A stretch of 64,000 nucleotides of DNA from Mucilaginibacter rubeus (GTDB lineage Bacteria; Bacteroidota; Bacteroidia; Sphingobacteriales; Sphingobacteriaceae), in assembly GCF_014643835.1 (NCBI RefSeq), contig NZ_BMKD01000001.1, positions 1,302,001 to 1,366,000 on the forward strand, in the 5' to 3' direction. The translations under genes were made by a program, and so were the position numbers. Under the pieces are notes generated by a model. The model was not told where the DNA came from and ran no database searches. It was given only the letters and a program-made list of their open reading frames with translations. How positions within the stretch are numbered: the first letter of the stretch is position 1; each line of letters opens with the position of its first letter. Positions 1 through 64,000 of the stretch are shown here, piece by piece.

Positions 1-969
1 GCTGCGCATAATGTTTTCCAGTTTTTCATCGTCAAAATTGAAATAGCCGTTTTTCCAGGCTACTGCCTCTTCGGTATTTACTTCGCTTACATCAAGCGTG
101 TTGCCCAGCTTAGCCTGTTGGCCCGGGTTTAAGATGGCGCTACGGTTTGCAGCCGTTACCCTCACCATACCCTGCAACAGGGTGGTTTTGGTGGTGGCAT
201 CATCGGCATACGCATTCACGTTAAAATGTGTGCCCAAAACTTCAACCGTTTGGCGGTTGGTTATTACCCTGAAAGGCATTTCTTTATTATGGCTCACCTC
301 AAAATATGCTTCGCCAGATAGTTCAACCCTGCGCTCATTCCGGTTAGCAAAGCTCACCGGGAATTTTAAAGATGAATAAGCGTTAAGCCAAACCCTCGAT
401 CCATCGGGCAAAACCACCTGGTACTGGCCGCCTTTCGGTGTTTCGATGGTGTTGGAAGCATCCAGATCGGTACTTGAAGCTGCGCCGGAAAGATCTTTTC
501 TGTCGGTTATGGTATATACCAACTGGCCGTTGGCGGCTTTGGTTACTTTAATGCCGTTTTGATTGGCTATTTGTCCGTTTCCGGCATCCGTAAGCGAGAT
601 CTTACTACCATTGGCTAAGGTTAAGATAGCTTTATTACCGCCCGGAAGGATATTTGACTGGGTATTTTGATGAAGGAAGTTTGCATGATCAGTAGTGAGC
701 ATGCGGGTAACGAACACACCGGCTACCCCCAATATTAATACCGCTGATGCAGCTGCTACCCAACGGTATATCGGTTTCGTTTTAGCAGCTTTGGTTTCCT
801 GGTTAAGGCGTGCCAACATGGCCTCTCCTACCGCATCCTCATCTTCTGGAAATTCGGCATCCTGGTGGGCTTTTTCCCTGTACCAGCGATTTAAAGCTTC
901 TATGTCCGCTTTAGAAGCAGTCCCATCAACGTATTTCCTGATAAGGTCATTTATTTCCTGCAGGTTCAT
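1..969 (-). CDS. FecR-family anti-sigma factor (3' end outside window)
   Basis: Partial gene: its start is at 969 and its frame is open to the left edge, giving 323 codons. The N-terminal ~80 residues are the short acidic cytoplasmic part that binds the sigma factor in this family. A single membrane segment follows (VAAASAVLILGVAGVFV). The periplasmic FecR domain comes next, with the family motifs TPKGGQYQVVLPDGS and VWLNAYSSLKFP and then EVLGTHFNVNAY. In the family it transmits a signal from a TonB receptor to a FecI-type sigma factor, and the sigma gene lies 211 bp upstream on the same strand. The partner SusC/TonB receptor would be expected beyond the left edge. Not seen: the C-terminal STN-interacting end. 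Confidence 0.93.
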   Translation of the reverse strand, partial: MNLQEINDLIRKYVDGTASKADIEALNRWYREKAHQDAEFPEDEDAVGEAMLARLNQETKAAKTKPIYRWVAAASAVLILGVAGVFVTRMLTTDHANFLHQNTQSNILPGGNKAILTLANGSKISLTDAGNGQIANQNGIKVTKAANGQLVYTITDRKDLSGAASSTDLDASNTIETPKGGQYQVVLPDGSRVWLNAYSSLKFPVSFANRNERRVELSGEAYFEVSHNKEMPFRVITNRQTVEVLGTHFNVNAYADDATTKTTLLQGMVRVTAANRSAILNPGQQAKLGNTLDVSEVNTEEAVAWKNGYFNFDDEKLENIMRS

Positions 970-1180
970 GTTATAATTGGTTTATATATACATGTACGCT
1001 GAGAAAGGTTCTACCCCACACGGAAAATAAAAAAAAATTAAATTATCTGATAAAACAGCATGACAGAAAAATGGGAACAGTAACACGCGCTATGTAAAAC
1101 CAGCGCGGCTGCATAAAATGGCGGGTATTGGTGTTAAAGAGGACGGCAAACTACCTATTGAATTCCGAATTTTTTAAAGG

Positions 1181-1771
1181 CTATTTGCGCAGCGAATCAA
1201 GAATTTGTAACACTAACAGCAGCGAGATCCCGTGGTTTTTAAGTTCGCAACGAATAATTTTCAGCGCCCTGGTGAGAGTATTTTCGACACCTTTTTCCGA
1301 GATATTGATAAGCTCGGCTATTTCCGAGTTTTTAAGTCCCTGGGTCCGGCTGCATCTAAAAACCAGGCGGCATTTTTCAGGCATTTCTTCTACAATACCA
1401 TTAATGAACTCTTCCAGGAACCTCGCATCAAGTTTTTCTTCATCCAGAGATATGTCATTATATAAATAATTCTCTTTTGCAAGTTCCGAACGGCGTTGTT
1501 CTTTCTGGTAGTACTTAAAAACCTGAAATTTAATAGCTGTGGCGAGAAATGCCGGAAGGTTGTCGATATGCAGTTCCTTGCACCGTTGCCACAAATTAAC
1601 AAACACCTCCTGTACAATATCTTTTGCTATTCCGTTATCCTGACTGTGGTTCCACGCAATCAGCAGCATCTTTTTCCAATACCTTCGGTAGATCTCGTTA
1701 AAGGCTTTATGGTCATGTTGCCTGAGCAAATTTGCCAGTTCCCGATCATCATAATTAGCGTACTGTGGCAT
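1181..1771 (-). CDS. ECF RNA polymerase sigma factor, FecI-like
   Basis: This is a sigma-70 family ECF factor of 196 residues from ATG 1771; a GTG nine bases upstream is less likely. Region 2 (about residues 20-90) contains FNEIYRRYWKKMLLIAW and DIVQEVFVNLWQR. Region 4 (about 125-185) has the helix-turn-helix LKNSEIAELINISEKGVENT. It would direct RNA polymerase to its own operon and to an outer-membrane uptake operon when released by the FecR protein encoded directly downstream. Length and gene order (sigma then FecR) are normal for Bacteroidota. The spacer to the FecR gene (970-1180) shows nothing further. Confidence 0.94.
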   Translation of the reverse strand: MPQYANYDDRELANLLRQHDHKAFNEIYRRYWKKMLLIAWNHSQDNGIAKDIVQEVFVNLWQRCKELHIDNLPAFLATAIKFQVFKYYQKEQRRSELAKENYLYNDISLDEEKLDARFLEEFINGIVEEMPEKCRLVFRCSRTQGLKNSEIAELINISEKGVENTLTRALKIIRCELKNHGISLLLVLQILDSLRK

Positions 1772-2526
1772 TAAAATCACTTAGTTAAATATAGCCGCTA
1801 CTGATTTCATGGATTCAACAACTTGTGAGGCAGCAATTATTAAAAGGCATTTGGGCAACACAAAATTTAATTTAGGGTGGTGTTTTAGTTTTAAAATAAT
1901 TGGCAAAGATTGAACACAAAGGTTAGTTGAAATCTCGCACAAGGATAAGAATTAAAAATCTATAATAGAAACTTAATTTTTTTGAAAAAAAGTAGACTAC
2001 TGCTACAGCTAATGTCATACGATTTGTGGGATGGTTGAAAGTCGTTGTTGTTAGGACAGACATCTGCAAAAGCTGGCCTTGCTTCGTGTATAATTTCAGA
2101 TGGTTTTGATCATCTATCTGGAGCGATAATATCCCTTGTGTTTATAATGGTATTAATGATTCATGGAATTACTTAAATCTTGTGGCGTTTACATTCCTTC
2201 ATCTTGCAGCAAACAATAATATTCTACAATCGAACGCTTCGAAAGTACGTATTATAACTTGAGATGTCGGTCAAAGCTCTAAACCCTCCAGTAAACGGCT
2301 CCAGAATATCCAATTTAGTCTCCCAATAATAGGTGTTTTATAAATGAAATCTCTTCATTCCACTTAGTCTCAAAAACATAAATTCTTGATTTATAAATAA
2401 TTATAATGTTCGACAATCGAACACTACGATCACATAAAAGGCTATTACTAATTAGCTTTAGAATGAAAATGATAATTTGGCAATCGCACTTTTACATTCT
2501 ATTTCAAAAATCAGAAAAAAAAACAC
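1772..2526. other. Gene-poor AT-rich spacer with a small palindrome
   Basis: No convincing gene is seen. The stretch is AT-rich and separates the FecI/FecR pair from mobile-element debris. A perfect 5-bp dyad, GTTCGACAATCGAAC, lies at 2408-2422, and a related half (CTACAATCGAACG) occurs at 2224-2236. These could be recombination or regulator sites of the lost element, but that is a guess. Confidence 0.4.
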
Positions 2527-2997
2527 CTAACTGAATGTCAATTCATTAAAAAACAAAAGCAAGGGTATTAGCTGTTCGACTGGGCTCCCTACACCTCCAC
2601 TTGAAGGGATTTTCTCAGGAAAATCCCTTTTTTTATCAATTTCAAGCAATCCTTTCTCCTTCATTATCAATTCATTACATGCCAATACCGGCACTATGGT
2701 AGGTGTTCGATAGACGCCATTTTCATAGTATAAATTGCTGTCGAACACCTTAGATACGAGGGCTCTTTTTTCAATTGTATCCGACTGATTGTACACGAAT
2801 TTCATATCCCCGAGGTGATGTAAATATTTCTTCAAAATTTTATAACCCTGGTTTTGATCCCTGGTGTACCTTTCTATATATGCCTTAATCGTAAATATTT
2901 CTGTATTATATGTTGATGACCAACGTTCATAAGTATCGCGACCGATTTGATTGCTGATCCATTTTTCTTCCACTGCATGAAGTTTTTCTTCGAGCAC
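2527..2997 (-). pseudogene. Serine site-specific recombinase, C-terminal remnant
   Basis: About 156 residues resemble the C-terminal end of large serine recombinases of Bacteroidota: a coiled region (EEKLHAVEEKWISNQIG) followed by KRALVSKVFDSNLYYENGVY, the typical end of these enzymes. The catalytic resolvase domain and the recombinase DNA-binding domain are absent. The frame is open upstream of the first possible start (GTG 2997) and reads DDKRSQLAV up to about 3030. There it abruptly meets the Toprim-like fragment in another frame. I read this as a deletion scar of an integrative element, not a working gene. Confidence 0.7.
2604..2634 (+). terminator. Terminator-like hairpin inside the recombinase remnant
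   Basis: A perfect 11-bp stem (AAGGGATTTTC / GAAAATCCCTT) with a TCAG loop is followed by a T-run on the plus strand. It lies inside the 3' end of the minus-strand recombinase remnant. It could end transcription entering from the left or mark the old element boundary. Confidence 0.55.
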
Positions 2998-3019
2998 AGC
3001 CAGTTGAGATCTTTTATCA

Positions 3020-3526
3020 TCAAGGATTGGAGAGTCTTGGTTTGCAAGTACTTATATTGTTCCTGATACCCAATGCGCGTTTATATGCGGCGAGGCTTAT
3101 TTGATCTGCCTCAAATGAATAATCTATACCACGCCTTGAAATATTCAGAGCTTCGTTTCGGTAAGTGATTGTGATATGATGTTGTTGTAACCAGGAGGCG
3201 ACCTTTATGTCAGTCGCCCGGCCGACGAGGTCGTTGCCAAACACTAAAATAACTCTCCGTCCCGGAAAAACCTGGTTTATCCAATTTATTTGCGCAGCAC
3301 ATGGCCTGCTGCCCAAAGCAACGACGCCCGGGTTGTCAAGCCCCGAAAAACGCTGAAAATTTAACGAGAGCATAGCGACGGCCTCCATTACCGAATGAAC
3401 GATGATCAAAACAGGGGCGAGATTATTCCCGGCCACCCAGACATTCCGGGTGACCGGGACTTTATACCCCCTTTCGTCGAAAGTTTCCTTTGTATCACCA
3501 TAATCAAAAACAAATTCGCTGTCCAA
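3020..3526 (-). pseudogene. Toprim-like mobile-element protein fragment
   Basis: The 168-residue fragment resembles the Toprim-like part of primase or mobilisation proteins on Bacteroidota elements. It shows a beta strand with VLIIVHSVMEAVAML, where active Toprims have a Glu and this copy has His or Ser, and then VILVFGNDLVGRATDIKVA, matching the FDND-AG segment. The frame opens just after a stop near 3545 and only a TTG start is available, so the N-terminal part is missing. The 3' end meets the serine-recombinase tail. Probably a non-functional remnant. The exact family is inferred from pattern only. Confidence 0.55.
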
Positions 3527-3578
3527 AGAAAAAAAGCCACTACCTGTTCAGGTATCCAAAGCTTGTGAACTAAAGTCA

Positions 3579-4247
3579 TCAGCGGGATATTTCGTTCCCC
3601 TTATAGTTATGGGCAGCCTGGTCTGACCGGCCAGGCCTTTGATCTTCAATATCCCTGATCGCGGCATAATATCCGGGGCTTAACCTCCCTGCGGCTTCTT
3701 CATCACGCTTTTTATTGAACAAAGCGTTCAGACCGCGGTAAACCATATAAGACAGACCGCCATCAATCAATACAGAGGCTACAAGTGCCAACCTGTTCGA
3801 AAGGATACCCTGCCGGTCCGTTCCCGAATAATTGAATTTGGTGCCATCGGCAATCTGCACCTCCTTCCCCTTACGGTAATTCTCTTTTTGCGCAGGAGTA
3901 AGGAATTCATTGTTGACCATATCAGGTACCAGGATCTTCTCACTATCGGAAACTATAAACTCCCTCGTTTCTGCATCATATTCGACCAGCAGTTCCGTTT
4001 TGTTTCCTTTGTCGTCCTGTAGTATCCGTAACAGGTTTTGTATCTCTCCTTTCTGAAGCTGCTGCGCTTCGTTATCAGTTAGAAAATCAGGCGTTATCGC
4101 CGTATGATATATCGGGTGAACGAGTAGATTGGCTTTACCATTATCGTTCATTTTCAGGGAGATCCTGGCATGCAGCGATTTGATCCTGATATTTTCAGCC
4201 TCCAGGTCACTAAGTTCCAGTAAGTCCGTACGGCGGCCGGAGAGCAA
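3579..4247 (-). pseudogene. DUF3945/DUF4099-like mobile-element protein, N-truncated
   Basis: About 222 residues match the C-terminal part of DUF3945/DUF4099-type proteins carried by Bacteroidota integrative elements. The recognisable segments are LLSGRRTDLLELSDLEAENI, ILVPDMVNNEFLTPAQKENY and LALVASVLIDGGLSYMVYRG. The frame continues upstream as WFAKDLKA and then hits a stop at about 4284, with no ATG, so the N-terminal half is lost. It lies next to two other element fragments. I infer that it is left over from the same excised or collapsed element. Confidence 0.6.
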
Positions 4248-4338
4248 TGCCTTCAGGTCTTTTGCAAACCAAACGACAGGTCCGGCAGGATATTAGCTGC
4301 GCTTTTTACCCGTTTCATTTAAAATATCCCACTAACAA

Positions 4339-4367
4339 AATCCCCAACGAATAAATCGCCGGGGATT
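4339..4367 (-). terminator. Candidate terminator downstream of the TIR-KAP gene
   Basis: A 7-bp stem AATCCCC/GGGGATT (15-base loop) lies about 170 bp beyond the stop at 4534. On the minus strand it is followed by ATTTTGTT. The stem is short, so confidence is moderate. Confidence 0.4.
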
Positions 4368-4533
4368 AGCATGGGGTGATTAGAAAAAATTTAATTAATT
4401 GGAAATATGCGGTATAAATCCCCCCTACAACCTATAGGGTCTCCATTTTTCAAAAAAGTAAACACAGGAGTAGGATTGGTTCACAACCAATATCGATTGA
4501 TACAAAACCAGGTTTCAAAATAGACTAATGTAC

Positions 4534-7500
4534 CTACGATTCGCCAACGTCTTTGCCTTCCTCCCAGCCAGGCAAATTTGCCTGTTCGAACGAGAACCGG
4601 GCAATTAGTGGCATCCACTTAATCAGCGATTCGGGCGATTGTGTAACTGTCTCCCAGTCTTCAATAGCCAGTGCTTTTTTAGCTGCTTTTCCAAGGCCTC
4701 CTTCAGCCGAACTTAGTTTCAACAATGCTTCTCTGAGTCCGCTGCCATTCAGAGCGAGCTTGTGGATCTCCTCCAGCAGTCCCGATACCCGGTGCCCGCT
4801 ACCAGCTTGCAGTGCCAGAAGTATCATGGGTACCTGAAAGTCTCCGGGAAAATTTTCGTTTCCCTCAAAACCGGCAAGTTCTTCTTTCGGTACGAAAGCC
4901 TTTACGATCCTGTAAAGGTTGGTAAAACGCTTTGCAGTGCGGGGGCTGTTGATCAGTCGGAATAGTCGTTTAGCAAATGTTGCTTCCCAAGGCTTGATGA
5001 GTAGAGATTCGCCGCTGATTGTTAAATCTGAAGCATCTGCTTCAACTATTTCTTTTGTTTCTTGTTGCCATGTTTCTGACGCGCCTGCTGGCTCCGGCCC
5101 TTCCTCAGTAGCTGTGCCTGTTTTGCTATTTGTCGTTGAGTTTACTTCAGTTGGATCTCTTTCTGCTGTATTATTTTCTTCAGCACTTGCCTGCTGTTTC
5201 TTGTGGTTAACGTCCTGACTGGCGGCAGGCTGTTTGAATAAATTATCCATCAGCTTACTGAACCCTCCTTTGCCGACAGGGCGAAGACAGAAAGGTATTT
5301 GGAATATCTTCTCCAGGAAATCCTGCGGCGTAGCAAATCCCTCATCAGGAATACCACCGTTCTTACCTACGGCAGCTTCAAAAACGGTAAAGTTATTATC
5401 TATCGACCGTAACAGCCAGCGCGGATCAACACCTACAACGACAATAAAGAGTTCATAGGCTTGCATCAGGTGTACAGCACGCAGGACTTCAACAATCTTT
5501 TGACTTGGGCACCGGTCTAAATCGTCAATGTAGAGTATGATCCGGTCGATTGGTTTAAAGTTTTCCTGATTTCGGGGGACCCGTTTGAGCAAAGCAGTAA
5601 GGGAATCAAAATCCTTCCGCACAGTGGAGATCAGGCCAAGATGCTTGCGATAGTCGTCCGAGCGACTTCTCTCCCTGATAAAATGATTGAGACTGTAAGC
5701 TTCGTCAAGGCTGGCCAGCTCCTGCTCAAGTTCGTTTTTAGATTGCCTTGCTTCCTCTAATGCGCTTTCCGCCGCTTCAAATTTAAGCTTGGCGGAGCTC
5801 AACTGTTCGATTAGTTTTATTTCCGTTTCGCTTTTCTCCTGACGCTTTTCCGCCAGCTTTTCGTCTATACGCTTTTTAAGGATTTCTACCGCTGACAATG
5901 TCTGTCTAACCTTGCCCAGTCCGTTTCTGATGGTTAGAACGATGCCCGTAATGAAGGCGGATAGTTGGGCGAAGAAAGTTCCGACCGCACTCAAGCTGTT
6001 CTCCCAGTTAGCATATCGGTGCAGTGCCCAGCCAGCAAGTGGGAATACCAGTAAGATCAATACAAGCAGGAAAATGAGGACTTTCTTATTATCCGATTGC
6101 ACGACCGAAACAAAAAGCGCGTTGATACGGCCTTTGATAGTAAGCGTTTCAGACAAGACAGCATTCAAATCTGATGCACGTGCAACGACTTCGGGTAAAC
6201 CCAGATCCATGGCGGCTTTTTCGATCTGCTTCTTTTCCTGTTCGTTTAAAAGGCTATAAATATCTTCTCCGCTAAGTTCATGGAAATCGACAGGTTGGTT
6301 TTTACGGCTTTCTTCCACTTCGATAAGCAAACGCTGGGTGGCTTCAATTTCTGCAAGGGCACTCGACTGATTCGCTTGCTGGAGTTCAGTTGCCAGGTCT
6401 GCTTCCGCTATACCCGCTAAAATACTCTCCTTTTGCTGGTTTATTGTTTTGGGCGGAGCAATGTGATCCTGTAGTTTTTCAAAGATAACATCTACCATAC
6501 TGGCCCATAGATTAGTATCCGAGTAATGCCATGCATTAAACGTGATCTGCACGGCTCGGGTATGAAAAGAACCATCCAGTTTGTTTTTATGAAGCAGTTG
6601 GAGCCTGATAACCTCCTTTTGCATAAATTCCATAAAGAAACTTTTACCGCTTCCCCAGTTACCGAACAGGCCGAGTGCCAATGGAGGGATGACCTCCCTG
6701 GCCATCATTACGGCGGTGAGGATCTTTGCTTCCTTACTAATATCCAGCCATTCCTTGCTCACATCAATACTGTCCGGATTATAACCGGAGATAAAGAGGC
6801 TGTCCTCGTCGGGCACTAGGCGGATATCGTCTAATAAAGTCAGGAACCGTGCGGCCGTGTTTTTCAGCTGCTGATCTGTCGCAAACTTGCCGAATAGTTC
6901 ATCGATATGTTTCCGATCTGCCTTATTCAATATCATTGCAAAATTACGCACCGCATTGGGTTCAGAAGACTGAGACAGGATCAGCATCTTGCGGAGAAAA
7001 TTCAACCAGTCCTCATCAGAAAGGAACTGGCTAATATTGTCTCCCATTGTGCTATTTGCGAGGGCGTAGAAAGCAGCATAAGTCAAATCGTCCAGTTGGT
7101 GCTCCAGGATAAACCGGACGATATCTTCAGTGAGCGCCGGTACCGGGGCTACGCGCAGGACACGCAGGGCAATGAGTAAGCGGCTAATTTCATCCTCGCG
7201 CGGCTCTGTTTTAATATCTGCCCGCAACCTGGCTATCACTTCCTGGCTGTCGGGAGCAAGCATTACCAGTGCTGTCAGTGATATTAAAGGCGAATCATCT
7301 GCGGCCGCCAACTCAATTGCTTCCCGCATATAACTTACCTGTTTTTGATATAACCCCGCTAAGACCCGGTATCTGACGTTTTCGTATGATTCTCCTGCCG
7401 GCCTCAAATGCTGTAACAATAGTTCTTTGTTCTTTTCTTCTTCGGGGTCATTCTGTATGAGTGCGCTCAACATCCATGACCGGATTGGAGCTACTTGTTC

Positions 7501-8103
7501 CGGTGGACGAGCGGGTATATAGTTTTTGTCAGGGATAAAATCTTTAAAGCGGTTCTTGATCTCCTCCCGCAGCCGGATGGAGAGCGCTGAACGGTTCAGC
7601 GTCCTGGAATCGCGGATCTGGCTGATTACACGAAAACGGTCTTCGTTAGAACCATCGGTAATTCTATAAACGATATTATCGAACCTGTTTGTGGCCCTAT
7701 AAGCTTCCGGTGTCCCAATGAACCTGATCAGTTGATCATATGTGCGTTCATTGCGTGTACGCAGGTCAGCATAACGATTCTTTTTAAAAAAATCGTTTAG
7801 CTCTGACATCGCTTCCGCCGGCGGGTCGCCAATTAAAACCGGAATGACATGATTACCACTGGCGAGGGCCTGAGAAGAAAAAGGAAGATGCCTGGGTCCC
7901 CAACCTTCATTGCCTAATAGCACTAGAATTGTTTTTACCGAACCAAAAAGCTCAAGCTCTTTTTCAACGGGCGCACCACCCGGAATATCCCTTTCCCAGT
8001 AAAAAGTTGTATAGCCGCTATAATCGAGTTCCTCTGCGACTTCTTTTACAATGGCTTTTTCTTTGTCGTTATATAGGAAAAGAACGTCATATCGGATGTT
8101 CAT
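4534..8103 (-). CDS. TIR / HEAT-like / KAP P-loop NTPase membrane protein
   Basis: A 1189-residue multidomain protein. Residues 1-~135 form a TIR-like domain (YDVLFLYNDKEKAIVKEVAEE; GYTTFYWERDIPGG; HVIPVLIGD). The helix after the GWGP turn (LPFSSQALASG) lacks the Glu that enzymatic TIRs use to cut NAD. Residues ~210-430 are helical, HEAT/armadillo-like. A KAP-family NTPase follows: Walker A GLFGNWGSGKSFF near residue 479, Walker B IILYIDDLDRCPS near 858, and two membrane segments at about 671-695 and 703-725 inserted between them, flanked by a charged coiled coil (~735-800). A Gln/Ser/Thr/Glu-rich linker (~960-1020) precedes the C-terminal KAP helices. KAP NTPases are membrane-associated and some act in phage exclusion. 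TIR domains are common in bacterial immunity. The gene stands alone next to mobile-element remnants. A defence role is inference. Confidence 0.85.
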   Translation of the reverse strand: MNIRYDVLFLYNDKEKAIVKEVAEELDYSGYTTFYWERDIPGGAPVEKELELFGSVKTILVLLGNEGWGPRHLPFSSQALASGNHVIPVLIGDPPAEAMSELNDFFKKNRYADLRTRNERTYDQLIRFIGTPEAYRATNRFDNIVYRITDGSNEDRFRVISQIRDSRTLNRSALSIRLREEIKNRFKDFIPDKNYIPARPPEQVAPIRSWMLSALIQNDPEEEKNKELLLQHLRPAGESYENVRYRVLAGLYQKQVSYMREAIELAAADDSPLISLTALVMLAPDSQEVIARLRADIKTEPREDEISRLLIALRVLRVAPVPALTEDIVRFILEHQLDDLTYAAFYALANSTMGDNISQFLSDEDWLNFLRKMLILSQSSEPNAVRNFAMILNKADRKHIDELFGKFATDQQLKNTAARFLTLLDDIRLVPDEDSLFISGYNPDSIDVSKEWLDISKEAKILTAVMMAREVIPPLALGLFGNWGSGKSFFMEFMQKEVIRLQLLHKNKLDGSFHTRAVQITFNAWHYSDTNLWASMVDVIFEKLQDHIAPPKTINQQKESILAGIAEADLATELQQANQSSALAEIEATQRLLIEVEESRKNQPVDFHELSGEDIYSLLNEQEKKQIEKAAMDLGLPEVVARASDLNAVLSETLTIKGRINALFVSVVQSDNKKVLIFLLVLILLVFPLAGWALHRYANWENSLSAVGTFFAQLSAFITGIVLTIRNGLGKVRQTLSAVEILKKRIDEKLAEKRQEKSETEIKLIEQLSSAKLKFEAAESALEEARQSKNELEQELASLDEAYSLNHFIRERSRSDDYRKHLGLISTVRKDFDSLTALLKRVPRNQENFKPIDRIILYIDDLDRCPSQKIVEVLRAVHLMQAYELFIVVVGVDPRWLLRSIDNNFTVFEAAVGKNGGIPDEGFATPQDFLEKIFQIPFCLRPVGKGGFSKLMDNLFKQPAASQDVNHKKQQASAEENNTAERDPTEVNSTTNSKTGTATEEGPEPAGASETWQQETKEIVEADASDLTISGESLLIKPWEATFAKRLFRLINSPRTAKRFTNLYRIVKAFVPKEELAGFEGNENFPGDFQVPMILLALQAGSGHRVSGLLEEIHKLALNGSGLREALLKLSSAEGGLGKAAKKALAIEDWETVTQSPESLIKWMPLIARFSFEQANLPGWEEGKDVGES

Positions 8104-8552
8104 GGTTAATAAGGTTGGTACGATAAATATACACAGCCCCTTTTGTATTTAAAAGATTATTCTATCAGTCATTTAAATAATGACGTAAGTTGTCGTCCTG
8201 AATAGAATTGGTTCAGGCGAATGCTCGTTATCTTGCTCATATCATTTTCCTGGATTGATCCAGTGGTTTAGAAAAGCCCGGGCCGCAGGTAACGGCATCA
8301 GCGGCGCCTAAACAAAAGATCAAAGCGCTTCCATATTTCCTGGCCTGCTTTTCTTTTATGTTTATTTTGCCGTTGAATAAGCTGTCAACTACAGGTCCGG
8401 GGACAGAAATGTCGCTTTTAAGTTAGTGTACATGGAGAAAGCACCTGATTTGGAATTTCTTAAAACAAGGCGCTCAAAATCAATCGCCCCTAAAAACTGA
8501 GCGGTTTTCGGTACTTAATATATCTCTATTAGCTGAAATTAGGTTTTCAGCT
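8104..8552. other. Spacer upstream of the TIR-KAP gene
   Basis: No gene is recognised. It holds the presumed promoter of the minus-strand TIR-KAP gene. A weak dyad, CGCTCA...TGAGCG, occurs around 8471-8505. I see no second system component here. Confidence 0.35.
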
Positions 8553-8820
8553 TCATAGCCTGACATTGGAGATTTTGAATCTTATGACACTGTCAACCCT
8601 TGTTTTCAGGCCTTGGGCAAATGCCTGCCAGATCGTGTAATCATCATGAACCAAAGCATTAACAGCTTGAAATGTTGATCCAGTTTTACTGTTGAATTCA
8701 CGGCTGTTACGCGTCATGAAGTTCCTGGTTACATTAACATCAATTAATACGGGGAGGATATATACAGCGCTGCATAATTACTCAAAATGTCGCTGGTTTC
8801 GTAAAAGATGGTAGCTTATC
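8553..8820 (-). pseudogene. Decayed unrecognised coding region
   Basis: Two overlapping minus-strand frames look protein-like. One reads ATIFYETSDILSNYAALYIS and stops near 8748. The next frame continues from about 8777 with ILPVLIDVNVTRNFMTRNSR, then DDYTIWQAFAQGLKTRVDSV, and stops at 8553. The frame change falls near TATATA, about 8758-8765. I do not recognise the family. It may be the tail of a gene broken by a one-base indel; an unrelated short open frame at 8816-9034 may be part of the same wreck. Confidence 0.35.
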
Positions 8821-9047
8821 CGTACACATCTTCGTAACAGCCAGTTTCCAATACGACGGTGATGATCGTTTTCATTTTAGCCCAACCCACCTTTCTTTTC
8901 CAATCCCCGATATCCCGTTTTCGCTTGTCCATGTCTTTCGGCGGTAATTGGTTTTCCGTCTTCGCGCGCCTTCTGATCATTGATATTTGCTCGTCCATAG
9001 TATTAGGCCCGATAGCTCTTCTTCTTTGATTCACGCTGATTAGATCG

Positions 9048-9607
9048 TCAAATGCCTTTTCTTAAACTTTTAATTGTCGGATAGTCCAGGTGGTCATAAT
9101 GATCATGAGAGATGATCGGAATATCGATAGCTGGCATGTCTTGTACAGTGTAATGGCTGGCACCATCAAATGCGCTGACTACTCCGGGCAAAGGACCCGC
9201 AAGGCTACTGAATATCAGATCGATCGATATATTGATCCTCGTATGTTTGATCAATACCGAAGAGTGGCCAAACCAGACGACCACGGGCTTATCATCCGAT
9301 AGTCCTTTCAGATTGGTTTTTGACCCAGGGAAGAAGGCTTAGGCGGCTTTACAGAATCCGGATGACTGAAAAGCATCCGCAAAAGGCTGATACGTTTGGC
9401 CTGCTGTGTGTCATCGGCATATTTTAAATTTTGAAACTGGCTGTTAACATAATTAGATTGAAGAGCATATTTCGTAGTATCATCCTTCCCAGGACTCCCG
9501 CCTAAAGAAGTCACCAGCCCGCAACCAAAAGGCAAGGAAATTGCCGCAAGAAAGCAACAGAATAAAAACAAGGCCCTTTTAAACAAGCTTTTGATTCTAA
9601 ACATCAT
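9048..9607 (-). pseudogene. MBL-fold hydrolase (NAPE-PLD/UlaG-like), frameshifted and C-truncated
   Basis: From ATG 9607 the first frame gives a membrane anchor (ALFLFCCFLAAISLPFGCG) and the usual pre-domain (QSNYVNSQFQNLKYADD, then PKPSSLG). It stops at 9308 after GQKPI. A second frame takes over directly with TNLKGLSDDKPVVVWFGHSS and runs to the metal motif ISHDHYDHLDY (HxHxDH-like) before stopping at 9048. Adding one base in the run of five A at about 9317-9321 would join the frames. Family members are about 350 residues, so the second half is also missing. The product would be a membrane-anchored metallo-hydrolase. Frameshift and truncation argue for a pseudogene. Confidence 0.75.
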
Positions 9608-9748
9608 AACAACATCTTTACAAAGCACTGTATTTATTATCTTCTACAATTCGAAAATGCCAGTTAATCTGATGGTCTATAATTTACCGCAGGTTTAGTG
9701 GTATCTGCGCTGCTAATTGTTGCGGTTGCCCGGCTAGCAAATAGTATC

Positions 9749-10360
9749 TCAATACGAGGTATTAATGGTTTGATTGTTACGATTGGTTACTTTAATTGAC
9801 CAGTGGAAATTGTCGGATTTGCCGATATCCATCAGCACGGCATCCTGGTAGCTTTTGCCATTATAATCAAACCTGACATTGGCCTGACCAAAACTATTGT
9901 TAGCCCCGTCATGAGACCGGTAAGAAAGGCTGCTGTGGCTGGAGGTAGCGCAGCCCGAACTGGAGCAGGCGCTGCGGACATTGCTGTAATCAAAAAAATG
10001 CACAGTACCATTTATATGTAAGCCGTCTGATTCATAATCTTTAAAGGTGACGACCACATCGATGGTAGACGTGTTAGTGCTGGAAGTTGATGACGAGGCG
10101 TGTGTAGCGGCATAACTACCGTTGACGGTTGCCGTTCCGGACGAGCCATTAAGTACGGTATTGGTATAAGTTTGGACAGTTTTGGAGAGATTCGGCCTCA
10201 GCGCGGCTGTCCACAAACCATTCATTTTTGAAAACAGCGCTTTGGCACCGGTCTCATCACTGATTGGCGTCCCGCCGCCATTGTTATCGTTTCCCTCTTT
10301 TTTGCAGGCAGCCAGCACGCAAACGGCGGCCAGAGCGATGGTGATCAATTTGTTTTTCAT
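9749..10360 (-). CDS. Small secreted lipoprotein, function unknown
   Basis: 203 residues beginning with a lipoprotein signal peptide (MKNKLITIALAAVCVLAACK; lipobox LAAC, Cys 19). The mature part opens with an Asn/Gly-rich linker and continues with a Thr/Ser-rich beta-type domain. Two cysteines (ACSSSGCA) could form a disulphide. I recognise no family. It is transcribed divergently from the histidine kinase at 10444 and shares its intergenic region, so it may respond to that two-component system. Confidence 0.75.
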   Translation of the reverse strand: MKNKLITIALAAVCVLAACKKEGNDNNGGGTPISDETGAKALFSKMNGLWTAALRPNLSKTVQTYTNTVLNGSSGTATVNGSYAATHASSSTSSTNTSTIDVVVTFKDYESDGLHINGTVHFFDYSNVRSACSSSGCATSSHSSLSYRSHDGANNSFGQANVRFDYNGKSYQDAVLMDIGKSDNFHWSIKVTNRNNQTINTSY

Positions 10361-10406
10361 GGTGTGATTTTTTTATTCAAAATTATCGGGCTGCTTTGCC
10401 TGGATC

Positions 10407-10434
10407 AATAGAACAAAAGTTACATTTTATGTAA
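10407..10434. promoter_or_regulatory. Divergent control region: AATAGAACAAA motif and 15-bp palindrome
   Basis: Between the divergent lipoprotein and kinase genes lies a perfect dyad, TTACATTTTATGTAA, at 10420-10434. Immediately before it, ATAGAACAAAAGT at 10408-10420 is the exact reverse complement of a 13-mer in front of the response-regulator gene (12315-12327). These are plausible operator elements of the two-component operon, including autoregulation by the LuxR-type regulator. This is inferred from repetition only. Confidence 0.45.
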
Positions 10435-10443
10435 ATTAGTGGC

Positions 10444-12315
10444 GTGCAGGTTAAATACATTTTCTATTTAACATTCGGGGTACTGCTTTTTTTAGCGGTA
10501 AGTGCCTGCGCACAGATGGAAACGGGGCTGGATAAAGACAGTCTGAAAAGAAAGCTATCGGTTATGCATGCAGATTCCGATAAGGTGCAGACCCTGATCA
10601 GGCTGGGGCAGCAATACGAAACCAATACCCCGGATTCGGCTTTGTATTATTATGAGGCTGCGGGCAAATTGAGTGAAGGTATACATTACCTGCAAGGCAC
10701 GTTGCGTTATATCGCCAACTATACCGCCGTGCTGAACGTCCAGGGAAAGTTTAAAGAATCATTGCAGCTTAATTTAAGGGCAATAGGTATTGCCCGGAAG
10801 GGCCATTTGCAGCGGCAATTAATGAAGGCGCTCATCAATACCGCGGTCGTTTACCAATATACGGAGCATTACCGGGAAGCGGTGAATTATTATCTGCAGG
10901 CGCTGCCGCTGGTCGATTCTATAGGAACTTTACAGGAACGTTCGATCACTTACGGGAACCTATGCAGCCTTTACCGTAATTTAAAACAGCCGCAAAGCGC
11001 GTTACGGTACGCTCGGCTGGCATTGGCTTTCGGCGAAAAGAACCGGGATGATTACACGGTCGCGATGGCTTGTATAAACCTGGCTAATTGCCTGAAAGAT
11101 ATGGGAAAGGTACGTGAAGCGATCATTGATATAGAGCGGGCAGGAAGACTTGGCCTTAAATTAAATGACGATAATATACAGGAAACGGCCTTGATCAATC
11201 TTGGGGACGCTTACCTGTCGCTTAAAGAACCGGCTAAATATGTTCCGGCTTACAATGCGGCCCTGCCCCTCGCCCGCAAAATAAGTGACGTATCCGGGGA
11301 GTGTTTTGCTTTACACGGGGTCGCCCTGGGCATGTTTTTTAAAAAAGAATATCTCCAGGCAGAACGGCTGCTGAACACCTCTATGGCATTTGCCAGGCAG
11401 CACGACCAAAAGGAGGCCTGGAGCCGCATGCTGCTGCTCATGTCTGACGTGCAGATCGCACTGGGCCGCCCGGAAGCTTCGGAAGACTACCGCGGACGCT
11501 ATGATTCAGTGACTAACGTGTTACTGAATGCATCACTGTTAAAAAACATACAGGAACTCGAAGCGCGGTATGGGGCGGAAAAAAAACGACGACAGCTTTT
11601 GCAGAAAGACCTACAGTTAGCGCGTAAGCAACGCTGGCTGGTGATCTCTTTGGCAGGATTAGCGGTATTGGGTCTGGTATTTTTGCTGGTTTACCGTAGG
11701 CAGGAAACCCTGCGGGTAAAAGCGATGCTAACCGGTGAGCAGCAGGAACGCCGTCGGATCAGCCAGGAAATGCATGACGACATGGGATCCGGATTAACCC
11801 GCTTATTGTTCTTAACCCGTTCTTTGATAGCCGGTCATGAGGCCGCGCCGAAGATCAGCGATGCTGTTAATGGCCTGATCCGCCAAATGAACGAAGTGAT
11901 CTGGATGATGAATAACGAGCGGGATACGCTGGAAAGTTTGGTCGCTTACTTGCGTGCCGCTTGCGCGGAGCTACTGGATGCGTCAGGTATAGCTATGATC
12001 TTTACAGTACCGGATAAAATGCCGGACGTGATCTTAGCGCAGGAAGTAAGGCGGAATATGTACTTAGCTGTCAAGGAAGCCGTGCACAATGCGTGCAAGC
12101 ATTCAGGGGCAAACACTATTACTATTGCCATCATTACGGATAAGGAATTAGCGGTTTCTGTACAGGATAACGGCCGGGGCATAGACCTGGCCGGAGCGGC
12201 TTTGGGCAATGGGTTAGGTAATATGCAGCAGCGTATGGAAAATATAGGCGGAAATCTTGAAATAGTTAGCGAAGCCGGGACACTACTGCGCTTCTCGGTG
12301 CCGCTATCCATATGA
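10444..12315 (+). CDS. TPR-containing sensor histidine kinase (HisKA_3 type)
   Basis: 623 residues. A GTG start at 10444 is chosen because it alone keeps the signal peptide (YLTFGVLLFLAVSACAQ); the first ATG comes after it. Residues ~40-370 are TPR-like repeats in the periplasm (SALYYYEAAGKL, AVNYYLQALPLV, QSALRYARLALAF). A membrane segment lies at ~396-418. The kinase core follows: ERRRISQEMHDDMGSGLTRL with phospho-acceptor His 444, and the ATPase domain with AVKEAVHNACKHSGAN and DNGRGIDLAG. Such kinases phosphorylate NarL/LuxR regulators, and the partner is encoded 46 bp downstream. Confidence 0.92.
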   Translation: MQVKYIFYLTFGVLLFLAVSACAQMETGLDKDSLKRKLSVMHADSDKVQTLIRLGQQYETNTPDSALYYYEAAGKLSEGIHYLQGTLRYIANYTAVLNVQGKFKESLQLNLRAIGIARKGHLQRQLMKALINTAVVYQYTEHYREAVNYYLQALPLVDSIGTLQERSITYGNLCSLYRNLKQPQSALRYARLALAFGEKNRDDYTVAMACINLANCLKDMGKVREAIIDIERAGRLGLKLNDDNIQETALINLGDAYLSLKEPAKYVPAYNAALPLARKISDVSGECFALHGVALGMFFKKEYLQAERLLNTSMAFARQHDQKEAWSRMLLLMSDVQIALGRPEASEDYRGRYDSVTNVLLNASLLKNIQELEARYGAEKKRRQLLQKDLQLARKQRWLVISLAGLAVLGLVFLLVYRRQETLRVKAMLTGEQQERRRISQEMHDDMGSGLTRLLFLTRSLIAGHEAAPKISDAVNGLIRQMNEVIWMMNNERDTLESLVAYLRAACAELLDASGIAMIFTVPDKMPDVILAQEVRRNMYLAVKEAVHNACKHSGANTITIAIITDKELAVSVQDNGRGIDLAGAALGNGLGNMQQRMENIGGNLEIVSEAGTLLRFSVPLSI

Positions 12316-12328
12316 CTTTTGTTCTATT
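12315..12328 (+). promoter_or_regulatory. Repeated motif ACTTTTGTTCTATT before the response regulator
   Basis: The core TTTGTTCTATT (12318-12328) recurs as TTGGTTCTATT at 12985-12995 ahead of the next gene, and inverted as AATAGAACAAA at 10407-10417. Three occurrences in the three spacers of this cluster suggest a shared promoter or regulator-binding element. Confidence 0.4.
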
Positions 12329-12361
12329 ATAAATGTGAGTAGCAAACAGGAACTTTACCTG

Positions 12362-12982
12362 ATGGAAAATATACGCGTAAGTATTGTAGAGGATATGCCC
12401 GAGGTTAGGGATGGCCTGCGTTTCATTGTTGGTCAGGCTACCGGCCTGAGTTGTCTGGCGACTTATAGCAGCGGCGAAGAGGCTTATGCCGGCGTGCTGG
12501 CAGCGCCACCCGATATTGTGATTATGGATATTTCGCTGCCAGGCGAAACGGGTATTGATTGTATCAGGAGATTAAAAAGCAGGGGATTCGCCGGTCAGTT
12601 CCTGATGTTTACGGTTTACGAAGACAGCGACCAGATTTTTGAGGCGCTGAACGCCGGCGCCAGCGGCTATTTGCTTAAAAGCGCCGCACCCGAGAAGATT
12701 GTCTCTGCCGTTCAGGAACTTTATGAAGGCGGTTCCCCGATGAGCGCCGCCATCGCCAGGCGGGTGGTCAACTCATTTCGCTCGTCGGGTGAAGGCGATA
12801 AACTGAGTTCACGTGAAATGGAGGTACTGAACTTGTTATCGAAAGGCTTTTTATACAAGGAGATCGCGGCGCAGCTTTTCCTGAGCGTGGGTACCATCCG
12901 GCAGCATATCCATCATATCTATGAGAAGCTGCATGTGCAAAACCGCACCGAAGCGCTCAATAAGGTGTTTGGCAAAATGTAA
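12362..12982 (+). CDS. NarL/LuxR-family response regulator
   Basis: 206 residues from ATG 12362 (MENIRVSIVEDMPEVRDG). A GTG 27 bases upstream would only add a non-homologous leader. The receiver domain (1-~120) has the acidic pocket VEDMPE, phospho-acceptor Asp 56 in IVIMDISLPGE, and Lys in LLKSAAPEK. The C-terminal LuxR helix-turn-helix (~145-205) shows LSSREMEVLNLLSKGFLYKE and SVGTIRQHIHHIYEKL. It is the evident partner of the kinase encoded upstream and probably controls the flanking lipoprotein and barrel-protein genes. Confidence 0.95.
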   Translation: MENIRVSIVEDMPEVRDGLRFIVGQATGLSCLATYSSGEEAYAGVLAAPPDIVIMDISLPGETGIDCIRRLKSRGFAGQFLMFTVYEDSDQIFEALNAGASGYLLKSAAPEKIVSAVQELYEGGSPMSAAIARRVVNSFRSSGEGDKLSSREMEVLNLLSKGFLYKEIAAQLFLSVGTIRQHIHHIYEKLHVQNRTEALNKVFGKM

Positions 12983-13051
12983 CCTTGGTTCTATTGAGGC
13001 GCTTTCTTCAGCGGGCTAATTTTGATGCATCACTCACCAAAATCAAAGCTT

Positions 13052-13887
13052 ATGAAAACGCTGAAAATGTTCATCCTTTTAGCCGCCCTTCCTGTCCTGG
13101 CTGCGGCACAAACCAAAGAACAAGCGCTCCAAAGTATTAAAGACCGCAAAGGCTGGTACATCGGTCTGGGTATTTATTACGCTAACCTGACCACGCATTG
13201 GAAGTACGATCAAACGCCGCCGGGCACCGGCGTGCCTTTCTTCGATGCTCGCAGGGTTTCGGCCACGAGGAAAGCCGTACGCTAATCACCCTTGGTATCG
13301 AGCGTAAATCCATTTTTGGGACACCGGCCCTCAGAGACGGTATATTTGTCAACCATTATGATTATAGCGGTAACTATCGGGGGACGGAATATACACCCAT
13401 CTATAATTTCGTTGATTTTGATTTCGGCGCTGATGTATTGATCGACCCCACTGGCAAAACTTACGCGCATTGGCTGGACACCGATGAGCCTATATCTTCC
13501 GGCGGGCTAAGCGCCGGCGCTTCCGCTTATATCCGTATGTCCTGGCAATTCATTTTATCACCCAAACTTCGCTTTACACCGTTCTCCGTGGCCATTGGCG
13601 GGCAATATCTGCATATCAAAAATAACGGTGATGGCTCAGCCCAAAGCCCGCTATTGAAGGATTTTAATTACGACCAGGGCTGGAATGAAAACCTCAGCAC
13701 GCTTTACTTATCAGTGGGAACACTGGGCATAGAAACCGGCAGTCTGAGCATTACACCGGAGGTGAGGGTACTCACGCTCAGCGCTGCTTCTACCAGCCTT
13801 AAACCCGCCCGTATCATTGGCGATGTGCAAAAGGAGTCGAATCCGACATTGATCAGCGTGGGGGTCAAGGTGTTGAAGAAGTTTTAA
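13052..13887 (+). pseudogene. Outer-membrane barrel-like protein, frameshifted
   Basis: The start ATG at 13052 gives a clean signal peptide (MKTLKMFILLAALPVLAAAQ) and then WYIGLGIYYANLTTHW. This frame ends at 13285. The next frame carries the rest: GFGHEESRTLITLGIERKSI and further aromatic, alternating strands (SAGASAYIRMSWQFILSPKL) to PTLISVGVKVLKKF. The switch lies between about 13240 and 13270. The whole would be about 278 residues, a secreted, barrel-like protein of unknown function. The intact downstream frame favours a recent indel or a sequencing error. It follows the two-component genes and may be their target. Confidence 0.65.
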
Positions 13888-14373
13888 TGGCCATCATCAA
13901 CACTTGTGATTCTAATTAATTTCAAAATTTTAATCTCATTGCGAAAAATCCGCAAACACCGATTTAAGCCAGAGAATCTGGCCTTATGCATATAATCTTA
14001 GTATGACAACAGTTATAAGACGCATTGCCGAACAAACCATACTTGCAAACGCATTGGCCCCGGTTGAAACTAAGCTTAAGAAAACTGATTTAAAATAAGG
14101 AAATCAGCGAATTAAATCCAATTTGAAACTTATTCCGACAAACCGAAAACAATCTCCGTCATATCTCAAAACAGCCTGTCTTAGCAAGAATGTTATTTTT
14201 ATTTGGATTTATTCTAAATAATGAGTTATTTTTGGCGCATCATTTAATCCCGCCATTCATGAAACGAAATATACCTTAAGCGATTGTTAAAAAAATGAAC
14301 CCGGTGCTCCGTCGCCAAACATCACACCGGGTATTGTCAACAGATCCTTCAACCTATTAACTATTACAAAACT
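13888..14373. other. Spacer upstream of the TonB receptor
   Basis: No gene is seen. It contains the candidate operator at 14199-14221 and presumably the promoter of the iron-uptake operon. Short stop-rich frames on both strands show no coding character. Confidence 0.4.
14199..14221. promoter_or_regulatory. Candidate Fur-like operator (23-bp dyad)
   Basis: TTATTTGGATT and ATTCTAAATAA flank a single central T. The two 11-base arms match at 9 of 11 positions. AT-rich near-perfect dyads of this size are typical of iron-responsive repressors. Its position about 150 bp upstream of a siderophore-receptor operon fits, but the identity of the regulator is inferred. Confidence 0.45.
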
Positions 14374-16779
14374 ATGGATTATTTATTACTATGCGGTAAT
14401 ACCTTTACATCCTGCCCTTTCAAACGTATCTTTAAAGCAACCTGTACCATTATTTTTATCCTTTGCAGTCAATTCAGTTTCGCCCAATCACCAACAGCGA
14501 CCATCCAGGGGACGATCAAAACGCACGGAGGCTTAACTGCTGCCTCGGCAACGGTCTCTTTAAATGGAACCTATAAAGGGGCAACCGCATCGGATAGCGG
14601 CACTTACCGCATCAGCAACATCCATCCTGGTAAATATACCGTCGTGGCAAAACTGGTAGGCTACCTCTCCTCTTCCAGGGAAATTGTACTTCATGCAGGT
14701 GAAACTTTAAGTATTGATTTCACCCTTGCCGACGATAAGCGGGAATTAAATGAAGTGACCGTCAGCTCCGGCTATAATAAGTTTGCTAAAAAGGAAACGC
14801 AGTCCGTTGCCAAAATGCCGTTAAAAAACCTGGAAAACCCGCAGGTATACAACGTGGTGCCCAAGGAACTCCTGCAAGACCAGGTGATCGTCAGCTATAA
14901 TGATGTACTGAAGAACGTTACGGGCGTCAGTCAATCCCTCGTCAACGGCTCCAATTCTTTTAACCTGAGAGGATTCAGTACTTCCAGTTATCTTCGTAAT
15001 GGCCTTCAGGACACCAAGCCAAACAGCATCGAAGTTGCTAATATCGAACGCATAGAAGTGCTGAAAGGCCCTTCCGCAACCTTATTTGGCAACGCTTTGT
15101 CCTCTTTTGGCGGTTTGCTGAACCGGGTAACCAAAAAACCTTTCGAAACTTTTGATGGTGAGCTCACTTATACCGTTGGCGGTTTCGGGCTGAACAGAGT
15201 TACAGGAGACTTCAATACACCGCTCAACAAAGAAAAAGGCTTATACCTGCGCACCAATGTTGCCTATAACAATGAAGGCAGTTTTCAGGATGCGGGCTTT
15301 ACCAAACGTTTCTTTCTCGCGCCTTCGTTATTGTACAAGGTTAACGACCGATTAACCCTTTCCTTTGATGCCGAGATCTATAACCAGAAAGCCAATGATT
15401 TTAACCGACTGTTTCCGCAGGCATCTTTTACAAAGACCAACCCCACCACGCTGGGCATCGACTGGACAAAGTCCTACAGCAGCAATGACTTGTATCAAAC
15501 CACGCCCTCGGTGAGTATCTATGGCCAGGCCTTATATAAGATTTCCGATCACTGGAAATCGCAAACTTCATTCTCACAAACCAATTCCGGTGTGGAAGGG
15601 TACTGGAGCTACAACAACATTTTAGGAGACACTGTGGTATCCCGTAACCCGGCCTATCGGAATACGGATTATAACTACACCGAATTTCAGCAAAACTTCA
15701 ACGGCGATTTTATGATCGGCGGACTGCGTAACCGCTTAGTGGCCGGGCTGGATTACTTTACCAATACGATTAAAAACTCTGGCGTACAGATCTATGGATT
15801 TGACCAGGTTAAGATCAGCGGGAACGATCCGCGCTATAACCAACTGACTCCCGCCGCGCTTGATAAAGCTTTTGCGGCTATTCCCTATACCAAAACCCAA
15901 GGTTCGCAAAGCATTTACAGTGCCTATGTCTCCGACGTTTTAAACGTTACTGACCAGCTTTTAGCGATGGCCAGTTTACGTGTTGATCACTTTGTGAATG
16001 ATGGCACCAGGAACATTAATACCGGGACGACCACGGGCAAATACAATCAAACGGCGCTATCACCCAAATTAGGCCTGGTTTATCAGCTCATCCCCGAACA
16101 GGTCGCTCTCTTCGGTAACTACATGAATGGCTTCAGCAACAATGCCCCGGTAAGCCAGCCGGACGGATCGCTTTCCGCTTTCAAACCAAGCCAGGCCAAC
16201 CAATGGGAAAGCGGTGTAAAGCTGGACTTGTTCAATGGCAAATTAAACAGCACGGTAAGCTATTACCATATCAAAGTAAGTGATGTGATCCACAGTGATT
16301 TTACGCCAGGGCGTTCTGCCTACCAGGTTCAGGACGGCGGGCAGTTGAGCAAAGGCTACGAAGCCGAGGTGATCGCCCATCCTTTCGCAGGTTTTAATCT
16401 GATCGCCGGTTATGCGCATAACGATATTTACACGATTAACACTAATCCTAATGTAGACGGTTTGCGCCAATGGACTGGGCCGTCAGAAACGGCAAACCTT
16501 TGGTTAAGCTATCATTTTCTCAAAAGTAAGTTTAAAGGCCTGGGTCTGGGTATTGGCGGTAACTATAACGGCAAAGCTTATATCATGCAATCCAGGTCCG
16601 CAGGAGAGTTCTACCTGCCTGCTTATACTGTATTGAATGCCGCAATCAGCTACGATCAGCCGGTTTACCGGGTAAGTTTAAAGATGGATAACCTGACCGA
16701 TAAAGTGTATTGGGGCAGTTACGTGAGCCAGATGATGCCACGCAGGTTCAGTGCAACGATCGCCTTTAAATTAAAATAA
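14374..16779 (+). CDS. TonB-dependent siderophore receptor
   Basis: 801 residues. The N-terminus has a signal peptide ending FSFAQ (about residue 38). A CarboxypepD_reg-like domain follows (~43-125, TIQGTIKTHGGLTAASATVS). The plug domain is at ~145-265, with NVTGVSQSLVNGSN, FNLRGFSTSSY and NIERIEVLKGPSATLFGNAL. A 22-strand barrel extends to the C-terminus, ending in the aromatic RRFSATIAFKLK signature. It binds a ferric siderophore (or similar ligand) and imports it using TonB energy. The stop overlaps the ATG of the PepSY gene by one base, so the two are co-transcribed. A candidate iron-responsive dyad lies upstream. Confidence 0.95.
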   Translation: MDYLLLCGNTFTSCPFKRIFKATCTIIFILCSQFSFAQSPTATIQGTIKTHGGLTAASATVSLNGTYKGATASDSGTYRISNIHPGKYTVVAKLVGYLSSSREIVLHAGETLSIDFTLADDKRELNEVTVSSGYNKFAKKETQSVAKMPLKNLENPQVYNVVPKELLQDQVIVSYNDVLKNVTGVSQSLVNGSNSFNLRGFSTSSYLRNGLQDTKPNSIEVANIERIEVLKGPSATLFGNALSSFGGLLNRVTKKPFETFDGELTYTVGGFGLNRVTGDFNTPLNKEKGLYLRTNVAYNNEGSFQDAGFTKRFFLAPSLLYKVNDRLTLSFDAEIYNQKANDFNRLFPQASFTKTNPTTLGIDWTKSYSSNDLYQTTPSVSIYGQALYKISDHWKSQTSFSQTNSGVEGYWSYNNILGDTVVSRNPAYRNTDYNYTEFQQNFNGDFMIGGLRNRLVAGLDYFTNTIKNSGVQIYGFDQVKISGNDPRYNQLTPAALDKAFAAIPYTKTQGSQSIYSAYVSDVLNVTDQLLAMASLRVDHFVNDGTRNINTGTTTGKYNQTALSPKLGLVYQLIPEQVALFGNYMNGFSNNAPVSQPDGSLSAFKPSQANQWESGVKLDLFNGKLNSTVSYYHIKVSDVIHSDFTPGRSAYQVQDGGQLSKGYEAEVIAHPFAGFNLIAGYAHNDIYTINTNPNVDGLRQWTGPSETANLWLSYHFLKSKFKGLGLGIGGNYNGKAYIMQSRSAGEFYLPAYTVLNAAISYDQPVYRVSLKMDNLTDKVYWGSYVSQMMPRRFSATIAFKLK

Positions 16780-17933
16780 TGAGCGCTTTAAATATCAAAA
16801 GATGGTTTTGGATCCACCGCTGGACCAGCCTGATCTGTACGTTATTCCTGCTGCTGCTATGCCTTACCGGGCTGCCGCTGATATTTCACGAAGAGATAGA
16901 ACAGCTTTTAAGTACGGATGCCCCCTACCAGGTTTTGCCTGAAAATACGCCAATGGCCAATCTGGATCAAATGCTTAACGCTGCGCAGCGGCGCTATCCC
17001 AAAGAAACATTAAGTTTCGCTTTTATAGATGATGATGAGCCGCAGGTTGTTATTTATATGATGCCGGACCTTAAAGGCAAGCCCGACACCAGGCATGCCA
17101 TGCAGTTCGACGCCCGTACGGGAAAATTATTGAAGGATGAGCCTCCCGCGTCCCGGCAGCCGCAAACTTTCCTGGGGTTGATGTTTTCTCTGCATACTGA
17201 TCTGTTCGCAGGCTTGCCGGGCGAGTTATTTTTGTGCCTGATGGGGCTTCTTTTTGTATTTTCCATTATTTCGGGGATCGTATTATACGGTACCTTCATG
17301 AAAAAGCTGGACTTTGGTACCGTTCGAAAAGGGCGCTCCGCCCGCCTGAAATGGCTCGACCTGCATAACCTTATCGGGATCGCGACCGCTGTCTGGCTGC
17401 TTGTTGTCGGCGTAACGGGCGTGATCAATGAGCTTTCCAAACCACTTTTCGGACTGTGGCAAATGACGGACGTTAAAAAGATGCTGATGCAGTACCAGAA
17501 CCGGCCGCTGCCGGAGCCTGGTCATTTGAGTTCGGTACAGGCAGCTTATAACACCACTAAAAAAGCGTTACCTGGTATGACGATAACCAGTGTCATTTAT
17601 CCGGGAAATGTATTTGGAACTCCTTATCATTTCTTACTTTATACCAAAGGAAGTTCCGCCCTGACTTCCCGGTTATTTACACCGGTACTGATCGATGCCT
17701 GGACCGGCAAGCTGGATGCTATAGTGAACATGCCGGGTTATTTAAAAAGCCTAGAGATCTCACGTCCGCTTCATTTCGGCGACTATGGCGGTTTGCCCCT
17801 GAAAATTATCTGGGCTGTATTTGATTTGCTTGCCGTAGTGGTCTTAATCAGCGGAATCTATTTATGGATTGTCCGGCGAAAATTTTACGCCGATTACTTT
17901 TTAAACTTATCCAAGGAAGAAACCAATGAATAA
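16779..17933 (+). CDS. PepSY-associated transmembrane protein (likely siderophore-iron reductase)
   Basis: 384 residues with the layout of PepSY_TM proteins: helix 1 (WFWIHRWTSLICTLFLLLLC, including the conserved HRW), a periplasmic PepSY segment, helix 2 (LFLCLMGLLFVFSIISGIVL), helix 3 after the conserved LKWLDLHNLIGI (AVWLLVVGVTGVI), a second PepSY-like region, and a last helix (IIWAVFDLLAVVVLISGIYL). In siderophore operons such inner-membrane proteins are thought to reduce ferric siderophore after import. It overlaps both its neighbours, the TonB receptor by 1 nt and the small membrane gene by 8 nt. Confidence 0.9.
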   Translation: MSALNIKRWFWIHRWTSLICTLFLLLLCLTGLPLIFHEEIEQLLSTDAPYQVLPENTPMANLDQMLNAAQRRYPKETLSFAFIDDDEPQVVIYMMPDLKGKPDTRHAMQFDARTGKLLKDEPPASRQPQTFLGLMFSLHTDLFAGLPGELFLCLMGLLFVFSIISGIVLYGTFMKKLDFGTVRKGRSARLKWLDLHNLIGIATAVWLLVVGVTGVINELSKPLFGLWQMTDVKKMLMQYQNRPLPEPGHLSSVQAAYNTTKKALPGMTITSVIYPGNVFGTPYHFLLYTKGSSALTSRLFTPVLIDAWTGKLDAIVNMPGYLKSLEISRPLHFGDYGGLPLKIIWAVFDLLAVVVLISGIYLWIVRRKFYADYFLNLSKEETNE

Positions 17934-18099
17934 TTTGCAATTCAAGAAAGTATGGGCCATGCCGCTGCTGCTAGCGGCCCTGACCTTGTTTGGCCTGCTT
18001 GCCGCGTTGTTAGGTGCCGGGTATTGGTGCCTTTTCGCCTGGATTACCATCTTGGTGCCTTTGCTGCTGATTATCCAAAAGACATGGCTTAAGCGATAA
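17926..18099 (+). CDS. 57-residue two-helix membrane protein of the iron operon
   Basis: A short gene read from the sequence: ATG 17926, TAA 18097-18099, overlapping the PepSY stop by eight bases. After a charged start (MNNLQFKKVW) come two hydrophobic helices (PLLLAALTLFGLLAALLGAG and WITILVPLLLIIQ) ending QKTWLKR. Translational coupling and position suggest an accessory of the PepSY reductase. Small hydrophobic proteins often close such operons. No family name is certain. Confidence 0.7.
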   Translation: MNNLQFKKVWAMPLLLAALTLFGLLAALLGAGYWCLFAWITILVPLLLIIQKTWLKR

Positions 18100-18143
18100 G
18101 GCTTAAAGTGAAGCGATTATATGCACGGTGTGATGGTACTATC

Positions 18144-18368
18144 TCAGGAAATCAACGAGTTACTCGCTCCTGCGCCTTTCATTGTTAATTTCCTTACGAG
18201 CAGATCGATTTTGGAAATGAGTGGCGAGCCACAGAGGGTACAATGATGAGACACCGCTAATGTTTTCTCGTTAAATTGTAATGATAAAGTTAGGACCGTT
18301 TCCTGATTATAGATAGACACGCTGCACTTTTTATTAAAGCAATAATAATTCACGGTGGCGTTTTCCAT
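18144..18368 (-). CDS. Small Cys-rich (zinc-ribbon-like) protein
   Basis: 74 residues. Two cysteine pairs, CFNKKC near the N-terminus and CTLCGSPL at about residues 43-46, suggest a single zinc ribbon. Otherwise no family is recognised. It is monocistronic and convergent with the iron operon. The regular Cys spacing favours a real gene, but its length leaves doubt. Confidence 0.5.
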   Translation of the reverse strand: MENATVNYYCFNKKCSVSIYNQETVLTLSLQFNEKTLAVSHHCTLCGSPLISKIDLLVRKLTMKGAGASNSLIS

Positions 18369-18503
18369 TTTCGGTTTTTACCTGGAATACCGCTAACATA
18401 GTGCCAAATCGCTGTGGGAATTTGTTCTAGTTGGAAATTGGTTAGTTTTTCTCTTATCGTTGTGCTACATGTGAAATTATAATTCGATCGTCTGATAACC
18501 AGG

Positions 18504-18761
18504 TCAGACCAGTGGTTTTGAATTTCGCAGCTCTTCAAAGAGTTCAATAACTTTTTTTTGCAGATCGATCACTTCGGTCTCCCGGGCAAATAGCTTCTCG
18601 TGCAGTACGTTAAGCTTATTGGGCCATTGGTTGAAGTTTGCATCGTTAAGTGTTAAAAGCTCGGTTACTGAGATTTCAAAGACAGCGGCAATTTGTGCGA
18701 GTCTTGACAAGTAATTTTGGAAAAATTTGCTGAACACATCGCTCCCGAAAGGCAGTCGCAT
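18504..18761 (-). pseudogene. XRE-type regulator remnant
   Basis: The start ATG (18761) has a good GGGAGG ribosome site nine bases upstream. After about 15 residues the sequence enters the end of an XRE helix-turn-helix (YLSRLAQIAAVFEISVTELL) and then a coiled tail (VIDLQKKVIELFEELRNSK), a layout common in Sphingobacteriaceae regulators. The first helices of the DNA-binding domain are missing, so an internal deletion that kept the original start is likely. It may still make a non-DNA-binding product. Confidence 0.5.
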
Positions 18762-18799
18762 TTCGCCTCCCTTTAATAAAATGGCTAACTTAGCAGGTG

Positions 18800-19217
18800 A
18801 TGACCGACATTGAACGTTTCAACCTCTATTGGCTTAACCATGCCATGACTGCCCCGGTAGCGTCGGCAGAACAGTATTATTTCGATGCCCATACCAAAAC
18901 GCCTTGTCGAACGGTTAGCAGGCATCGACGCTGAAGCATCTGAAATCGTTGAAATTCCAAGATTGAATGTCCGGGACAAGGTTTCCGTGCAATTGTTATT
19001 TCTGTCGAAATTCCCCGGCATTATCCATGAGGAAAAGCTGAGGCTTGCCGCCGAACAGCAACAGGATGCCCAGGGTTTTATCCTGGATAAACTCGAAGCT
19101 ATGGACCCTGTCCTGCTACCTTTGTCAGGGTACTGGGAAGACTTTAAGTTAAAGACGATCCAATATTACCTGGAAAAATTCACCGGCATCATCGGCATAG
19201 CCTCAAAAATGTTTTAA
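18800..19217 (+). pseudogene. Conserved hypothetical protein, probably frameshifted
   Basis: The frame from ATG 18800 reads ERFNLYWLNHAMTAPVASAE and QYYFDAHTK and soon stops. The +1 frame carries PKRLVERLAGIDAEASEIVE and continues to 19217 (LKTIQYYLEKFTGI). Together they look like one ~138-residue protein with the join around 18885-18900. The function is not recognised. The second frame alone, starting at ATG 18885 (110 residues), could be a shorter real product. Confidence 0.4.
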
Positions 19218-19268
19218 ATTAGGCTGCAATCTGAAAACTGAGTTAGATCGTAATTTTTTTAATCAATT

Positions 19269-19523
19269 ATGAGGCTTATACTGCCCATCTTATTTTTGAC
19301 GATACTCTCGATAAAAGCATTTTCTCGGGAGGTGGCATCTGATAGTCTTGCAAATATTGCGCGAAATGCGATGTTCACCGATGCTTACATTCAAATTGAA
19401 GGTAAATTACACTCGAAAAAACTAAAAGTGGAGGTTAATTTGGGAGATACCCCGGAACAGACGAAGGCAGGAAAGGAGTATTCCGAAAAGCTGACAGGTA
19501 AAAGTCATATGCTGCTATCTTAA
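19269..19523 (+). CDS. Small secreted protein, unknown
   Basis: 84 residues with a signal peptide (LILPILFLTILSIKAFS). The mature part, about 65 residues, contains KLKVEVNLGDTPEQTKAG and no cysteines. I recognise no family. It stands alone between decayed genes, so its status is uncertain. Confidence 0.45.
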   Translation: MRLILPILFLTILSIKAFSREVASDSLANIARNAMFTDAYIQIEGKLHSKKLKVEVNLGDTPEQTKAGKEYSEKLTGKSHMLLS

Positions 19524-20099
19524 ATTTCATGGTTCAAAACGAATTCGAACCCGTTCAAACGCTTGGATACACGGAGGCCATTCGGGAACAGGCGGCACTA
19601 CGGGTATTTTTTTTATCACGAAGAAAAATACAGCGCCCCGATAGCCATTCGTAATGATCAACTTGCGTAAAAGTAATCCTGAGGTTATTTGTCAATGCTT
19701 TCACTTTCTCCTGATGCTCAGCGAAAAGCGGGGCAGTACCGTTTTTCCGTTTTTCACCCTTTGTTTTTCCCCTCACCAGCCTGCTTCCTTCTTGCCTCGT
19801 TTCTAAAAGCCGTTACTATTGTGGCAGGTCAATCTAAACCGTTATTCAAACAATTCCTGGCTATCGACATAATAGGCTTTGCGTTTATCGAGCTCGGCTT
19901 TAAGAATAGGTTCACCGCTGAGTGTCAAGGTTTGTTTCGGCCGGCGCACCTGCAGAAAATCGCGTTCCTTTTCAGTGATGGTTATCCGGAAAGTTTTTAC
20001 GGATATGGTTTTCTGCATCAGTAATAAATCTTTAATAGCCTGGGTTAAAATTTCAATATCGGCTTCAGGTATTTTATTGGCTTTACAGCTGTTGCCGGC
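19524..20099. other. Spacer carrying one copy of a dispersed repeat
   Basis: No recognisable gene. The 94-bp repeat copy at 19705-19798 lies here. Short open frames on both strands do not resemble known proteins. Confidence 0.4.
19705..19798 (+). repeat. 94-bp dispersed direct repeat, copy A
   Basis: From TTTCTCCTGATGCTCAGCG to CTTGCCTC. Copy B at 29280-29373 has the same length and orientation and differs at about five positions. The sequences outside the repeat are unrelated. It has no inverted termini, so it is not an evident insertion sequence. Its nature is unknown. Confidence 0.8.
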
Positions 20100-20798
20100 C
20101 TACGCCTCGTCGTAACGATCATTCCGCCAGGGATAGGCGGTGTTGGAATAACCACGCTCTTCCCAGAAACCCAGCTTGTTCTCCGCCAGGAACTGGATGC
20201 GTTTGATCCATTTGGCGCCTTTCCAGGCATAGAGCTGCGGCGTGACCATGCGGCAAGGGCCGCCATGTTCCTGGGGCAGCGGCTGCCCATCGAAGGTGTG
20301 GACTAACAGTACATCCGGCTTCAGTGCTTCTTCCAAAGCGATATTGGTGGTATAAGTATCGTAACCATAACAAAGCAGGTGCGTCGCTTCGGGCTTGGGT
20401 AGCACAAGCGCGGCCAAATCGATCAGGCTGACGCCTTTCCAGTGCATATCCAGCTTGGACCAGGTGGTAACGCAATGAAAGTCGGATGTATCTTTCGTTT
20501 GGGGCAGGGTCATAAAGTCTTTCCAGGTCAGCACGACCGGGTGTTCTACAGCGCCGTCAATGGTCAGCCGCCACCGTTCCTGCGGGATATTGGGATGATA
20601 GCCCAGGTCAAGGACGGGCCACTTGACCGTTTTGGTCTGCCCGATCGGGATTGCGGGCATGCCATGACGGTTAGGCGGGCCGGAGCCTTTCGGCTGATCG
20701 TCCGCCAGTGAAGGCGTCGCCTGCATCTGCTGCTCGAAGCGTGCTTTAAGTTTCATCCGCGCTTCTATGATACGTTCCAGTTTTTCCGGTTCTTCCAT
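20100..20798 (-). CDS. Sulfite-oxidase-like molybdopterin oxidoreductase
   Basis: 232 residues forming a single oxidoreductase molybdopterin-binding domain: PNIPQERWRLTIDGAVEHPV, the Mo-ligand Cys in SDFHCVTTWSKLDMHWKG, then CYGYDTYTTN and GGPCRMVTPQLYAWKGAKWI. No Tat or Sec signal and no haem domain are seen, so it should be cytoplasmic. Its substrate is unknown. In the family it oxidises sulfite or reduces S- or N-oxides. It follows the flavin monooxygenase gene by 8 bp, so the two are probably co-transcribed. Confidence 0.9.
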   Translation of the reverse strand: MEEPEKLERIIEARMKLKARFEQQMQATPSLADDQPKGSGPPNRHGMPAIPIGQTKTVKWPVLDLGYHPNIPQERWRLTIDGAVEHPVVLTWKDFMTLPQTKDTSDFHCVTTWSKLDMHWKGVSLIDLAALVLPKPEATHLLCYGYDTYTTNIALEEALKPDVLLVHTFDGQPLPQEHGGPCRMVTPQLYAWKGAKWIKRIQFLAENKLGFWEERGYSNTAYPWRNDRYDEA

Positions 20799-20806
20799 AC
20801 GCTAAG

Positions 20807-21796
20807 TTAAGCATTTAATGCTTCAGCTAGTAAACGGTAAGACTTTAGCCGAGCCTGCTGATCATAAATGTGCGAAGTCGCCATCAGTTCATTGATGCCC
20901 GCGTGCTTAATAAAATCATTCAGTTGCGCCTGCACCGTTTCCTTACTACCAAAGAAGGAATAGGCCAGCATCTGCATGGCCGCTTCCTGTTCAGCCGCGC
21001 TCCAGATGCCGGCCATACTTTCTACAGGCGGTGGTAAGGGTTGCCTTCTACCAGTAATAATGCCCTTGAACAATTGCTGTAAGGAAGTGGCGAGGTATTG
21101 CGCCTCTGCATCCGTATCAGCGGCCACTACATTCACACAGGCCAGCACATAGGGTTCGGACAAATGACGGGATGGCTTAAAAGTTCTCCGGTAGAGTTCA
21201 ATTGCCTGCAGAAAATAGGCCGGTGCGAAATGGCTCGCGAAAGCATAAGGCAGGCCTTTGGCAGCCGCCAGTTTAGCGCTGTCCAGGCTGGAACCGAGTA
21301 TCCAGACCGGGATATCCAAACCCTCGCCGGGAACGGCGCTGACCCCATTCGGATGATCGCCCGCAAAATAATGCTGGAGCGATGCCACATCCTGCGGAAA
21401 ATGAAAGGCGGCGTTCATATTCTCGCCCCGGATGGCCAGCGCGGTCGCCTGATCGCTGCCCGGCGCCCTGCCCAATCCCAGGTCAATCCGGCCCGGATAA
21501 AGCGTTTCCAGCGTACCGAACTGCTCGGCGACTACCAGAGGTGAGTGATTGGGCAACATAATACCGCCTGAGCCGACACGGATCGTGGAGGTCTTACCGG
21601 CGATATGTCCGATCAGTAAACTGGTAGCTGAACTGGCCACGCTCACCATATTATGATGCTCGGCAAACCAGTAACGCGTGTAGCCCAGGGCTTCCGCCTG
21701 CTGCGCATTTGCTACACTATAGTTAAAACTGTCCGCAATGGTATGTCCCTGGATGACCGTCGCCAGGTCGAGAACCGAATAGTTGATCGCTGCCAT
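20807..21796 (-). CDS. LLM-class flavin-dependent oxidoreductase (luciferase-like)
   Basis: 329 residues of the bacterial luciferase-like monooxygenase fold: AEALGYTRYWFAEHHNMVSV, then VGSGGIMLPNHSPLVVAEQF, and GRIDLGLGRAPGSDQ, followed by the C-terminal VGSKETV-type region (FFGSKETVQAQLNDF). It would use reduced FMN and oxygen on an unknown substrate. The downstream oxidoreductase gene at 20100 starts 8 bp away. The HxlR repressor gene at 21871, on the same strand, lies just upstream. Confidence 0.92.
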   Translation of the reverse strand: MAAINYSVLDLATVIQGHTIADSFNYSVANAQQAEALGYTRYWFAEHHNMVSVASSATSLLIGHIAGKTSTIRVGSGGIMLPNHSPLVVAEQFGTLETLYPGRIDLGLGRAPGSDQATALAIRGENMNAAFHFPQDVASLQHYFAGDHPNGVSAVPGEGLDIPVWILGSSLDSAKLAAAKGLPYAFASHFAPAYFLQAIELYRRTFKPSRHLSEPYVLACVNVVAADTDAEAQYLATSLQQLFKGIITGRRQPLPPPVESMAGIWSAAEQEAAMQMLAYSFFGSKETVQAQLNDFIKHAGINELMATSHIYDQQARLKSYRLLAEALNA

Positions 21797-21870
21797 GCTG
21801 CAAAGTTAGCCGATGCCAAACCGGCTTCTGTCAGCTCAGTTCCATTTTCAGGATGCCGGATCAGGGTAGC

Positions 21871-22242
21871 CTAGCGATTTACAAATTCACCTTGCTGTTC
21901 GGCAACCTGGTTACCCCATTGCAGGATGGCATTAAGCAGTGGAATGCAGGATCTTCCAAATTCGGTTAAGCCATAGATCACTTTGATCGGCGGCTTTTCG
22001 CCGTAGACCTTTCGATAGATCAAACCATCTTCTTCCATTTGCCTGAGCTGCAGGCTCAGCGTTCTTTCGGTTACGCCGGGCATTTCCTTGCCGAGCTCGC
22101 TGTACCGTTTAGCCGCATCTTTCAAATGGTAAAGGATGACCGCCTTCCATTTCCCGCCTATCAGGTCCATCGCCAGGCTTACGGTGCAAGGATATCGCTT
22201 GTCACGGAGCTGGATAAAATCGCTTTTACATTCTGTTCGCAT
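21871..22242 (-). CDS. HxlR-family transcriptional regulator
   Basis: 123 residues of winged-helix HxlR type: Cys in RYPCTVSLAMDLIGGKWKAV, then LGKEMPGVTERTLSLQLRQM (recognition helix) and the wing DGLIYRKVYGEKPPIKVIYG. HxlR proteins bind as dimers to short dyads and often sense reactive electrophiles or redox through the N-terminal Cys. It is divergent from the NmrA-type gene at 22331, with a dyad between them, so it most likely represses that gene and itself. Confidence 0.93.
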   Translation of the reverse strand: MRTECKSDFIQLRDKRYPCTVSLAMDLIGGKWKAVILYHLKDAAKRYSELGKEMPGVTERTLSLQLRQMEEDGLIYRKVYGEKPPIKVIYGLTEFGRSCIPLLNAILQWGNQVAEQQGEFVNR

Positions 22243-22265
22243 GGGTTCGTTAGGCTATCCAAATG

Positions 22266-22312
22266 GATAGTTATTGCAAAACTATCGAACGATAAATAGT
22301 TTTGCAACTATC
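22266..22312. promoter_or_regulatory. Probable HxlR operator (imperfect inverted repeat)
   Basis: GATAGTTATTGCAAAACTAT (22266-22285) and ATAGTTTTGCAACTATC (22296-22312) are inverted copies apart from a 3-base insertion in the first arm. They lie in the 88-bp gap between the divergent regulator and NmrA-type genes. Position and symmetry fit an HxlR dimer site overlapping both promoters. Confidence 0.65.
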
Positions 22313-22330
22313 ATTTTTATAGTTTAATTT

Positions 22331-23296
22331 ATGAAATCGGAATTCAATCAAACAGCGCTCAAACCGCTGATCACCATCACAGGAATTTTAGGCAAGCAGG
22401 GCTACAGCGCCGCACAAACGCTTTTACAAAGTGGCCGGTACCGGGTGCGCGGTATTACCCGCCGTACGGATTCACCGAATGCGATCAGCCTGAAAGAACA
22501 AGGTGCGGAATTAGTTAACCTGCCACTGGATATCGGTCATCAGAAAGCTTATACCGAAGCATTCCGCGGCTCGCACGGCGTTTTCATGATGACGCCTGGT
22601 ATCGCGCCGCCGGATACCCACGAATTTGAGTTGGGTAAGCAACTGGCCGATGCGGCGGTGGAAGCCGGGGTACAGCACGTGATCTTCAGCAGTCTGGAAA
22701 ACGTTGATGAGATCACCCGGGGAAAGAAGTTCGCACCACATTTTACAGATAAAGCCAGGATCGAAGCCTATATCCGGACACTGCCTGTTACCAGTTCCTT
22801 TATTTATATGGCTTTTTTCTACACGAACCTATTGGAGTTTTATACGCCGCTGGTCAGGGAGGATGGTACGCTGGTCTTTCCCATCTATCTGCCGGAAGAC
22901 TTCCGCGCGCCTTTTGTTGATCCCTTAACAGCTACCGGGCCCGCTGTATTGGAGCTATTTTCTGACCAGCAGCAATATGCCGGGCAGCCCTTGCCTGTGA
23001 TCGGCGACATCATTTCGCCGCGGGAGATGGTAGCTACTTTTAGCCGGGTAACCGGCAAAAAGGCCGTTTACAGTTCAGCTTATTCGCGCGAAGACTTTCT
23101 CCGGTATTTCCCGGCGTTTGCTTCCAACGAACTGTTGGTGCAGGAAACTATCGGAATGGTGACATACGCCGTGGAAGATGGTTATTTCCGCGAAGGCCGC
23201 GACCTGGAATGGAGCCGCCGGACCGATCCCGGTACCCTAACCTGGGAACGTTTTTTGCGCAAGACCGGATGGCAGGGCGAAAAGATCAGCTTTTAA
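22331..23296 (+). CDS. NmrA-like NAD(P)-binding protein
   Basis: 321 residues of the atypical SDR/NmrA fold: the dinucleotide loop ITGILGKQGYSAAQTLLQSG (GxxGxxG variant), RGITRRTDSP binding the NADP phosphate side, and HGVFMMTPG. The C-terminal part has DPLTATGPAVLEL and an NmrA-type substrate domain. It probably senses or reduces NAD(P)H-linked quinone or aldehyde substrates. It is controlled by the adjacent HxlR regulator through the shared operator. Confidence 0.88.
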   Translation: MKSEFNQTALKPLITITGILGKQGYSAAQTLLQSGRYRVRGITRRTDSPNAISLKEQGAELVNLPLDIGHQKAYTEAFRGSHGVFMMTPGIAPPDTHEFELGKQLADAAVEAGVQHVIFSSLENVDEITRGKKFAPHFTDKARIEAYIRTLPVTSSFIYMAFFYTNLLEFYTPLVREDGTLVFPIYLPEDFRAPFVDPLTATGPAVLELFSDQQQYAGQPLPVIGDIISPREMVATFSRVTGKKAVYSSAYSREDFLRYFPAFASNELLVQETIGMVTYAVEDGYFREGRDLEWSRRTDPGTLTWERFLRKTGWQGEKISF

Positions 23297-23574
23297 ACTG
23301 ATCTGCCTTCCGGCTCGCCACGATGATCACCGGCTTTTTTATGCGGATTAATTTATTACATAGGCGATATCTTATCCCTGGCAAAGGGACACGTTATTCA
23401 GAATAACTCCAAATAAAAACAGGGACACTTTTTAATGGGTAATATTCTTTCCGGCTGCTGCTATCACAGCAACAGTAACGGACGCATGGAGTGGGATATG
23501 GACTAAAGAAATCATCAAATTTGTGCGCCGGCAATCTTTTCCCGGCGTTTTTTGTTAAGGAACAAACACAGCGC

Positions 23575-24453
23575 ATGAAAGCACCGCATTTATTTTTTAT
23601 CGTTAACCCCTCGGCCGGCAAAGACGAACCTATCGTAGAACAGATCGGCGAAGTATTCCGGGACAGCGGGACAGTGATCACTGTTCACGTATTGGATAAA
23701 GAAGAAGAACCTGCCGAACTCATCCGTTCGGTGCTGAATGAAACCGATCTCGTAGCCGTTTATGGTGGTGATGGCAGTGTGACGCAGGCCGCTGCGGGTT
23801 TGATAGGAACCGGCAAACCCCTGCTCATTATTCCCGGCGGAACGGCCAATGTTTTTGCCAAAGAACTGGGTATCCCGCAAGATACCATGGAAGCTTTAAA
23901 GCTGTTCCGCGACCAAAAGTATCGCTTGCAAGCGGTAGATACAGGACTGGTTAACGGCCGCTCTTTTCTTTTGCGGGTCAACCTGGGCATCATGGCAGAA
24001 ATGATCACCGAAACCGACCCGGGTTTGAAGGACAAGATCGGCCAGCTGGCTTATGGTGTTGCCGCGGTGAAAAGCGCTGTAAAGACCGAACCGGTTGCTT
24101 ACCATTTAACGATAGACGGCAAAACGGCCGAAGCAACCGGCGTAGCCCTGACTGTCACCAATTCCGGCAGCATCGGTATCGGCGGCTTGCAAATGTACCC
24201 GGAGATCAGTGTCAATGACGGCTTACTGGATATTATACTGCTCAAAGATGCAGGATTGCTATCGCTGCTCAAAGCTGCGGGATCCAGTCTACTGAATCAA
24301 ACAACCGACGCCGTTGATCATTGGGCCGGTAAGGACATTACGATCAGGTTGCCTGAAAAACAAGCATATCTCTGTGACGATTGTGAAGCAGAAGCTAAAG
24401 AACTTACGCTAAAGGTTGTTCCGGGCTCCTTAACGATTGCTGTGCCATGTTAA
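23575..24453 (+). CDS. Diacylglycerol/lipid kinase (DAGK catalytic domain)
   Basis: 292 residues from ATG 23575 (MKAPHLFFIVNPSAGKD); the frame runs further upstream but without family similarity. The DAGK catalytic core has FIVNPSAG, the nucleotide-binding VYGGDGSVTQAAAGLIG and IIPGGTANVFAKELGIP. The C-terminal domain has MYPEISVNDGLLDIILL. It phosphorylates diacylglycerol, sphingoid or related lipids. The stop overlaps the downstream phosphatase gene by 7 bases, so the two act together, probably in phospholipid turnover. Confidence 0.92.
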   Translation: MKAPHLFFIVNPSAGKDEPIVEQIGEVFRDSGTVITVHVLDKEEEPAELIRSVLNETDLVAVYGGDGSVTQAAAGLIGTGKPLLIIPGGTANVFAKELGIPQDTMEALKLFRDQKYRLQAVDTGLVNGRSFLLRVNLGIMAEMITETDPGLKDKIGQLAYGVAAVKSAVKTEPVAYHLTIDGKTAEATGVALTVTNSGSIGIGGLQMYPEISVNDGLLDIILLKDAGLLSLLKAAGSSLLNQTTDAVDHWAGKDITIRLPEKQAYLCDDCEAEAKELTLKVVPGSLTIAVPC

Positions 24454-25004
24454 CGAAAATTAAAAGTATCATTACCTTGCTGGTTATTTTCTGGCAGAAG
24501 ATATGGGATAATATTTACCGTTTCTTTAATGGCGTTCCAACCCTGAAGCGCAGCCAGATCACCGCCAATCTTTTTTTAGGGAGCCAGTACAGCCTGATCG
24601 GCCTGCAAAAACTCAAAGCACTGGGCATCACTGCTATTGTCAATATGCGGGAACATCCGGCTTTCGCCGAGTCGAAATACGAAGGATTCCATTACCTGCA
24701 TTTGCCGACGGTTGACAATACCCCGCCGCCGCTGGAAACATTGGTCAAAGGCGCGGAATTTGTCACTCACGAGATCAAAGCCGGCGGCAAGGTTTATATT
24801 CACTGCCGTCAAGGCCTCGGGAGGGGACCTACCATGACCATTGCCTACCTGATCAGTACCGGCCTGACTTATGACGCTGCTTTTGCACTGGTCAAAAAGG
24901 TGCGCTCTTTTATCAACCCACGGTCATCGCAAATTGCTCAGTTAAAAGCATTGGAACAATACTATCAGGAACATCCCCAACCAGTGAGCGTGACCCCTAA
25001 ATAA
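24447..25004 (+). CDS. Dual-specificity-type protein/lipid phosphatase
   Basis: 185 residues. An N-terminal hydrophobic stretch (IITLLVIFWQKIWDNIYRFF) likely anchors it to the membrane. The phosphatase domain carries the CX5R active site in VYIHCRQGLGRGPTMTIAYL, with general-acid candidates in HLPTVDNTPPP. The overlap with a lipid kinase, and known fusions of these two domain types, suggest that the substrate is a phospholipid such as phosphatidylglycerophosphate. This is inference. It is convergent and nearly abutting with the VOC gene. Confidence 0.87.
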   Translation: MLTKIKSIITLLVIFWQKIWDNIYRFFNGVPTLKRSQITANLFLGSQYSLIGLQKLKALGITAIVNMREHPAFAESKYEGFHYLHLPTVDNTPPPLETLVKGAEFVTHEIKAGGKVYIHCRQGLGRGPTMTIAYLISTGLTYDAAFALVKKVRSFINPRSSQIAQLKALEQYYQEHPQPVSVTPK

Positions 25005-25448
25005 TTAAAGCGGTTGGGCCAAACCCACCAGCAGTCCTTCGGCACCTCTGATATAACAAAGCCGGTAAGCATTTTCATATTGTACGATTTCGCCAACCAG
25101 CATTGCGCCTTGTTTTTGCAAACGCTCCACCAGTTCATCAATATTCGTCACGGCAAACATCGCCCGCAAATAACCCAACGCATTGACCGGTGCATTGCGG
25201 TGATCCTCGATGACCCCGGGATCAAGAAAACGCGATAGTTCTAAACGGCTGTGTCCATCCGGCGTCACCATCATCGCAATCTCTACCCGCTGGTCAGGGA
25301 AGCCTGTGATCCGGCCCGCCCATTCACCTTCAACGACCATCCGTCCCTCCAGTTTCAAACCGATTTCGCTAAAAAAAGCAATCGCTTTATCCAGGGATTC
25401 CACCACGATCCCCATATTGTCCATTCTCAATAATTCGCTTGTTGCCAT
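25005..25448 (-). CDS. VOC-family (glyoxalase-like) protein
   Basis: 147 residues with two beta-alpha-beta-beta-beta modules: MGIVVESLDKAIAFFSEIGL and MFAVTNIDELVERLQKQGAM. Metal-ligand-type residues appear in the first module and in LLVGLAQPL at the end. VOC enzymes cover glyoxalase, dioxygenase and resistance functions, so the substrate cannot be said. It stands alone and converges with the phosphatase gene. Confidence 0.88.
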   Translation of the reverse strand: MATSELLRMDNMGIVVESLDKAIAFFSEIGLKLEGRMVVEGEWAGRITGFPDQRVEIAMMVTPDGHSRLELSRFLDPGVIEDHRNAPVNALGYLRAMFAVTNIDELVERLQKQGAMLVGEIVQYENAYRLCYIRGAEGLLVGLAQPL

Positions 25449-25510
25449 AAACCTGTTGGAATAAAATTTGTTAACTATTAACTAATTATTCATAACAAAT
25501 ATATCGACCT

Positions 25511-25672
25511 ATGAGTACAAGAGGAAGTAAAGTGGAAAGGAATTCCGTTTCGAATCAGCCCCACGAGATCAAATATGAAGCACAAAAGGAAGGCACCAGT
25601 GCCAAAGCCATCAAAGAAGCCAAGAAATCGGTAGGCAACCAGCGCGCCGCCATTGAAAAGAAGGTGAAATGA
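25511..25672 (+). CDS. DUF3606-like small protein
   Basis: 53 residues from ATG 25511. The segment HEIKYEAQKEGTSAKAIKEA follows the DUF3606 pattern (Y-x-V-x-Y, then G-x-S-x-x-x-L/I-x-x-A), ending in a Lys-rich tail. It begins a densely packed series of small genes; its stop overlaps the next ATG in ATGA. Function unknown. These proteins are widespread in soil Bacteroidota and Proteobacteria. Confidence 0.65.
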   Translation: MSTRGSKVERNSVSNQPHEIKYEAQKEGTSAKAIKEAKKSVGNQRAAIEKKVK

Positions 25673-25890
25673 GCCGGGCATTTGTCAAAGAGGGCGATGC
25701 CGATCAGCTCAAAGATGTGGCAAAGAACATGGCTTCGCTGCTCTTCTTTTTAAAACGCGAGAATGGCGGCCCGGTATATGAACTGCATACCCGCTATAGC
25801 GAGAAATACTGGAAAGAAGTGTATGAAATGAGCGATGGCTTAGGTTATATGCTCAATGACGAGAACCAATGGCAAATCATATTAGACTAA
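25669..25890 (+). CDS. Conserved small protein of the stress cassette
   Basis: 73 residues (MSRAFVKEGDADQLKDVAKN; NGGPVYELHTRYSEKYWKEV; MSDGLGYMLNDENQWQI). The opening MSRAFVKE and the closing strand resemble a small protein common in Sphingobacteriaceae, but I cannot name the family. It overlaps the upstream gene by 4 bases and the next start by 1 base, so it is translated in an operon. Confidence 0.65.
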   Translation: MSRAFVKEGDADQLKDVAKNMASLLFFLKRENGGPVYELHTRYSEKYWKEVYEMSDGLGYMLNDENQWQIILD

Positions 25891-26275
25891 TGAACACCCC
25901 AGGAAAAAACAAAGAACAAACCGATGAGATCGGTGATGACTTAGAAAGCGGCAATGGAGTTAACCTGGCGATCGAACAGCAAGGCGATGACGCTGCCGCC
26001 GGAATCCCGCGCGATACCGATGCGGAGAAGCTTTTAAGAAATTGGTTGATCAGGGCTGGACCGATGCCATCCGTCAGCTATATCCCAACGAACGGATCTA
26101 TACCTTTTGGGATTACCTGCGCAATGCTTACGGCCGGGATGCCGGGCTACTGCTGGATCACTTTCTGCTCAATAAACATATCGCGCCGCGTTTAAGTACC
26201 GAACAGGTAGACAAACATGTACGCGACTGGGAACACAGCAGCGACCACGCGCCGGTGTGGATCGAACTGGCATGA
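25890..26275 (+). pseudogene. Exonuclease III-type C-terminal remnant, frameshifted
   Basis: The first frame (MNTPGKNKEQTDEIGDD...) reads to DTDAEKL. It would pass into the second frame if one T were added to the TTTT at about 26032-26035. The second frame is a clear ExoIII/AP-endonuclease C-terminus: LVDQGWTDAIRQLYPNERIY, TFWDYLRNAYGRDAGLLLDH and EHSSDHAPVWIELA, with the catalytic Asp-His pair SDH. The first ~170 residues of the nuclease are missing, so it cannot be a working enzyme. It marks a lost DNA-repair gene in the cassette. Confidence 0.7.
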
Positions 26276-26294
26276 TATTTAAACCAATTAAACC

Positions 26295-26729
26295 ATGGAC
26301 ACCAAACAGCATTTAAAGCGTTTCCTGGACGCTCAAAGCAGCGATTACGAAACAGCACTGGCCGAGATCAAAAGCGGCCGCAAGCGCAGCCATTGGATGT
26401 GGTATATCTTCCCGCAAATTGCCGGTTTGGGAAGCACTGCAACATCCAGGCATTATGCAATAAAAGACATTAGCGAGGCTACCGACTTCTTATTTGACGA
26501 AACCCTGGGCCCGCGACTCGTTAAGATCTGTAAAACCCTGCTGGAATTGCCCACCAATGACGCTTTTGAAGTTTTCGGGGACCCCGACGATCTCAAGCTC
26601 AGATCAAGTATGACCTTATTCGACGCCGTGCCGGCTACTTTCCCGGTATTCGGGCAGGTATTGGATAAATTCTATCGCGGCGAACGTGATCAGCGCACAC
26701 TGGATATTTTAAAGCAGCAAAAAATATGA
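26295..26729 (+). CDS. DUF1810-family protein
   Basis: 144 residues matching DUF1810: HLKRFLDAQSSDYETALAEI, SHWMWYIFPQIAGLGSTATS, HYAIKDISEATDFL and the C-terminal DPDDLKLRSSMTLFDAVPA. The family is small, cytoplasmic and of unknown biochemical role. It overlaps the next gene by 4 bases. Confidence 0.9.
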   Translation: MDTKQHLKRFLDAQSSDYETALAEIKSGRKRSHWMWYIFPQIAGLGSTATSRHYAIKDISEATDFLFDETLGPRLVKICKTLLELPTNDAFEVFGDPDDLKLRSSMTLFDAVPATFPVFGQVLDKFYRGERDQRTLDILKQQKI

Positions 26730-26914
26730 AACTCGGCCCGCAGCTTTTAGCCCTGCTCGATAAGCAATATACACCATCTCAGTTGACAGAAATGGTCTTT
26801 CAACGCTATGACCTCGCATTTAAAACCGATGAAACGGGACGCCCGGTCTTATTATTCATCGGCAAAAAAGACGGCCAGGGTAAGATCAAAGGCGAAGGGC
26901 CACTGGGACAATAG
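26726..26914 (+). CDS. Small conserved hypothetical protein
   Basis: 62 residues (LGPQLLALLDKQYTPSQLTE; VLLFIGKKDGQGKIKGEGPL). Translational overlap with the DUF1810 gene and a 9-bp gap to the next gene support it as real. No family is recognised. Confidence 0.6.
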   Translation: MKLGPQLLALLDKQYTPSQLTEMVFQRYDLAFKTDETGRPVLLFIGKKDGQGKIKGEGPLGQ

Positions 26915-26923
26915 GGGCAAAAT

Positions 26924-27286
26924 ATGAAAAAGAAAAGCTACAAGATCACGTTCAGTTTGCAGGAAGGCTACGCACCCGGCGCAAAAATTCACCGTATCAG
27001 CACTGCCGAACGCGTCATTAAAGATTGGCTCGCTGAACGCCTGCAGAAAAAGGAGCCCATCGTGACAGGGCTTTTACAACAAGGCACCTGGTTTTTTCCG
27101 GCGAACGACGCCGTCAGCGCATCGCCCACCGCTATCTTTACCGGTGAGCTTTCTGAACCAAAAGACATGAAGCGCAGCAACAAAGAGGTGAAAAATACGC
27201 TGCGGTCGCTGACAGCTTTGTTGAAGGAGCGGTTCAAACAAGAATCGGTCTTTATCGTTTATCGTGAAAAGAACTGGTGCGTATGA
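26924..27286 (+). CDS. Hypothetical protein
   Basis: 120 residues, basic at the N-terminus (MKKKSYKITFSLQEGYAPGA), then AERVIKDWLAERLQKKEPIV and a C-terminal helix (NTLRSLTALLKERFKQESVF). No signal peptide and no known motif. Its stop overlaps the cupin start in ATGA, so it belongs to the same operon. Confidence 0.65.
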   Translation: MKKKSYKITFSLQEGYAPGAKIHRISTAERVIKDWLAERLQKKEPIVTGLLQQGTWFFPANDAVSASPTAIFTGELSEPKDMKRSNKEVKNTLRSLTALLKERFKQESVFIVYREKNWCV

Positions 27287-27789
27287 TCAACCAAACAGAA
27301 ACGCAGGAATTACATATAGATGATGATGGGGTGTTTCCCGGAAACAGGCTGCCGGCGCTGTTGTATAAAGGCGCTCTGGATATTCCGTTTTTGTTTCCGG
27401 CCACGCATGTCAGCAAGCTGTTTGCGGCAAACGGATGGAGCAATAGCTGGGATGCGGGCATTTTCACCTATCACCATTACCACAGCGTCACCCATGAAGT
27501 GCTCGGCATTTATTCGGGCAAGGCCCGTGTTCAGTTAGGTAACGATGCCGGTCCCGTCATCCTGCTGGAGAAAGGCGACGTACTGATCATTCCGGCCGGT
27601 GTAGTCCACAAAAATCTCGATGAAGAAAATGATGTTGGCGTGGTCGGGGCTTACCCGGACGGTAAAGATTACGATATGAATTACGGCAAACCCGGTGAAA
27701 GGCCAGGAACCGATAAGAATATCGCAGCCGTGCCCTTGCCCAAAACAGATCCGCTGACGGGCGAAGTGATCAAACAATGGAAAAATTAA
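27283..27789 (+). CDS. Cupin-domain protein
   Basis: 168 residues from ATG 27283. A single cupin barrel has the metal motif in FTYHHYHSVTHEVLGIYSGK (the His cluster plus Glu) and GDVLIIPAGVVHKNLDEEND (the second His). It is probably a small metal-dependent isomerase or dioxygenase, or a sugar- or ligand-binding protein. The substrate is unknown. It is the largest intact member of the small-gene cassette. Confidence 0.85.
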   Translation: MINQTETQELHIDDDGVFPGNRLPALLYKGALDIPFLFPATHVSKLFAANGWSNSWDAGIFTYHHYHSVTHEVLGIYSGKARVQLGNDAGPVILLEKGDVLIIPAGVVHKNLDEENDVGVVGAYPDGKDYDMNYGKPGERPGTDKNIAAVPLPKTDPLTGEVIKQWKN

Positions 27790-27803
27790 AAAAGGAGGAT
27801 TTT

Positions 27804-27998
27804 ATGCCATGGTATAACGGCGACTACCCGCCATGTTATAAAAACCAGCCGAAATACCTGCGGGAAAAAGCGATAGAAATCGCTAACGAGATCATTAAGG
27901 AAAGCGGCGACGAAGGCATCGCTATCGCAACCGGGCTGAAACGGGCACGGCAATATTTCGAAGAGCACCCGGAAGAAGTACCTGAAAACGAAAAGTAA
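27804..27998 (+). CDS. Small conserved protein (MPW..DYP type)
   Basis: 64 residues. The start ATG 27804 is chosen because an exact AGGAGG lies at 27793-27798, unusual in this phylum; the in-frame ATG at 27777 lies inside the cupin gene. The protein opens MPWYNGDYPPCYKNQPKYLR and continues EKAIEIANEIIKESGDEGIA, typical of a small family widespread in Bacteroidota. It is predicted helical. The function is unknown. Confidence 0.75.
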   Translation: MPWYNGDYPPCYKNQPKYLREKAIEIANEIIKESGDEGIAIATGLKRARQYFEEHPEEVPENEK

Positions 27999-28000
27999 TC

Positions 28001-28249
28001 ATGCCCTCTGCAGTCATCAAATCTTACAGCTATGATGCCGCCAGCGAAACGCTGGAGATCGTATATCACTCCGGCAAGGTTTATCATTACCTCAACGTGC
28101 CTGAAAAAGTATTTAAGGAGATGCGCTCTACCATGGTCAAAGGTATCTGGTTCAACCGGTACATCAAGGGCAAATATCCGTTCGAGGAAGCTACGCCAGG
28201 TTTAAACCAAACGAATTTATTTGAAGATCAACTAAAAAAAAGTCCGTAA
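28001..28249 (+). CDS. KTSC-domain protein
   Basis: 82 residues of the KTSC family: SYSYDAASETLEIVYHSGKV and YHYLNVPEKVFKEM, then STMVKGIWFNRYIKGKYPF. This copy has the order S...Y...G characteristic of the domain, although the K-T-S-C residues themselves are partly changed. KTSC proteins are small, sometimes fused to lysyl-tRNA synthetase or found near repair genes. It closes the cassette. Confidence 0.85.
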   Translation: MPSAVIKSYSYDAASETLEIVYHSGKVYHYLNVPEKVFKEMRSTMVKGIWFNRYIKGKYPFEEATPGLNQTNLFEDQLKKSP

Positions 28250-28289
28250 GACAGACTTGTGTTAACGCTGATACCCGCTCCTCGGTTGG

Positions 28290-28543
28290 TTGCCATTATT
28301 TGGCGAGCTTTTAGAATTGAAGCCGATACAAACCAATCACGACTATTCCAGGTTCGCGCCTGCCGTCACGAATGAACAGGCTTTGCCGGCTGAACTGTTC
28401 AGGGAAATGGTAACGCCCAGGCAAAAAAAATGCCCGGCGGGCCCCGCCGTGGAATGGCCATTTTTACCAACGGGAACAACGGCTTCGCCTTGATCAAGCA
28501 GGTCCTGAAAGCGGCGTTTCACTTGAAAGAACTTACGTCTTAA
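28290..28543 (+). pseudogene. Serine beta-lactamase-like hydrolase, C-terminal remnant
   Basis: One frame reads FAPAVTNEQALPAELFREMV followed by TPRQ, like the region of penicillin-binding-type serine hydrolases before the last strands. After a run of eight A (28422-28429) another frame supplies GGPRRGMAIFTNGNNGFALI and KQVLKAAF, the family's typical C-terminal strand and helix. The N-terminal two thirds, including the SxxK site, are absent. A decayed fragment. Confidence 0.6.
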
Positions 28544-28671
28544 AGTAGAGAACGGCTCCGAAATTAACTGTGGCGGGCGGCAATCAGCGCCAGGGTACTC
28601 CTCCTTTGACCATATTCGTTCAGCTTCATTTATTTAACCCTATTTAGCGGTCTGTTGGAAGCCATTCCCTT

Positions 28672-29097
28672 TTATGCTGCGGTTTTGCCTTTGGCATCTA
28701 TTAACTGAAAGCCCGCCTTCACGGCCCTCGTTTTTTTCATATAGCGTACTTCCAGGGAATCCCTATAATTAATGGCCAGTTTAATTTTATCCGGGCTTAA
28801 AAAAGTAGCTGTAAAAGGATAGTTTTCTCCTATGGTGATCCTTCCGGCGATGTAATTGGCCTGTTGATCACGGATCTTAAAATAGCCGGTATAACAATGT
28901 AGTTTTCTGGTTACGCTTATCTTGCCGCCGGGAAAAAAGGCGATCTGAAAATTTTTTAACGAGTCCGCAACCGGATCTTTCTCCGTCCAATAGCCATAAA
29001 TGGTATTGGCAGGTTCTATTCGTTTGGTATAGGTTTTGAAATCAAAACCTGAACAAATACCGAGAACGATAAAGCTGCTTAATACGATAGTTTTCAT
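28672..29097 (-). CDS. Secreted hypothetical protein
   Basis: 141 residues from ATG 29097, which gives the signal sequence MKTIVLSSFIVLGICSG; an upstream in-frame ATG adds seven residues. The mature part is beta-rich with two Cys (LHCYTG only one after cleavage) and GRITIGENYPFTATFLSPDK, resembling a lipocalin- or DUF-type single domain. No family is named. Confidence 0.6.
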   Translation of the reverse strand: MKTIVLSSFIVLGICSGFDFKTYTKRIEPANTIYGYWTEKDPVADSLKNFQIAFFPGGKISVTRKLHCYTGYFKIRDQQANYIAGRITIGENYPFTATFLSPDKIKLAINYRDSLEVRYMKKTRAVKAGFQLIDAKGKTAA

Positions 29098-29711
29098 AGC
29101 GATCCATTTTTTTATCACTCATCTAAAATTAGGTGAGAATGAAAAGATGGTCAACAGATTTAACGTTTTTTAACAACCATATCTTGCCAATCGGCGTTCA
29201 CCTATGTATAGCAACGCTATACTTTGTATGTTTTTCTCATCTAATAAAACGTTTTACCAAAATCTATAGATACCTGTCTTTTCTCCTGATGCTCAGCGAA
29301 AAGCGAGGCAACACCGTTTTTCCGTTTTTCACCCTTTGTTTTTTCCCTCACCAGCCTGCTTCTTTCTTGCCTCCCAAAGCATCGCAAATTTTGCCGCTTC
29401 TATCTCGTAAGACTTTTATAAAAGGCTACGGCATAATAAAGCATTCTGCTTTACCCTTGGGGACTTAAGCGGCTGAAGCCGTCCCTGCGCCGACCAAAAA
29501 AGGGCCATTGCCTGGTTATTTTGCTGCGCTCAATTAGAAAAGATGCATAGCGCTGGTTGAACTGGCGAACACCGATGATTTATTTAAAGAGCTGAACGCT
29601 TAAGTAATAGTTCAATCCCAATTGAATTCAGAAGTTGCCGGAATCGAACACAAATCGTCCGTTTTCGTTACAACCTGTTTTTGCTACCTTGTCATAAATA
29701 ATTAATTTTCA
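29098..29711. other. Spacer with repeat copy B
   Basis: Contains the second copy of the 94-bp repeat (29280-29373) and the upstream region of the AraC-permease fusion. A 111-residue open frame at 29133-29468 runs through the repeat and lacks protein character. Confidence 0.4.
29280..29373 (+). repeat. 94-bp dispersed direct repeat, copy B
   Basis: Same orientation and length as copy A (19705-19798), with about five differences (for example GCGAGGCAACACCG against GCGGGGCAGTACCG). It sits about 340 bp upstream of the AraC-permease gene. Confidence 0.8.
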
Positions 29712-32700
29712 ATGATATTCACCCATGGAATGCGTATTGTTGCAAACTTTTTATTGGAAAACTTTACAATAAAGATCGGCATTACTGAGATAGTTTACCT
29801 GGGAGCGATCTATAGTAGCCTGGGTATGGCTGCACTTCTGGTTGTTGATAAAAGAAGCCCGAGGAAGGATTGCTGGCCATTAGCAGTGGCCCTGGTCTTG
29901 ATGCAATTTTCCCTTGTGAGCATCGTGGCTATAAAAGGGCGGTTCCCTGTTGATCTGCCAGACAGCCTCATGGGTTTAGGCCCTCTGATTTACTTTCAGG
30001 TATTGAAGAAATGCCGGCCACTTGAAAAGCTTACATCAATGTACACATGGCATTTCCTTCCCTTGCTCATCACTTTAGGCATTCCGTTATGCTATCCCGC
30101 AAAAGCGACATGGCTAAACGCGTTCTCCCCGGTTTCAGTCCTGCTTTACCTGGTGGCGGCTCATCGGGAAATAGTGGCCATGTATCATAGCCGAACCTTT
30201 ATCGAGGGTGACCGTAACAGGAACGAAATAGAATGGCTTCACCGGCCTTTGATAATGTTAGGCGCAGTCTGGCTGCTCTTGTTAATTTTAGGGACCGGAC
30301 ATTATTTAATGATCAAAAATCCGGTACTATCCGCGATTGAACACTTCTTGTACCTGCTGTCAGCCATGTTGTTGATCTGGCTCGCCTTCCGGACTTTTAT
30401 TCGGACGCAAGGAAATTTGGATGTACCAGGAACCTCAGCTATAAAGCTTAACTTGAATGCTGATCTGAGACGTAAGGGTGGCCAATTGAAAGCAGCTTTG
30501 AAGCTGGAACACTACTACCGGGACCCGGAACTGGACCTCCGGTCGCTGGCTGAAAAAATGGATGTTCATCCTAATGAACTTTCCAGGATCATTAACGCGG
30601 TATTCAAAAAGAGTTTCAATGAGTTGATCAATGAATACCGGATCAATGACGTTATGCGAAAAATGCAGGACAGAAATTATGACCACCTGACCTTGCTCGG
30701 CATTGCTTATGAATCTGGTTTTAACTCCAAATCCACTTTCAACCGGACATTCAGGGAAATGACAGGACAAAGTCCCGCCGAATATAAAAACGAATTAAAA
30801 AATAAGCGCCCAACTTATAACCTGGGACGAACAGGACACTTCGCTGGCCGACCTTCGGGTCATAAAACAGCCACGATTCAGGCTAAACTGGAATTAAAGC
30901 GAAAACTCATGTTGAAAAATTATTTAAAAATCGCCTGGCGTAATTTAAAGCGAAACAAGATCTACACGACGATCAACATTACCGGATTATCCGTTGGTAT
31001 TGCAGCCTGCCTGCTGATATTCCTGGTCATTAAATTTGAAACGAGCTTTGACGATTACCACCAAAAGCGTGATCGGATCTACCGGGTGGTCAGGATCAGC
31101 AACGGGCCTGACGGGGTGCATGCGGGCGTTGGCACACCGTTGCCGATAACCGAAGCTTTGAAACTTGACTTCCCGCAACTGGAGCAGGTGGCCAATATCA
31201 TGCAAAATTCTAATTCGCACTACACCGTGGATGACCTGCAACATACAGGCGTTGCCCGAAAGTACAGGGAGCCGCTGGCTTATTACGCCGATCCGGAATT
31301 GTTCGGCGTGTTCGATTTCAAGTGGCTGGCGGGTGATCGAAATACCGCGCTTTCGGCACCAAATACCATTGTGCTGTCCCGCGAGGAGGCCAATAAATTT
31401 TTCGGCGATTGGCGGACCGCCGTGGGCAAAACGGTGAAGTTCGAAAATGCGCACGACCTGCAAGTCACCGGGATATTTGATGATACACCGGTCAACACTG
31501 ATATCCCGATGAAACTAGCCGTTTCATGGGCGACATTAACGGTGGCAGGCGGAGAACTTTATGATAGCCAGCAAGACTGGGTCAGTACCTTTGGGGCGAA
31601 GAACTGTTATGTGGTTTTGCCGCCCGGTTTAACGGCCGAACGGTTTAATAAGGACCTGCTTGCTTTTGCAAAGCGCCACTTGCCCGCAACTCAGCAAAAA
31701 GGTGGAAGCTACCAATTGCAGCCATTAAGCGATATACACTACAATACCGACACGACCGTTTACAGCGGACATCCTTTCAGCAGGCAGCTGATCAATGTGA
31801 TCGGCCTGATCGGATGCTTTCTGTTGCTGATCGGCTGTGTTAATTTTATCAATCTCGCTACCGCGCAGGCGGTCAACCGTTCAAAAGAAGTGGGGGTGCG
31901 AAAGGTAATGGGCAGCAGCCGGCTGCAACTCGTTCTGCAATATATGAGTGAGACTTTGATCATTACCACCCTGGCGGTATCGTTGGCCGTTGTGATGGCG
32001 GTATTGGCCGTGCCGATGCTCAATAACTTGCTGGATACTGAATTACGCCGTTCTTTTTTAAATGATCCTGTTATCATCATGTTTTTGTTGGGCGTCATTG
32101 CCGCCGTTACGCTGGTCGCCGGGCTTTATCCGGCCTTTGTACTTTCCGGTTTCAATCCCGTCGCAGCAATGCGTAACCAGGTGACCGCCGGCAGGGCCAG
32201 CGGCATGTCGCTCCGCAGGGTATTGGTACTGGCACAATTTTGCATCGCTCAGTTTTTGGTGATCGGAACACTGGTCCTGCTGCGTCAAATGGACTATTTT
32301 CAAAACAAACCACTGGGATTCAATAAAGACGCAGTGATCACTGTCCCGGTTCCTGCAGACAGTTTGAGCCGATTGAAATTAAACAGCCTGAAGAATGAGC
32401 TGCTCACGCAATCCGGCATCAAAAATGTCAGCCTGAGTTTGTTCGGGCCATCTGATAAGAGCGGTTGGGCTACGGATATCAAGTACGACAACGCTGCCAA
32501 ACCGGCAAATTTCGCGGTTAACTTAAAATGGGCAGACCGGGAGTATTTCAAATTATACGAAATGCAATTCGTTGCCGGCGGGCCATATCCGCAAGGCGAT
32601 GTGGTAAAAGGCTATGTGGTCAATGAAGCGCTGGTTCGGCAACTCGGCATCTCCGATCCGAAACTGGTCATTGGCAAATATATTATGCTTTGGGACCGCA

Positions 32701-33338
32701 AGGATCTCTACGCCCCGATCGCCGGCGTTGTTAAAGACTACCATATCAGATCTTTGCAAAACGCCATTCCACCGGTTTTGATGGGCGCTTCTTTGAATCA
32801 GTACGCAAAACTTAACATCAAGATCGATCTGCACCATGTTGATCAAACGCTTTCAGCAATTGAACGGCTATGGAACAAAACCTATCCTGCAGGAGTCTAT
32901 GAGTATCAGTTCCTGGACCAGACCATCGCCAATTTTTATAAAAAGGAAAATGCGCTTGCGGTGCTGTATGAGATCTTCGCATCGGTTGCCATTTTTATAT
33001 CTTGCCTTGGCCTCTATGGTTTGGTTTCGTTCATGGCGGTACAACGAATCAAGGAAGTCGGCATCCGTAAAACGCTGGGCGCGTCGGTGATCAATATCGT
33101 CTATTTGTTTTATAAAGAATTCACGGTGCTCATTCTAATTGCCTTTGCCGTCGCTGCGCCGATTGGCTATTACTGCATGGAAAAATGGCTGCTGGATTAT
33201 ACCTACCGCATTCAGATAGGACCCGGCGTATTTGTGATAGCCATCGCCAGCTCCGTTTTTATTGCCTGGGCTACTGTCAGCTCAAAGGCGATCAAGGCGG
33301 CGTTGACCAATCCGGTAAAGAGCCTAAAGAGCGAATAA
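29712..33338 (+). CDS. AraC-type membrane regulator fused to MacB/FtsX-type ABC permease
   Basis: A 1208-residue open frame combining two normally separate proteins. Residues 1-~235 are membrane helices, followed by an AraC helix-turn-helix at ~285-365 (LDLRSLAEKMDVHPNELSRI; LLGIAYESGFNSKSTFNRTF; REMTGQSPAEY). After a 35-residue basic linker, Met 400 (ATG 30909) begins a full MacB/FtsX permease: LKNYLKIAWRNLKRNKIYTT, a periplasmic MacB domain, an FtsX core (FINLATAQAVNRSKEVGVRK) and a second one (AVQRIKEVGIRKTLGASVIN). The permease part is 809 residues, the normal full length. Either the genes are truly fused or the permease is also translated from 30909. No ATPase gene is adjacent. Confidence 0.85.
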   Translation: MIFTHGMRIVANFLLENFTIKIGITEIVYLGAIYSSLGMAALLVVDKRSPRKDCWPLAVALVLMQFSLVSIVAIKGRFPVDLPDSLMGLGPLIYFQVLKKCRPLEKLTSMYTWHFLPLLITLGIPLCYPAKATWLNAFSPVSVLLYLVAAHREIVAMYHSRTFIEGDRNRNEIEWLHRPLIMLGAVWLLLLILGTGHYLMIKNPVLSAIEHFLYLLSAMLLIWLAFRTFIRTQGNLDVPGTSAIKLNLNADLRRKGGQLKAALKLEHYYRDPELDLRSLAEKMDVHPNELSRIINAVFKKSFNELINEYRINDVMRKMQDRNYDHLTLLGIAYESGFNSKSTFNRTFREMTGQSPAEYKNELKNKRPTYNLGRTGHFAGRPSGHKTATIQAKLELKRKLMLKNYLKIAWRNLKRNKIYTTINITGLSVGIAACLLIFLVIKFETSFDDYHQKRDRIYRVVRISNGPDGVHAGVGTPLPITEALKLDFPQLEQVANIMQNSNSHYTVDDLQHTGVARKYREPLAYYADPELFGVFDFKWLAGDRNTALSAPNTIVLSREEANKFFGDWRTAVGKTVKFENAHDLQVTGIFDDTPVNTDIPMKLAVSWATLTVAGGELYDSQQDWVSTFGAKNCYVVLPPGLTAERFNKDLLAFAKRHLPATQQKGGSYQLQPLSDIHYNTDTTVYSGHPFSRQLINVIGLIGCFLLLIGCVNFINLATAQAVNRSKEVGVRKVMGSSRLQLVLQYMSETLIITTLAVSLAVVMAVLAVPMLNNLLDTELRRSFLNDPVIIMFLLGVIAAVTLVAGLYPAFVLSGFNPVAAMRNQVTAGRASGMSLRRVLVLAQFCIAQFLVIGTLVLLRQMDYFQNKPLGFNKDAVITVPVPADSLSRLKLNSLKNELLTQSGIKNVSLSLFGPSDKSGWATDIKYDNAAKPANFAVNLKWADREYFKLYEMQFVAGGPYPQGDVVKGYVVNEALVRQLGISDPKLVIGKYIMLWDRKDLYAPIAGVVKDYHIRSLQNAIPPVLMGASLNQYAKLNIKIDLHHVDQTLSAIERLWNKTYPAGVYEYQFLDQTIANFYKKENALAVLYEIFASVAIFISCLGLYGLVSFMAVQRIKEVGIRKTLGASVINIVYLFYKEFTVLILIAFAVAAPIGYYCMEKWLLDYTYRIQIGPGVFVIAIASSVFIAWATVSSKAIKAALTNPVKSLKSE

Positions 33339-33763
33339 TTTTTTAATGTTACCCAGATCAACGGGATTGTAAGAGGCACTATATGGATATTCCGGTATGC
33401 TTGACCATGCTGTTACGTGCTTTTTAGAGCAACGAATTGTGTTAGTGGATCTTAAACTTGGCTATTTACTTCAAGAAGATAGCGTGGTCAAAGTGTAACG
33501 GAACACTGTGAACTCTTTTTCGGAATGCACTGGTCAACAGATCCGGATTATCCATGCTGGCTTTTGAGTAGGATTTTTTTGCGTTGAATTATGGCTGGGA
33601 CAGAACATCTAAAAAAAGACCGGTAATTGATTCCTTTATTTTAAAAAATATATTTTCGGTCTGGACAACTTGCGATGCCTGCCAAACGCTGCTTTTCAAG
33701 TATATCCCTGCCACATATAATAACATTCAAGTTTCGTATTTAATCGTCCAATCGTAACGCTCT

Positions 33764-33796
33764 ATTTCGTCAATCCAACCCGTTTATTGTCGAAAT
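33764..33796 (+). promoter_or_regulatory. Upstream activator dyad ATTTCG-N21-CGAAAT (site 1)
   Basis: The half-sites ATTTCG (33764-33769) and CGAAAT (33791-33796) are inverted copies (7 bp if the flanking T/A is counted). The right half-site starts 65 bp upstream of the promoter GG, as in two other regions of this window. Probably the binding site of a sigma-54 activator. Confidence 0.65.
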
Positions 33797-33854
33797 AAGG
33801 TCTATAACTTTACTATGAACACACGCTTAGTCTGAAAATCAATATTTTAAAAAC

Positions 33855-33870
33855 TGGCATCGGTCTTGTC
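33855..33870 (+). promoter_or_regulatory. Sigma-54 (-24/-12) promoter 1
   Basis: TGGCATCGGTCTTGTC: the -24 GG at 33856-33857 and the -12 G at 33868 have the required ten-base spacing (GG-N10-GT instead of GC). It matches promoter 3 at 12 of 16 positions. It lies about 88 bp before the ATG at 33958. Confidence 0.65.
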
Positions 33871-33957
33871 TCGCTTTCCCTATAATGATAGCTTAACACA
33901 TCTGGTTTAACTACAATTCCAACAAACAAAATAATTAACCCTCAAAAAATTAAAAAG

Positions 33958-34332
33958 ATGAATAGTGAACAATTAATTGAATTAACCCGGGAACTGATTT
34001 ATCACGCAACGCATTTTGACGTGGAATACGTTAATAAAGCTTATGCTGATAAATTACTTATTGTAAAAGTTGACGAAGATGGTGTCGTTGACACTATGAA
34101 TAAAGAACAACTCATGGCTTTCATAAAGCAAAACAAAGATTTAAACACCGAGCCATTATCTACTAAAACCGAATATCACTACGCTGTATGTGATGGGGAT
34201 ATGGGTATGGTTGTAATTACGCGTGAATTGGTTTTTGATGGAAAATTGAACAGAAAATATTTTACAGTGATTTGGGAATATCTATCAGGCAGATGGCAGG
34301 TTGTTAAAGAATCGGCAGTGGTTCGTAATTAA
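33958..34332 (+). CDS. NTF2/SnoaL-like (DUF4440-type) protein
   Basis: 124 residues with the NTF2-like layout: an N-terminal helix (LIELTRELIYHATHFDVEYV), a strand with LLIVKVDEDGVVDTMNKEQL, and final paired strands (MGMVVITRELVFDGKLNRKY; YFTVIWEYLSGRWQVVKESA). Such domains bind small ligands or serve as small enzymes. It is a single-gene unit between sigma-54 promoter 1 and a strong terminator at 34406. Confidence 0.8.
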   Translation: MNSEQLIELTRELIYHATHFDVEYVNKAYADKLLIVKVDEDGVVDTMNKEQLMAFIKQNKDLNTEPLSTKTEYHYAVCDGDMGMVVITRELVFDGKLNRKYFTVIWEYLSGRWQVVKESAVVRN

Positions 34333-34405
34333 TAAATCACAACCACATTCTACCTCATATTATCTTCCGTCTTCCGACCGCAATGGCCTGTACAGGTCTC
34401 CATTA

Positions 34406-34454
34406 TCAAACAACCAACAGCGTACTGTCTTGCTGTTGGTTGTTTGAGTTTTAA
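34406..34454 (+). terminator. Strong terminator after the NTF2-like gene
   Basis: A perfect 16-bp inverted repeat, TCAAACAACCAACAGC / GCTGTTGGTTGTTTGA, is followed by GTTTT. It isolates the single-gene unit at 33958 from the next operon. Confidence 0.85.
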
Positions 34455-34588
34455 AACATATTTCCGAAGCCTATCACTTTCCTGGCCGTGAAAAGCCCGC
34501 CATTTTAATTCGCTTATCACGGGTGTAAAAAAGCTTTCGATTCCGCCTTGCTTCTCTCAAGGCCCTATCCTCTCCTTCAATACGCTGT

Positions 34589-34620
34589 ATTTGGTGTAAC
34601 ATCAGCATGTTCGGCGAAAT
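34589..34620 (+). promoter_or_regulatory. Upstream activator dyad (site 2)
   Basis: ATTTGG (34589-34594, one mismatch) and CGAAAT (34615-34620) have the same geometry as sites 1 and 3. The CGAAATAAGGT block is shared with site 1. The distance to the promoter GG is 66 bp. Confidence 0.6.
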
Positions 34621-34679
34621 AAGGTGCAATTAAAACTCAACCAAATCAACAAACAACTCAAAACCAATTAATTACCAGA

Positions 34680-34695
34680 TGGCACAAGGCTTGCA
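34680..34695 (+). promoter_or_regulatory. Sigma-54 promoter 2, consensus match
   Basis: TGGCACAAGGCTTGCA fits the canonical TGGCAC-N5-TTGCW at every conserved position (GG 34681-34682, GC 34693-34694). It drives the operon that starts at 34798. An apparent ATG at 34679 overlaps it, but that frame is not a gene. Confidence 0.85.
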
Positions 34696-34797
34696 AAAAG
34701 TAAAAAGCCGTCTCGCTGATGATCCAGAACATCAATACAGACTGAGCAAGGCGATAAATAAGGCTGGCAACAATTTAAACATTAAAAAAACATCAAC

Positions 34798-34965
34798 ATG
34801 GGAAACTGGCTATTCGGATCGCACAGCGATCCTCACAAAAAGAACGATCAATCAGAAGAAATGGCATCAGAAGGTTACGATCCAAATGAAGAAAGCCTTG
34901 AGGAAGGAGGCGAATATATGGACGACTCATTAAGGATGGTTGAACAGCCGCTTCAGGATGAATAA
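34798..34965 (+). CDS. 55-residue acidic protein, first gene of the sigma-54 operon
   Basis: Read from ATG 34798 to TAA 34963-34965: MGNWLFGSHSDPHKKNDQSE, then a very acidic stretch (EESLEEGGEYMDDSLRM). No signal peptide. It begins about 90 bp after the -12 element and 50 bp ahead of the DUF2652 gene. The competing frame (34679-34933) starts inside the promoter. The function is unknown. Confidence 0.6.
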   Translation: MGNWLFGSHSDPHKKNDQSEEMASEGYDPNEESLEEGGEYMDDSLRMVEQPLQDE

Positions 34966-35014
34966 AGCGATCTGAATATATATCCACATAAAATCTAATT
35001 AAAACATTGAAGGA

Positions 35015-35626
35015 ATGAACGAAGATCATAGGGGAACCATTTTTATTGTAGATATCAGCGGCTATTCAAAATTTGTTACCGAGACGGAGAATGAAGCAGG
35101 AAGCCTGATTGTTTGCAGTCTGCTTGAGTCAATTATTGATGCCAACCGGCTTTCATTCAACATTTCAGAAATTGAAGGTGATGCTATACTTTTTTACAGT
35201 CATGGCCCGGTTTTCCCTGTTAAAGAAATCCTTTCACAATTTGAACTTATGCTCGAGGCATTTAAAAACAGGCTCAAAACCTTTAAAGAAAGTTTTCCGC
35301 AAACCAGCTTTCTTTCAATTAAACTGGTGGTGCATTACGGGGTGATCGGGAGATTTGCTGTTGGGAGTTATTCCAAACTATTCGGTCAGGCTGTTGTAGA
35401 AGCGCATAGGCTTTTAAAAAACGGCATTGATACGCATACCTACGCGCTGATCACTAAAGAATATTTCAACGAACAGCGACAAAACGATTTTATGCTACCA
35501 GACGAAGCCACCGAGGTTTGTGAACTATATGATGTTGGCCGGCTTTGCTACACCTATTTCCCGTTCAATACCGGTCCGCTCCCATTATACCCGCAGGATT
35601 TAAACCTCGGGCAAACAGGCACCTAA
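35015..35626 (+). CDS. DUF2652 protein with class III cyclase-like fold (copy 1)
   Basis: 203 residues. The opening GTIFIVDISGYSKFVTETEN is the metal-binding start of the class III nucleotide-cyclase fold (FxDIxGFT type). SEIEGDAILFYSHGP is the second metal-Asp hairpin. Near the end, GQAVVEAHRLLKN aligns with the cyclase segment GxxVNxAxRL, where Asn is replaced by Glu and Arg is kept. Both metal Asp residues are present, so nucleotide binding is plausible; cyclase activity is uncertain. It is followed by bestrophin and PfkB-like genes. A paralogue lies at 41496. Confidence 0.85.
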   Translation: MNEDHRGTIFIVDISGYSKFVTETENEAGSLIVCSLLESIIDANRLSFNISEIEGDAILFYSHGPVFPVKEILSQFELMLEAFKNRLKTFKESFPQTSFLSIKLVVHYGVIGRFAVGSYSKLFGQAVVEAHRLLKNGIDTHTYALITKEYFNEQRQNDFMLPDEATEVCELYDVGRLCYTYFPFNTGPLPLYPQDLNLGQTGT

Positions 35627-35663
35627 AACCATAAAACTTCATTCAAAACAATCATCTATCAAT

Positions 35664-36671
35664 ATGCACGCCGGAAAATCATATAAACTGCCAGAGTTCC
35701 TGGTTTGGACCAGACGAAAAATATACAAGCTTTTTGTGCTTGGCCTTATACCGGTCATCCTTTATGAGGTGCTGGGGTTTAAATGGCTTGATATTCCCTG
35801 GGCTATTATAGGATTGGTGGGTACAAGCGCCGCATTTATAGTTGGTTTTACTAACACGCAAACTTACCGGCGTACCGACGAAGGGCAACAAATGTGGACC
35901 AGCATATTCAGTCAAAGCCGGGCATGGGGACTTATCAGCCGCGATTTTTTTAATAATCCAGAGAAAAGCAAACTACTTATTTATCGCCACATTGCCTGGC
36001 TTACGGTTCTGCGTTATCAGCTAAGGGAAGAGCGCATTTGGGAAAGCGTTGGTAAAAAGCACAACGCCGAGTACCAACAATACTATACCGTACCCGAATG
36101 GAAAACGCCACTTGAGAGTGAACTCATAAATTATCTTCAGGACGATGATTTGAGGCACATCATCAATACCAATAATAAAGCCACCCAGATTATGGCCTTA
36201 CAAAGCGGAACTATTAAACAATTGTATGAACAAGGCGAAATTGCCGTGCTACAATTTGTAGAAATGGAACGCGCCATCCGCGATTTTTATACGCAGCAGG
36301 CTAAGGCTGAGCAAATAAAAAACTCACCGTATCCCCGTCAATATGCCATTATCAATACCTTTTTTGTCTGGCTGTTTTGCATCATCCTCCCTTTTGGCAT
36401 GCTTAAGGATTTTGATCATCTCAATAACGAGGTGCAAGGTATAATGAAAGGATACATGGTTTGGTTAGTGACACCGTTCAGCACGCTGATATCATGGATC
36501 TATACATCTCTTGAACAGGTTGGCGAAAGCACCGAAAACCCGTTTGAAGGCAGTGCTAATGACGTACCCATTTCGCAAATGAGCCGGAGCATTGAAATTG
36601 AATTAAGAGAGTTTTTGGGCGAAAAAGATCTGCCAATCGAATTAACGGCTCAAAATAACATTGTAATGTAA
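35664..36671 (+). CDS. Bestrophin-family anion channel
   Basis: 335 residues matching the bacterial bestrophin/UPF0187 family: an N-terminal basic segment (LPEFLVWTRRKIYKLFVLGL), TM1-2 (PWAIIGLVGTSAAFIVGFTN), then YRRTDEGQQMWTSIFSQSRA, a cytoplasmic helical part with HIAWLTVLRYQLRE, and TM3-4 (INTFFVWLFCIILPFGMLKD; MVWLVTPFSTLISWIYTSLE). The family forms pentameric chloride-type channels. It sits 37 bp after the cyclase-like gene, an arrangement that suggests ligand-gated or stress-linked ion flux. Confidence 0.92.
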   Translation: MHAGKSYKLPEFLVWTRRKIYKLFVLGLIPVILYEVLGFKWLDIPWAIIGLVGTSAAFIVGFTNTQTYRRTDEGQQMWTSIFSQSRAWGLISRDFFNNPEKSKLLIYRHIAWLTVLRYQLREERIWESVGKKHNAEYQQYYTVPEWKTPLESELINYLQDDDLRHIINTNNKATQIMALQSGTIKQLYEQGEIAVLQFVEMERAIRDFYTQQAKAEQIKNSPYPRQYAIINTFFVWLFCIILPFGMLKDFDHLNNEVQGIMKGYMVWLVTPFSTLISWIYTSLEQVGESTENPFEGSANDVPISQMSRSIEIELREFLGEKDLPIELTAQNNIVM

Positions 36672-36727
36672 GCGATACCTGATTTAAAACTCTGAAACAT
36701 AATTAATGAACCTAAAATAAATTAAAG

Positions 36728-37729
36728 ATGGAAACATTAAACATGGAAATTAAAAACACGGCACCTGTTTTAACCAATCTTTTACAGATTGTAGAAAGCG
36801 GTTTGCTTTCAGAAAACATTTACCTCACACTTACAGACGAAGGTTCAGAACAATCTTTATCCGGCTTAAGGATAAACAAACTGGGTGTTACCGAAGCACC
36901 AATCCCTGAAATCCTAAAGCTTTTAGGTATCCGCAGTATCACCTTAAATGCAAGTCATGATTTTACCGAGCTGTCAAAACTAACGGTAACACTACCACCT
37001 GCGGAGGTTGAACAATACTTATGGACATTTTTCAGGGATGAAACTGTTATTGCCGAACTACGCTCATTATTTAGCAATTGCCGCACTATTGCTTTTGATG
37101 ATTGGGCAGCCATCACAGGTGCCTCTAACCTTTGGAACGGTTTATTGGCTGAGGTTATAAGGCCACTGGGCAAGAAAGATCTTGAATTTATCTTTTACCT
37201 GGGAGATCCCGGGAATAAACTTTCCTTCCAGGTAGATGAGGCAATCGATCTTATCAGCGAGTTTTCGCACCATGGCCAGGTAACCTTTGCCCTTGATGCA
37301 AGCGAGGCGATGAAGCTATGGATGGTATTGAACGGTGTAAACCCCGATACTCCATTAGAAGGGCAAACCCCGTCCGATCTTAACAAAAAATACTTCTCCA
37401 TTTATAGAACGATGGACGTTAGCCGCCTGTTGATATACTCAGCCGACAATGCAATATTATTCTCAAGCGATCAGCAATTTGTACTTAGTCGAAAAAAAGT
37501 TGAGCATCATATTGAAATAAGCGCAAACGCAAGGCAAGATTTTATTGCCGGCTTCAGCATTGGCTTGTTAAAGCACCTTGACATTGCTCATTGTATAGCA
37601 CTCGGTCTTATTGTATTTGGCTGCTACGGCGAATTTAACTCACAACCCGGTCAGCAAGATCTGTCGCTATATATCCAAAACTGGATCAAAGATCTCGAAA
37701 AACCCGATAGCATACACCTTTACGAATAA
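36728..37729 (+). CDS. PfkB/ribokinase-like protein of unknown function (copy 1)
   Basis: 333 residues with no family I know by name. Several segments follow the PfkB kinase fold: FIFYLGDPGNKLSF (~residues 153-166) at the place of the strand before the substrate helix, VTFALDASEAMKLWMVLNG like the 'N-x-x-E' helix, and ISANARQDFIAGFSIGLLKH like the GAGDxFxAGF anion-hole helix. The residue matching the catalytic Asp is Gln 270 here, while the paralogue at 42080 keeps Asp. It may therefore bind a nucleotide or sugar without phosphorylating it. It is part of the sigma-54 operon. The fold is inferred by eye. Confidence 0.6.
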   Translation: METLNMEIKNTAPVLTNLLQIVESGLLSENIYLTLTDEGSEQSLSGLRINKLGVTEAPIPEILKLLGIRSITLNASHDFTELSKLTVTLPPAEVEQYLWTFFRDETVIAELRSLFSNCRTIAFDDWAAITGASNLWNGLLAEVIRPLGKKDLEFIFYLGDPGNKLSFQVDEAIDLISEFSHHGQVTFALDASEAMKLWMVLNGVNPDTPLEGQTPSDLNKKYFSIYRTMDVSRLLIYSADNAILFSSDQQFVLSRKKVEHHIEISANARQDFIAGFSIGLLKHLDIAHCIALGLIVFGCYGEFNSQPGQQDLSLYIQNWIKDLEKPDSIHLYE

Positions 37730-37753
37730 ATAACAATCTTAATTTAATTATCA

Positions 37754-38206
37754 ATGGAACAAAGAATCGATCTATTTGCCAAAGGGGCAAACACACTTAA
37801 ATCGCTCTTTCAGGCTGGAGCTTACCTAAAACATTCTAAGATAGAAGCACCGCTTCAGGAACTGATTTTTTTCAGGGTATCCCAAATGAATGGCTGTGCT
37901 TATTGCCTGGATATGCACTCAAAAGATGCCCGCGCGCACGGTGAAGCCGAGCAGCGTTTGTATGGAGTAAGCGCATGGCGCGAAACACCGTATTTCACAG
38001 ATCGTGAGCGTGCAGCTTTAGGCTGGGCTGAGGCCGTAACTAAATGCGACGTGTCCGACAGTGTTTACGAACGTGTAAAACCTCATTTCACCGATGAAGA
38101 GCTTATCGATCTTACACTCGCTGTTACAACCATTAACACATGGAACAGGTTTAACCTTTCCTTTCCACAGGTTGCAGGAACTTACCAGGTAGGTCAGTTT
38201 GGTTGA
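37754..38206 (+). CDS. Carboxymuconolactone decarboxylase / AhpD-like protein
   Basis: 150 residues of the AhpD-like all-helical fold. The active-site motif is NGCAYCLDMHSKDARAHG with Cys 48, Cys 51 and His 55, the arrangement of alkylhydroperoxidase AhpD. It then reads RERAALGWAEAVTKCDVSD and INTWNRFNLSF. It would use its cysteine pair in peroxide reduction or thiol relay. It lies 24 bp after the PfkB-like gene and before a hairpin at 38214, so it may end one transcript of the operon. Confidence 0.92.
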   Translation: MEQRIDLFAKGANTLKSLFQAGAYLKHSKIEAPLQELIFFRVSQMNGCAYCLDMHSKDARAHGEAEQRLYGVSAWRETPYFTDRERAALGWAEAVTKCDVSDSVYERVKPHFTDEELIDLTLAVTTINTWNRFNLSFPQVAGTYQVGQFG

Positions 38207-38213
38207 TCAACCT

Positions 38214-38250
38214 TTTGCATGGGCCGGGCTTTACCAGCCCATGCAAATTT
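38214..38250 (+). terminator. Hairpin between AhpD-like and LigD genes
   Basis: An 11-bp perfect stem, TTTGCATGGGC/GCCCATGCAAA (38214-38247), is followed by TTT only. It could be an attenuator rather than a full stop, letting some transcription pass into the ligase gene. Confidence 0.5.
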
Positions 38251-38271
38251 CAGCAAACAGCCAACACAACC

Positions 38272-40347
38272 ATGACAACCACCCAGAATCTTGATATGGA
38301 TAAGAACCCCGCTTTTAACGATGAAAAACAACCAGGGCAATTAACGTTAGATGAACTGCTGGCAAACGCTCCCTTAGCAACGTTGCCGCCGGATTTTAAA
38401 CCTATGAAACCGACTCTGGTTGATGCTCCTTTTAACGATCCCGACTGGCTATTTGAAAACAAATGGGATGGTTACCGGGCAATTGCCGTTATTAATAAAC
38501 ATAACACCAAACTGCTTTCACATAACGAAGTTTCATTTGCCAAATACTATCCCATTATTGATGTACTAAATACATGGCCATGCAATGCAGTTATTGATGG
38601 CGAGATAGTAGTAATGGGTAACGACGGAAAAACCGATTTTGGAGCTTTGCAAAATTGGGAAAGTGAAAAAGACAGTACACTGGTATACCAGGTATTTGAC
38701 ATCCTATGGTATGAGGGCCGCAATCTGATGGGGTTACCGTTGAAACAACGGCAGGCAATTTTAAAGTATATTATACTACCGGGCAACCATATTATCCGCC
38801 GAAGCATACCTGTACCTGCTAATGGAACAGTTCTGTTTGCAAATGCCGAAAAGCACGGCTACGAAGGTATAGTTGCCAAACGTGCCGATAGCGTTTACAC
38901 GCCAGATAAACGCTCAAAAGCCTGGTTAAAAATAAAAGTACAGCGCAGGCAGGAAGTAGTTATAGGTGGATTTACTAAAAACAAAAGCACCATCAAACCA
39001 TTCAGCGCTTTACCATTGGGCGTTTACGAAAACAACAAATTGCGGTTTGCTGGAAAAGTTGGAACGGGCTTTTCGATAGACTTGCAAACCAAAATGCTGC
39101 AAAACTTTACGCAATATATTACTGATACCAATCCTTTTGATACTGAAGGCACAAGCCAGATATCACCGCTAAATAAAAGGGTGCCGGGCGAAACATTTAC
39201 CTGGCTTAAACCCAAGCTGATATGTGAAGTTAATTTTGCCGAGATCACTAAAGACGGGCTTTTAAGGCAGGCATCATTTAAAGGGATGCGCATTGATAAA
39301 CAGGCCATTGATGTAATATTAGAAACACCTAAAGATATCATTGCAACCATAGCCGGTGAAGAAAGTAAAGGGAGTACTTCTCTATCATCTGATCAGCCCC
39401 CAGCAACCACTTTTATTCCGCGGGGCAACGATTCGGCAACAATTAATTTTAACGGATCCGAATTGCAGTTTACTCATCTTAATAAGATTTACTGGCAACA
39501 GGAAATGGTGACAAAACGGGACATGCTTAACTATTATATAGCTGTTGCCGAGCATATGCTCCCCCATCTCTACGGCAGGGCGATGTCATTAAATCGCTTT
39601 CCTGATGGTGTTGGCGGCCCGCATTTTTATCAGAAAGATGTTACAGGCAGGGCCCCTGCCTGGGCTACCACTTATGCACACGATACAGCCAAAGGTGAAC
39701 ATCATAATTATATAGTAGGTAGCGATATTTCGAGCCTGTTGTGGATGGCCAGACAGGGCTGTATTGAGATAAACCCATGGCTAAGCCGTGTTAACTCACC
39801 CGAAAATCCTGATCATTGTGTGATTGATCTTGATCCTGACGAACATAATACTTTCGATCAGGTAATTGAGGCGGCGCTTATGGTAAAGAGAATAGCTGAT
39901 ATGCTTGGCATTCCTTCATTCCCAAAAACATCCGGATCAACCGGCATCCATATCTACATTCCACTGGGCGGGGGATATACTTATGAACAATCGCAGGTGC
40001 TTGCTAAACTCATCGTATCTGCCGTTAACAAGGAGTTACCTCATTTTACTACGCTTGAAAGAATGACAACTTCCAGGCACGGCAAAATGTACCTTGATTT
40101 TCTACAAAACCGGCCTGAGGCTACTATAGCCGGTGTGTATTCGCTCAGGCCTAAACCAGGTGCAACCGTTTCGATGCCGCTACATTGGGATGAAGTTAAA
40201 CATGGACTAAAAATGCGTGATTTTACCATTTTCAATGCTATAGACCGGCTTAAAGAAACCGGCGACCTTTTTAAAGGGGTATTAAACAACGGCATTGACC
40301 TGCTCAACACAATTCAAAAAGCAGAGAACCTGTTTGGTAACCATTGA
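38272..40347 (+). CDS. ligD: DNA ligase D (ligase + polymerase domains)
   Basis: 691 residues from ATG 38272; an upstream TTG adds only a non-homologous leader through the hairpin. The ATP-dependent ligase domain comes first, with adenylated Lys 64 in FENKWDGYRA, then VIDGEIVVMG, HGYEGIVAKR and KSKAWLKIK-type motif V (SKAWLKIKVQRRQ), and an OB-fold. The primase/polymerase domain follows (~430-690): HLNKIYWQQEMVTKRDMLNY, RFPDGVGGPHFYQKDV and the metal site VIDLDPDEH. The N-terminal 3'-phosphoesterase domain of some LigD proteins is absent. LigD repairs double-strand breaks with Ku, but no Ku gene is in this window. It lies downstream of the sigma-54 operon, so induction by that system is possible. 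Confidence 0.95.
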   Translation: MTTTQNLDMDKNPAFNDEKQPGQLTLDELLANAPLATLPPDFKPMKPTLVDAPFNDPDWLFENKWDGYRAIAVINKHNTKLLSHNEVSFAKYYPIIDVLNTWPCNAVIDGEIVVMGNDGKTDFGALQNWESEKDSTLVYQVFDILWYEGRNLMGLPLKQRQAILKYIILPGNHIIRRSIPVPANGTVLFANAEKHGYEGIVAKRADSVYTPDKRSKAWLKIKVQRRQEVVIGGFTKNKSTIKPFSALPLGVYENNKLRFAGKVGTGFSIDLQTKMLQNFTQYITDTNPFDTEGTSQISPLNKRVPGETFTWLKPKLICEVNFAEITKDGLLRQASFKGMRIDKQAIDVILETPKDIIATIAGEESKGSTSLSSDQPPATTFIPRGNDSATINFNGSELQFTHLNKIYWQQEMVTKRDMLNYYIAVAEHMLPHLYGRAMSLNRFPDGVGGPHFYQKDVTGRAPAWATTYAHDTAKGEHHNYIVGSDISSLLWMARQGCIEINPWLSRVNSPENPDHCVIDLDPDEHNTFDQVIEAALMVKRIADMLGIPSFPKTSGSTGIHIYIPLGGGYTYEQSQVLAKLIVSAVNKELPHFTTLERMTTSRHGKMYLDFLQNRPEATIAGVYSLRPKPGATVSMPLHWDEVKHGLKMRDFTIFNAIDRLKETGDLFKGVLNNGIDLLNTIQKAENLFGNH

Positions 40348-40565
40348 TTTATGACGACGTGCTAAATAAAATATATTAAAGGACAGCTTGCCACCCGCCG
40401 TAACGAAGATGACGGGTGCCAGCTTATCGAGGATGTTGTAATGGGTATGCACTTTCCACCCGTTCGTGCATAAAACAAACCTACGCCGGCATAGCATAGC
40501 TATGCAAACCGGTCAGCAACGCGATAAGTCGGCGGGCGGTAACACCTTTAACTATATCTGATTTA

Positions 40566-41183
40566 TCAATCACTAATCCTTTTCATCAGCTCTGCAAATA
40601 CCGTCACCGGCTGGGCACCGGTTATTGAATACTTTTCATTGAATAGAAAAAAGGGGATTTTGCCAATGCCTATACGTTGTGCCCGGTGTTCATCGGCCCT
40701 TACTTCGGCCGAATAGTTATCACTTTCCAAAAGTGGTTTCGCATCAATACCAATTTCAGAGGCCAGCGTGATCAATTGTTTTTTACTGCCGATATGTTTT
40801 CCCTCCTCAAAATAGGCTTTAAAAATCCTATTATTCATTTCCACTTCTTTACCCTCATCTACAGCAAAATGAATTAGCCTGTGTGCATCAAAAGTATTTG
40901 TTCGGATCACTTTATCAAAATCGATGATCAATCCTGCTGCCTGGCCAGCGGCTGCTATAGTATCTATTGTTTGCTTTGCTCTTAGTGGAGATAATTTATA
41001 TTGACGCGTTAAGGTGATATACTGTGTTTCATTATTATCAACCGCTATTTCCGGATCAAGCTCAAAGCTACGGAGCACAACGTTTGGCTGCTCACCGGCA
41101 TGTAGCTTAATAGAGTTTTCTAAATGCTTTAAACCGATATAGCAATAAGGACATGCCACATCAAACCAAATTTCAATTTTCAA
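40566..41183 (-). CDS. DsbA-family oxidoreductase (FrnE-like)
   Basis: 205 residues of the FrnE/DsbA thioredoxin-like family. The start is TTG 41183, since no ATG is in frame before the domain. The motif WFDVACPYCYIGL gives the CPYC active site at Cys 11/Cys 14. The helical insert has NTFDAHRLIHFAVDEGKEVE, and the cis-Pro loop is GIGKIPFFLFNEKY. It is cytoplasmic and likely a thiol-disulphide oxidoreductase or isomerase in stress defence. The 218-bp gap to the convergent LigD gene contains a 12-base palindrome at 40494-40505. Confidence 0.92.
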   Translation of the reverse strand: MKIEIWFDVACPYCYIGLKHLENSIKLHAGEQPNVVLRSFELDPEIAVDNNETQYITLTRQYKLSPLRAKQTIDTIAAAGQAAGLIIDFDKVIRTNTFDAHRLIHFAVDEGKEVEMNNRIFKAYFEEGKHIGSKKQLITLASEIGIDAKPLLESDNYSAEVRADEHRAQRIGIGKIPFFLFNEKYSITGAQPVTVFAELMKRISD

Positions 41184-41318
41184 TACTTTATGTTTAATCT
41201 AACTAACAACCAATATGACCGGATTGGACAAGATTTATAATATTTTATTTCATACCTATAAATCCTATCTTCAATAATTGTCCATATTTAATTGTACTGA
41301 CCTCATTTAAAACACCAT

Positions 41319-41350
41319 ATTTCGTGACTTCTACTACCCGTCGTCGAAAT
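41319..41350 (+). promoter_or_regulatory. Upstream activator dyad ATTTCG-N20-CGAAAT (site 3)
   Basis: ATTTCG (41319-41324) and CGAAAT (41345-41350). The right half-site starts 66 bp upstream of the promoter GG. The layout is the same as at sites 1 and 2. It lies in the 312-bp spacer 41184-41495, which otherwise holds no gene. Confidence 0.65.
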
Positions 41351-41409
41351 GAAGTATAAAGCCAACCCACAAAACAAGATAAAACACTAACCAACAACAC
41401 GTTAATACG

Positions 41410-41425
41410 TGGCATCTACATTGTC
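41410..41425 (+). promoter_or_regulatory. Sigma-54 promoter 3
   Basis: TGGCATCTACATTGTC with GG at 41411-41412 and G at 41423 (GG-N10-GT). It shares TGGCATC....TTGTC with promoter 1. It lies 71 bp before ATG 41496 of the second DUF2652 gene. Confidence 0.7.
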
Positions 41426-41495
41426 AAATTCATGCTCAAATACAGCATTCTAAAGTGTCGTAAAGTGTTGTTTTATAAAATGAACCGATTACACC

Positions 41496-42062
41496 ATGGA
41501 AAAAGATTTAAAAGGCAATATCTTTATTATTGATATCAGCTATTATATAAACTATATTGAAGATATCGATAACGAGATACGCGCATGCATTATTGATAAA
41601 TTATTAAGATCTATAATCAGGGCTAATCATTTATCCTTTCTGATATCAGAGATAGAAGACGATACCATACTCTTTTTTCGCTATGGACCAGCCTTTCCGG
41701 TTCGGATAATTTGGGGACAACTGGAAGCAATTCTTGCCTCGTTTAGCTGCGAATTGGATTTGCTGAAATATTATGTACCTGCAGCCCATCAGCCATCTGT
41801 TAATATCGTTATACACTATGGTAACCCTGGTAACTTTTCAAAAAAAGAGCGCTCGGAGTTGCAGGGAACTATTATAGCCGGTCCTTATAGTTTGTTAAAA
41901 AATAAAACGGTACTGCATACGCATGCCTTAATTACAAATCAATACCTCGAAGCGCAAGTACAGGAAGCAATACCTACCGAAGGCCGGGTTTGTGAATTAT
42001 ACCATGCAAGTACGCCTCGCAATTTGTCGCTGCAAATTGGCAGCTTTTCAAAAACAGCATAA
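41496..42062 (+). CDS. DUF2652 cyclase-like protein, degenerate (copy 2)
   Basis: 188 residues, a clear paralogue of the gene at 35015: GNIFIIDISYYINYIEDIDN and SEIEDDTILFFRYGPAFPVR. The first metal Asp remains, but the glycines around it are lost (SYY for SGY; EDD for EGD). The C-terminal segment GTIIAGPYSLLKNK has lost the Arg seen in copy 1. It is more AT-rich and probably non-catalytic, perhaps a ligand-binding or partner subunit. It is the first gene after sigma-54 promoter 3. Confidence 0.75.
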   Translation: MEKDLKGNIFIIDISYYINYIEDIDNEIRACIIDKLLRSIIRANHLSFLISEIEDDTILFFRYGPAFPVRIIWGQLEAILASFSCELDLLKYYVPAAHQPSVNIVIHYGNPGNFSKKERSELQGTIIAGPYSLLKNKTVLHTHALITNQYLEAQVQEAIPTEGRVCELYHASTPRNLSLQIGSFSKTA

Positions 42063-42079
42063 GCCAACCGCAATTATTA

Positions 42080-43105
42080 ATGCTAAATATTAAAATGATG
42101 CAAGCGTTTGAGATGGAAATTGTGAATTCGGCCCCGGTATTATCAGCACTTGTTGAAACGATAAAACAGGCGGGCAAATCAAAAAACACATACCTGCTAT
42201 GTGAAAAGCAAAGAAAAATGACGGACTCTAAACTTCACAAAACATCACCAAATTCATTAGGAATAAAGGAATTAACGTTACCAGTTTTTTTTAAAAAATT
42301 AGGTATCAAAAGCCTGATGATGTGCAATGGCTATGACCTGTCATCATTAACCAAATATGAGTTTATTGTTTTAAACGAAAATAAATGCGAAAACTCCTGG
42401 CATGACATAAGAAATGACCAGCTAATTGCCGACCTGCATCTCCTGTTCAAAAAATGCAGGGCAATAACTTTTAACGATTGGACAGATCTGGTAGGCGCGT
42501 CGGGCTTGTTGACAGGGCTATTTGACGATGTGATAAAACCGCTTAATAAATCAAACCTCGACTTTATTTTTTATTTAGACGATCCAGGCAAAACCCTTTT
42601 TTATCAGATTGATAACATCCTTCAAATAGTCAGCAAATTTGGTGTTAAAGGTAAAGTTACTTTTGTACTTGATGAGTTTGAGGCGGTTAATCTTTGGATG
42701 GTACTCAACGGTGAAATGCCCAATACAACATTCAATATCAATACGCCTTATGGTTTAAAAAAGAAGTGCTTTTCCATATTACGCACTATGAACATCAACC
42801 GCTTGCTCATCTATTCGGTAAATAGCGTGATCCTGTTTTCAGAAGACCAGCAATTTATATTTGCACGAAGAGATTTTGATCAGATAGCCGAAATTGCCGC
42901 TGATGCAAGGGATAAATTTATTACCGGCTTTAGTTTCGGATTACTCAGCAAGCTTGATATTCAGCATTCTATAGCACTTGGCCTTATTATGCTTGGAGTG
43001 CAAACCGAAATGAATATCTCCGCCGACACTGCGCAACTTCTTTTGTACATAGAAAAATGGCTTGCCGATCAGGATCAAAATAATGATAAATATTTGTACC
43101 AGTAA
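42080..43105 (+). CDS. PfkB/ribokinase-like protein (copy 2)
   Basis: 341 residues, paralogue of the gene at 36728 along its whole length: FIFYLDDPGKTLFYQIDN, VTFVLDEFEAVNLWMVLNGE, and IAADARDKFITGFSFGLLSK, where Asp 278 sits where PfkB kinases have the catalytic base. The real start may be ATG 42113 (MEIVNSAP), which aligns with copy 1. It is 17 bp from the DUF2652 gene, so the two are an inseparable pair. No bestrophin gene is present in this copy of the module. Confidence 0.65.
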   Translation: MLNIKMMQAFEMEIVNSAPVLSALVETIKQAGKSKNTYLLCEKQRKMTDSKLHKTSPNSLGIKELTLPVFFKKLGIKSLMMCNGYDLSSLTKYEFIVLNENKCENSWHDIRNDQLIADLHLLFKKCRAITFNDWTDLVGASGLLTGLFDDVIKPLNKSNLDFIFYLDDPGKTLFYQIDNILQIVSKFGVKGKVTFVLDEFEAVNLWMVLNGEMPNTTFNINTPYGLKKKCFSILRTMNINRLLIYSVNSVILFSEDQQFIFARRDFDQIAEIAADARDKFITGFSFGLLSKLDIQHSIALGLIMLGVQTEMNISADTAQLLLYIEKWLADQDQNNDKYLYQ

Positions 43106-43147
43106 ATACCGACTTTTGTTTAACCATCAAATCATAGATAAAAGATT

Positions 43148-43486
43148 ATGAAAGAATTTCTATTTCTGTTTAGAAGGGATTACAAAACAGCCGAAAACCA
43201 ACCCACTCCCGAAGAATTAAAAACGCATTTAGAACATTGGCAAACCTGGTTTGACGAGCTTGCAAAAAAAAATATACTTGCCAGGCCAACTCAGCGCTGG
43301 GATGGCGTAGGAAAAGTTATTGAGCGGGGTAAAAGTACTACCAATGGCCCATTTGCCGAAATTAAAGAATCAATAGGCGGAATGATCATCATCAGGGCGC
43401 TTGATTATGATGAAGCTGAAAAAATTGCACAAGGCTGTCCTATTTTTGAACTTAACGGTTCGGTAGAGATCAGGATGGGATTATAA
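43148..43486 (+). CDS. YciI/DGPF-family protein
   Basis: 112 residues of the YCII-related fold: MKEFLFLFRRDYKTAENQPT, RWDGVGKVIERGKSTTNGPF (the NGPF form of DGPF), AEIKESIGGMIIIRALDYDE and CPIFELNGSVEIRMG. In many bacteria this family is encoded just before an ECF42 sigma factor, as here. Its biochemical role is unsettled; it may act as a sensor or regulator for the sigma factor. Confidence 0.93.
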   Translation: MKEFLFLFRRDYKTAENQPTPEELKTHLEHWQTWFDELAKKNILARPTQRWDGVGKVIERGKSTTNGPFAEIKESIGGMIIIRALDYDEAEKIAQGCPIFELNGSVEIRMGL

Positions 43487-43531
43487 ACTAATGAGGCTGA
43501 CGAAGATGATTGTATACAGGGCGAGGATTTT

Positions 43532-44776
43532 ATGAATAAACCGGATTTAATTCCAAACCTTTTCCGCACCGAATATCAAAAAATAGTATCGGTGCTCATT
43601 TATCTATTTGGCATCGAATATATTGAAATAGCTGAGGATATTGTAAGCGACACCTTTCTTTCAGCAACCGAACTTTGGGCTACAAAAGGGACCCCCGAAA
43701 ATCCAACAGGTTGGCTCTATACCGTAGCAAAAAACAAAACCCGCAATTATATTAAACGCCACAAGGTTTTTGAAGAGAAACTGGTTGCGGCGTTGAAAAC
43801 AGAAGAAACTGTAAGTAAAGAAATCGAGGTCGATCTATCTGTTAAAAATATAATCGATAGTCAGTTGGCAATGATCTTTACTGTTTGCAATCCGGTTATA
43901 TCAAGCGATTCGCAGGTGGCACTCGCTTTAAACCTGCTTTGCGGCTTTGGCATTCAGGAAATTTCGGCCGCTTTTTTAACCAATAAAGAAGTAGTATACA
44001 AACGGATAAACCGGGCCAAAGAAAAGCTCAAAGAAGCCAAAATAGCGATTGAACAGCCATCGCTTAGCCAGATCACCGCCCGGCTTGATAGCGTTTTAAA
44101 AACCCTTTATCTTTTATATTCTGAAGGATACTACTCTACCTCACAAAATATTCTGTTGCGCAAAGATCTTTGTGAAGAAGCCATGCGCCTCACTTTATTA
44201 CTTGCCGGCAACAACACAACAAACACGCCTGAAGTTAACGCGCTACTGGCCCTGATGAGTTTCCACTCCTCCCGCTTTGATGCCCGGTTAAGCGATGCCG
44301 GCGACGCTATCCTATACCAGGATCAGGACGAAAATTTATGGAACCAGGAATTGATTGAATCGGGCTTATATTTTTTAGACCGATCGTCGCGCGGCGACCA
44401 TTTAAGTAAATATCACTGCGAAGCCGGAATTGCCTATTGGCACACCCGCAAAGCCGATTCGCCTGAAAAGTGGGAGAATATCCTACGGCTGTATGACCAG
44501 CTATTGCTTATAGAATACTCCCCTACCGCCGCGCTTAACCGCGTTTTCGCACTATCAAAAGTAAAAGGAAAACAAAAAGCCATTGCAGAGGCAGAAAAAC
44601 TAAACCTTACAGATAACGTTTTTTACTATTCGTTACTGGGAAACCTGTATACCAACGTTAATGATAGTAAAGCATTGAGCAATTACAAAACTGCTTTGAA
44701 CCTTTCAGCCTCAAATACCGACAAAGCTACGATTCAAAAAAATATCGAACTTTTAAAAATAAAGATGGCTAATTAA
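43532..44776 (+). CDS. ECF42-type RNA polymerase sigma factor
   Basis: 414 residues. Sigma regions 2 and 4 occupy ~1-170 (LFRTEYQKIVSVLIYLFGIE; ENPTGWLYTVAKNKTRNYIK; IQEISAAFLTNKEVVYKRIN). A long C-terminal extension of ~230 residues follows (YLLYSEGYYSTSQNILLRKD; EAGIAYWHTRKADSPEKW; PTAALNRVFALSKVKGKQKA), TPR-like, as in the ECF42 group. This group has no anti-sigma factor and is controlled by its own C-terminal domain and, probably, the DGPF protein encoded 45 bp upstream. Its 3' end overlaps the convergent membrane gene by 8 bases. Confidence 0.94.
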   Translation: MNKPDLIPNLFRTEYQKIVSVLIYLFGIEYIEIAEDIVSDTFLSATELWATKGTPENPTGWLYTVAKNKTRNYIKRHKVFEEKLVAALKTEETVSKEIEVDLSVKNIIDSQLAMIFTVCNPVISSDSQVALALNLLCGFGIQEISAAFLTNKEVVYKRINRAKEKLKEAKIAIEQPSLSQITARLDSVLKTLYLLYSEGYYSTSQNILLRKDLCEEAMRLTLLLAGNNTTNTPEVNALLALMSFHSSRFDARLSDAGDAILYQDQDENLWNQELIESGLYFLDRSSRGDHLSKYHCEAGIAYWHTRKADSPEKWENILRLYDQLLLIEYSPTAALNRVFALSKVKGKQKAIAEAEKLNLTDNVFYYSLLGNLYTNVNDSKALSNYKTALNLSASNTDKATIQKNIELLKIKMAN

Positions 44777-45272
44777 GTCTACCGCCATTTTCGAAATGTC
44801 TTTTAGTTATTAAAGAAATTGGCAAACCAACCAGTACCATGTGCCAGATAACGCTGATGACAACAGCACTTAACTCTACCGGAGCCGGTTGAATTTTGCT
44901 AAACGGGATAATTACCAGGTTCATGAACAGCCAAATGGCAATCCCCAGTAAAAGCCCCGAAATAACAGGCCATTTTCTTAACGGGCTTATTACAGGGTAC
45001 AGGTAAAAATAAACTGCGGCGATAACGAATGCTATCATTAAATGCAATAATGTACCGATAATAACCGTGGTGGTGCCTCCCGAAAATGCTTCAGCGCCAT
45101 AAATCGCGCTCGCGATGTATTGCATAACCTGTGCCGGGCTCAGTCCCAGCTTGAAATAAAATACTACCGATGCTGCCATGCTATCCAAAATGCCGGCAAT
45201 GATTCCCGCTGTTAATATTGTGCGGGCAGCACCTATTTTTTGTTCGGTGTCTGCCAGGATGTTTTGTCTCAT
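44769..45272 (-). CDS. Four-helix membrane protein (YagU/DUF1440-like)
   Basis: 167 residues with four predicted helices: ILTAGIIAGILDSMAASVVF, TLLHLMIAFVIAAVYFYLYP, ISGLLLGIAIWLFMNLVIIP and AVVISVIWHMVLVGLPISLI. The pattern (GIIAG-x-LD at the start, then a pair of helices) resembles YagU/DUF1440 inner-membrane proteins. The function is unknown. It overlaps the convergent ECF42 gene by 8 bases. Confidence 0.7.
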   Translation of the reverse strand: MRQNILADTEQKIGAARTILTAGIIAGILDSMAASVVFYFKLGLSPAQVMQYIASAIYGAEAFSGGTTTVIIGTLLHLMIAFVIAAVYFYLYPVISPLRKWPVISGLLLGIAIWLFMNLVIIPFSKIQPAPVELSAVVISVIWHMVLVGLPISLITKRHFENGGRLN

Positions 45273-45573
45273 ATCCGTTTTAGTTGAATTGAAAACCTAA
45301 CAACAACCGACATTTTATTTTTGGACAACCGCATTGTTTTTTTCACGACGAATTTCTGCCCGGGCTACTTATTTCAGATGCAGCAGAAGGAATATAGCTA
45401 AAAGGAGTTAGGCGTTATTTGGTGGCAGAAGTCACAGCCGGGCGGTATTTCGTTCGTGTGCTATACCCCTTATCCCATCAATACACTTACCATTAAGCGT
45501 TTATCATAACTGGCATAGTTTTATATAAATCCAAATTGGCTTTTAACCTTTCGGTAAAGTCATTTTAAATTAT
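45273..45573. other. Intergenic region before the first activator gene
   Basis: No gene is seen. It holds one ATTTCG half-site (45447-45452) and a TGGCAT (45511-45516), but no partner half-site and no -12 GC/GT at the right spacing, so I do not call a sigma-54 promoter. The promoters of both divergent genes must lie here. Confidence 0.35.
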
Positions 45574-47178
45574 ATGAAAGATACAAGTACCGAATATTTC
45601 ACAGACGATATGATCACAGTGGCAGAAGACATGGAGGCTGCTGAACCTGTAACCGAACAAGAATGGGAAACCACACTCCTGCTTGATTTTGGTAACGCAA
45701 TAGCTGCCGTAAGGAGTAAGGAAGATCTTTTTGATACCGTAAAGTTGTTTTTGCGAAGATTAAATATACTTCGGGGATATGCCATCAGAATGATTAACGA
45801 TGATGGCAAAACCATGAGTACCTATGTACATGACCGTGCCGTTACCACTCCTGATGATCCCCTGATACTTGAGGTGGCCAAAGCGCGCTATCCTATTAAA
45901 GATGGGATACAGGATAGGGTGTTAAATAGCGACACACCCGTTTTTTTAATAGTTGATGAAGAGATTGCGCGAGGCCACGATGCAGGGTATCTGCATTTTT
46001 GGAAAAGTGTGGGCTTTGTAAAAGTAGCCGGAATGCCTTTGCAAACAGCCTCCCGAAAATGGGGTATTTTATGGCTGGCCATGGAAGAAATCAACATTCA
46101 GCTTGTTGAAAGCCTTTGTTCGCTGATATCAATTGCCATATCAAACATCAAAACCAACGAACAAATCCTCATTCTTAAAGAAAAACTGGAACAAGAAAAC
46201 CAATACCTTAACGAGCAGCTTAGCAATAGCTATAGTGCCGAAATTGTGGGGCAACATCCTGCAATGCACAATGTATACAAACTCATATCTCGGGTTGCGG
46301 GTGCAAGCTCTTCGGTATTGATACTGGGCGAAACCGGTACAGGAAAAGAACTTATTGCAAGGGCCATACATCAGGCTTCTCCCCGAAACAACAAATTAAT
46401 GATCAAGATCAATTGTGCGGCAATGCCGGCAAACCTCATAGAGAGCGAACTCTTCGGTCACGAAAAAGGATCGTTCACCGGCGCGTTTGAACGTCGCATA
46501 GGCAAATTTGAACAGGCACACAACAGTACGCTATTTTTAGATGAAATAGGTGAGCTCCCGTTAGAGTTACAGGTAAAACTATTAAGGGTTATCCAGGAAC
46601 GTGAGTTTGAACGGATAGGCGGAAAAAACACCATTAAAATTGATGTAAGGATAATAGCAGCCACCAACAGGAATCTTGAAGAAGAGGTAGAGGCCGGCAG
46701 GTTCCGTGCCGATCTTTATTACCGTTTAAATGTTTTCCCCATTCAGCTACCGGCCTTAAGGGAACGCAAAGAAGACCTTATTCCCTTAGCCAACTTTTTT
46801 ATCAGCCGCTACAGCAGGCAAACCGGCATAGCGGTAAAAGGCATGACTGCCGAAGTAGCCCGCACTTTGCAAGACTATGACTGGCCGGGTAATGTACGCG
46901 AACTTGAACACTTGATTGAACGCAGCATCCTGCTCACAAACGATAACAAGCTAAGAGACGTTCATCTTCCGGGAATTAAAATAGATCAATCTGTTCAAGA
47001 CGACGCTCCGCCATTAACCATGGAAAGCAGGGAGCGCTATCACATAATTGGCACGTTAAAACGCTGCAGCGGAAAAATAGGCGGCGAAGGCGGAGCCGCC
47101 GAGATATTAGATATTCCGTCAACCACACTTCATTCAAAAATGAGAAGGCTGAAGATCACAAAAAAAGAATACAAGTAA
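45574..47178 (+). CDS. Sigma-54-dependent activator, one GAF domain
   Basis: 534 residues. The N-terminal GAF domain (~25-210; [40 protein letters not shown]) is followed by a short coiled coil and the AAA+ core: Walker [10 protein letters not shown] near 252, GSFTGA in the sigma-54-contacting loop, [10 protein letters not shown] Walker B, and the arginine finger region. The Fis-type helix-turn-helix ends the protein ([20 protein letters not shown]). There is no receiver domain, so a small ligand of the GAF domain is the likely signal. It directly follows the module at 41496-44776 and is in tandem with a second activator. Confidence 0.95.
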
Positions 47179-47249
47179 CATCCCCTTTTTGACGGCGAAC
47201 AGGGTAAAAAGGGATCTTAGACAAATAAAAAAAAGAAAAAGGAGGCTAA

Positions 47250-49334
47250 ATGCTAATGGAAAGTGAAGACGAACGGGACGAGATAATACTTTTGTTAAAA
47301 TGCGAACTGGCAAAAGTTAAAACGCAGGCGCAATTAATGGTAGCGATCGACAAAACCTTAAAAAAACTGGTAAACTTTAGCCAGGCCACATTGCTGTCAT
47401 GCCAGGAAGATGAAAGTACTTACCGGATCTTTTTTATGGATAAGGCCTCTGGTGGCTCTACTGGATATTCAAGCTATAATGAGATCATATCCTGTTCGTA
47501 TTCGTTTTGCGACGATTTATCCGGGTTTATTTCAAAAGCTGATAAAGCACAAATTTTCGATATCCGCACATTTAACTTAGCCGTAGCACCTCAATGGCTT
47601 AAGTTAAACTACGCGTCGGGAGCCCGTGAACTCATTGTAAAAAACCTGCCCGGTGCCGGGGATACTAAACATACTCTTATCCTCTTTGCAGATAAGTTAA
47701 ACTCGCTTACAGATACACATATACAGTATGTAGAAACAATAGCAGGGCAAATCGGCAAAGCCATTAATAACATCGCTGCCCACGAAGCTGTATTATACAA
47801 AGAACACAACAAAGCATGCCTGCTTAAATTTGCTACTGACCTTGCTGCTGTCAAAAAAAAGGGGGATCTGGAAGTCGCTATTTTTAATATTCTGGATCAA
47901 CTTATAGGCATAAAGCTATCTATGATCAGGCTAATAGAAGATGATGGAATTACTTTAGTTCCTTATCTATATGATAAAAACGCCGTTTTTAAAGATGAAG
48001 AGCTATTTAAACAACTATTGGCAAAAAATATAACTATCGACGAACCTATTTCGGCCAGAGTACTGGATAGTGATGAGCCCGTTATATTTAATATCGAAGC
48101 TGAGCAAAAGAGTGGCAACAGCAGCCCGTATATAACCCTTTGGAAAAAGGCGGGTAAAAAACATATGTACGGCGCCCGTCTATGTATTGGGAATGAAAAT
48201 ATAGGAACACTTTGGCTGTTGATAAACGAACTGAATACCCATCTGTTGAAAGGCCTTTGCTCACAAATATCGGTAGCCATATTCAACATCAAAGCCAACG
48301 AACGGTTATTGGCCTATCAAAAGCAACTGGAAACGGAAAATGATCATTTGAAAGAACAGATCAAAACCATCCACAATTTTTCGGAGATAATTGGTATCAG
48401 CCTGCGAATGCAAAAGGTTTACCAGTTGATGTCGCGGGTGGCCGATTCAAATTCAACAGTGCTTATTTTAGGAGAGACCGGTACCGGGAAGGAACTGATT
48501 GCGCGTGGGATTCATGACGCCTCGCCCCGGAAAAACAAATTTATGATAAAAGTAAACTGCGCTGCTCTTCCGCCCAATCTCATCGAGAGCGAGCTTTTTG
48601 GTCATGAAAAAGGATCGTTTACCGGTGCTTTTGAACAACGGATAGGCAAGTTTGAGCTGGCCAATAACAGCACTTTATTTTTGGATGAAATTGGTGAACT
48701 ACCGCTGGAGCTGCAGGTTAAATTACTCCGTGTTATCCAGGAGCGGGAGTTTGAACGCGTAGGCGGAAAAAGCACAATAAAAGTTAATATGAGGATAATA
48801 GCAGCAACTAACCGCAACCTGGAAAAAGAGGTAGTGGCAGGTAAATTCCGATCTGATCTGTATTACAGGCTTAATGTATTTCCAATCAATTTACCATCAT
48901 TACGTGAACGGGTCGAAGACATACCCCCATTGGCAAACTTCTTCCTCAATAAATATAGCAGGCTTACAGGATACAAAGTTGGCTCAATAGCACCCAAAGT
49001 TTTGCAGCAATTGAAATCGTATTTATGGCCGGGAAACGTACGGGAGCTGGAGCACATTATTGAAAGAAGCGTTTTAATGACAACCGGCAACGTATTGCGG
49101 GAGGTACATTTGCCAAACACAAAACAAAGCGATAACCAGGCCATCCCCCATTTTAATCAAACTATCGAGGAGATGGAACGAAACCATATTATTAATATCC
49201 TGAAACAATGCGAGGGCAAAATTTCAGGAGCGGGCGGTGCGGCCGGGGTATTGGCTATTCAACCAACCACCCTGCATTCTAAAATGCGAAAATTAAATAT
49301 CGCTAAAAGGGAATACATGAACCATGCACAGTAA
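47250..49334 (+). CDS. Sigma-54-dependent activator, two GAF domains
   Basis: 694 residues. GAF 1 spans ~15-180 (LAVAPQWLKLNYASGARELI) and GAF 2 ~185-350 (LLKFATDLAAVKKKGDLEVA; ISARVLDSDEPVIFNIEAEQ). The AAA+ core has Walker A GETGTGKE near 408, the GSFTGA loop and [20 protein letters not shown], and a Fis-type helix-turn-helix closes the protein. It is highly similar to its neighbours in the core and differs mainly by one added GAF. It lies 71 bp after the first activator gene, with AGGAGG at 47240-47245 just before ATG 47250 (or ATG 47256). It is followed by a terminator at 49346. Confidence 0.95.
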   Translation: MLMESEDERDEIILLLKCELAKVKTQAQLMVAIDKTLKKLVNFSQATLLSCQEDESTYRIFFMDKASGGSTGYSSYNEIISCSYSFCDDLSGFISKADKAQIFDIRTFNLAVAPQWLKLNYASGARELIVKNLPGAGDTKHTLILFADKLNSLTDTHIQYVETIAGQIGKAINNIAAHEAVLYKEHNKACLLKFATDLAAVKKKGDLEVAIFNILDQLIGIKLSMIRLIEDDGITLVPYLYDKNAVFKDEELFKQLLAKNITIDEPISARVLDSDEPVIFNIEAEQKSGNSSPYITLWKKAGKKHMYGARLCIGNENIGTLWLLINELNTHLLKGLCSQISVAIFNIKANERLLAYQKQLETENDHLKEQIKTIHNFSEIIGISLRMQKVYQLMSRVADSNSTVLILGETGTGKELIARGIHDASPRKNKFMIKVNCAALPPNLIESELFGHEKGSFTGAFEQRIGKFELANNSTLFLDEIGELPLELQVKLLRVIQEREFERVGGKSTIKVNMRIIAATNRNLEKEVVAGKFRSDLYYRLNVFPINLPSLRERVEDIPPLANFFLNKYSRLTGYKVGSIAPKVLQQLKSYLWPGNVRELEHIIERSVLMTTGNVLREVHLPNTKQSDNQAIPHFNQTIEEMERNHIINILKQCEGKISGAGGAAGVLAIQPTTLHSKMRKLNIAKREYMNHAQ

Positions 49335-49345
49335 GCTAATAGAAA

Positions 49346-49382
49346 AAAGGGATTCACTATTTGAATAAATGAATCCCTTTAG
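49346..49382 (+). terminator. Terminator after the activator pair
   Basis: An 11-bp stem, AAAGGGATTCA/TGAATCCCTTT, with a 13-base loop begins 11 bp after the stop of the second activator. The T-run is only the three T that end the stem. Confidence 0.6.
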
Positions 49383-49526
49383 CGCGTGCATATTGAAGGT
49401 TCAAAGGTAAGAGCCCAGCCCGCCTCCCTAAATCAACGCTAATATTTTGGTACCGGTCAATTATAGCCTTTTAATTATCGTAAAACTGCTCCGTTAAATT
49501 TCGCCACCATTTATTAATCGGTACAT

Positions 49527-50267
49527 TTAGCTAACGGATATGCCACCATCAACAGGCAACACCACCCCGGTAACCCAATTGGATCCTGAATCGATCAATA
49601 GCGCTGTATTAGCTACAATATCTTCAACATCTCCTCTTTTTTGTAAGGGGATAGTTTTTGCTTCACTTTGCTGGATAGCGAGTATAATATCTGCCGAAAG
49701 GCCGGCATTTTCTAAAACGGGGGTATCTGTAGGGCCGGGTGCAACTCAATTTACACGAATGCCGAGCGGTGCCAGTTCCAAAGCCCATATCTTTGTAAGC
49801 ATGTTAAGGCCGCTTTTTGCCGAGCCGTAAGCGCTAAGCTGAGCGTAAGCTTTTATACCATGGCTACTGCTTACGTTAATGATTTGCCCTTTGGTGGCAG
49901 ATAAAAATGGCACACAACCCGCAGCGAGTAAGCTTGGAGCTATCAGGTGAACCTGGTACATCTCTTCTAACTGGTCCCTGCTTATTTCGGGCAAGGGTGT
50001 AAGGGCCACATGGCCTGCATTGTTTACCAGCACGTCAAGTTTGCCGTTCCATTCATCTTTTATGAAATCGATGACTTTGTTTTCCTGTGCGTTTTTCAGG
50101 CTATCGTATACGATGGTATAAATGCCGGGTAACTCTGCCGCCAGTTTTGATAACTTAGCGTTGTTTCGGCCGGTTGTCAATACCCGCCAGCCTTTGTTAT
50201 AAAAATATTTGGCAAGCCCCTCTCCTATACCCGAAGATCCTCCTGTTATTACAATGTTCTTTTGCAT
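49527..50267 (-). pseudogene. SDR oxidoreductase with one in-frame TGA
   Basis: A full-length classical short-chain dehydrogenase (246 codons) apart from one stop. It has ITGGSSGIGEGLAKYFYNKG (cofactor loop), NNAGHV, the Ser in INVSSSHG and the Tyr/Lys pair in YGSAKSGLNM. Then IRVN is followed by TGA (49746-49748) and the same frame continues VAPGPTDTPVLENAGL, QKRGDVEDIVANTALLIDSG and SNWVTGVVLPVDGGI to a TAA at 49527. Most SDRs have Cys, Ser or Thr at this point, so TGC/TGT to TGA is the simple explanation. Either a fresh pseudogene, a sequencing error, or read-through. Confidence 0.85.
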
Positions 50268-50318
50268 TTTTTGTGTATCTAAAATTGTGTTCTAATTATT
50301 CATTTGAGTCCCTTACAA

Positions 50319-51173
50319 TCATGCAACCGCGTTAAAAGGACGCTGGAAATGAAGCCTGAATGTTTGCGGAGCAGTTTTAACCTGTTTACTAAAAAAACGG
50401 ATAAAATAAGAAGGATCATCATAACCAAGTTTATAGCCAATTTCCTTTACCGAGAGATGCGTGTAAACCAAAAGCCGTTTAGCTTCCAGTATTATCCGTC
50501 TCTTGATTATTTCATTGGGTGTGTAGCAGCTGTGTTTACAAATCCGTTTATTCAATGCTTTTGCACTGATATTTAAAATATTAGCATACGATGCCACATC
50601 GTGGTGTTTAAAAAAATTGCGCTCAACTAACTGGATAAAGAACCTGCAAAAAACCGAATCGTGCTGAGCAGATAGAATATCCGGCCCCTGAATACGCTGG
50701 CAAATACGTGCAGCCTTAATGACGATCTGTTTTAATAAAACCCGGACCATTTCTTCCAGGTTAATATCATTTTGGGTTATCTCCTGCCTTACCTCGTCAA
50801 AAATAGATAAGATGATGTCTGCATCCACAGTGCTAAGTGCTATACCAGATACCTTTTGAACTTTATCAAAAAGCAGTTCATCGCAGGCTATTTCCTGGCT
50901 ATGCAGGCTTACTCCATAAAGATCCTGATCATAGTATATGATGCTGCCCCTGAAGCCTTCAGAAAGCTTGAGCATTTGCGCGGCAGTTACAAAAACAATC
51001 CCGTCCTGTTGTACCAAAACATCTGTAAAATCAATACTCAACCTGCTTCCATGCCTTACATACACTATCTTAATAAAATCCCTGAGCTGATCGATGAACT
51101 GGTCGGACTGGTTTCGCCCCTGAAAATCCAGGATCCCAAATCTGTTAAAGGCTTTTTGTTTAAAGTGTTCCAT
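50319..51173 (-). CDS. AraC-family transcriptional regulator
   Basis: 284 residues from ATG 51173 (MEHFKQKAFNRFGILDFQGR); the longer frame upstream has no similarity. The N-terminal part is a cupin-like sensing domain (IVFVTAAQMLKLSEGFRGSI). The C-terminal ~100 residues are the double helix-turn-helix: YANILNISAKALNKRICKHS, YTPNEIIKRRIILEAKRLLV and LSVKEIGYKLGYDDPSYFIR, ending in FFSKQVKTAPQTFR. It lies directly upstream of the SDR gene on the same strand and probably regulates it. Confidence 0.93.
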   Translation of the reverse strand: MEHFKQKAFNRFGILDFQGRNQSDQFIDQLRDFIKIVYVRHGSRLSIDFTDVLVQQDGIVFVTAAQMLKLSEGFRGSIIYYDQDLYGVSLHSQEIACDELLFDKVQKVSGIALSTVDADIILSIFDEVRQEITQNDINLEEMVRVLLKQIVIKAARICQRIQGPDILSAQHDSVFCRFFIQLVERNFFKHHDVASYANILNISAKALNKRICKHSCYTPNEIIKRRIILEAKRLLVYTHLSVKEIGYKLGYDDPSYFIRFFSKQVKTAPQTFRLHFQRPFNAVA

Positions 51174-51339
51174 CTTAATAATCCATACCGGCAGCAATGC
51201 CGCTCTGCCTAATGGATTACAATCAATATACCATGAATTAAATAATTGACTATCAGAACAATAAACAACAACCACCTTCCACCGCACACCTAATACAGCG
51301 GATTAAAAAGTACTTTAACGATATTGCGAGCAATCGCTG

Positions 51340-54033
51340 TCAGGAGGCTTGCGACAAATAATCCGTTTTGGAGATCTTCAGCTTTTTCATTTTAGCATGT
51401 AAGGTAGTTGAAGGCGTACCCAACACATCCGCAGCCCCGCCTGATCCTGCTATTTTCCCCCCGCATATTTTGAGTGTTTGAATGATGTGGGCACGCTCAA
51501 TTTCTTCGAGCGTTTGATTAACTGACAGGTCTTTTCCAAAACGGGTTTTAGGTAGGTAGATCTCCCTCAACGTGCTGCCGTTGGTTAACAAAACGCTTCG
51601 CTCCAGCAGGTGCTCAAGCTCCCTGACATTACCTGGCCATTGGTAACTTTTCAGCTCCTGCATTACTTTGGCTGATATAGATGTCACTTTCATGCCGGTA
51701 TTTTTACAGTGGCGGGCAAGGAAGTAATTGGCCAGCGGAGCTATATCCGCAATCCGTTTGCGCAAAGGCGGCAGACTGATGGGGAAAACATTAAGCCGGT
51801 AATAAAGGTCGGCCCTGAACCGGCCTGCATTTACTTCTTCTTCCAGGTTGCGGTTGGTGGCCGCTATGATCCGTACATCAACCTTAATGGTAGTTTTACC
51901 GCCTATCCGCTCAAATTCGCGCTCCTGAATAACCCGCAGTAGTTTTACCTGCAATTCTAAAGGCAACTCGCCTATCTCATCTAAAAACAAAGTGCTGTTA
52001 TGCGCCTGTTCAAATTTACCGATCCGCCTTTCAAGCGCGCCGGTAAATGCGCCTCTTTCATGGCCGAAAAGTTCGCTTTCAATCAGGTTGGCAGGAAGAG
52101 CGGCACAGTTAACTTTTACCATTAACTTATCCTTTCGCGGTGAGCTTTTGTGAACTCCCCGTGCTACTAATTCCTTGCCTGTCCCGGTTTCGCCCATCAG
52201 CAATACCGTTGAATTTGTTTTGGCTACAATCGACATCAACTGATAAACCTGTTGCATTTCAGGGCCGCTACCAACAATTTCGGCAGAATTATAAATGGTG
52301 TTTATCTGTTCTTTCAGGTGATCGTTTTCAACCTCCAGCATACTTTTATAGGTAATAAGCTGCTCGTTAACCAATACATTCGAAATAGCGGTAGAGATCT
52401 GCGCGCAAATTCCTTTCAATATGGCAAGGTTAACCACATCCGTTTCCATAAAAAGAATGCCGAGATCTTTACTTCCTGTTCGTAATGCTACACCAATCAT
52501 TTTCCGCAGCCCCATATCGCTCCAGGTACGAACGTATTGTGGAACTACCGGGCGCCTCATTTCCTGATCGGTGATAAAAAGAATTGGTTCGGTGCTCCGC
52601 AACACCTTATCCTGTATCCCATCCTTAATATCAAACCTGGTCGCGATCATTTGCTTAAACCCCGGGGCATTTTTAAAAATAGTAGTGCTGTCATAAACAT
52701 ACGAACTGGTTGTCCCCCCCTCGTTATCGATAAGCCTAATGATATAGCCCTTTACCGAGCTTAGCTTTTTTACCGCCTTTTCTACAGCTACAGAAAAATC
52801 GTGTTTGCTGCGCACTGCAGCGATATCATGGCTAAAATCCAACAGGAAAGATTTTTCTCTTTCCTTATTCATGATCTCCTCGTTGGCAGCAATGTTACTT
52901 GCCGCCGTAAATAACTGACTGGAAATACGTTCAACAATATTCAATGCCGCAGCATCAAATGTTCCCTTTTTGTCGGCAAATAAAATAAGGCTTAACTCAA
53001 GTTCGGTTTTACCGGGCAGCAAGTTGATCACCATTTCGCGGGCACCGGCAGCATAGTTTAGTTTAAACCAGAGCGGAACTTTATTGAGATCAAAAGTAGT
53101 CATATCAAGCACCACAGGGCCATCACAGCCCGATGCTGCGCTATAAATGCCATCATTAACCGGATTTGCGCTCTCAAGGGCTGCAACGTGCCGGGGGAAT
53201 TTTTTCGTGGGCGAATCCGGATCAGTTACATATACACTGTAGTTTTCTCCTGCCTCATCGAGGATGGTCATTACATTATGTGTAAACTTTACAAGCTTTT
53301 TAAGGCCGGTATTAACAACGGTAAGTAAATCTTTTCTATGCCGTACGGTTGCCAGGTTATTGCTTATATCCAGTAAAACCTCATTTACCCACTCTTTAAA
53401 TTCAATTTCTTCATTTATTTTAATGTTTGATACCGCGCTGGAAAGCTGGGAGCTTATCATCGATATGAAAGCCTTAAAATCGTCAGAAAAAGCCCCGATA
53501 CGGTCTGAATACATCAAAACATGCCCGATAGTTTCCATTTTACTTTTTAGCGGAACTATCATTGCTTCTTTTATCCCGCATTCGTAATTCACTTTTAAAA
53601 AGCCGGGAATACCGGGTTTATGTATAATATCGTCCAATAAAAATGATACCGGCATATCAGAACCATGCGCCTGGCCTATAAACGGATCGTCAAGAAAAAA
53701 ACGTGAGGCGAGCAATGACGGCAACTCGTCACGATGCTTGATCTGTAGCGCCTCCCTGTCAATTAAAAAAGGATAATAGGTTTGCTGCTGCTTATCAACC
53801 AGTGATACAACCGCGTGTGTAAAGTAAAACAGGCTTTTAAGCCTTGATGAAAAAACCGTAATTAAATCTATCTTGGTTCTTACCTGGGTGATATCATTAC
53901 TTAACTCCAGCAATACCTCCTTCTCATTTTCATAACACCGCACGTGCTTTTTAAGTACTTTGAGAAAATTCTTTTTGTCTGTCAACTGATTTTCGAAATC
54001 ATCAATCACTGTTAAAAATCCTGGCTTTTCCAT
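51340..54033 (-). CDS. Sigma-54-dependent activator, three GAF domains
   Basis: 897 residues from ATG 54033 ([13 protein letters not shown]). Three GAF domains lie at ~30-200, ~210-390 and ~400-580. The third is closest to the single GAF of the activator at 45574 ([20 protein letters not shown]) and the second to GAF 1 of the activator at 47250 ([20 protein letters not shown]). The AAA+ core has Walker A GETGTGKE near 613, the canonical GAFTGA (the two relatives have GSFTGA) and [10 protein letters not shown]. The Fis-type helix-turn-helix ends at the C-terminus. No receiver domain. It is alone in its transcription unit. Confidence 0.95.
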
Positions 54034-54413
54034 TTTGTAACAATTGGGGTAAAAAGGCACCAACGCAGATTTTACCGCGCCCATGGTACAGGCCGGCAAA
54101 ACCAACAATCATAAAAAATGCAGTGGCGGATTCAATTTTAAGCGATTTGCGCTATAGCAATACCTTCCCGTCTCTTAACCGGCGTTAGCTTGACCTCTAA
54201 CATTACGAGAGTTCCTAAAACATGCCGTTATCCTATTGCATAGTATTGCTATCAAATCCCTCCGCACCGAACACTCCCACTACTCGCATTTACAGTTGAT
54301 TGACAATCGACCTTCCGGAATTGGACATAACCGATAACTTTTTCCGAAACAGGCTTAAAAAGTAACGCCCCCGGTTATCCCGGAGGCGTTACTTTTGATA
54401 AGATTATAGTTGA
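54034..54413. other. Spacer between the activator and esterase genes
   Basis: It holds the promoter region of the three-GAF activator and the esterase terminator (54358-54396). I looked for the ATTTCG/CGAAAT dyad and a -24/-12 element on the minus strand and found neither. Confidence 0.4.
54358..54396 (-). terminator. Terminator of the secreted esterase gene
   Basis: A 12-bp stem AAAAGTAACGCC/GGCGTTACTTTT, extended by an inner CCGG pairing. On the minus strand it ends in TTTT and lies 18 bp after the stop at 54414. Confidence 0.8.
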
Positions 54414-55448
54414 CTATTTAAGTGCCTTTTTAATCTCGGATGCTACCTGTAACATCGCGGCCCGTGTGCCGGGAACATTGGCAATTGGGTTAAGCAAACC
54501 AAAATCGTGGATCATACCATTGTAACGTACCGACGTTACTGTCACACCCGCTTCATCAAGTTTGCGGGCGTAAGCTTCGCCCTCGTCACGCAGCACATCG
54601 TTTTCGGCTACTAAAATGAATGCCGGCGGCAGGCCTTTTAACTGTGCGGTGGTTGCCTGTAACGGTGACGCGTAGATCTGTTTGCGTTCATTAGGATCGG
54701 TAGTGTAATTATCCCAAAACCATTGCATCATTTTTTTGGTAAGGAAACGCTGGGTAGCGAACTGATTGTACGATCCGGTTTCGAAATTGGCATCTGTAAC
54801 CGGCCACATCATCACTTGCAACTTAATTTGAGGGCCTTTTTTATCTTTTGCCATGAGGGCTACTGCTGCGGTCATGTTGCCGCCAACACTATTGCCTACT
54901 ACTGCCAATCGTTTACCGTCTACTCCTATTTGCAATCCGTTTGCCGCAACCCATTGAAGAGCGGTGTATTCCTGGTTGATAGCAGTAGGATAATGAGCTT
55001 CGGGTGATGGCGTATAGTTTACAAATACCGCCGCCGCACCTGAGTTAACCACCAGGTCGCGTACCAAACGTTTATGGGTAGGAAAATCGCCCAACACCCA
55101 GCCGCCTCCGTGTATGAATAGAAATACCGGCAATATCCCTTTGGCCTTAGCTGGTTTAACCACGTTTAAAACAAGAATACCGCCTTCGGCCGTAATTGTT
55201 TTCTGCGTTACCTTGATGTCTGAATAATCGAACTTTACAGATTCCTGGGCACCTGTAAGTACGGCCCTTGCTTCTACTGGACTAAGCTCTTCAATTGGCT
55301 TACCTTTGCCGGCGTTCAAAACTTTTAAAAACGCTTTGATATTACTTTCAATATGCCGGTCCTGTGCCGGATCAATAGTTTGCGCGTCAACTTTACCGCA
55401 AACAGCTACCGCAAAAAGGGCGGTTAAAATTGTAATTTTTGTCTTCAT
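54414..55448 (-). CDS. Secreted alpha/beta hydrolase (HSL-type esterase)
   Basis: 344 residues. The signal peptide (ITILTALFAVAVCGKVDAQ) directs export. The hydrolase domain belongs to the HSL/BAH family: the oxyanion motif FLFIHGGGWVLGDFPTH, the nucleophile elbow GNSVGG (Ser), Asp in ILVAENDVLRDEGEAYARKL and His in YNGMIHDFGLLNPIA. It would cleave short acyl esters in the periplasm. It is monocistronic with its own terminator and is followed upstream by a second exported hydrolase gene. Confidence 0.92.
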   Translation of the reverse strand: MKTKITILTALFAVAVCGKVDAQTIDPAQDRHIESNIKAFLKVLNAGKGKPIEELSPVEARAVLTGAQESVKFDYSDIKVTQKTITAEGGILVLNVVKPAKAKGILPVFLFIHGGGWVLGDFPTHKRLVRDLVVNSGAAAVFVNYTPSPEAHYPTAINQEYTALQWVAANGLQIGVDGKRLAVVGNSVGGNMTAAVALMAKDKKGPQIKLQVMMWPVTDANFETGSYNQFATQRFLTKKMMQWFWDNYTTDPNERKQIYASPLQATTAQLKGLPPAFILVAENDVLRDEGEAYARKLDEAGVTVTSVRYNGMIHDFGLLNPIANVPGTRAAMLQVASEIKKALK

Positions 55449-55568
55449 TTTTTTGAGTTAGTGTATGAGTTTAACACCACAAAATTACCTTGACTCCTTA
55501 TGACACTCAATGCACATACGGCTAAAAGCAATGGACTTTTTTCCCTATGGAAGGCGAATCAACTCAAC

Positions 55569-55599
55569 AAAAAAGCCCCGTCGCTTTGCGCTCCGGGGC
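55569..55599 (-). terminator. Terminator of the second hydrolase gene
   Basis: Stem GCCCCG/CGGGGC around a GC-rich loop, followed on the minus strand by six T. It lies about 30 bp after the stop at 55628. Confidence 0.85.
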
Positions 55600-55627
55600 A
55601 ATAACAAATGTCTACTAATTAAAACAA

Positions 55628-56419
55628 CTATTTTTTCTCCGAGGCGGCGATGATCACCTTGCCTACAGCATCCGGGTGCGACATAAAAATCACATGGCTT
55701 CCTTTGATCTCGGTGACGTGTGTATTTGAACGTTTGTACATTTTACGTTCAATTTCAGGGTTGATGCTTTTATCTTCGGTTGCTACGATGCCATAAGTTG
55801 GCTTAGTTTTCCAGGCAGCATCCGCCACGGCGGTCTCAAAGCTTCCGCCAAAAATAGGTTCCTGCGAGGCAAACATAAAATCGGTTTCGGCCTGGCTTAA
55901 ATCGCCTGCAAAACCGCCATGAAATTTGGCTTTATCATAGTAAACAAAACCTTTTTCATCCGGAGGTAAAATACCGTATTCAGGCAAAGTTGGCGCGGTT
56001 GCAGCCCATTGTAAAGTATTTTCACCTTTATCAGGCTGATATGCTGCAACGTAAACAAGACTGGCAACTTTTGGATGCATACCTGCTTCGGTAATCACCA
56101 CTCCACCCCATGAGTGGCCCACTAAAATAACCGGACCATCCTGCTTATCGAGAATGCGGGTGGTAGCATCCACATCATCTTTGAGCGAAGTAAGTGGAAT
56201 TTGCGCCGCCGTAACATGGTAACCTTTTTTAGTAAGAATCTCGAAAACACCTTTCCAACCCGAGCCGTCGGCAAAAGCGCCGTGTACAAGTACTACGTTT
56301 TTGATCTTGTCCTGCGCATTTGATAAAACTGGCGACAGTAGTAAAAAGCTTAACATAAATGCCGTAATAAACCTCCGGCCCATACTTAATTTTGATTTGT
56401 TTGATTGTTCCATTTTCAT
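55628..56419 (-). CDS. Secreted alpha/beta-fold hydrolase
   Basis: 263 residues. An N-terminal export signal follows a basic start (RRFITAFMLSFLLLSPVLSN, A-Q cleavage). The hydrolase core has NVVLVHGAFADGSGWKGVFE, the nucleophile elbow GHSWGG (Ser), Asp/Glu in GIVATEDKSINPEIERKMYK and His in EIKGSHVIFMSHPDAV. This matches the EstC/methylesterase-like branch of alpha/beta hydrolases, often annotated as salicylate or hydroxynitrile-type esterases. The substrate is unknown. The start is ATG 56419 or 56413. The gene has its own terminator. Confidence 0.9.
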   Translation of the reverse strand: MKMEQSNKSKLSMGRRFITAFMLSFLLLSPVLSNAQDKIKNVVLVHGAFADGSGWKGVFEILTKKGYHVTAAQIPLTSLKDDVDATTRILDKQDGPVILVGHSWGGVVITEAGMHPKVASLVYVAAYQPDKGENTLQWAATAPTLPEYGILPPDEKGFVYYDKAKFHGGFAGDLSQAETDFMFASQEPIFGGSFETAVADAAWKTKPTYGIVATEDKSINPEIERKMYKRSNTHVTEIKGSHVIFMSHPDAVGKVIIAASEKK

Positions 56420-56561
56420 AGTTAATTTTTTTTAACAAAGGTATTTTGGCTTCAAAAGCTCATCAATGGACAAAGAGGCGCTACTAATGGACATTTTTCC
56501 CTTTCGATTCTACCACTCCGAAAAAATTGATTTGATCAGATGATTTCAGAAAACAACGGGC

Positions 56562-56590
56562 AAAAAAATAGCGGGATGTTCTCCCGCTAT
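56562..56590 (-). terminator. Terminator of the Dps gene
   Basis: Stem ATAGCGGGA/TCCCGCTAT with a five-base loop, then seven T on the minus strand, 22 bp after the stop at 56613. Confidence 0.88.
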
Positions 56591-56612
56591 AAAACAATAA
56601 ATCGTTGTAAAT

Positions 56613-57143
56613 CTACTTTGTTAGATGAGCCCTTAGCATCCAGGCCATTTCTTCGTGTGTTTCTAAAAGCGCGGTAAGGTAATCGCTCGAGCCCATGTCC
56701 TGGTATTTTTCGGCAAAGGGGGTAATGTTACCGCGCAGAAACATGATGATGCTTTCATGATCGGCTAACAGCTCCTTAACATATCCCTGACTGTTGTTGC
56801 TATTTTCGAGCTTTTCGGTTAAATGAGTAAGCTGTAAAAACTGGGTTAATGTGGCCGGGGCATAGTGACCAATTTTACGCATCCGCTCCGCAACACCATC
56901 AACCACCTCTTCAAGCTGCTGATATTGCGATTCAAAAAATACGTGAACCGTGTGAAAGTCGGCACCCTCAATGTTCCAGTGTGCGTTTCTGGTTTTGGTA
57001 TACAGGATAAATTCGTCGGCCAATAGTTTTGCCAGTTCGTCAGACACAGCCTTTCTGCCTGCATCATTAATTCCAATGTTTGTTTTTATGTTGATATAAT
57101 TGTTATTTTTTGTTGGTTGGTTTATAGTTATCCCGCCAGGCAA
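56613..57143 (-). CDS. dps: Dps family ferritin-like DNA-protection protein
   Basis: 176 residues. The ferroxidase ligands of the Dps fold are visible: His in TKTRNAHWNIEG, His in FHTVHVFFESQY and the Glu/Asp set in QQLEEVVDGVAERMRKIG. Further helices are LLADHESIIMFLRGNI and LLETHEEMAWMLRAHL. It stores iron and protects DNA from peroxide. No ATG is in frame before the domain; TTG 57143 is the most likely start, though an ATA/ATT start nearer IGINDAGR cannot be excluded. It is 25 bp downstream of the ferritin-like/CDGSH gene, forming an iron/oxidative-stress operon. Confidence 0.92.
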   Translation of the reverse strand: MPGGITINQPTKNNNYINIKTNIGINDAGRKAVSDELAKLLADEFILYTKTRNAHWNIEGADFHTVHVFFESQYQQLEEVVDGVAERMRKIGHYAPATLTQFLQLTHLTEKLENSNNSQGYVKELLADHESIIMFLRGNITPFAEKYQDMGSSDYLTALLETHEEMAWMLRAHLTK

Positions 57144-57168
57144 TGGCTTTATTTATTGCTATTGATCT

Positions 57169-59211
57169 TTAGTTTTTATCATCAGTAAAATTGTTATACC
57201 AGTGCGTGCCATCACAAAACGGTTTATTTTTTGAGCCTCCGCAGCGGCACAGGGTATAATGTTCTTTCGATGCTCCTTCCAAAAAATCGGCATCCAGTTT
57301 TATGCTTCCTTTTACACGGTACGGTCCATTTTTTGAAACTGTAATAGTAGGTTCGTTAATTACCGGTAAGTTCAGCTTAGGGTTGGCAAAACTGAAACTT
57401 AATGCTCCCGATGGGCACCTTTTAGTTTGCTGACTTATCCTTTCACCGCTGGCTGCCGTTTGATCAACAAAAGGTTCTTTTCCCAGCCTGAATACTTCGG
57501 GCAATTCATCAGTACAAAAACCCGAGTGCTGGCAGATACCACGGTTATCGCATACGGTAAAATCGGTTACGGGATATTTATCCAACCGATCAGGCGTTCG
57601 GCCGGATAATTTACTGCTATCAAAACCTATGCGGGCATGGGTGCCATCGCAAAACGGTTTATTTGCCGAACCGCCGCAACGGCATAATGCCATTTGAGGC
57701 TCTGCAAGTAGCCTCTCGCCTTTTGAATTAAGCAGATTACTTACACCTTTTACCAGGTACGGCCCGTTGGTGGATGGATTAATCTCAGGCTCAAGTTTTG
57801 CAGGATCAACGAACTCAACCTTCGGGATAATTTTTTGCGCCTGCGCGGTTTTTTTTATAAAAAGCTCAGAGAGTGCCTGTAGGGCCGCAGATGCTTCTTT
57901 CACCTCTGGTGGGGATGTTTTTTGCTCGGCTAAGGCGGTGGCTTCTTTGGCAAGGTTAAAAAGCCGCTCACAGAAAAACACCCATGCTGATTCTTTATGC
58001 GGCAGCAACGTAATATCCCTATTGTAACCAAACCCAGGGCCGGCCATTAACGCGGCATTTGCCGGATCACCGAGAGGCATTTTGGCAAGCGCCTCGCCCA
58101 TTGGGCGAATTACGGTAGTCATTATCCGCAGTGTAGCACGGGATAGCATTTCCAGCTCTTCCTCAGTTTCATCGCTGTGGGCAAAAAAGCGGAGTAACAT
58201 TTGCAACATGGTATCATAACTCATGTTAAAGATATCGGCCGCGCAATGCGTATCCTCATCAAGGATTAACGTGCCTCCGGTAGCATCGTCATAAAACCGG
58301 GTCATGGGGTTTGAGGCCATTTTCCTCACGGGATCGAATACTGTATTCGTATTCGCTCCTTTTTCCATTTCGCTGATGTATTGCTTCCTGATGGTATCAA
58401 AGATCTCAAAATGGCAATCAGGGTGCTGTTGTGTTGGTGCTTCTCCCTGCTCCACAATCATTTCAATAGCCTGCAAGGCAGATTCCCTGTTTACTACGGA
58501 GATCAACTTTCCGCTCAAGTCGACATAACGGGCATTGGCCTGCGCCTCCCTCGGGCCGATAAACAATACATCTTCAGGGATACCTTTAAAGCCCGATGCT
58601 ACCTTGTGATAAAACTCTCCAACAGTTGTAAAATCAATTTCATAAGGTTCCTGGAATTTAAAGGCTTCGGAGCCGAAGCGGGCTATCAATTCAGGTTCGG
58701 CTTTAAAATGCCGGGGCTTTAATTCGGCATATTCCAATTCCTGTTCTCTTACAACTTTATTACGCAGTTCATCATATTGAGCATGTATAACGGGTTCAAG
58801 TACGCCTTCTTCCGGTAGTTCAAATATCACCAGCCGCTCAATTGTAGCAAGCGAAAATGGCTCAAGAGTTAACTTAATGCCGAATGGAAAAGCGGATACA
58901 GGTAAAGGAAAATTGGCCCTTTTAAAATTAGGTGCACCACCTATTGCAGTTAGCATGTTGTTAACCTGGGCAAGGTGCAGCATTTCTTCTACCGCTACCA
59001 TGGCTAATTTTCGCTTCCAGGTTTTTACCATGGTAAGTTGCTCTTCAGTCATTCCCCCTTCATCAAGGTTCGATTTTAGCGAATATGCTGCATAGAGATA
59101 TACACAGGCCAGGCCATGTTCCAGTTCGGATGCCCGCGAGAGCAAATAAATAAGTTCCTCTCTGCTTTCTACGTCTTTAACTGCCGATTCACGGTGAGTT
59201 GGATTATTCAT
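57169..59211 (-). CDS. Ferritin-like + double CDGSH iron-sulfur protein
   Basis: 680 residues. The N-terminal ~1-250 is a VioB-type ferritin-like domain (SRASELEHGLACVYLYAAYS with Glu/His, then AVEEMLHLAQVNNMLTAIGG). A helical middle part follows. Near ~520-550 comes a CDGSH site (LCRCGGSANKPFCDGTHARI), then a divergent ferredoxin-like Cys set (FTVCDNRGICQHSGFCTDEL; TKRCPSGALSF), and a last CDGSH site (LCRCGGSKNKPFCDGTHWYN). CDGSH binds a labile [2Fe-2S] cluster through Cys3-His1. The domain mix suggests an iron/redox protein that works with the Dps encoded next. Confidence 0.92.
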   Translation of the reverse strand: MNNPTHRESAVKDVESREELIYLLSRASELEHGLACVYLYAAYSLKSNLDEGGMTEEQLTMVKTWKRKLAMVAVEEMLHLAQVNNMLTAIGGAPNFKRANFPLPVSAFPFGIKLTLEPFSLATIERLVIFELPEEGVLEPVIHAQYDELRNKVVREQELEYAELKPRHFKAEPELIARFGSEAFKFQEPYEIDFTTVGEFYHKVASGFKGIPEDVLFIGPREAQANARYVDLSGKLISVVNRESALQAIEMIVEQGEAPTQQHPDCHFEIFDTIRKQYISEMEKGANTNTVFDPVRKMASNPMTRFYDDATGGTLILDEDTHCAADIFNMSYDTMLQMLLRFFAHSDETEEELEMLSRATLRIMTTVIRPMGEALAKMPLGDPANAALMAGPGFGYNRDITLLPHKESAWVFFCERLFNLAKEATALAEQKTSPPEVKEASAALQALSELFIKKTAQAQKIIPKVEFVDPAKLEPEINPSTNGPYLVKGVSNLLNSKGERLLAEPQMALCRCGGSANKPFCDGTHARIGFDSSKLSGRTPDRLDKYPVTDFTVCDNRGICQHSGFCTDELPEVFRLGKEPFVDQTAASGERISQQTKRCPSGALSFSFANPKLNLPVINEPTITVSKNGPYRVKGSIKLDADFLEGASKEHYTLCRCGGSKNKPFCDGTHWYNNFTDDKN

Positions 59212-59331
59212 ATTTTAGATGTTTTAATGAGCAAAATTATTGAGGGCTGACCTGCCTGAAGGGGACCAGATGGGACCCCTCCAGGTAATCCAGGCTTTGG
59301 CAACGATGGGGGCTTCATTCATCGTCATAAT

Positions 59332-60807
59332 TCAAGAACAGGAAGTTAATTTCACCAGGATATCCACGGCTTTTGAAATCTCCTCTTCAGAGAGTGATGC
59401 AAACCCAAACCGGATCCCGTTATCATTCGGGTTGCCGGCAAGCCTGAACGGCATGCCAATCATACAAAGCCCGGCATGGGCGGCATCATTAATTATTTTA
59501 TTTACAGGATATTGCCGCTTAAACCTAAGCCATATAGCCATGCCGCCAAGCGGCCGGGTAAACTCAACTGCGTGCGATAGTTTTTTGGTAAGCAGATCAC
59601 AAATAAAGTCACAGCGCCGGGCGTATAATTTGTTCGACCGGTTAATATGCCGCACTAGATCCCCATTAATGATCATCTGCGCCAGCATAAATTCAATAAA
59701 GGTATCCCCTCTTAAATCAATCAAACGCTTCAGATCCGTCGCTTTTTTTACGATATCGGGCGCGGCTATCATATAGCCCACCCTTATTGAAGGCGCAAGC
59801 AGTTTTGTAAACGATCCAATATAGATTATTTTACCGCCATGAGGGCTGCTGGCCAATGGAAGGATAGGATTATTGGTATAATGAAAATCGTAACCATAAT
59901 CATCCTCAATTACATAAAACCTGTACCGTTCAATCAGTTGAAGCAATTGCTGCCTCCTCTCGGCCGACATGGTTATGGTTGTAGGATGATGCAGATGAGG
60001 AACAATGTAAAGCATTTTTACCGGCGACTTTTTCAGGATCTGTTCCAGTTGATCCAAAGCCGGCCCTTCTGCATCTATTCCTATTTTTGAAATGTGAGCG
60101 CCGGTGTTTTCAATGATCTCGTCGGCATAGCGGTAATTGGGTTCCGTGACCACTACATGATCACCTTTGGCTAATAATACCGTAGCCGCTATATAAATGG
60201 CCATCTGCGCTCCGCGGGTAATCACCAGATCATCCTTCCTGATATTTAAGCCCCTGGTTTCGTTTAAAAACAAAGCAGTTGCCTCTTTAAGCAACGGCAG
60301 GCCACCCTGATCCCTCAAACACATTAATTGCTTAATTCTGGCACTGGTGGCCTTATCCCGGTATACTTTACTGATCTCGTTAAAAGGCGCAAGTTCCGGA
60401 TCTGGATAGCCATCATTAACTACAATATCCCAACTTTTGGTTGTCCGGTGCTCTGGCTGTGATCCCCCTTGTAAGGCCAGGTTTCTTGCAGTCATGTTAT
60501 CGCAGGAAGAAAAAGAATTTGGTGGCTGAAACGACCGTGGTTTGATTATTGGAAGCTCGGGCGTTACCCTGTAGCCCTTCCTATCTACTGACTCTATCCA
60601 ATCTTCCGTCATCAGCTCTTCGTAGGCATTTATAATCGTTTTACGGTTAACGGTGATAAATTCGGCCATTTGCCGGGTGCCCGGGAAGAATGTACCAGGC
60701 GGAATTAAGCCTTCCCTTATCAGGCTTATCAGGCGATTGGTAATTTGCCTGTAAACAGGGAGCTGGTTTTGCTTATCGATAACAATCAGGTTGTGGTAAG
60801 GAAGCAT
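59332..60807 (-). CDS. MocR/PdxR-type GntR regulator with aminotransferase domain
   Basis: 491 residues. The N-terminal winged helix is GntR type (LPVYRQITNRLISLIREGLI; SRQM-like PGTRQMAEFITVNRKTIINA; DRKGYRV). The remainder is a class I aminotransferase fold with the PLP lysine in IYIGSFTKLLAPSIRVGYMI and DDYGYDFHY before it. In this family PLP binding controls transcription, often of pyridoxine or amino-acid genes. It has no obvious PLP target next to it. It is 120 bp upstream of the ferritin-like gene on the same strand and may regulate that operon. Confidence 0.93.
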   Translation of the reverse strand: MLPYHNLIVIDKQNQLPVYRQITNRLISLIREGLIPPGTFFPGTRQMAEFITVNRKTIINAYEELMTEDWIESVDRKGYRVTPELPIIKPRSFQPPNSFSSCDNMTARNLALQGGSQPEHRTTKSWDIVVNDGYPDPELAPFNEISKVYRDKATSARIKQLMCLRDQGGLPLLKEATALFLNETRGLNIRKDDLVITRGAQMAIYIAATVLLAKGDHVVVTEPNYRYADEIIENTGAHISKIGIDAEGPALDQLEQILKKSPVKMLYIVPHLHHPTTITMSAERRQQLLQLIERYRFYVIEDDYGYDFHYTNNPILPLASSPHGGKIIYIGSFTKLLAPSIRVGYMIAAPDIVKKATDLKRLIDLRGDTFIEFMLAQMIINGDLVRHINRSNKLYARRCDFICDLLTKKLSHAVEFTRPLGGMAIWLRFKRQYPVNKIINDAAHAGLCMIGMPFRLAGNPNDNGIRFGFASLSEEEISKAVDILVKLTSCS

Positions 60808-61016
60808 CTTATTTTGTAATTAAATTTGTTTGCTGCCCTACTGAAAAACCCGATTCAAAAGCTTGCCAAGGCAGGGCATTGCACTTTCACAACCCACATA
60901 CCAGATATCAATTATTTAAAAATCAACAACTTATCAAAATAAACAACATCAAACCACTCCATATTTGGTGCCAAGGCACTCTCTTACACTATATAAAGCG
61001 GATATTTTGTCAAAAC

Positions 61017-61048
61017 AAAAACGCCCGTCACTTTGATGATGACGAGCG
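61017..61048 (-). terminator. Terminator of the NAD(P)-binding protein gene
   Basis: A 9-bp stem CGCTCGTCA/TGACGGGCG (one G-T pair), then TTTTTG on the minus strand, about 28 bp after the stop at 61076. Confidence 0.82.
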
Positions 61049-61075
61049 CTCAAACCATAAAACAAAAAAGATAAA

Positions 61076-61831
61076 CTATGCCTTTTTAGGCTGGTTCATG
61101 TACCAATTTTCGAAGTTGATATTAAAGATCTTAGCATCTTTACCCGGCACCAGCATACCGTCATTTAATTCTACACCATAATAACTTGCATGTACATCAG
61201 CAACAACTTTACGAGGATCTCCATTTTTAGTTAAATACATCTGAACAAGATCTGATAGGTTGAACTTATCCGGCCCGGCTATTTCAACAATTTTATTCAA
61301 TGGCTCCATCAATGCTACTTTAGCAACCGCAGTGGCTACATCGGCAGACGCAATTGGTTGAATATGTGCCGGCGACAGGCGGACAGTATCTCCTTCAGTT
61401 GCAGCATTGGCAATCCCGCTTAAAAATTCAAAAAACTGAGTTGAGTGGATAATTGAATATGGAACACCTGATGCTTTGATCAAATCCTCCTGTGCCTGTT
61501 TAGCACGGAAATATCCGCTATCCTGCAAACGATCTGTCCCAACAACTGATAACGCCAGGTGATGCTTAACGCCCGCAGCAATTTCGGCTGTAAGCAGGTT
61601 TTTGCCCGATGTTTTGAAAAACTCCATAACCGCGGCATCTTCAAACGAGGGCGAATTTGCTACATCAATTACAACATCTGTTCCGTTCAAAACCTCGGCA
61701 ACACCTTCGTCGGTTACGGTATTTACGCCGGTTGCCGGTGAAGCCGCTATAACTTCATGACCTTGCTCTGTAAGTTTATTTACAACCTGCGAACCTATCA
61801 GTCCGCTGCCGCCTATTACTACTATTTTCAT
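61076..61831 (-). CDS. NAD(P)-binding SDR-like/NmrA-type protein
   Basis: 251 residues of the atypical SDR fold: MKIVVIGGSGLIGSQVVNKL with the GGSGLIG loop, TDVVIDVANSPSFEDAAVME and SVVGTDRLQDSGYFRAKQAQ with the Tyr-x-x-x-Lys pair (YFRAK), then VPYSIIHSTQFFEFLSGI. Proteins of this type are NAD(P)H sensors or epimerase/reductase relatives. No partner gene is coupled to it. Own terminator. Confidence 0.88.
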   Translation of the reverse strand: MKIVVIGGSGLIGSQVVNKLTEQGHEVIAASPATGVNTVTDEGVAEVLNGTDVVIDVANSPSFEDAAVMEFFKTSGKNLLTAEIAAGVKHHLALSVVGTDRLQDSGYFRAKQAQEDLIKASGVPYSIIHSTQFFEFLSGIANAATEGDTVRLSPAHIQPIASADVATAVAKVALMEPLNKIVEIAGPDKFNLSDLVQMYLTKNGDPRKVVADVHASYYGVELNDGMLVPGKDAKIFNINFENWYMNQPKKA

Positions 61832-61882
61832 AATTTGTATTTTTAATGGCCGGTAAAGGCCGTTTTATAATTCTGTTATTTA

Positions 61883-62233
61883 TTAATTGTGCAGAAAATG
61901 ATCCTGGTAAATATCTTCATCAAAGCCAAACAAAAGAAAATCTCCGTCTTCAATAACCGGGCGTTTGATAATACACGGCTCTTCGACCAGTAATGCGAGC
62001 GCGTTTTCAGCCGTTTTTATTGAAGCTCTAACTTCAACCGGCAATTTTTTCCAAGTGAGGCTTTTGGTATTGACAAATGTGGAATAACCAGCTTTTGCAT
62101 CCCAGACTTTGAGTTTATCCGACGAAATGCCTTGTGTTTTAAAATTCTGAAATTCAAAACCTACATTGTGTGCTTTTAGCCAGGCTAAAGCCTGGCGCGT
62201 GCGTATGCAGGTGGTTAAACCGTAAACTTTCAT
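61883..62233 (-). CDS. ArsC/Spx-family protein (YffB-like)
   Basis: 116 residues with the thioredoxin-like ArsC/Spx fold. The N-terminal motif is YGLTTCIRTRQALAWLKAHN, with one catalytic Cys in TCxxxR rather than the CxxC of Spx, matching the YffB-type branch. It continues WKKLPVEVRASIKTAENALA and the cis-Pro-like KRPVIEDGDFLLFGF. It is likely a glutathione- or thiol-dependent reductase or a small regulator. Its spacing to neighbours is short but not overlapping. Confidence 0.87.
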   Translation of the reverse strand: MKVYGLTTCIRTRQALAWLKAHNVGFEFQNFKTQGISSDKLKVWDAKAGYSTFVNTKSLTWKKLPVEVRASIKTAENALALLVEEPCIIKRPVIEDGDFLLFGFDEDIYQDHFLHN

Positions 62234-62268
62234 AAAGTTTGCTTGTTATTGATGAGGTTATTGCTTAA

Positions 62269-62697
62269 TTATTTTGCAGCGGTTATGAACGGCAATTCTT
62301 TTGGGCCGATGAAATAAACCAATAGCTTGGCCTCTTCGGTTTTGCTCATATTTTTGCTTTCGGCATGTAAACCGTTAGGGTCTTCCCAAAATGCTTCGCC
62401 CTGTTTGTAAATATGGGTTTTGCCATTAAAAGTTGAAGATATATTTCCTTGTAATACATAGGCGATAGTAGGGATCGGGTGTCTGTGAGCTCCGGATACT
62501 TCGCCGGGTGCAAACTTCACAATCACCATTTTAACCTCCTGGCTTTTGATTTGAGGTGTAGTAATGATCCTTTTAAAAATAACTTCAGGTTCGTACTGTG
62601 TAACATTTACGTTTGCACATTTGGGGTCCTTTTTTGCCTGGGCATTAACGCCTAAAGCTGCACAGAACGCCAATAAGGTTAAACTTATTTTTTTCAT
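62269..62697 (-). CDS. Secreted cupin-domain protein
   Basis: 142 residues from ATG 62697, which begins an export signal (MKKISLTLLAFCAALGVNAQ). The cupin domain has KFAPGEVSGAHRHPIPTIAY (the metal-binding His pair and Tyr) and EGEAFWED-type GEAFWEDPNGLHAESKN with the second His. It would be a periplasmic metal-binding cupin. The substrate is unknown. It lies 35 bp upstream of the ArsC/Spx-like gene on the same strand, so the two may be co-transcribed. Confidence 0.87.
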   Translation of the reverse strand: MKKISLTLLAFCAALGVNAQAKKDPKCANVNVTQYEPEVIFKRIITTPQIKSQEVKMVIVKFAPGEVSGAHRHPIPTIAYVLQGNISSTFNGKTHIYKQGEAFWEDPNGLHAESKNMSKTEEAKLLVYFIGPKELPFITAAK

Positions 62698-62877
62698 AAT
62701 AGAATAATTATACCCAAACCCGTTATTGAGTTTGTAAGGCAAAATTATACCGTATATAAAGGCTTAAACTGGTCCAGAGATCAGCCTTGAGAGGGACCAG
62801 GCAGCATTGCCCGGAAGTGGAGATAAGGAAATTAACTAAATATGTAAAAGAAACGGTAATTGAAACGAAACGCCATT

Positions 62878-64000
62878 TTACAATAGCGAAACCTCGCTGC
62901 CGGGTAATACAGCAGATGACTTTTCAACTTTGAATTGTATGGTCACAACAACTCCCCGGTTGCTTTTAATATCAAAGCTGCCACCCAACTGCTTACTGAG
63001 GGCCTTCATCATTTCCATACCCAATGAGGAGGTTTCGGCGAGTTCAAAATCAGGAGGCAGGCCCTTTCCGTTGTCTGTAACACTAAGCGTAATTGTATCC
63101 GGCGGTGATAAAAGTGCTTTAATAAAAATCTCTCCCCCATCTTGATCAAATGCATATTTAATACTATTGGTAATGGCCTCGTTTAATATCAGGCCCATAG
63201 GTACAGCCTGTGATATATCCAGGCTTACAGCATCCAGTTCTTCTCTGAATTTAATTCTTCGCCTGTTGCAATCGTAGCTGGTGTTCAGATATCGGGCCAA
63301 ATCGTTAATATAATCGGCCATTACAATAGTCGCCACATTACTTTTATTATATAGCTTTTGATGGATAATAGAAATGGCCTGTACCCGGTTCCGGCTATCC
63401 TGTATCGCCTCGATGGCATCGGTATTTTGCAGATATGCCGATTGCGTGTACAATAAGCTCATCACTATTTGCAAGTTGTTTTTAACACGGTGGTGTACCT
63501 CCCGAAGCAGCCACTCTTTTTCTATAAGCAGGTCTTCTTGCCGTTTCAATAAATCATCCTTATCAGCAAGTAGTTTTTCTTTTTCTGAAAGTAGGGCTGA
63601 CAGTATATGGTTTTGCCTGTCAATCTCTTGCTGTTTAATTTGCAGGCGTACATTGCTCCGTTGTTTGCCGCGATAGGCAATATATATCACAACCGCAAAC
63701 ACTACCGAAATAAGTACCCCGGCAAACGTGATATTTCTTTGCCGGTTAACTTTTTCCAGCTTGCCTTTTTGTATCTGCGCATTATTATTGAGGCTCTGAA
63801 TGGTTTTATCTTTTTTAATAGAATTATAGTTAGCTTCTAATTCGTTAATTTGTTTAACCGTGGCGGCATTAGTGAGCGAATCTTTCATGCGCCTCATATA
63901 TTGAAACCCCTTCAACGCGACATCAAAATTCCCCTCGGCCGAATCAATTTTATATTTATACCCGGAGATAATTATCCGTGAAGGGGTCGATAATCTTTTT
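62878..64000 (-). CDS. Sensor histidine kinase, HisKA_2 type (5' end outside window)
   Basis: The frame is open to the right edge, so the true start lies beyond the window; a TTG at 63915 is internal. The visible N-terminal part (TPSRIIISGYKYKIDSAEGN, FDVALKGFQYMRRMKDSLTN) is the end of a TPR-like sensor. A membrane helix follows (ITFAGVLISVVFAVVIYIAY) and then a long coiled coil (EKEKLLADKDDLLKRQEDLL). The HisKA_2 phospho-acceptor motif is LREVHHRVKNNLQIVMSLLY and the ATPase site has LILNEAITNSIKYAF and VTDNGKGLPPDFEL. It phosphorylates an unidentified regulator, probably encoded beyond the right edge. Confidence 0.9.
   Translation of the reverse strand, partial: KRLSTPSRIIISGYKYKIDSAEGNFDVALKGFQYMRRMKDSLTNAATVKQINELEANYNSIKKDKTIQSLNNNAQIQKGKLEKVNRQRNITFAGVLISVVFAVVIYIAYRGKQRSNVRLQIKQQEIDRQNHILSALLSEKEKLLADKDDLLKRQEDLLIEKEWLLREVHHRVKNNLQIVMSLLYTQSAYLQNTDAIEAIQDSRNRVQAISIIHQKLYNKSNVATIVMADYINDLARYLNTSYDCNRRRIKFREELDAVSLDISQAVPMGLILNEAITNSIKYAFDQDGGEIFIKALLSPPDTITLSVTDNGKGLPPDFELAETSSLGMEMMKALSKQLGGSFDIKSNRGVVVTIQFKVEKSSAVLPGSEVSLL

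Follow-up and report, generated by a model that had tools for sequence, protein, structure and literature searches.

The 64-kb window, by which we mean the whole stretch of Mucilaginibacter rubeus DNA that was analysed, contains three matches to TGGCAY-N5-TTGY, all on the plus strand, at 33855, 34680 and 41410. These putative sigma-54 promoters precede a single gene and two operons, and genes for three FhlA-like sigma-54 activators (EBP1 to EBP3) lie beyond them:

33855..33870 (+): -24/-12 promoter with GG-N10-GT, preceding gene 33958-34332
33958..34332 (+): gene read in an earlier note as NTF2-like; without Pfam match
34680..34695 (+): -24/-12 promoter with GG-N10-GC, of operon 34798-40347; top-scoring site of the window
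34798..34965 (+): ORF of 55 aa (MGNWLFGSHSDPHKK...DDSLRMVEQPLQDE), first gene of the 34680 operon
35015..35626 (+): DUF2652 gene a (PF10851, 93.6 bits)
35664..40347 (+): bestrophin, kinase-like, CMD/AhpD-like and LigD genes (Pfam, NCBIfam)
41410..41425 (+): -24/-12 promoter with GG-N10-GT, of DUF2652b, kinase-like, YCII and ECF-type sigma genes 41496-44776
45574..47178 (+): EBP1, FhlA-like sigma-54 activator (PF00158; NF011958, 405 bits)
47250..49334 (+): EBP2, FhlA-like sigma-54 activator (PF00158, HTH_8; NF011958, 413 bits)
51340..54108 (-): EBP3, FhlA-like sigma-54 activator (PF00158, GAF, HTH_8; NF011958, 387 bits)

The earlier note had placed a DUF2652 operon behind the 34680 promoter; an operon does follow, but its 55-aa first gene had been overlooked, and a short regular expression detected ORFs similar to this gene in four of eight related loci. 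Two of the labels given at that time, NTF2-like and PfkB, were weakly borne out, with the first gene lacking a Pfam match, the first kinase-like gene reaching 30.2 bits with Khk against a cut-off of 35 bits, and the second giving no match. The two DUF2652 proteins are paralogues with 44% identity, members of a family predicted, in a passage of PMC4886424, to be nucleotide-cyclase-like and of the guanylate type in Bacteroidetes. Scanning with both returned five loci, the best in M. gossypii (88%), a Bacteroidota MAG (87%) and M. gossypiicola (81%), and one scan for viral relatives of DUF2652 yielded none. M. gossypii has the same gene order as the window, and M. gossypiicola has it with an insertion. 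Upstream of the M. gossypii LigD operon lies an ORF (L001 4191-4961, minus strand) that looks like a Ku gene. In the window itself, a 1208-aa ORF at 29712-33338 (plus strand) joins an AraC-type HTH (HTH_18) to a MacB/FtsX transporter permease in an odd fusion.

Two facing boxes and an IHF-like element

Upstream of each promoter, the earlier note had described ATTTCG or ATTTGG followed by CGAAAT in a fixed geometry, and on recheck its coordinates, arm spacing and distances to the GG proved exact to the base. For the 33855, 34680 and 41410 promoters, respectively, the first word starts at 33764, 34589 and 41319 and CGAAAT at 33791, 34615 and 41345, with start-to-start distances of 27, 26 and 26 bp and with 65, 66 and 66 bp from CGAAAT to the GG. 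The view that this geometry is hard to explain by chance was also upheld, as arms plus promoter occur three times in the window, not once in the reversed window and in none of 100 second-order Markov windows; the arms alone matched five times at three places (two of which match in both orientations), where the Markov mean was 0.16. Of five related genomes searched, four have CGAAAT at exactly 59 bp ahead of TGGCA, at five sites in all. The M. gossypii counterpart of the 33855 promoter is degenerate, with AGGAAT at -24. A genus-wide scan with one hexamer plus promoter fared worse: across 149 genus genomes, the strict pattern CGAAAT-N56-62-TGGCAY-N5-TTGY gave 18 matches (15 genomes) against 22 in a control read backwards, which is no excess and makes the pattern undiagnostic genus-wide. 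As the strict pattern stayed at control level, sequence profiles were used instead, R1 built from 18 aligned sites and R2 from 51 sites.

An alignment of 18 promoters from the window and six relatives places the hexamers as the inner halves of two larger boxes, L and R, whose core CNNNATNNNG (C, A, T, G) is invariant in 36 of 36 boxes. The dyad of the earlier note thus retains its inverted symmetry, which arises from two facing boxes with palindromic cores, but not its extent. Box centres lie 30 bp apart in 15 of the 18 sites, 31 bp in two and 29 bp in one, and box R lies 61-63 bp before the GG. The elements of the three promoters are as follows:

33760..33769 (+): box L core CTCTATTTCG of the 33855 promoter, fitting CNNNATNNNG (18-site alignment)
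33791..33800 (+): box R core CGAAATAAGG of the 33855 promoter, centre 31 bp past the box L centre
33837..33849 (+): IHF-consensus-like element AATCAATATTTTA of the 33855 promoter, WATCAANNNNTTR exact at -18 from TGG
34585..34594 (+): box L core of the 34680 promoter (18-site alignment)
34615..34624 (+): box R core of the 34680 promoter, centre 30 bp past the box L centre
34662..34674 (+): IHF-like element of the 34680 promoter, inexact, at most two mismatches at -18
41315..41324 (+): box L core of the 41410 promoter (18-site alignment)
41345..41354 (+): box R core of the 41410 promoter (18-site alignment)
41392..41404 (+): IHF-like element of the 41410 promoter, inexact, at most two mismatches at -18

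Across 51 sites, mean column identity is 0.70-0.74 in the boxes (0.73-0.74), the IHF-like element and the promoter, against 0.44 in the inter-box spacer, and the information content is 4.6 bits in the outer and 6.8 bits in the inner half of box L, and 5.8 bits in the inner and 5.6 bits in the outer half of box R. A direct-repeat reading was rejected, since among 42 sites box L matches box R with an identity of 0.43 directly versus 0.52 as its reverse complement. Identities of boxes L and R to their own reverse complements are 0.47 and 0.45 in the same 42 sites; full palindromes were also discarded as a description, with pairing beyond the core not exceeding column shuffles in 30 independent boxes. 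Several sites (at loci L066 and L067 and in genomes G097, G129 and G146) form close divergent pairs on opposite strands. At three further sigma-54-type promoters (L071 14662, L072 15249 and L068 16817, minus strand), a good box R is accompanied by an AGTGGC...GCCACT-like sequence in place of box L, perhaps the mark of a second activator type.

The promoter anatomy first proposed had overlooked an element at a fixed place before the -24 that resembles WATCAANNNNTTR, the conventional IHF consensus as given in an excerpt of PMC10380432. Of the 18 aligned sites, 8 have an exact copy of this sequence at -18, counted from the T of TGG; among the five window sites described here and below it is exact in one and within two mismatches in all five. 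In 18 independent sites chosen without the element, 11 carry it at -18 with at most two mismatches (200 shuffles: mean 3.1, maximum 7) and six exactly. Among promoter-like sequences chosen without boxes, 2 of the 15 from rpoN regions and 4 of the 14 from activator regions have an IHF-like element. PF00216 matched one protein per genome in six of six genomes, so that this model gives no pair of IHF subunits. That count is a point against a classical IHF pair; an HU-like protein may act instead.

Applied to the window, R1 found two sites outside its training set, at 51217-51335 (minus, 28.8 bits) and 60886-61005 (minus, 27.5 bits), which comprise:

51218..51233 (-): -24/-12 promoter TGGTATATTGATTGTA before AraC-type gene 50319-51173 (R1, 28.8 bits; kept in L056, L057 and L060)
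51319..51328 (-): box L core of the AraC-gene promoter
51289..51298 (-): box R core of the AraC-gene promoter
60888..60903 (-): -24/-12 promoter TGGTATGTGGGTTGTG before MocR-type gene 59332-60807 (R1, 27.5 bits; kept in L056, L058, L059 and L062)
60989..60998 (-): box L core of the MocR-gene promoter
60959..60968 (-): box R core of the MocR-gene promoter

Both sites recur before like genes in relatives, the MocR-gene site being not fully independent, as its M. aquaedulcis counterpart (L005) was in the R1 training; the MocR-type gene itself reaches 319.4 bits with the PdxR model (cut-off 320). GG-N10-G(C/T) is present at -24/-12 in all five window sites. A composite score of at least 20 was reached by 50 real sites, one reversed and no Markov sequence, in regions chosen by R1 and with training sites included. 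Upstream of the window ferritin-like gene 57169-59211 and NmrA-like gene 61076-61831, R1 gave no match, though the M. aquaedulcis counterparts have sites; adjoining this ferritin-like gene, whose M. aquaedulcis counterpart is boxed, is a Dps-like gene (56613-57143, minus; 78.7 bits against an NCBIfam cut-off of 114). A shared upstream element at three sigma-54-type promoters had been correctly recognised, but the regulon drawn from it was too small: at least five transcription units of the window carry the same two boxes and would probably switch on together.

Distribution and association with FhlA-like activators

At E<=0.01, R1 matches were found in 118 of 149 genus genomes, many of them partial or weak. 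R2 matched 94 of 301 family genomes at E<=1e-4 and 12 of 395 Bacteroidia genomes at E<=1e-5, five of these 12 being already in the family search; on the latter count a class-wide spread was rejected, and the system is concentrated in Sphingobacteriaceae. Co-occurrence with rpoN (PF04552) was uninformative, with 142 of 149 genus genomes positive, M. gossypii (G001) included. For the activators, 61 genus genomes were split into 28 with FhlA-like activators (best E <=6e-104) and 33 without (best E >=5e-82), the cut being set after the gap was seen. R1 matched at E<=1e-4 in 23 of the 28 (one at 1.0e-4) versus 2 of the 33 (p=7.6e-10), leaving five activator genomes without a match at this threshold, and with two training genomes removed the contrast was 21/26 versus 2/33 (p=2.4e-9). 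Among genomes of at least 5 Mb it was 18/19 versus 1/10, and it was weak below 5 Mb (3/7 versus 1/23, p=0.03).

This association was further strengthened by regions chosen through their proteins. Twenty activator regions were hand-picked from protein matches, omitting places fetched previously, although some of their genomes had shown R1 matches before, and were compared with twenty rpoN regions, of which 15 genomes were shared with the activator set and five were not. At a score of at least 14, 18 sites appeared in 11 of the 20 activator regions and none in the 20 rpoN regions or in either reversed set; at a score of at least 10, 23 activator-region sites stood against one rpoN-region site (reversed, four and two). 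Of these 18 independent sites, 13 have a score above zero for box L as well as for box R. The two-box architecture follows FhlA-like activators across genomes.

Targets and candidate regulators

In total, 77 two-box sites were collected, 75 of them with an ORF, and 59 of these 75 first genes were scanned for families after leaving out 10 near-duplicates and six doubtful short ORFs. The 25 commonest of 41 target families include alpha/beta hydrolases (7), NAD-binding and NmrA families (6 and 5), short-chain dehydrogenases (4), Alginate_exp (4), sigma-54 activators (3), sigma-70 factors with regions 1.2 to 4 (3), YceI (2) and AraC-type HTH (2), as well as three DUF2652 genes, all from the seed loci. 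At L085, L089 and L105, two-box sites precede genes with sigma-54 activator starts, and 3 of the 59 scanned targets match PF00158, which suggests activator cascades. Judged by family, the targets would fit a programme of stress response or maintenance that includes regulatory cascades.

That three sigma-54 activators are encoded alongside the promoters was confirmed by PF00158 in each of EBP1 to EBP3. All three have the features of enhancer-binding proteins, including an HTH and an AAA+ domain with a GAFTGA-type sigma-54 loop (GSFTGA, GSFTGA and GAFTGA in EBP1, 2 and 3), and they have the helix word TTLH(S/A)KM in common. FhlA (NF011958) is their best NCBIfam model, but at 405, 413 and 387 bits against a curated cut-off of 830. 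EBP1 has counterparts of 95% identity in G001, 86% in G003 and 80% in G005, and of seven compared genomes, the six that have any FhlA-like activators encode 3 to 17 of them at E<=1e-94; one M. gossypiicola match (G003:C15:1016323-1017258) contains an in-frame TAA.

The activator acting at the boxes may or may not be one of these three, as two genomes have the promoters without close relatives of EBP1 to EBP3. In G119 and G124, promoters of the NTF2-like and DUF2652-operon types are present, and the nearest activator, a protein of 366-378 aa with the word TTLHAKM and a divergent partner, is 65% identical to EBP1. The boxes could accordingly be real sigma-54 activator sites whose regulator is another FhlA-like activator, for example a short TTLHAKM-type protein of this kind, found at 366-394 aa in G001, G003, G119 and G124 and with the helix word TTLH(A/S)KM in common with EBP1 to EBP3. 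M. gossypii has a like pair of short activator and divergent partner at C16:154789 and 157270, and from the spacing of neighbouring sites the window counterpart would fall beyond the window's right end. Against this, EBP1 to EBP3 adjoin the promoters, and G005 combines the promoters with three long activators close to those of the window, the short protein being absent among the matches listed. We regard this alternative as a serious contender, at somewhat less than even odds.

A further lead comes from box position -6, which is C in 39 of 52 boxes at all-TLH loci versus 5 of 32 at TLN loci (A in 12 of 32; p=1e-7). The comparison covers ten and seven loci grouped by us, leaving out mixed loci and those without a parsed activator, with some activators unparsed; because TLH-type loci were the source of the matrix and the sites share ancestry, the difference would serve as a lead to helix-specific boxes.

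Proposed mechanism and comparison with known systems

The motif, its spacing, its conservation and its link to FhlA-like activators are observed in the sequences themselves, and the sites most likely represent a genuine sigma-54 enhancer architecture that is conserved and belongs to a known kind, while its box is specific to the lineage. We would place at roughly 0.8 the probability that the promoters are sigma-54 promoters dependent on enhancers, each with a pair of sites for activator dimers, a reading in which binding, dimers, bending and transcription are all inferred from sequence. An FhlA-like AAA+ activator would bind the two boxes, most likely as dimers, at cores of the form given above, in these loci often CAC-N3-AT-N3-GTG, with centres about 30 bp (about three DNA turns) apart and with box R some 62 bp ahead of the -24 GG. 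Bending of the DNA at the IHF-like element would let the activator reach the polymerase bound at -24/-12, and the promoter would then be opened through ATP hydrolysis.

Binding of the boxes by some other regulator, for instance a repressor overlapping sigma-54-type promoters, would agree with a box symmetry limited to the core, but we consider it unlikely given the fixed position before the -24 and the way in which the sites follow FhlA-like activators, both across genomes and in protein-chosen regions. Recent copying of one promoter region, with no selection on the boxes, would find some backing in the DUF2652a/DUF2652b paralogy (44% identity); it is highly improbable, as the spacers have diverged (0.44) while the boxes were kept (0.73-0.74), and as the same boxes precede unrelated genes. 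Chance resemblance, for which only the strict pattern speaks (18 versus 22 control matches in 149 genomes), can be set aside in view of the Markov windows (0/100), the composite scores (50 real, one reversed, no Markov), the protein-chosen regions (18 sites versus 0) and the 59-bp spacing in four of five related genomes.

The box lets targets of an expanded sensor-activator family be predicted from sequence, and since the paralogous activators are numerous and differ in helix and box, the DNA-recognition code of the Fis-type HTH becomes testable. It is conceivable, though we hold it as a tentative and rather doubtful extension, that Mucilaginibacter expanded its FhlA-like activators into sigma-54 circuits that run in parallel and share a scaffold of two boxes, bend and -24/-12, with a simple code by which the TLH helix reads CAC...GTG and TLN reads AAC...GTT. 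Since the targets include activators, group-2-like sigma-70 factors, an ECF-type sigma and AraC and MocR regulators, such circuits would be layered, and feedback may, as a speculation, run through a nucleotide made by the cyclase-like DUF2652 proteins and sensed by GAF domains.

A literature search in one open library returned no description of an activator box for this lineage, and a term search of a 2025 sigma-54 survey (PMC12316311) gave no occurrence of 'UAS', 'IHF' or 'Mucilaginibacter'. In the same phylum, Flavobacterium psychrophilum likewise has sigma-54 promoters, with -24/-12 elements at mapped starts and sigma-54 activators in its genome, but the targets there concern gliding, envelope and protein quality, and the sections of that report considered here describe no activator box (PMC9723704). 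In the FhlA regulon of E. coli and Salmonella (hyc, hyp, hydN, fdhF), the published site CATTTCGTACGAAATG, as quoted from part of PMC4987338, contains both ATTTCG and CGAAAT. The words are the same as in the window and the arrangement is different, with ATTTCG-N2-CGAAAT there, an arrangement absent from the three window sites, and words about 20 bp apart (26-27 bp start to start) here. EBP1, 2 and 3 are 50, 44 and 42% identical to E. coli FhlA over 390-475 aa, all three remaining below the FhlA cut-off (387-413 versus 830 bits). E. coli hypA has TGGCACAATTATTGC with ATTTCG 44 and 68 bp upstream, and the E. coli hyc-hyp intergenic region does not stand out under the pooled box matrix. In the NtrC-type layout of glnA, two dimer sites lie about three turns apart, each resembling TGCACC-N5-GGTGCA. 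The NtrC site is close to CAC-N8-GTG and is paired over the same distance of about three turns. The within-box spacing here is one base different, and instead of response regulators the activators are FhlA-like proteins that have GAF domains.
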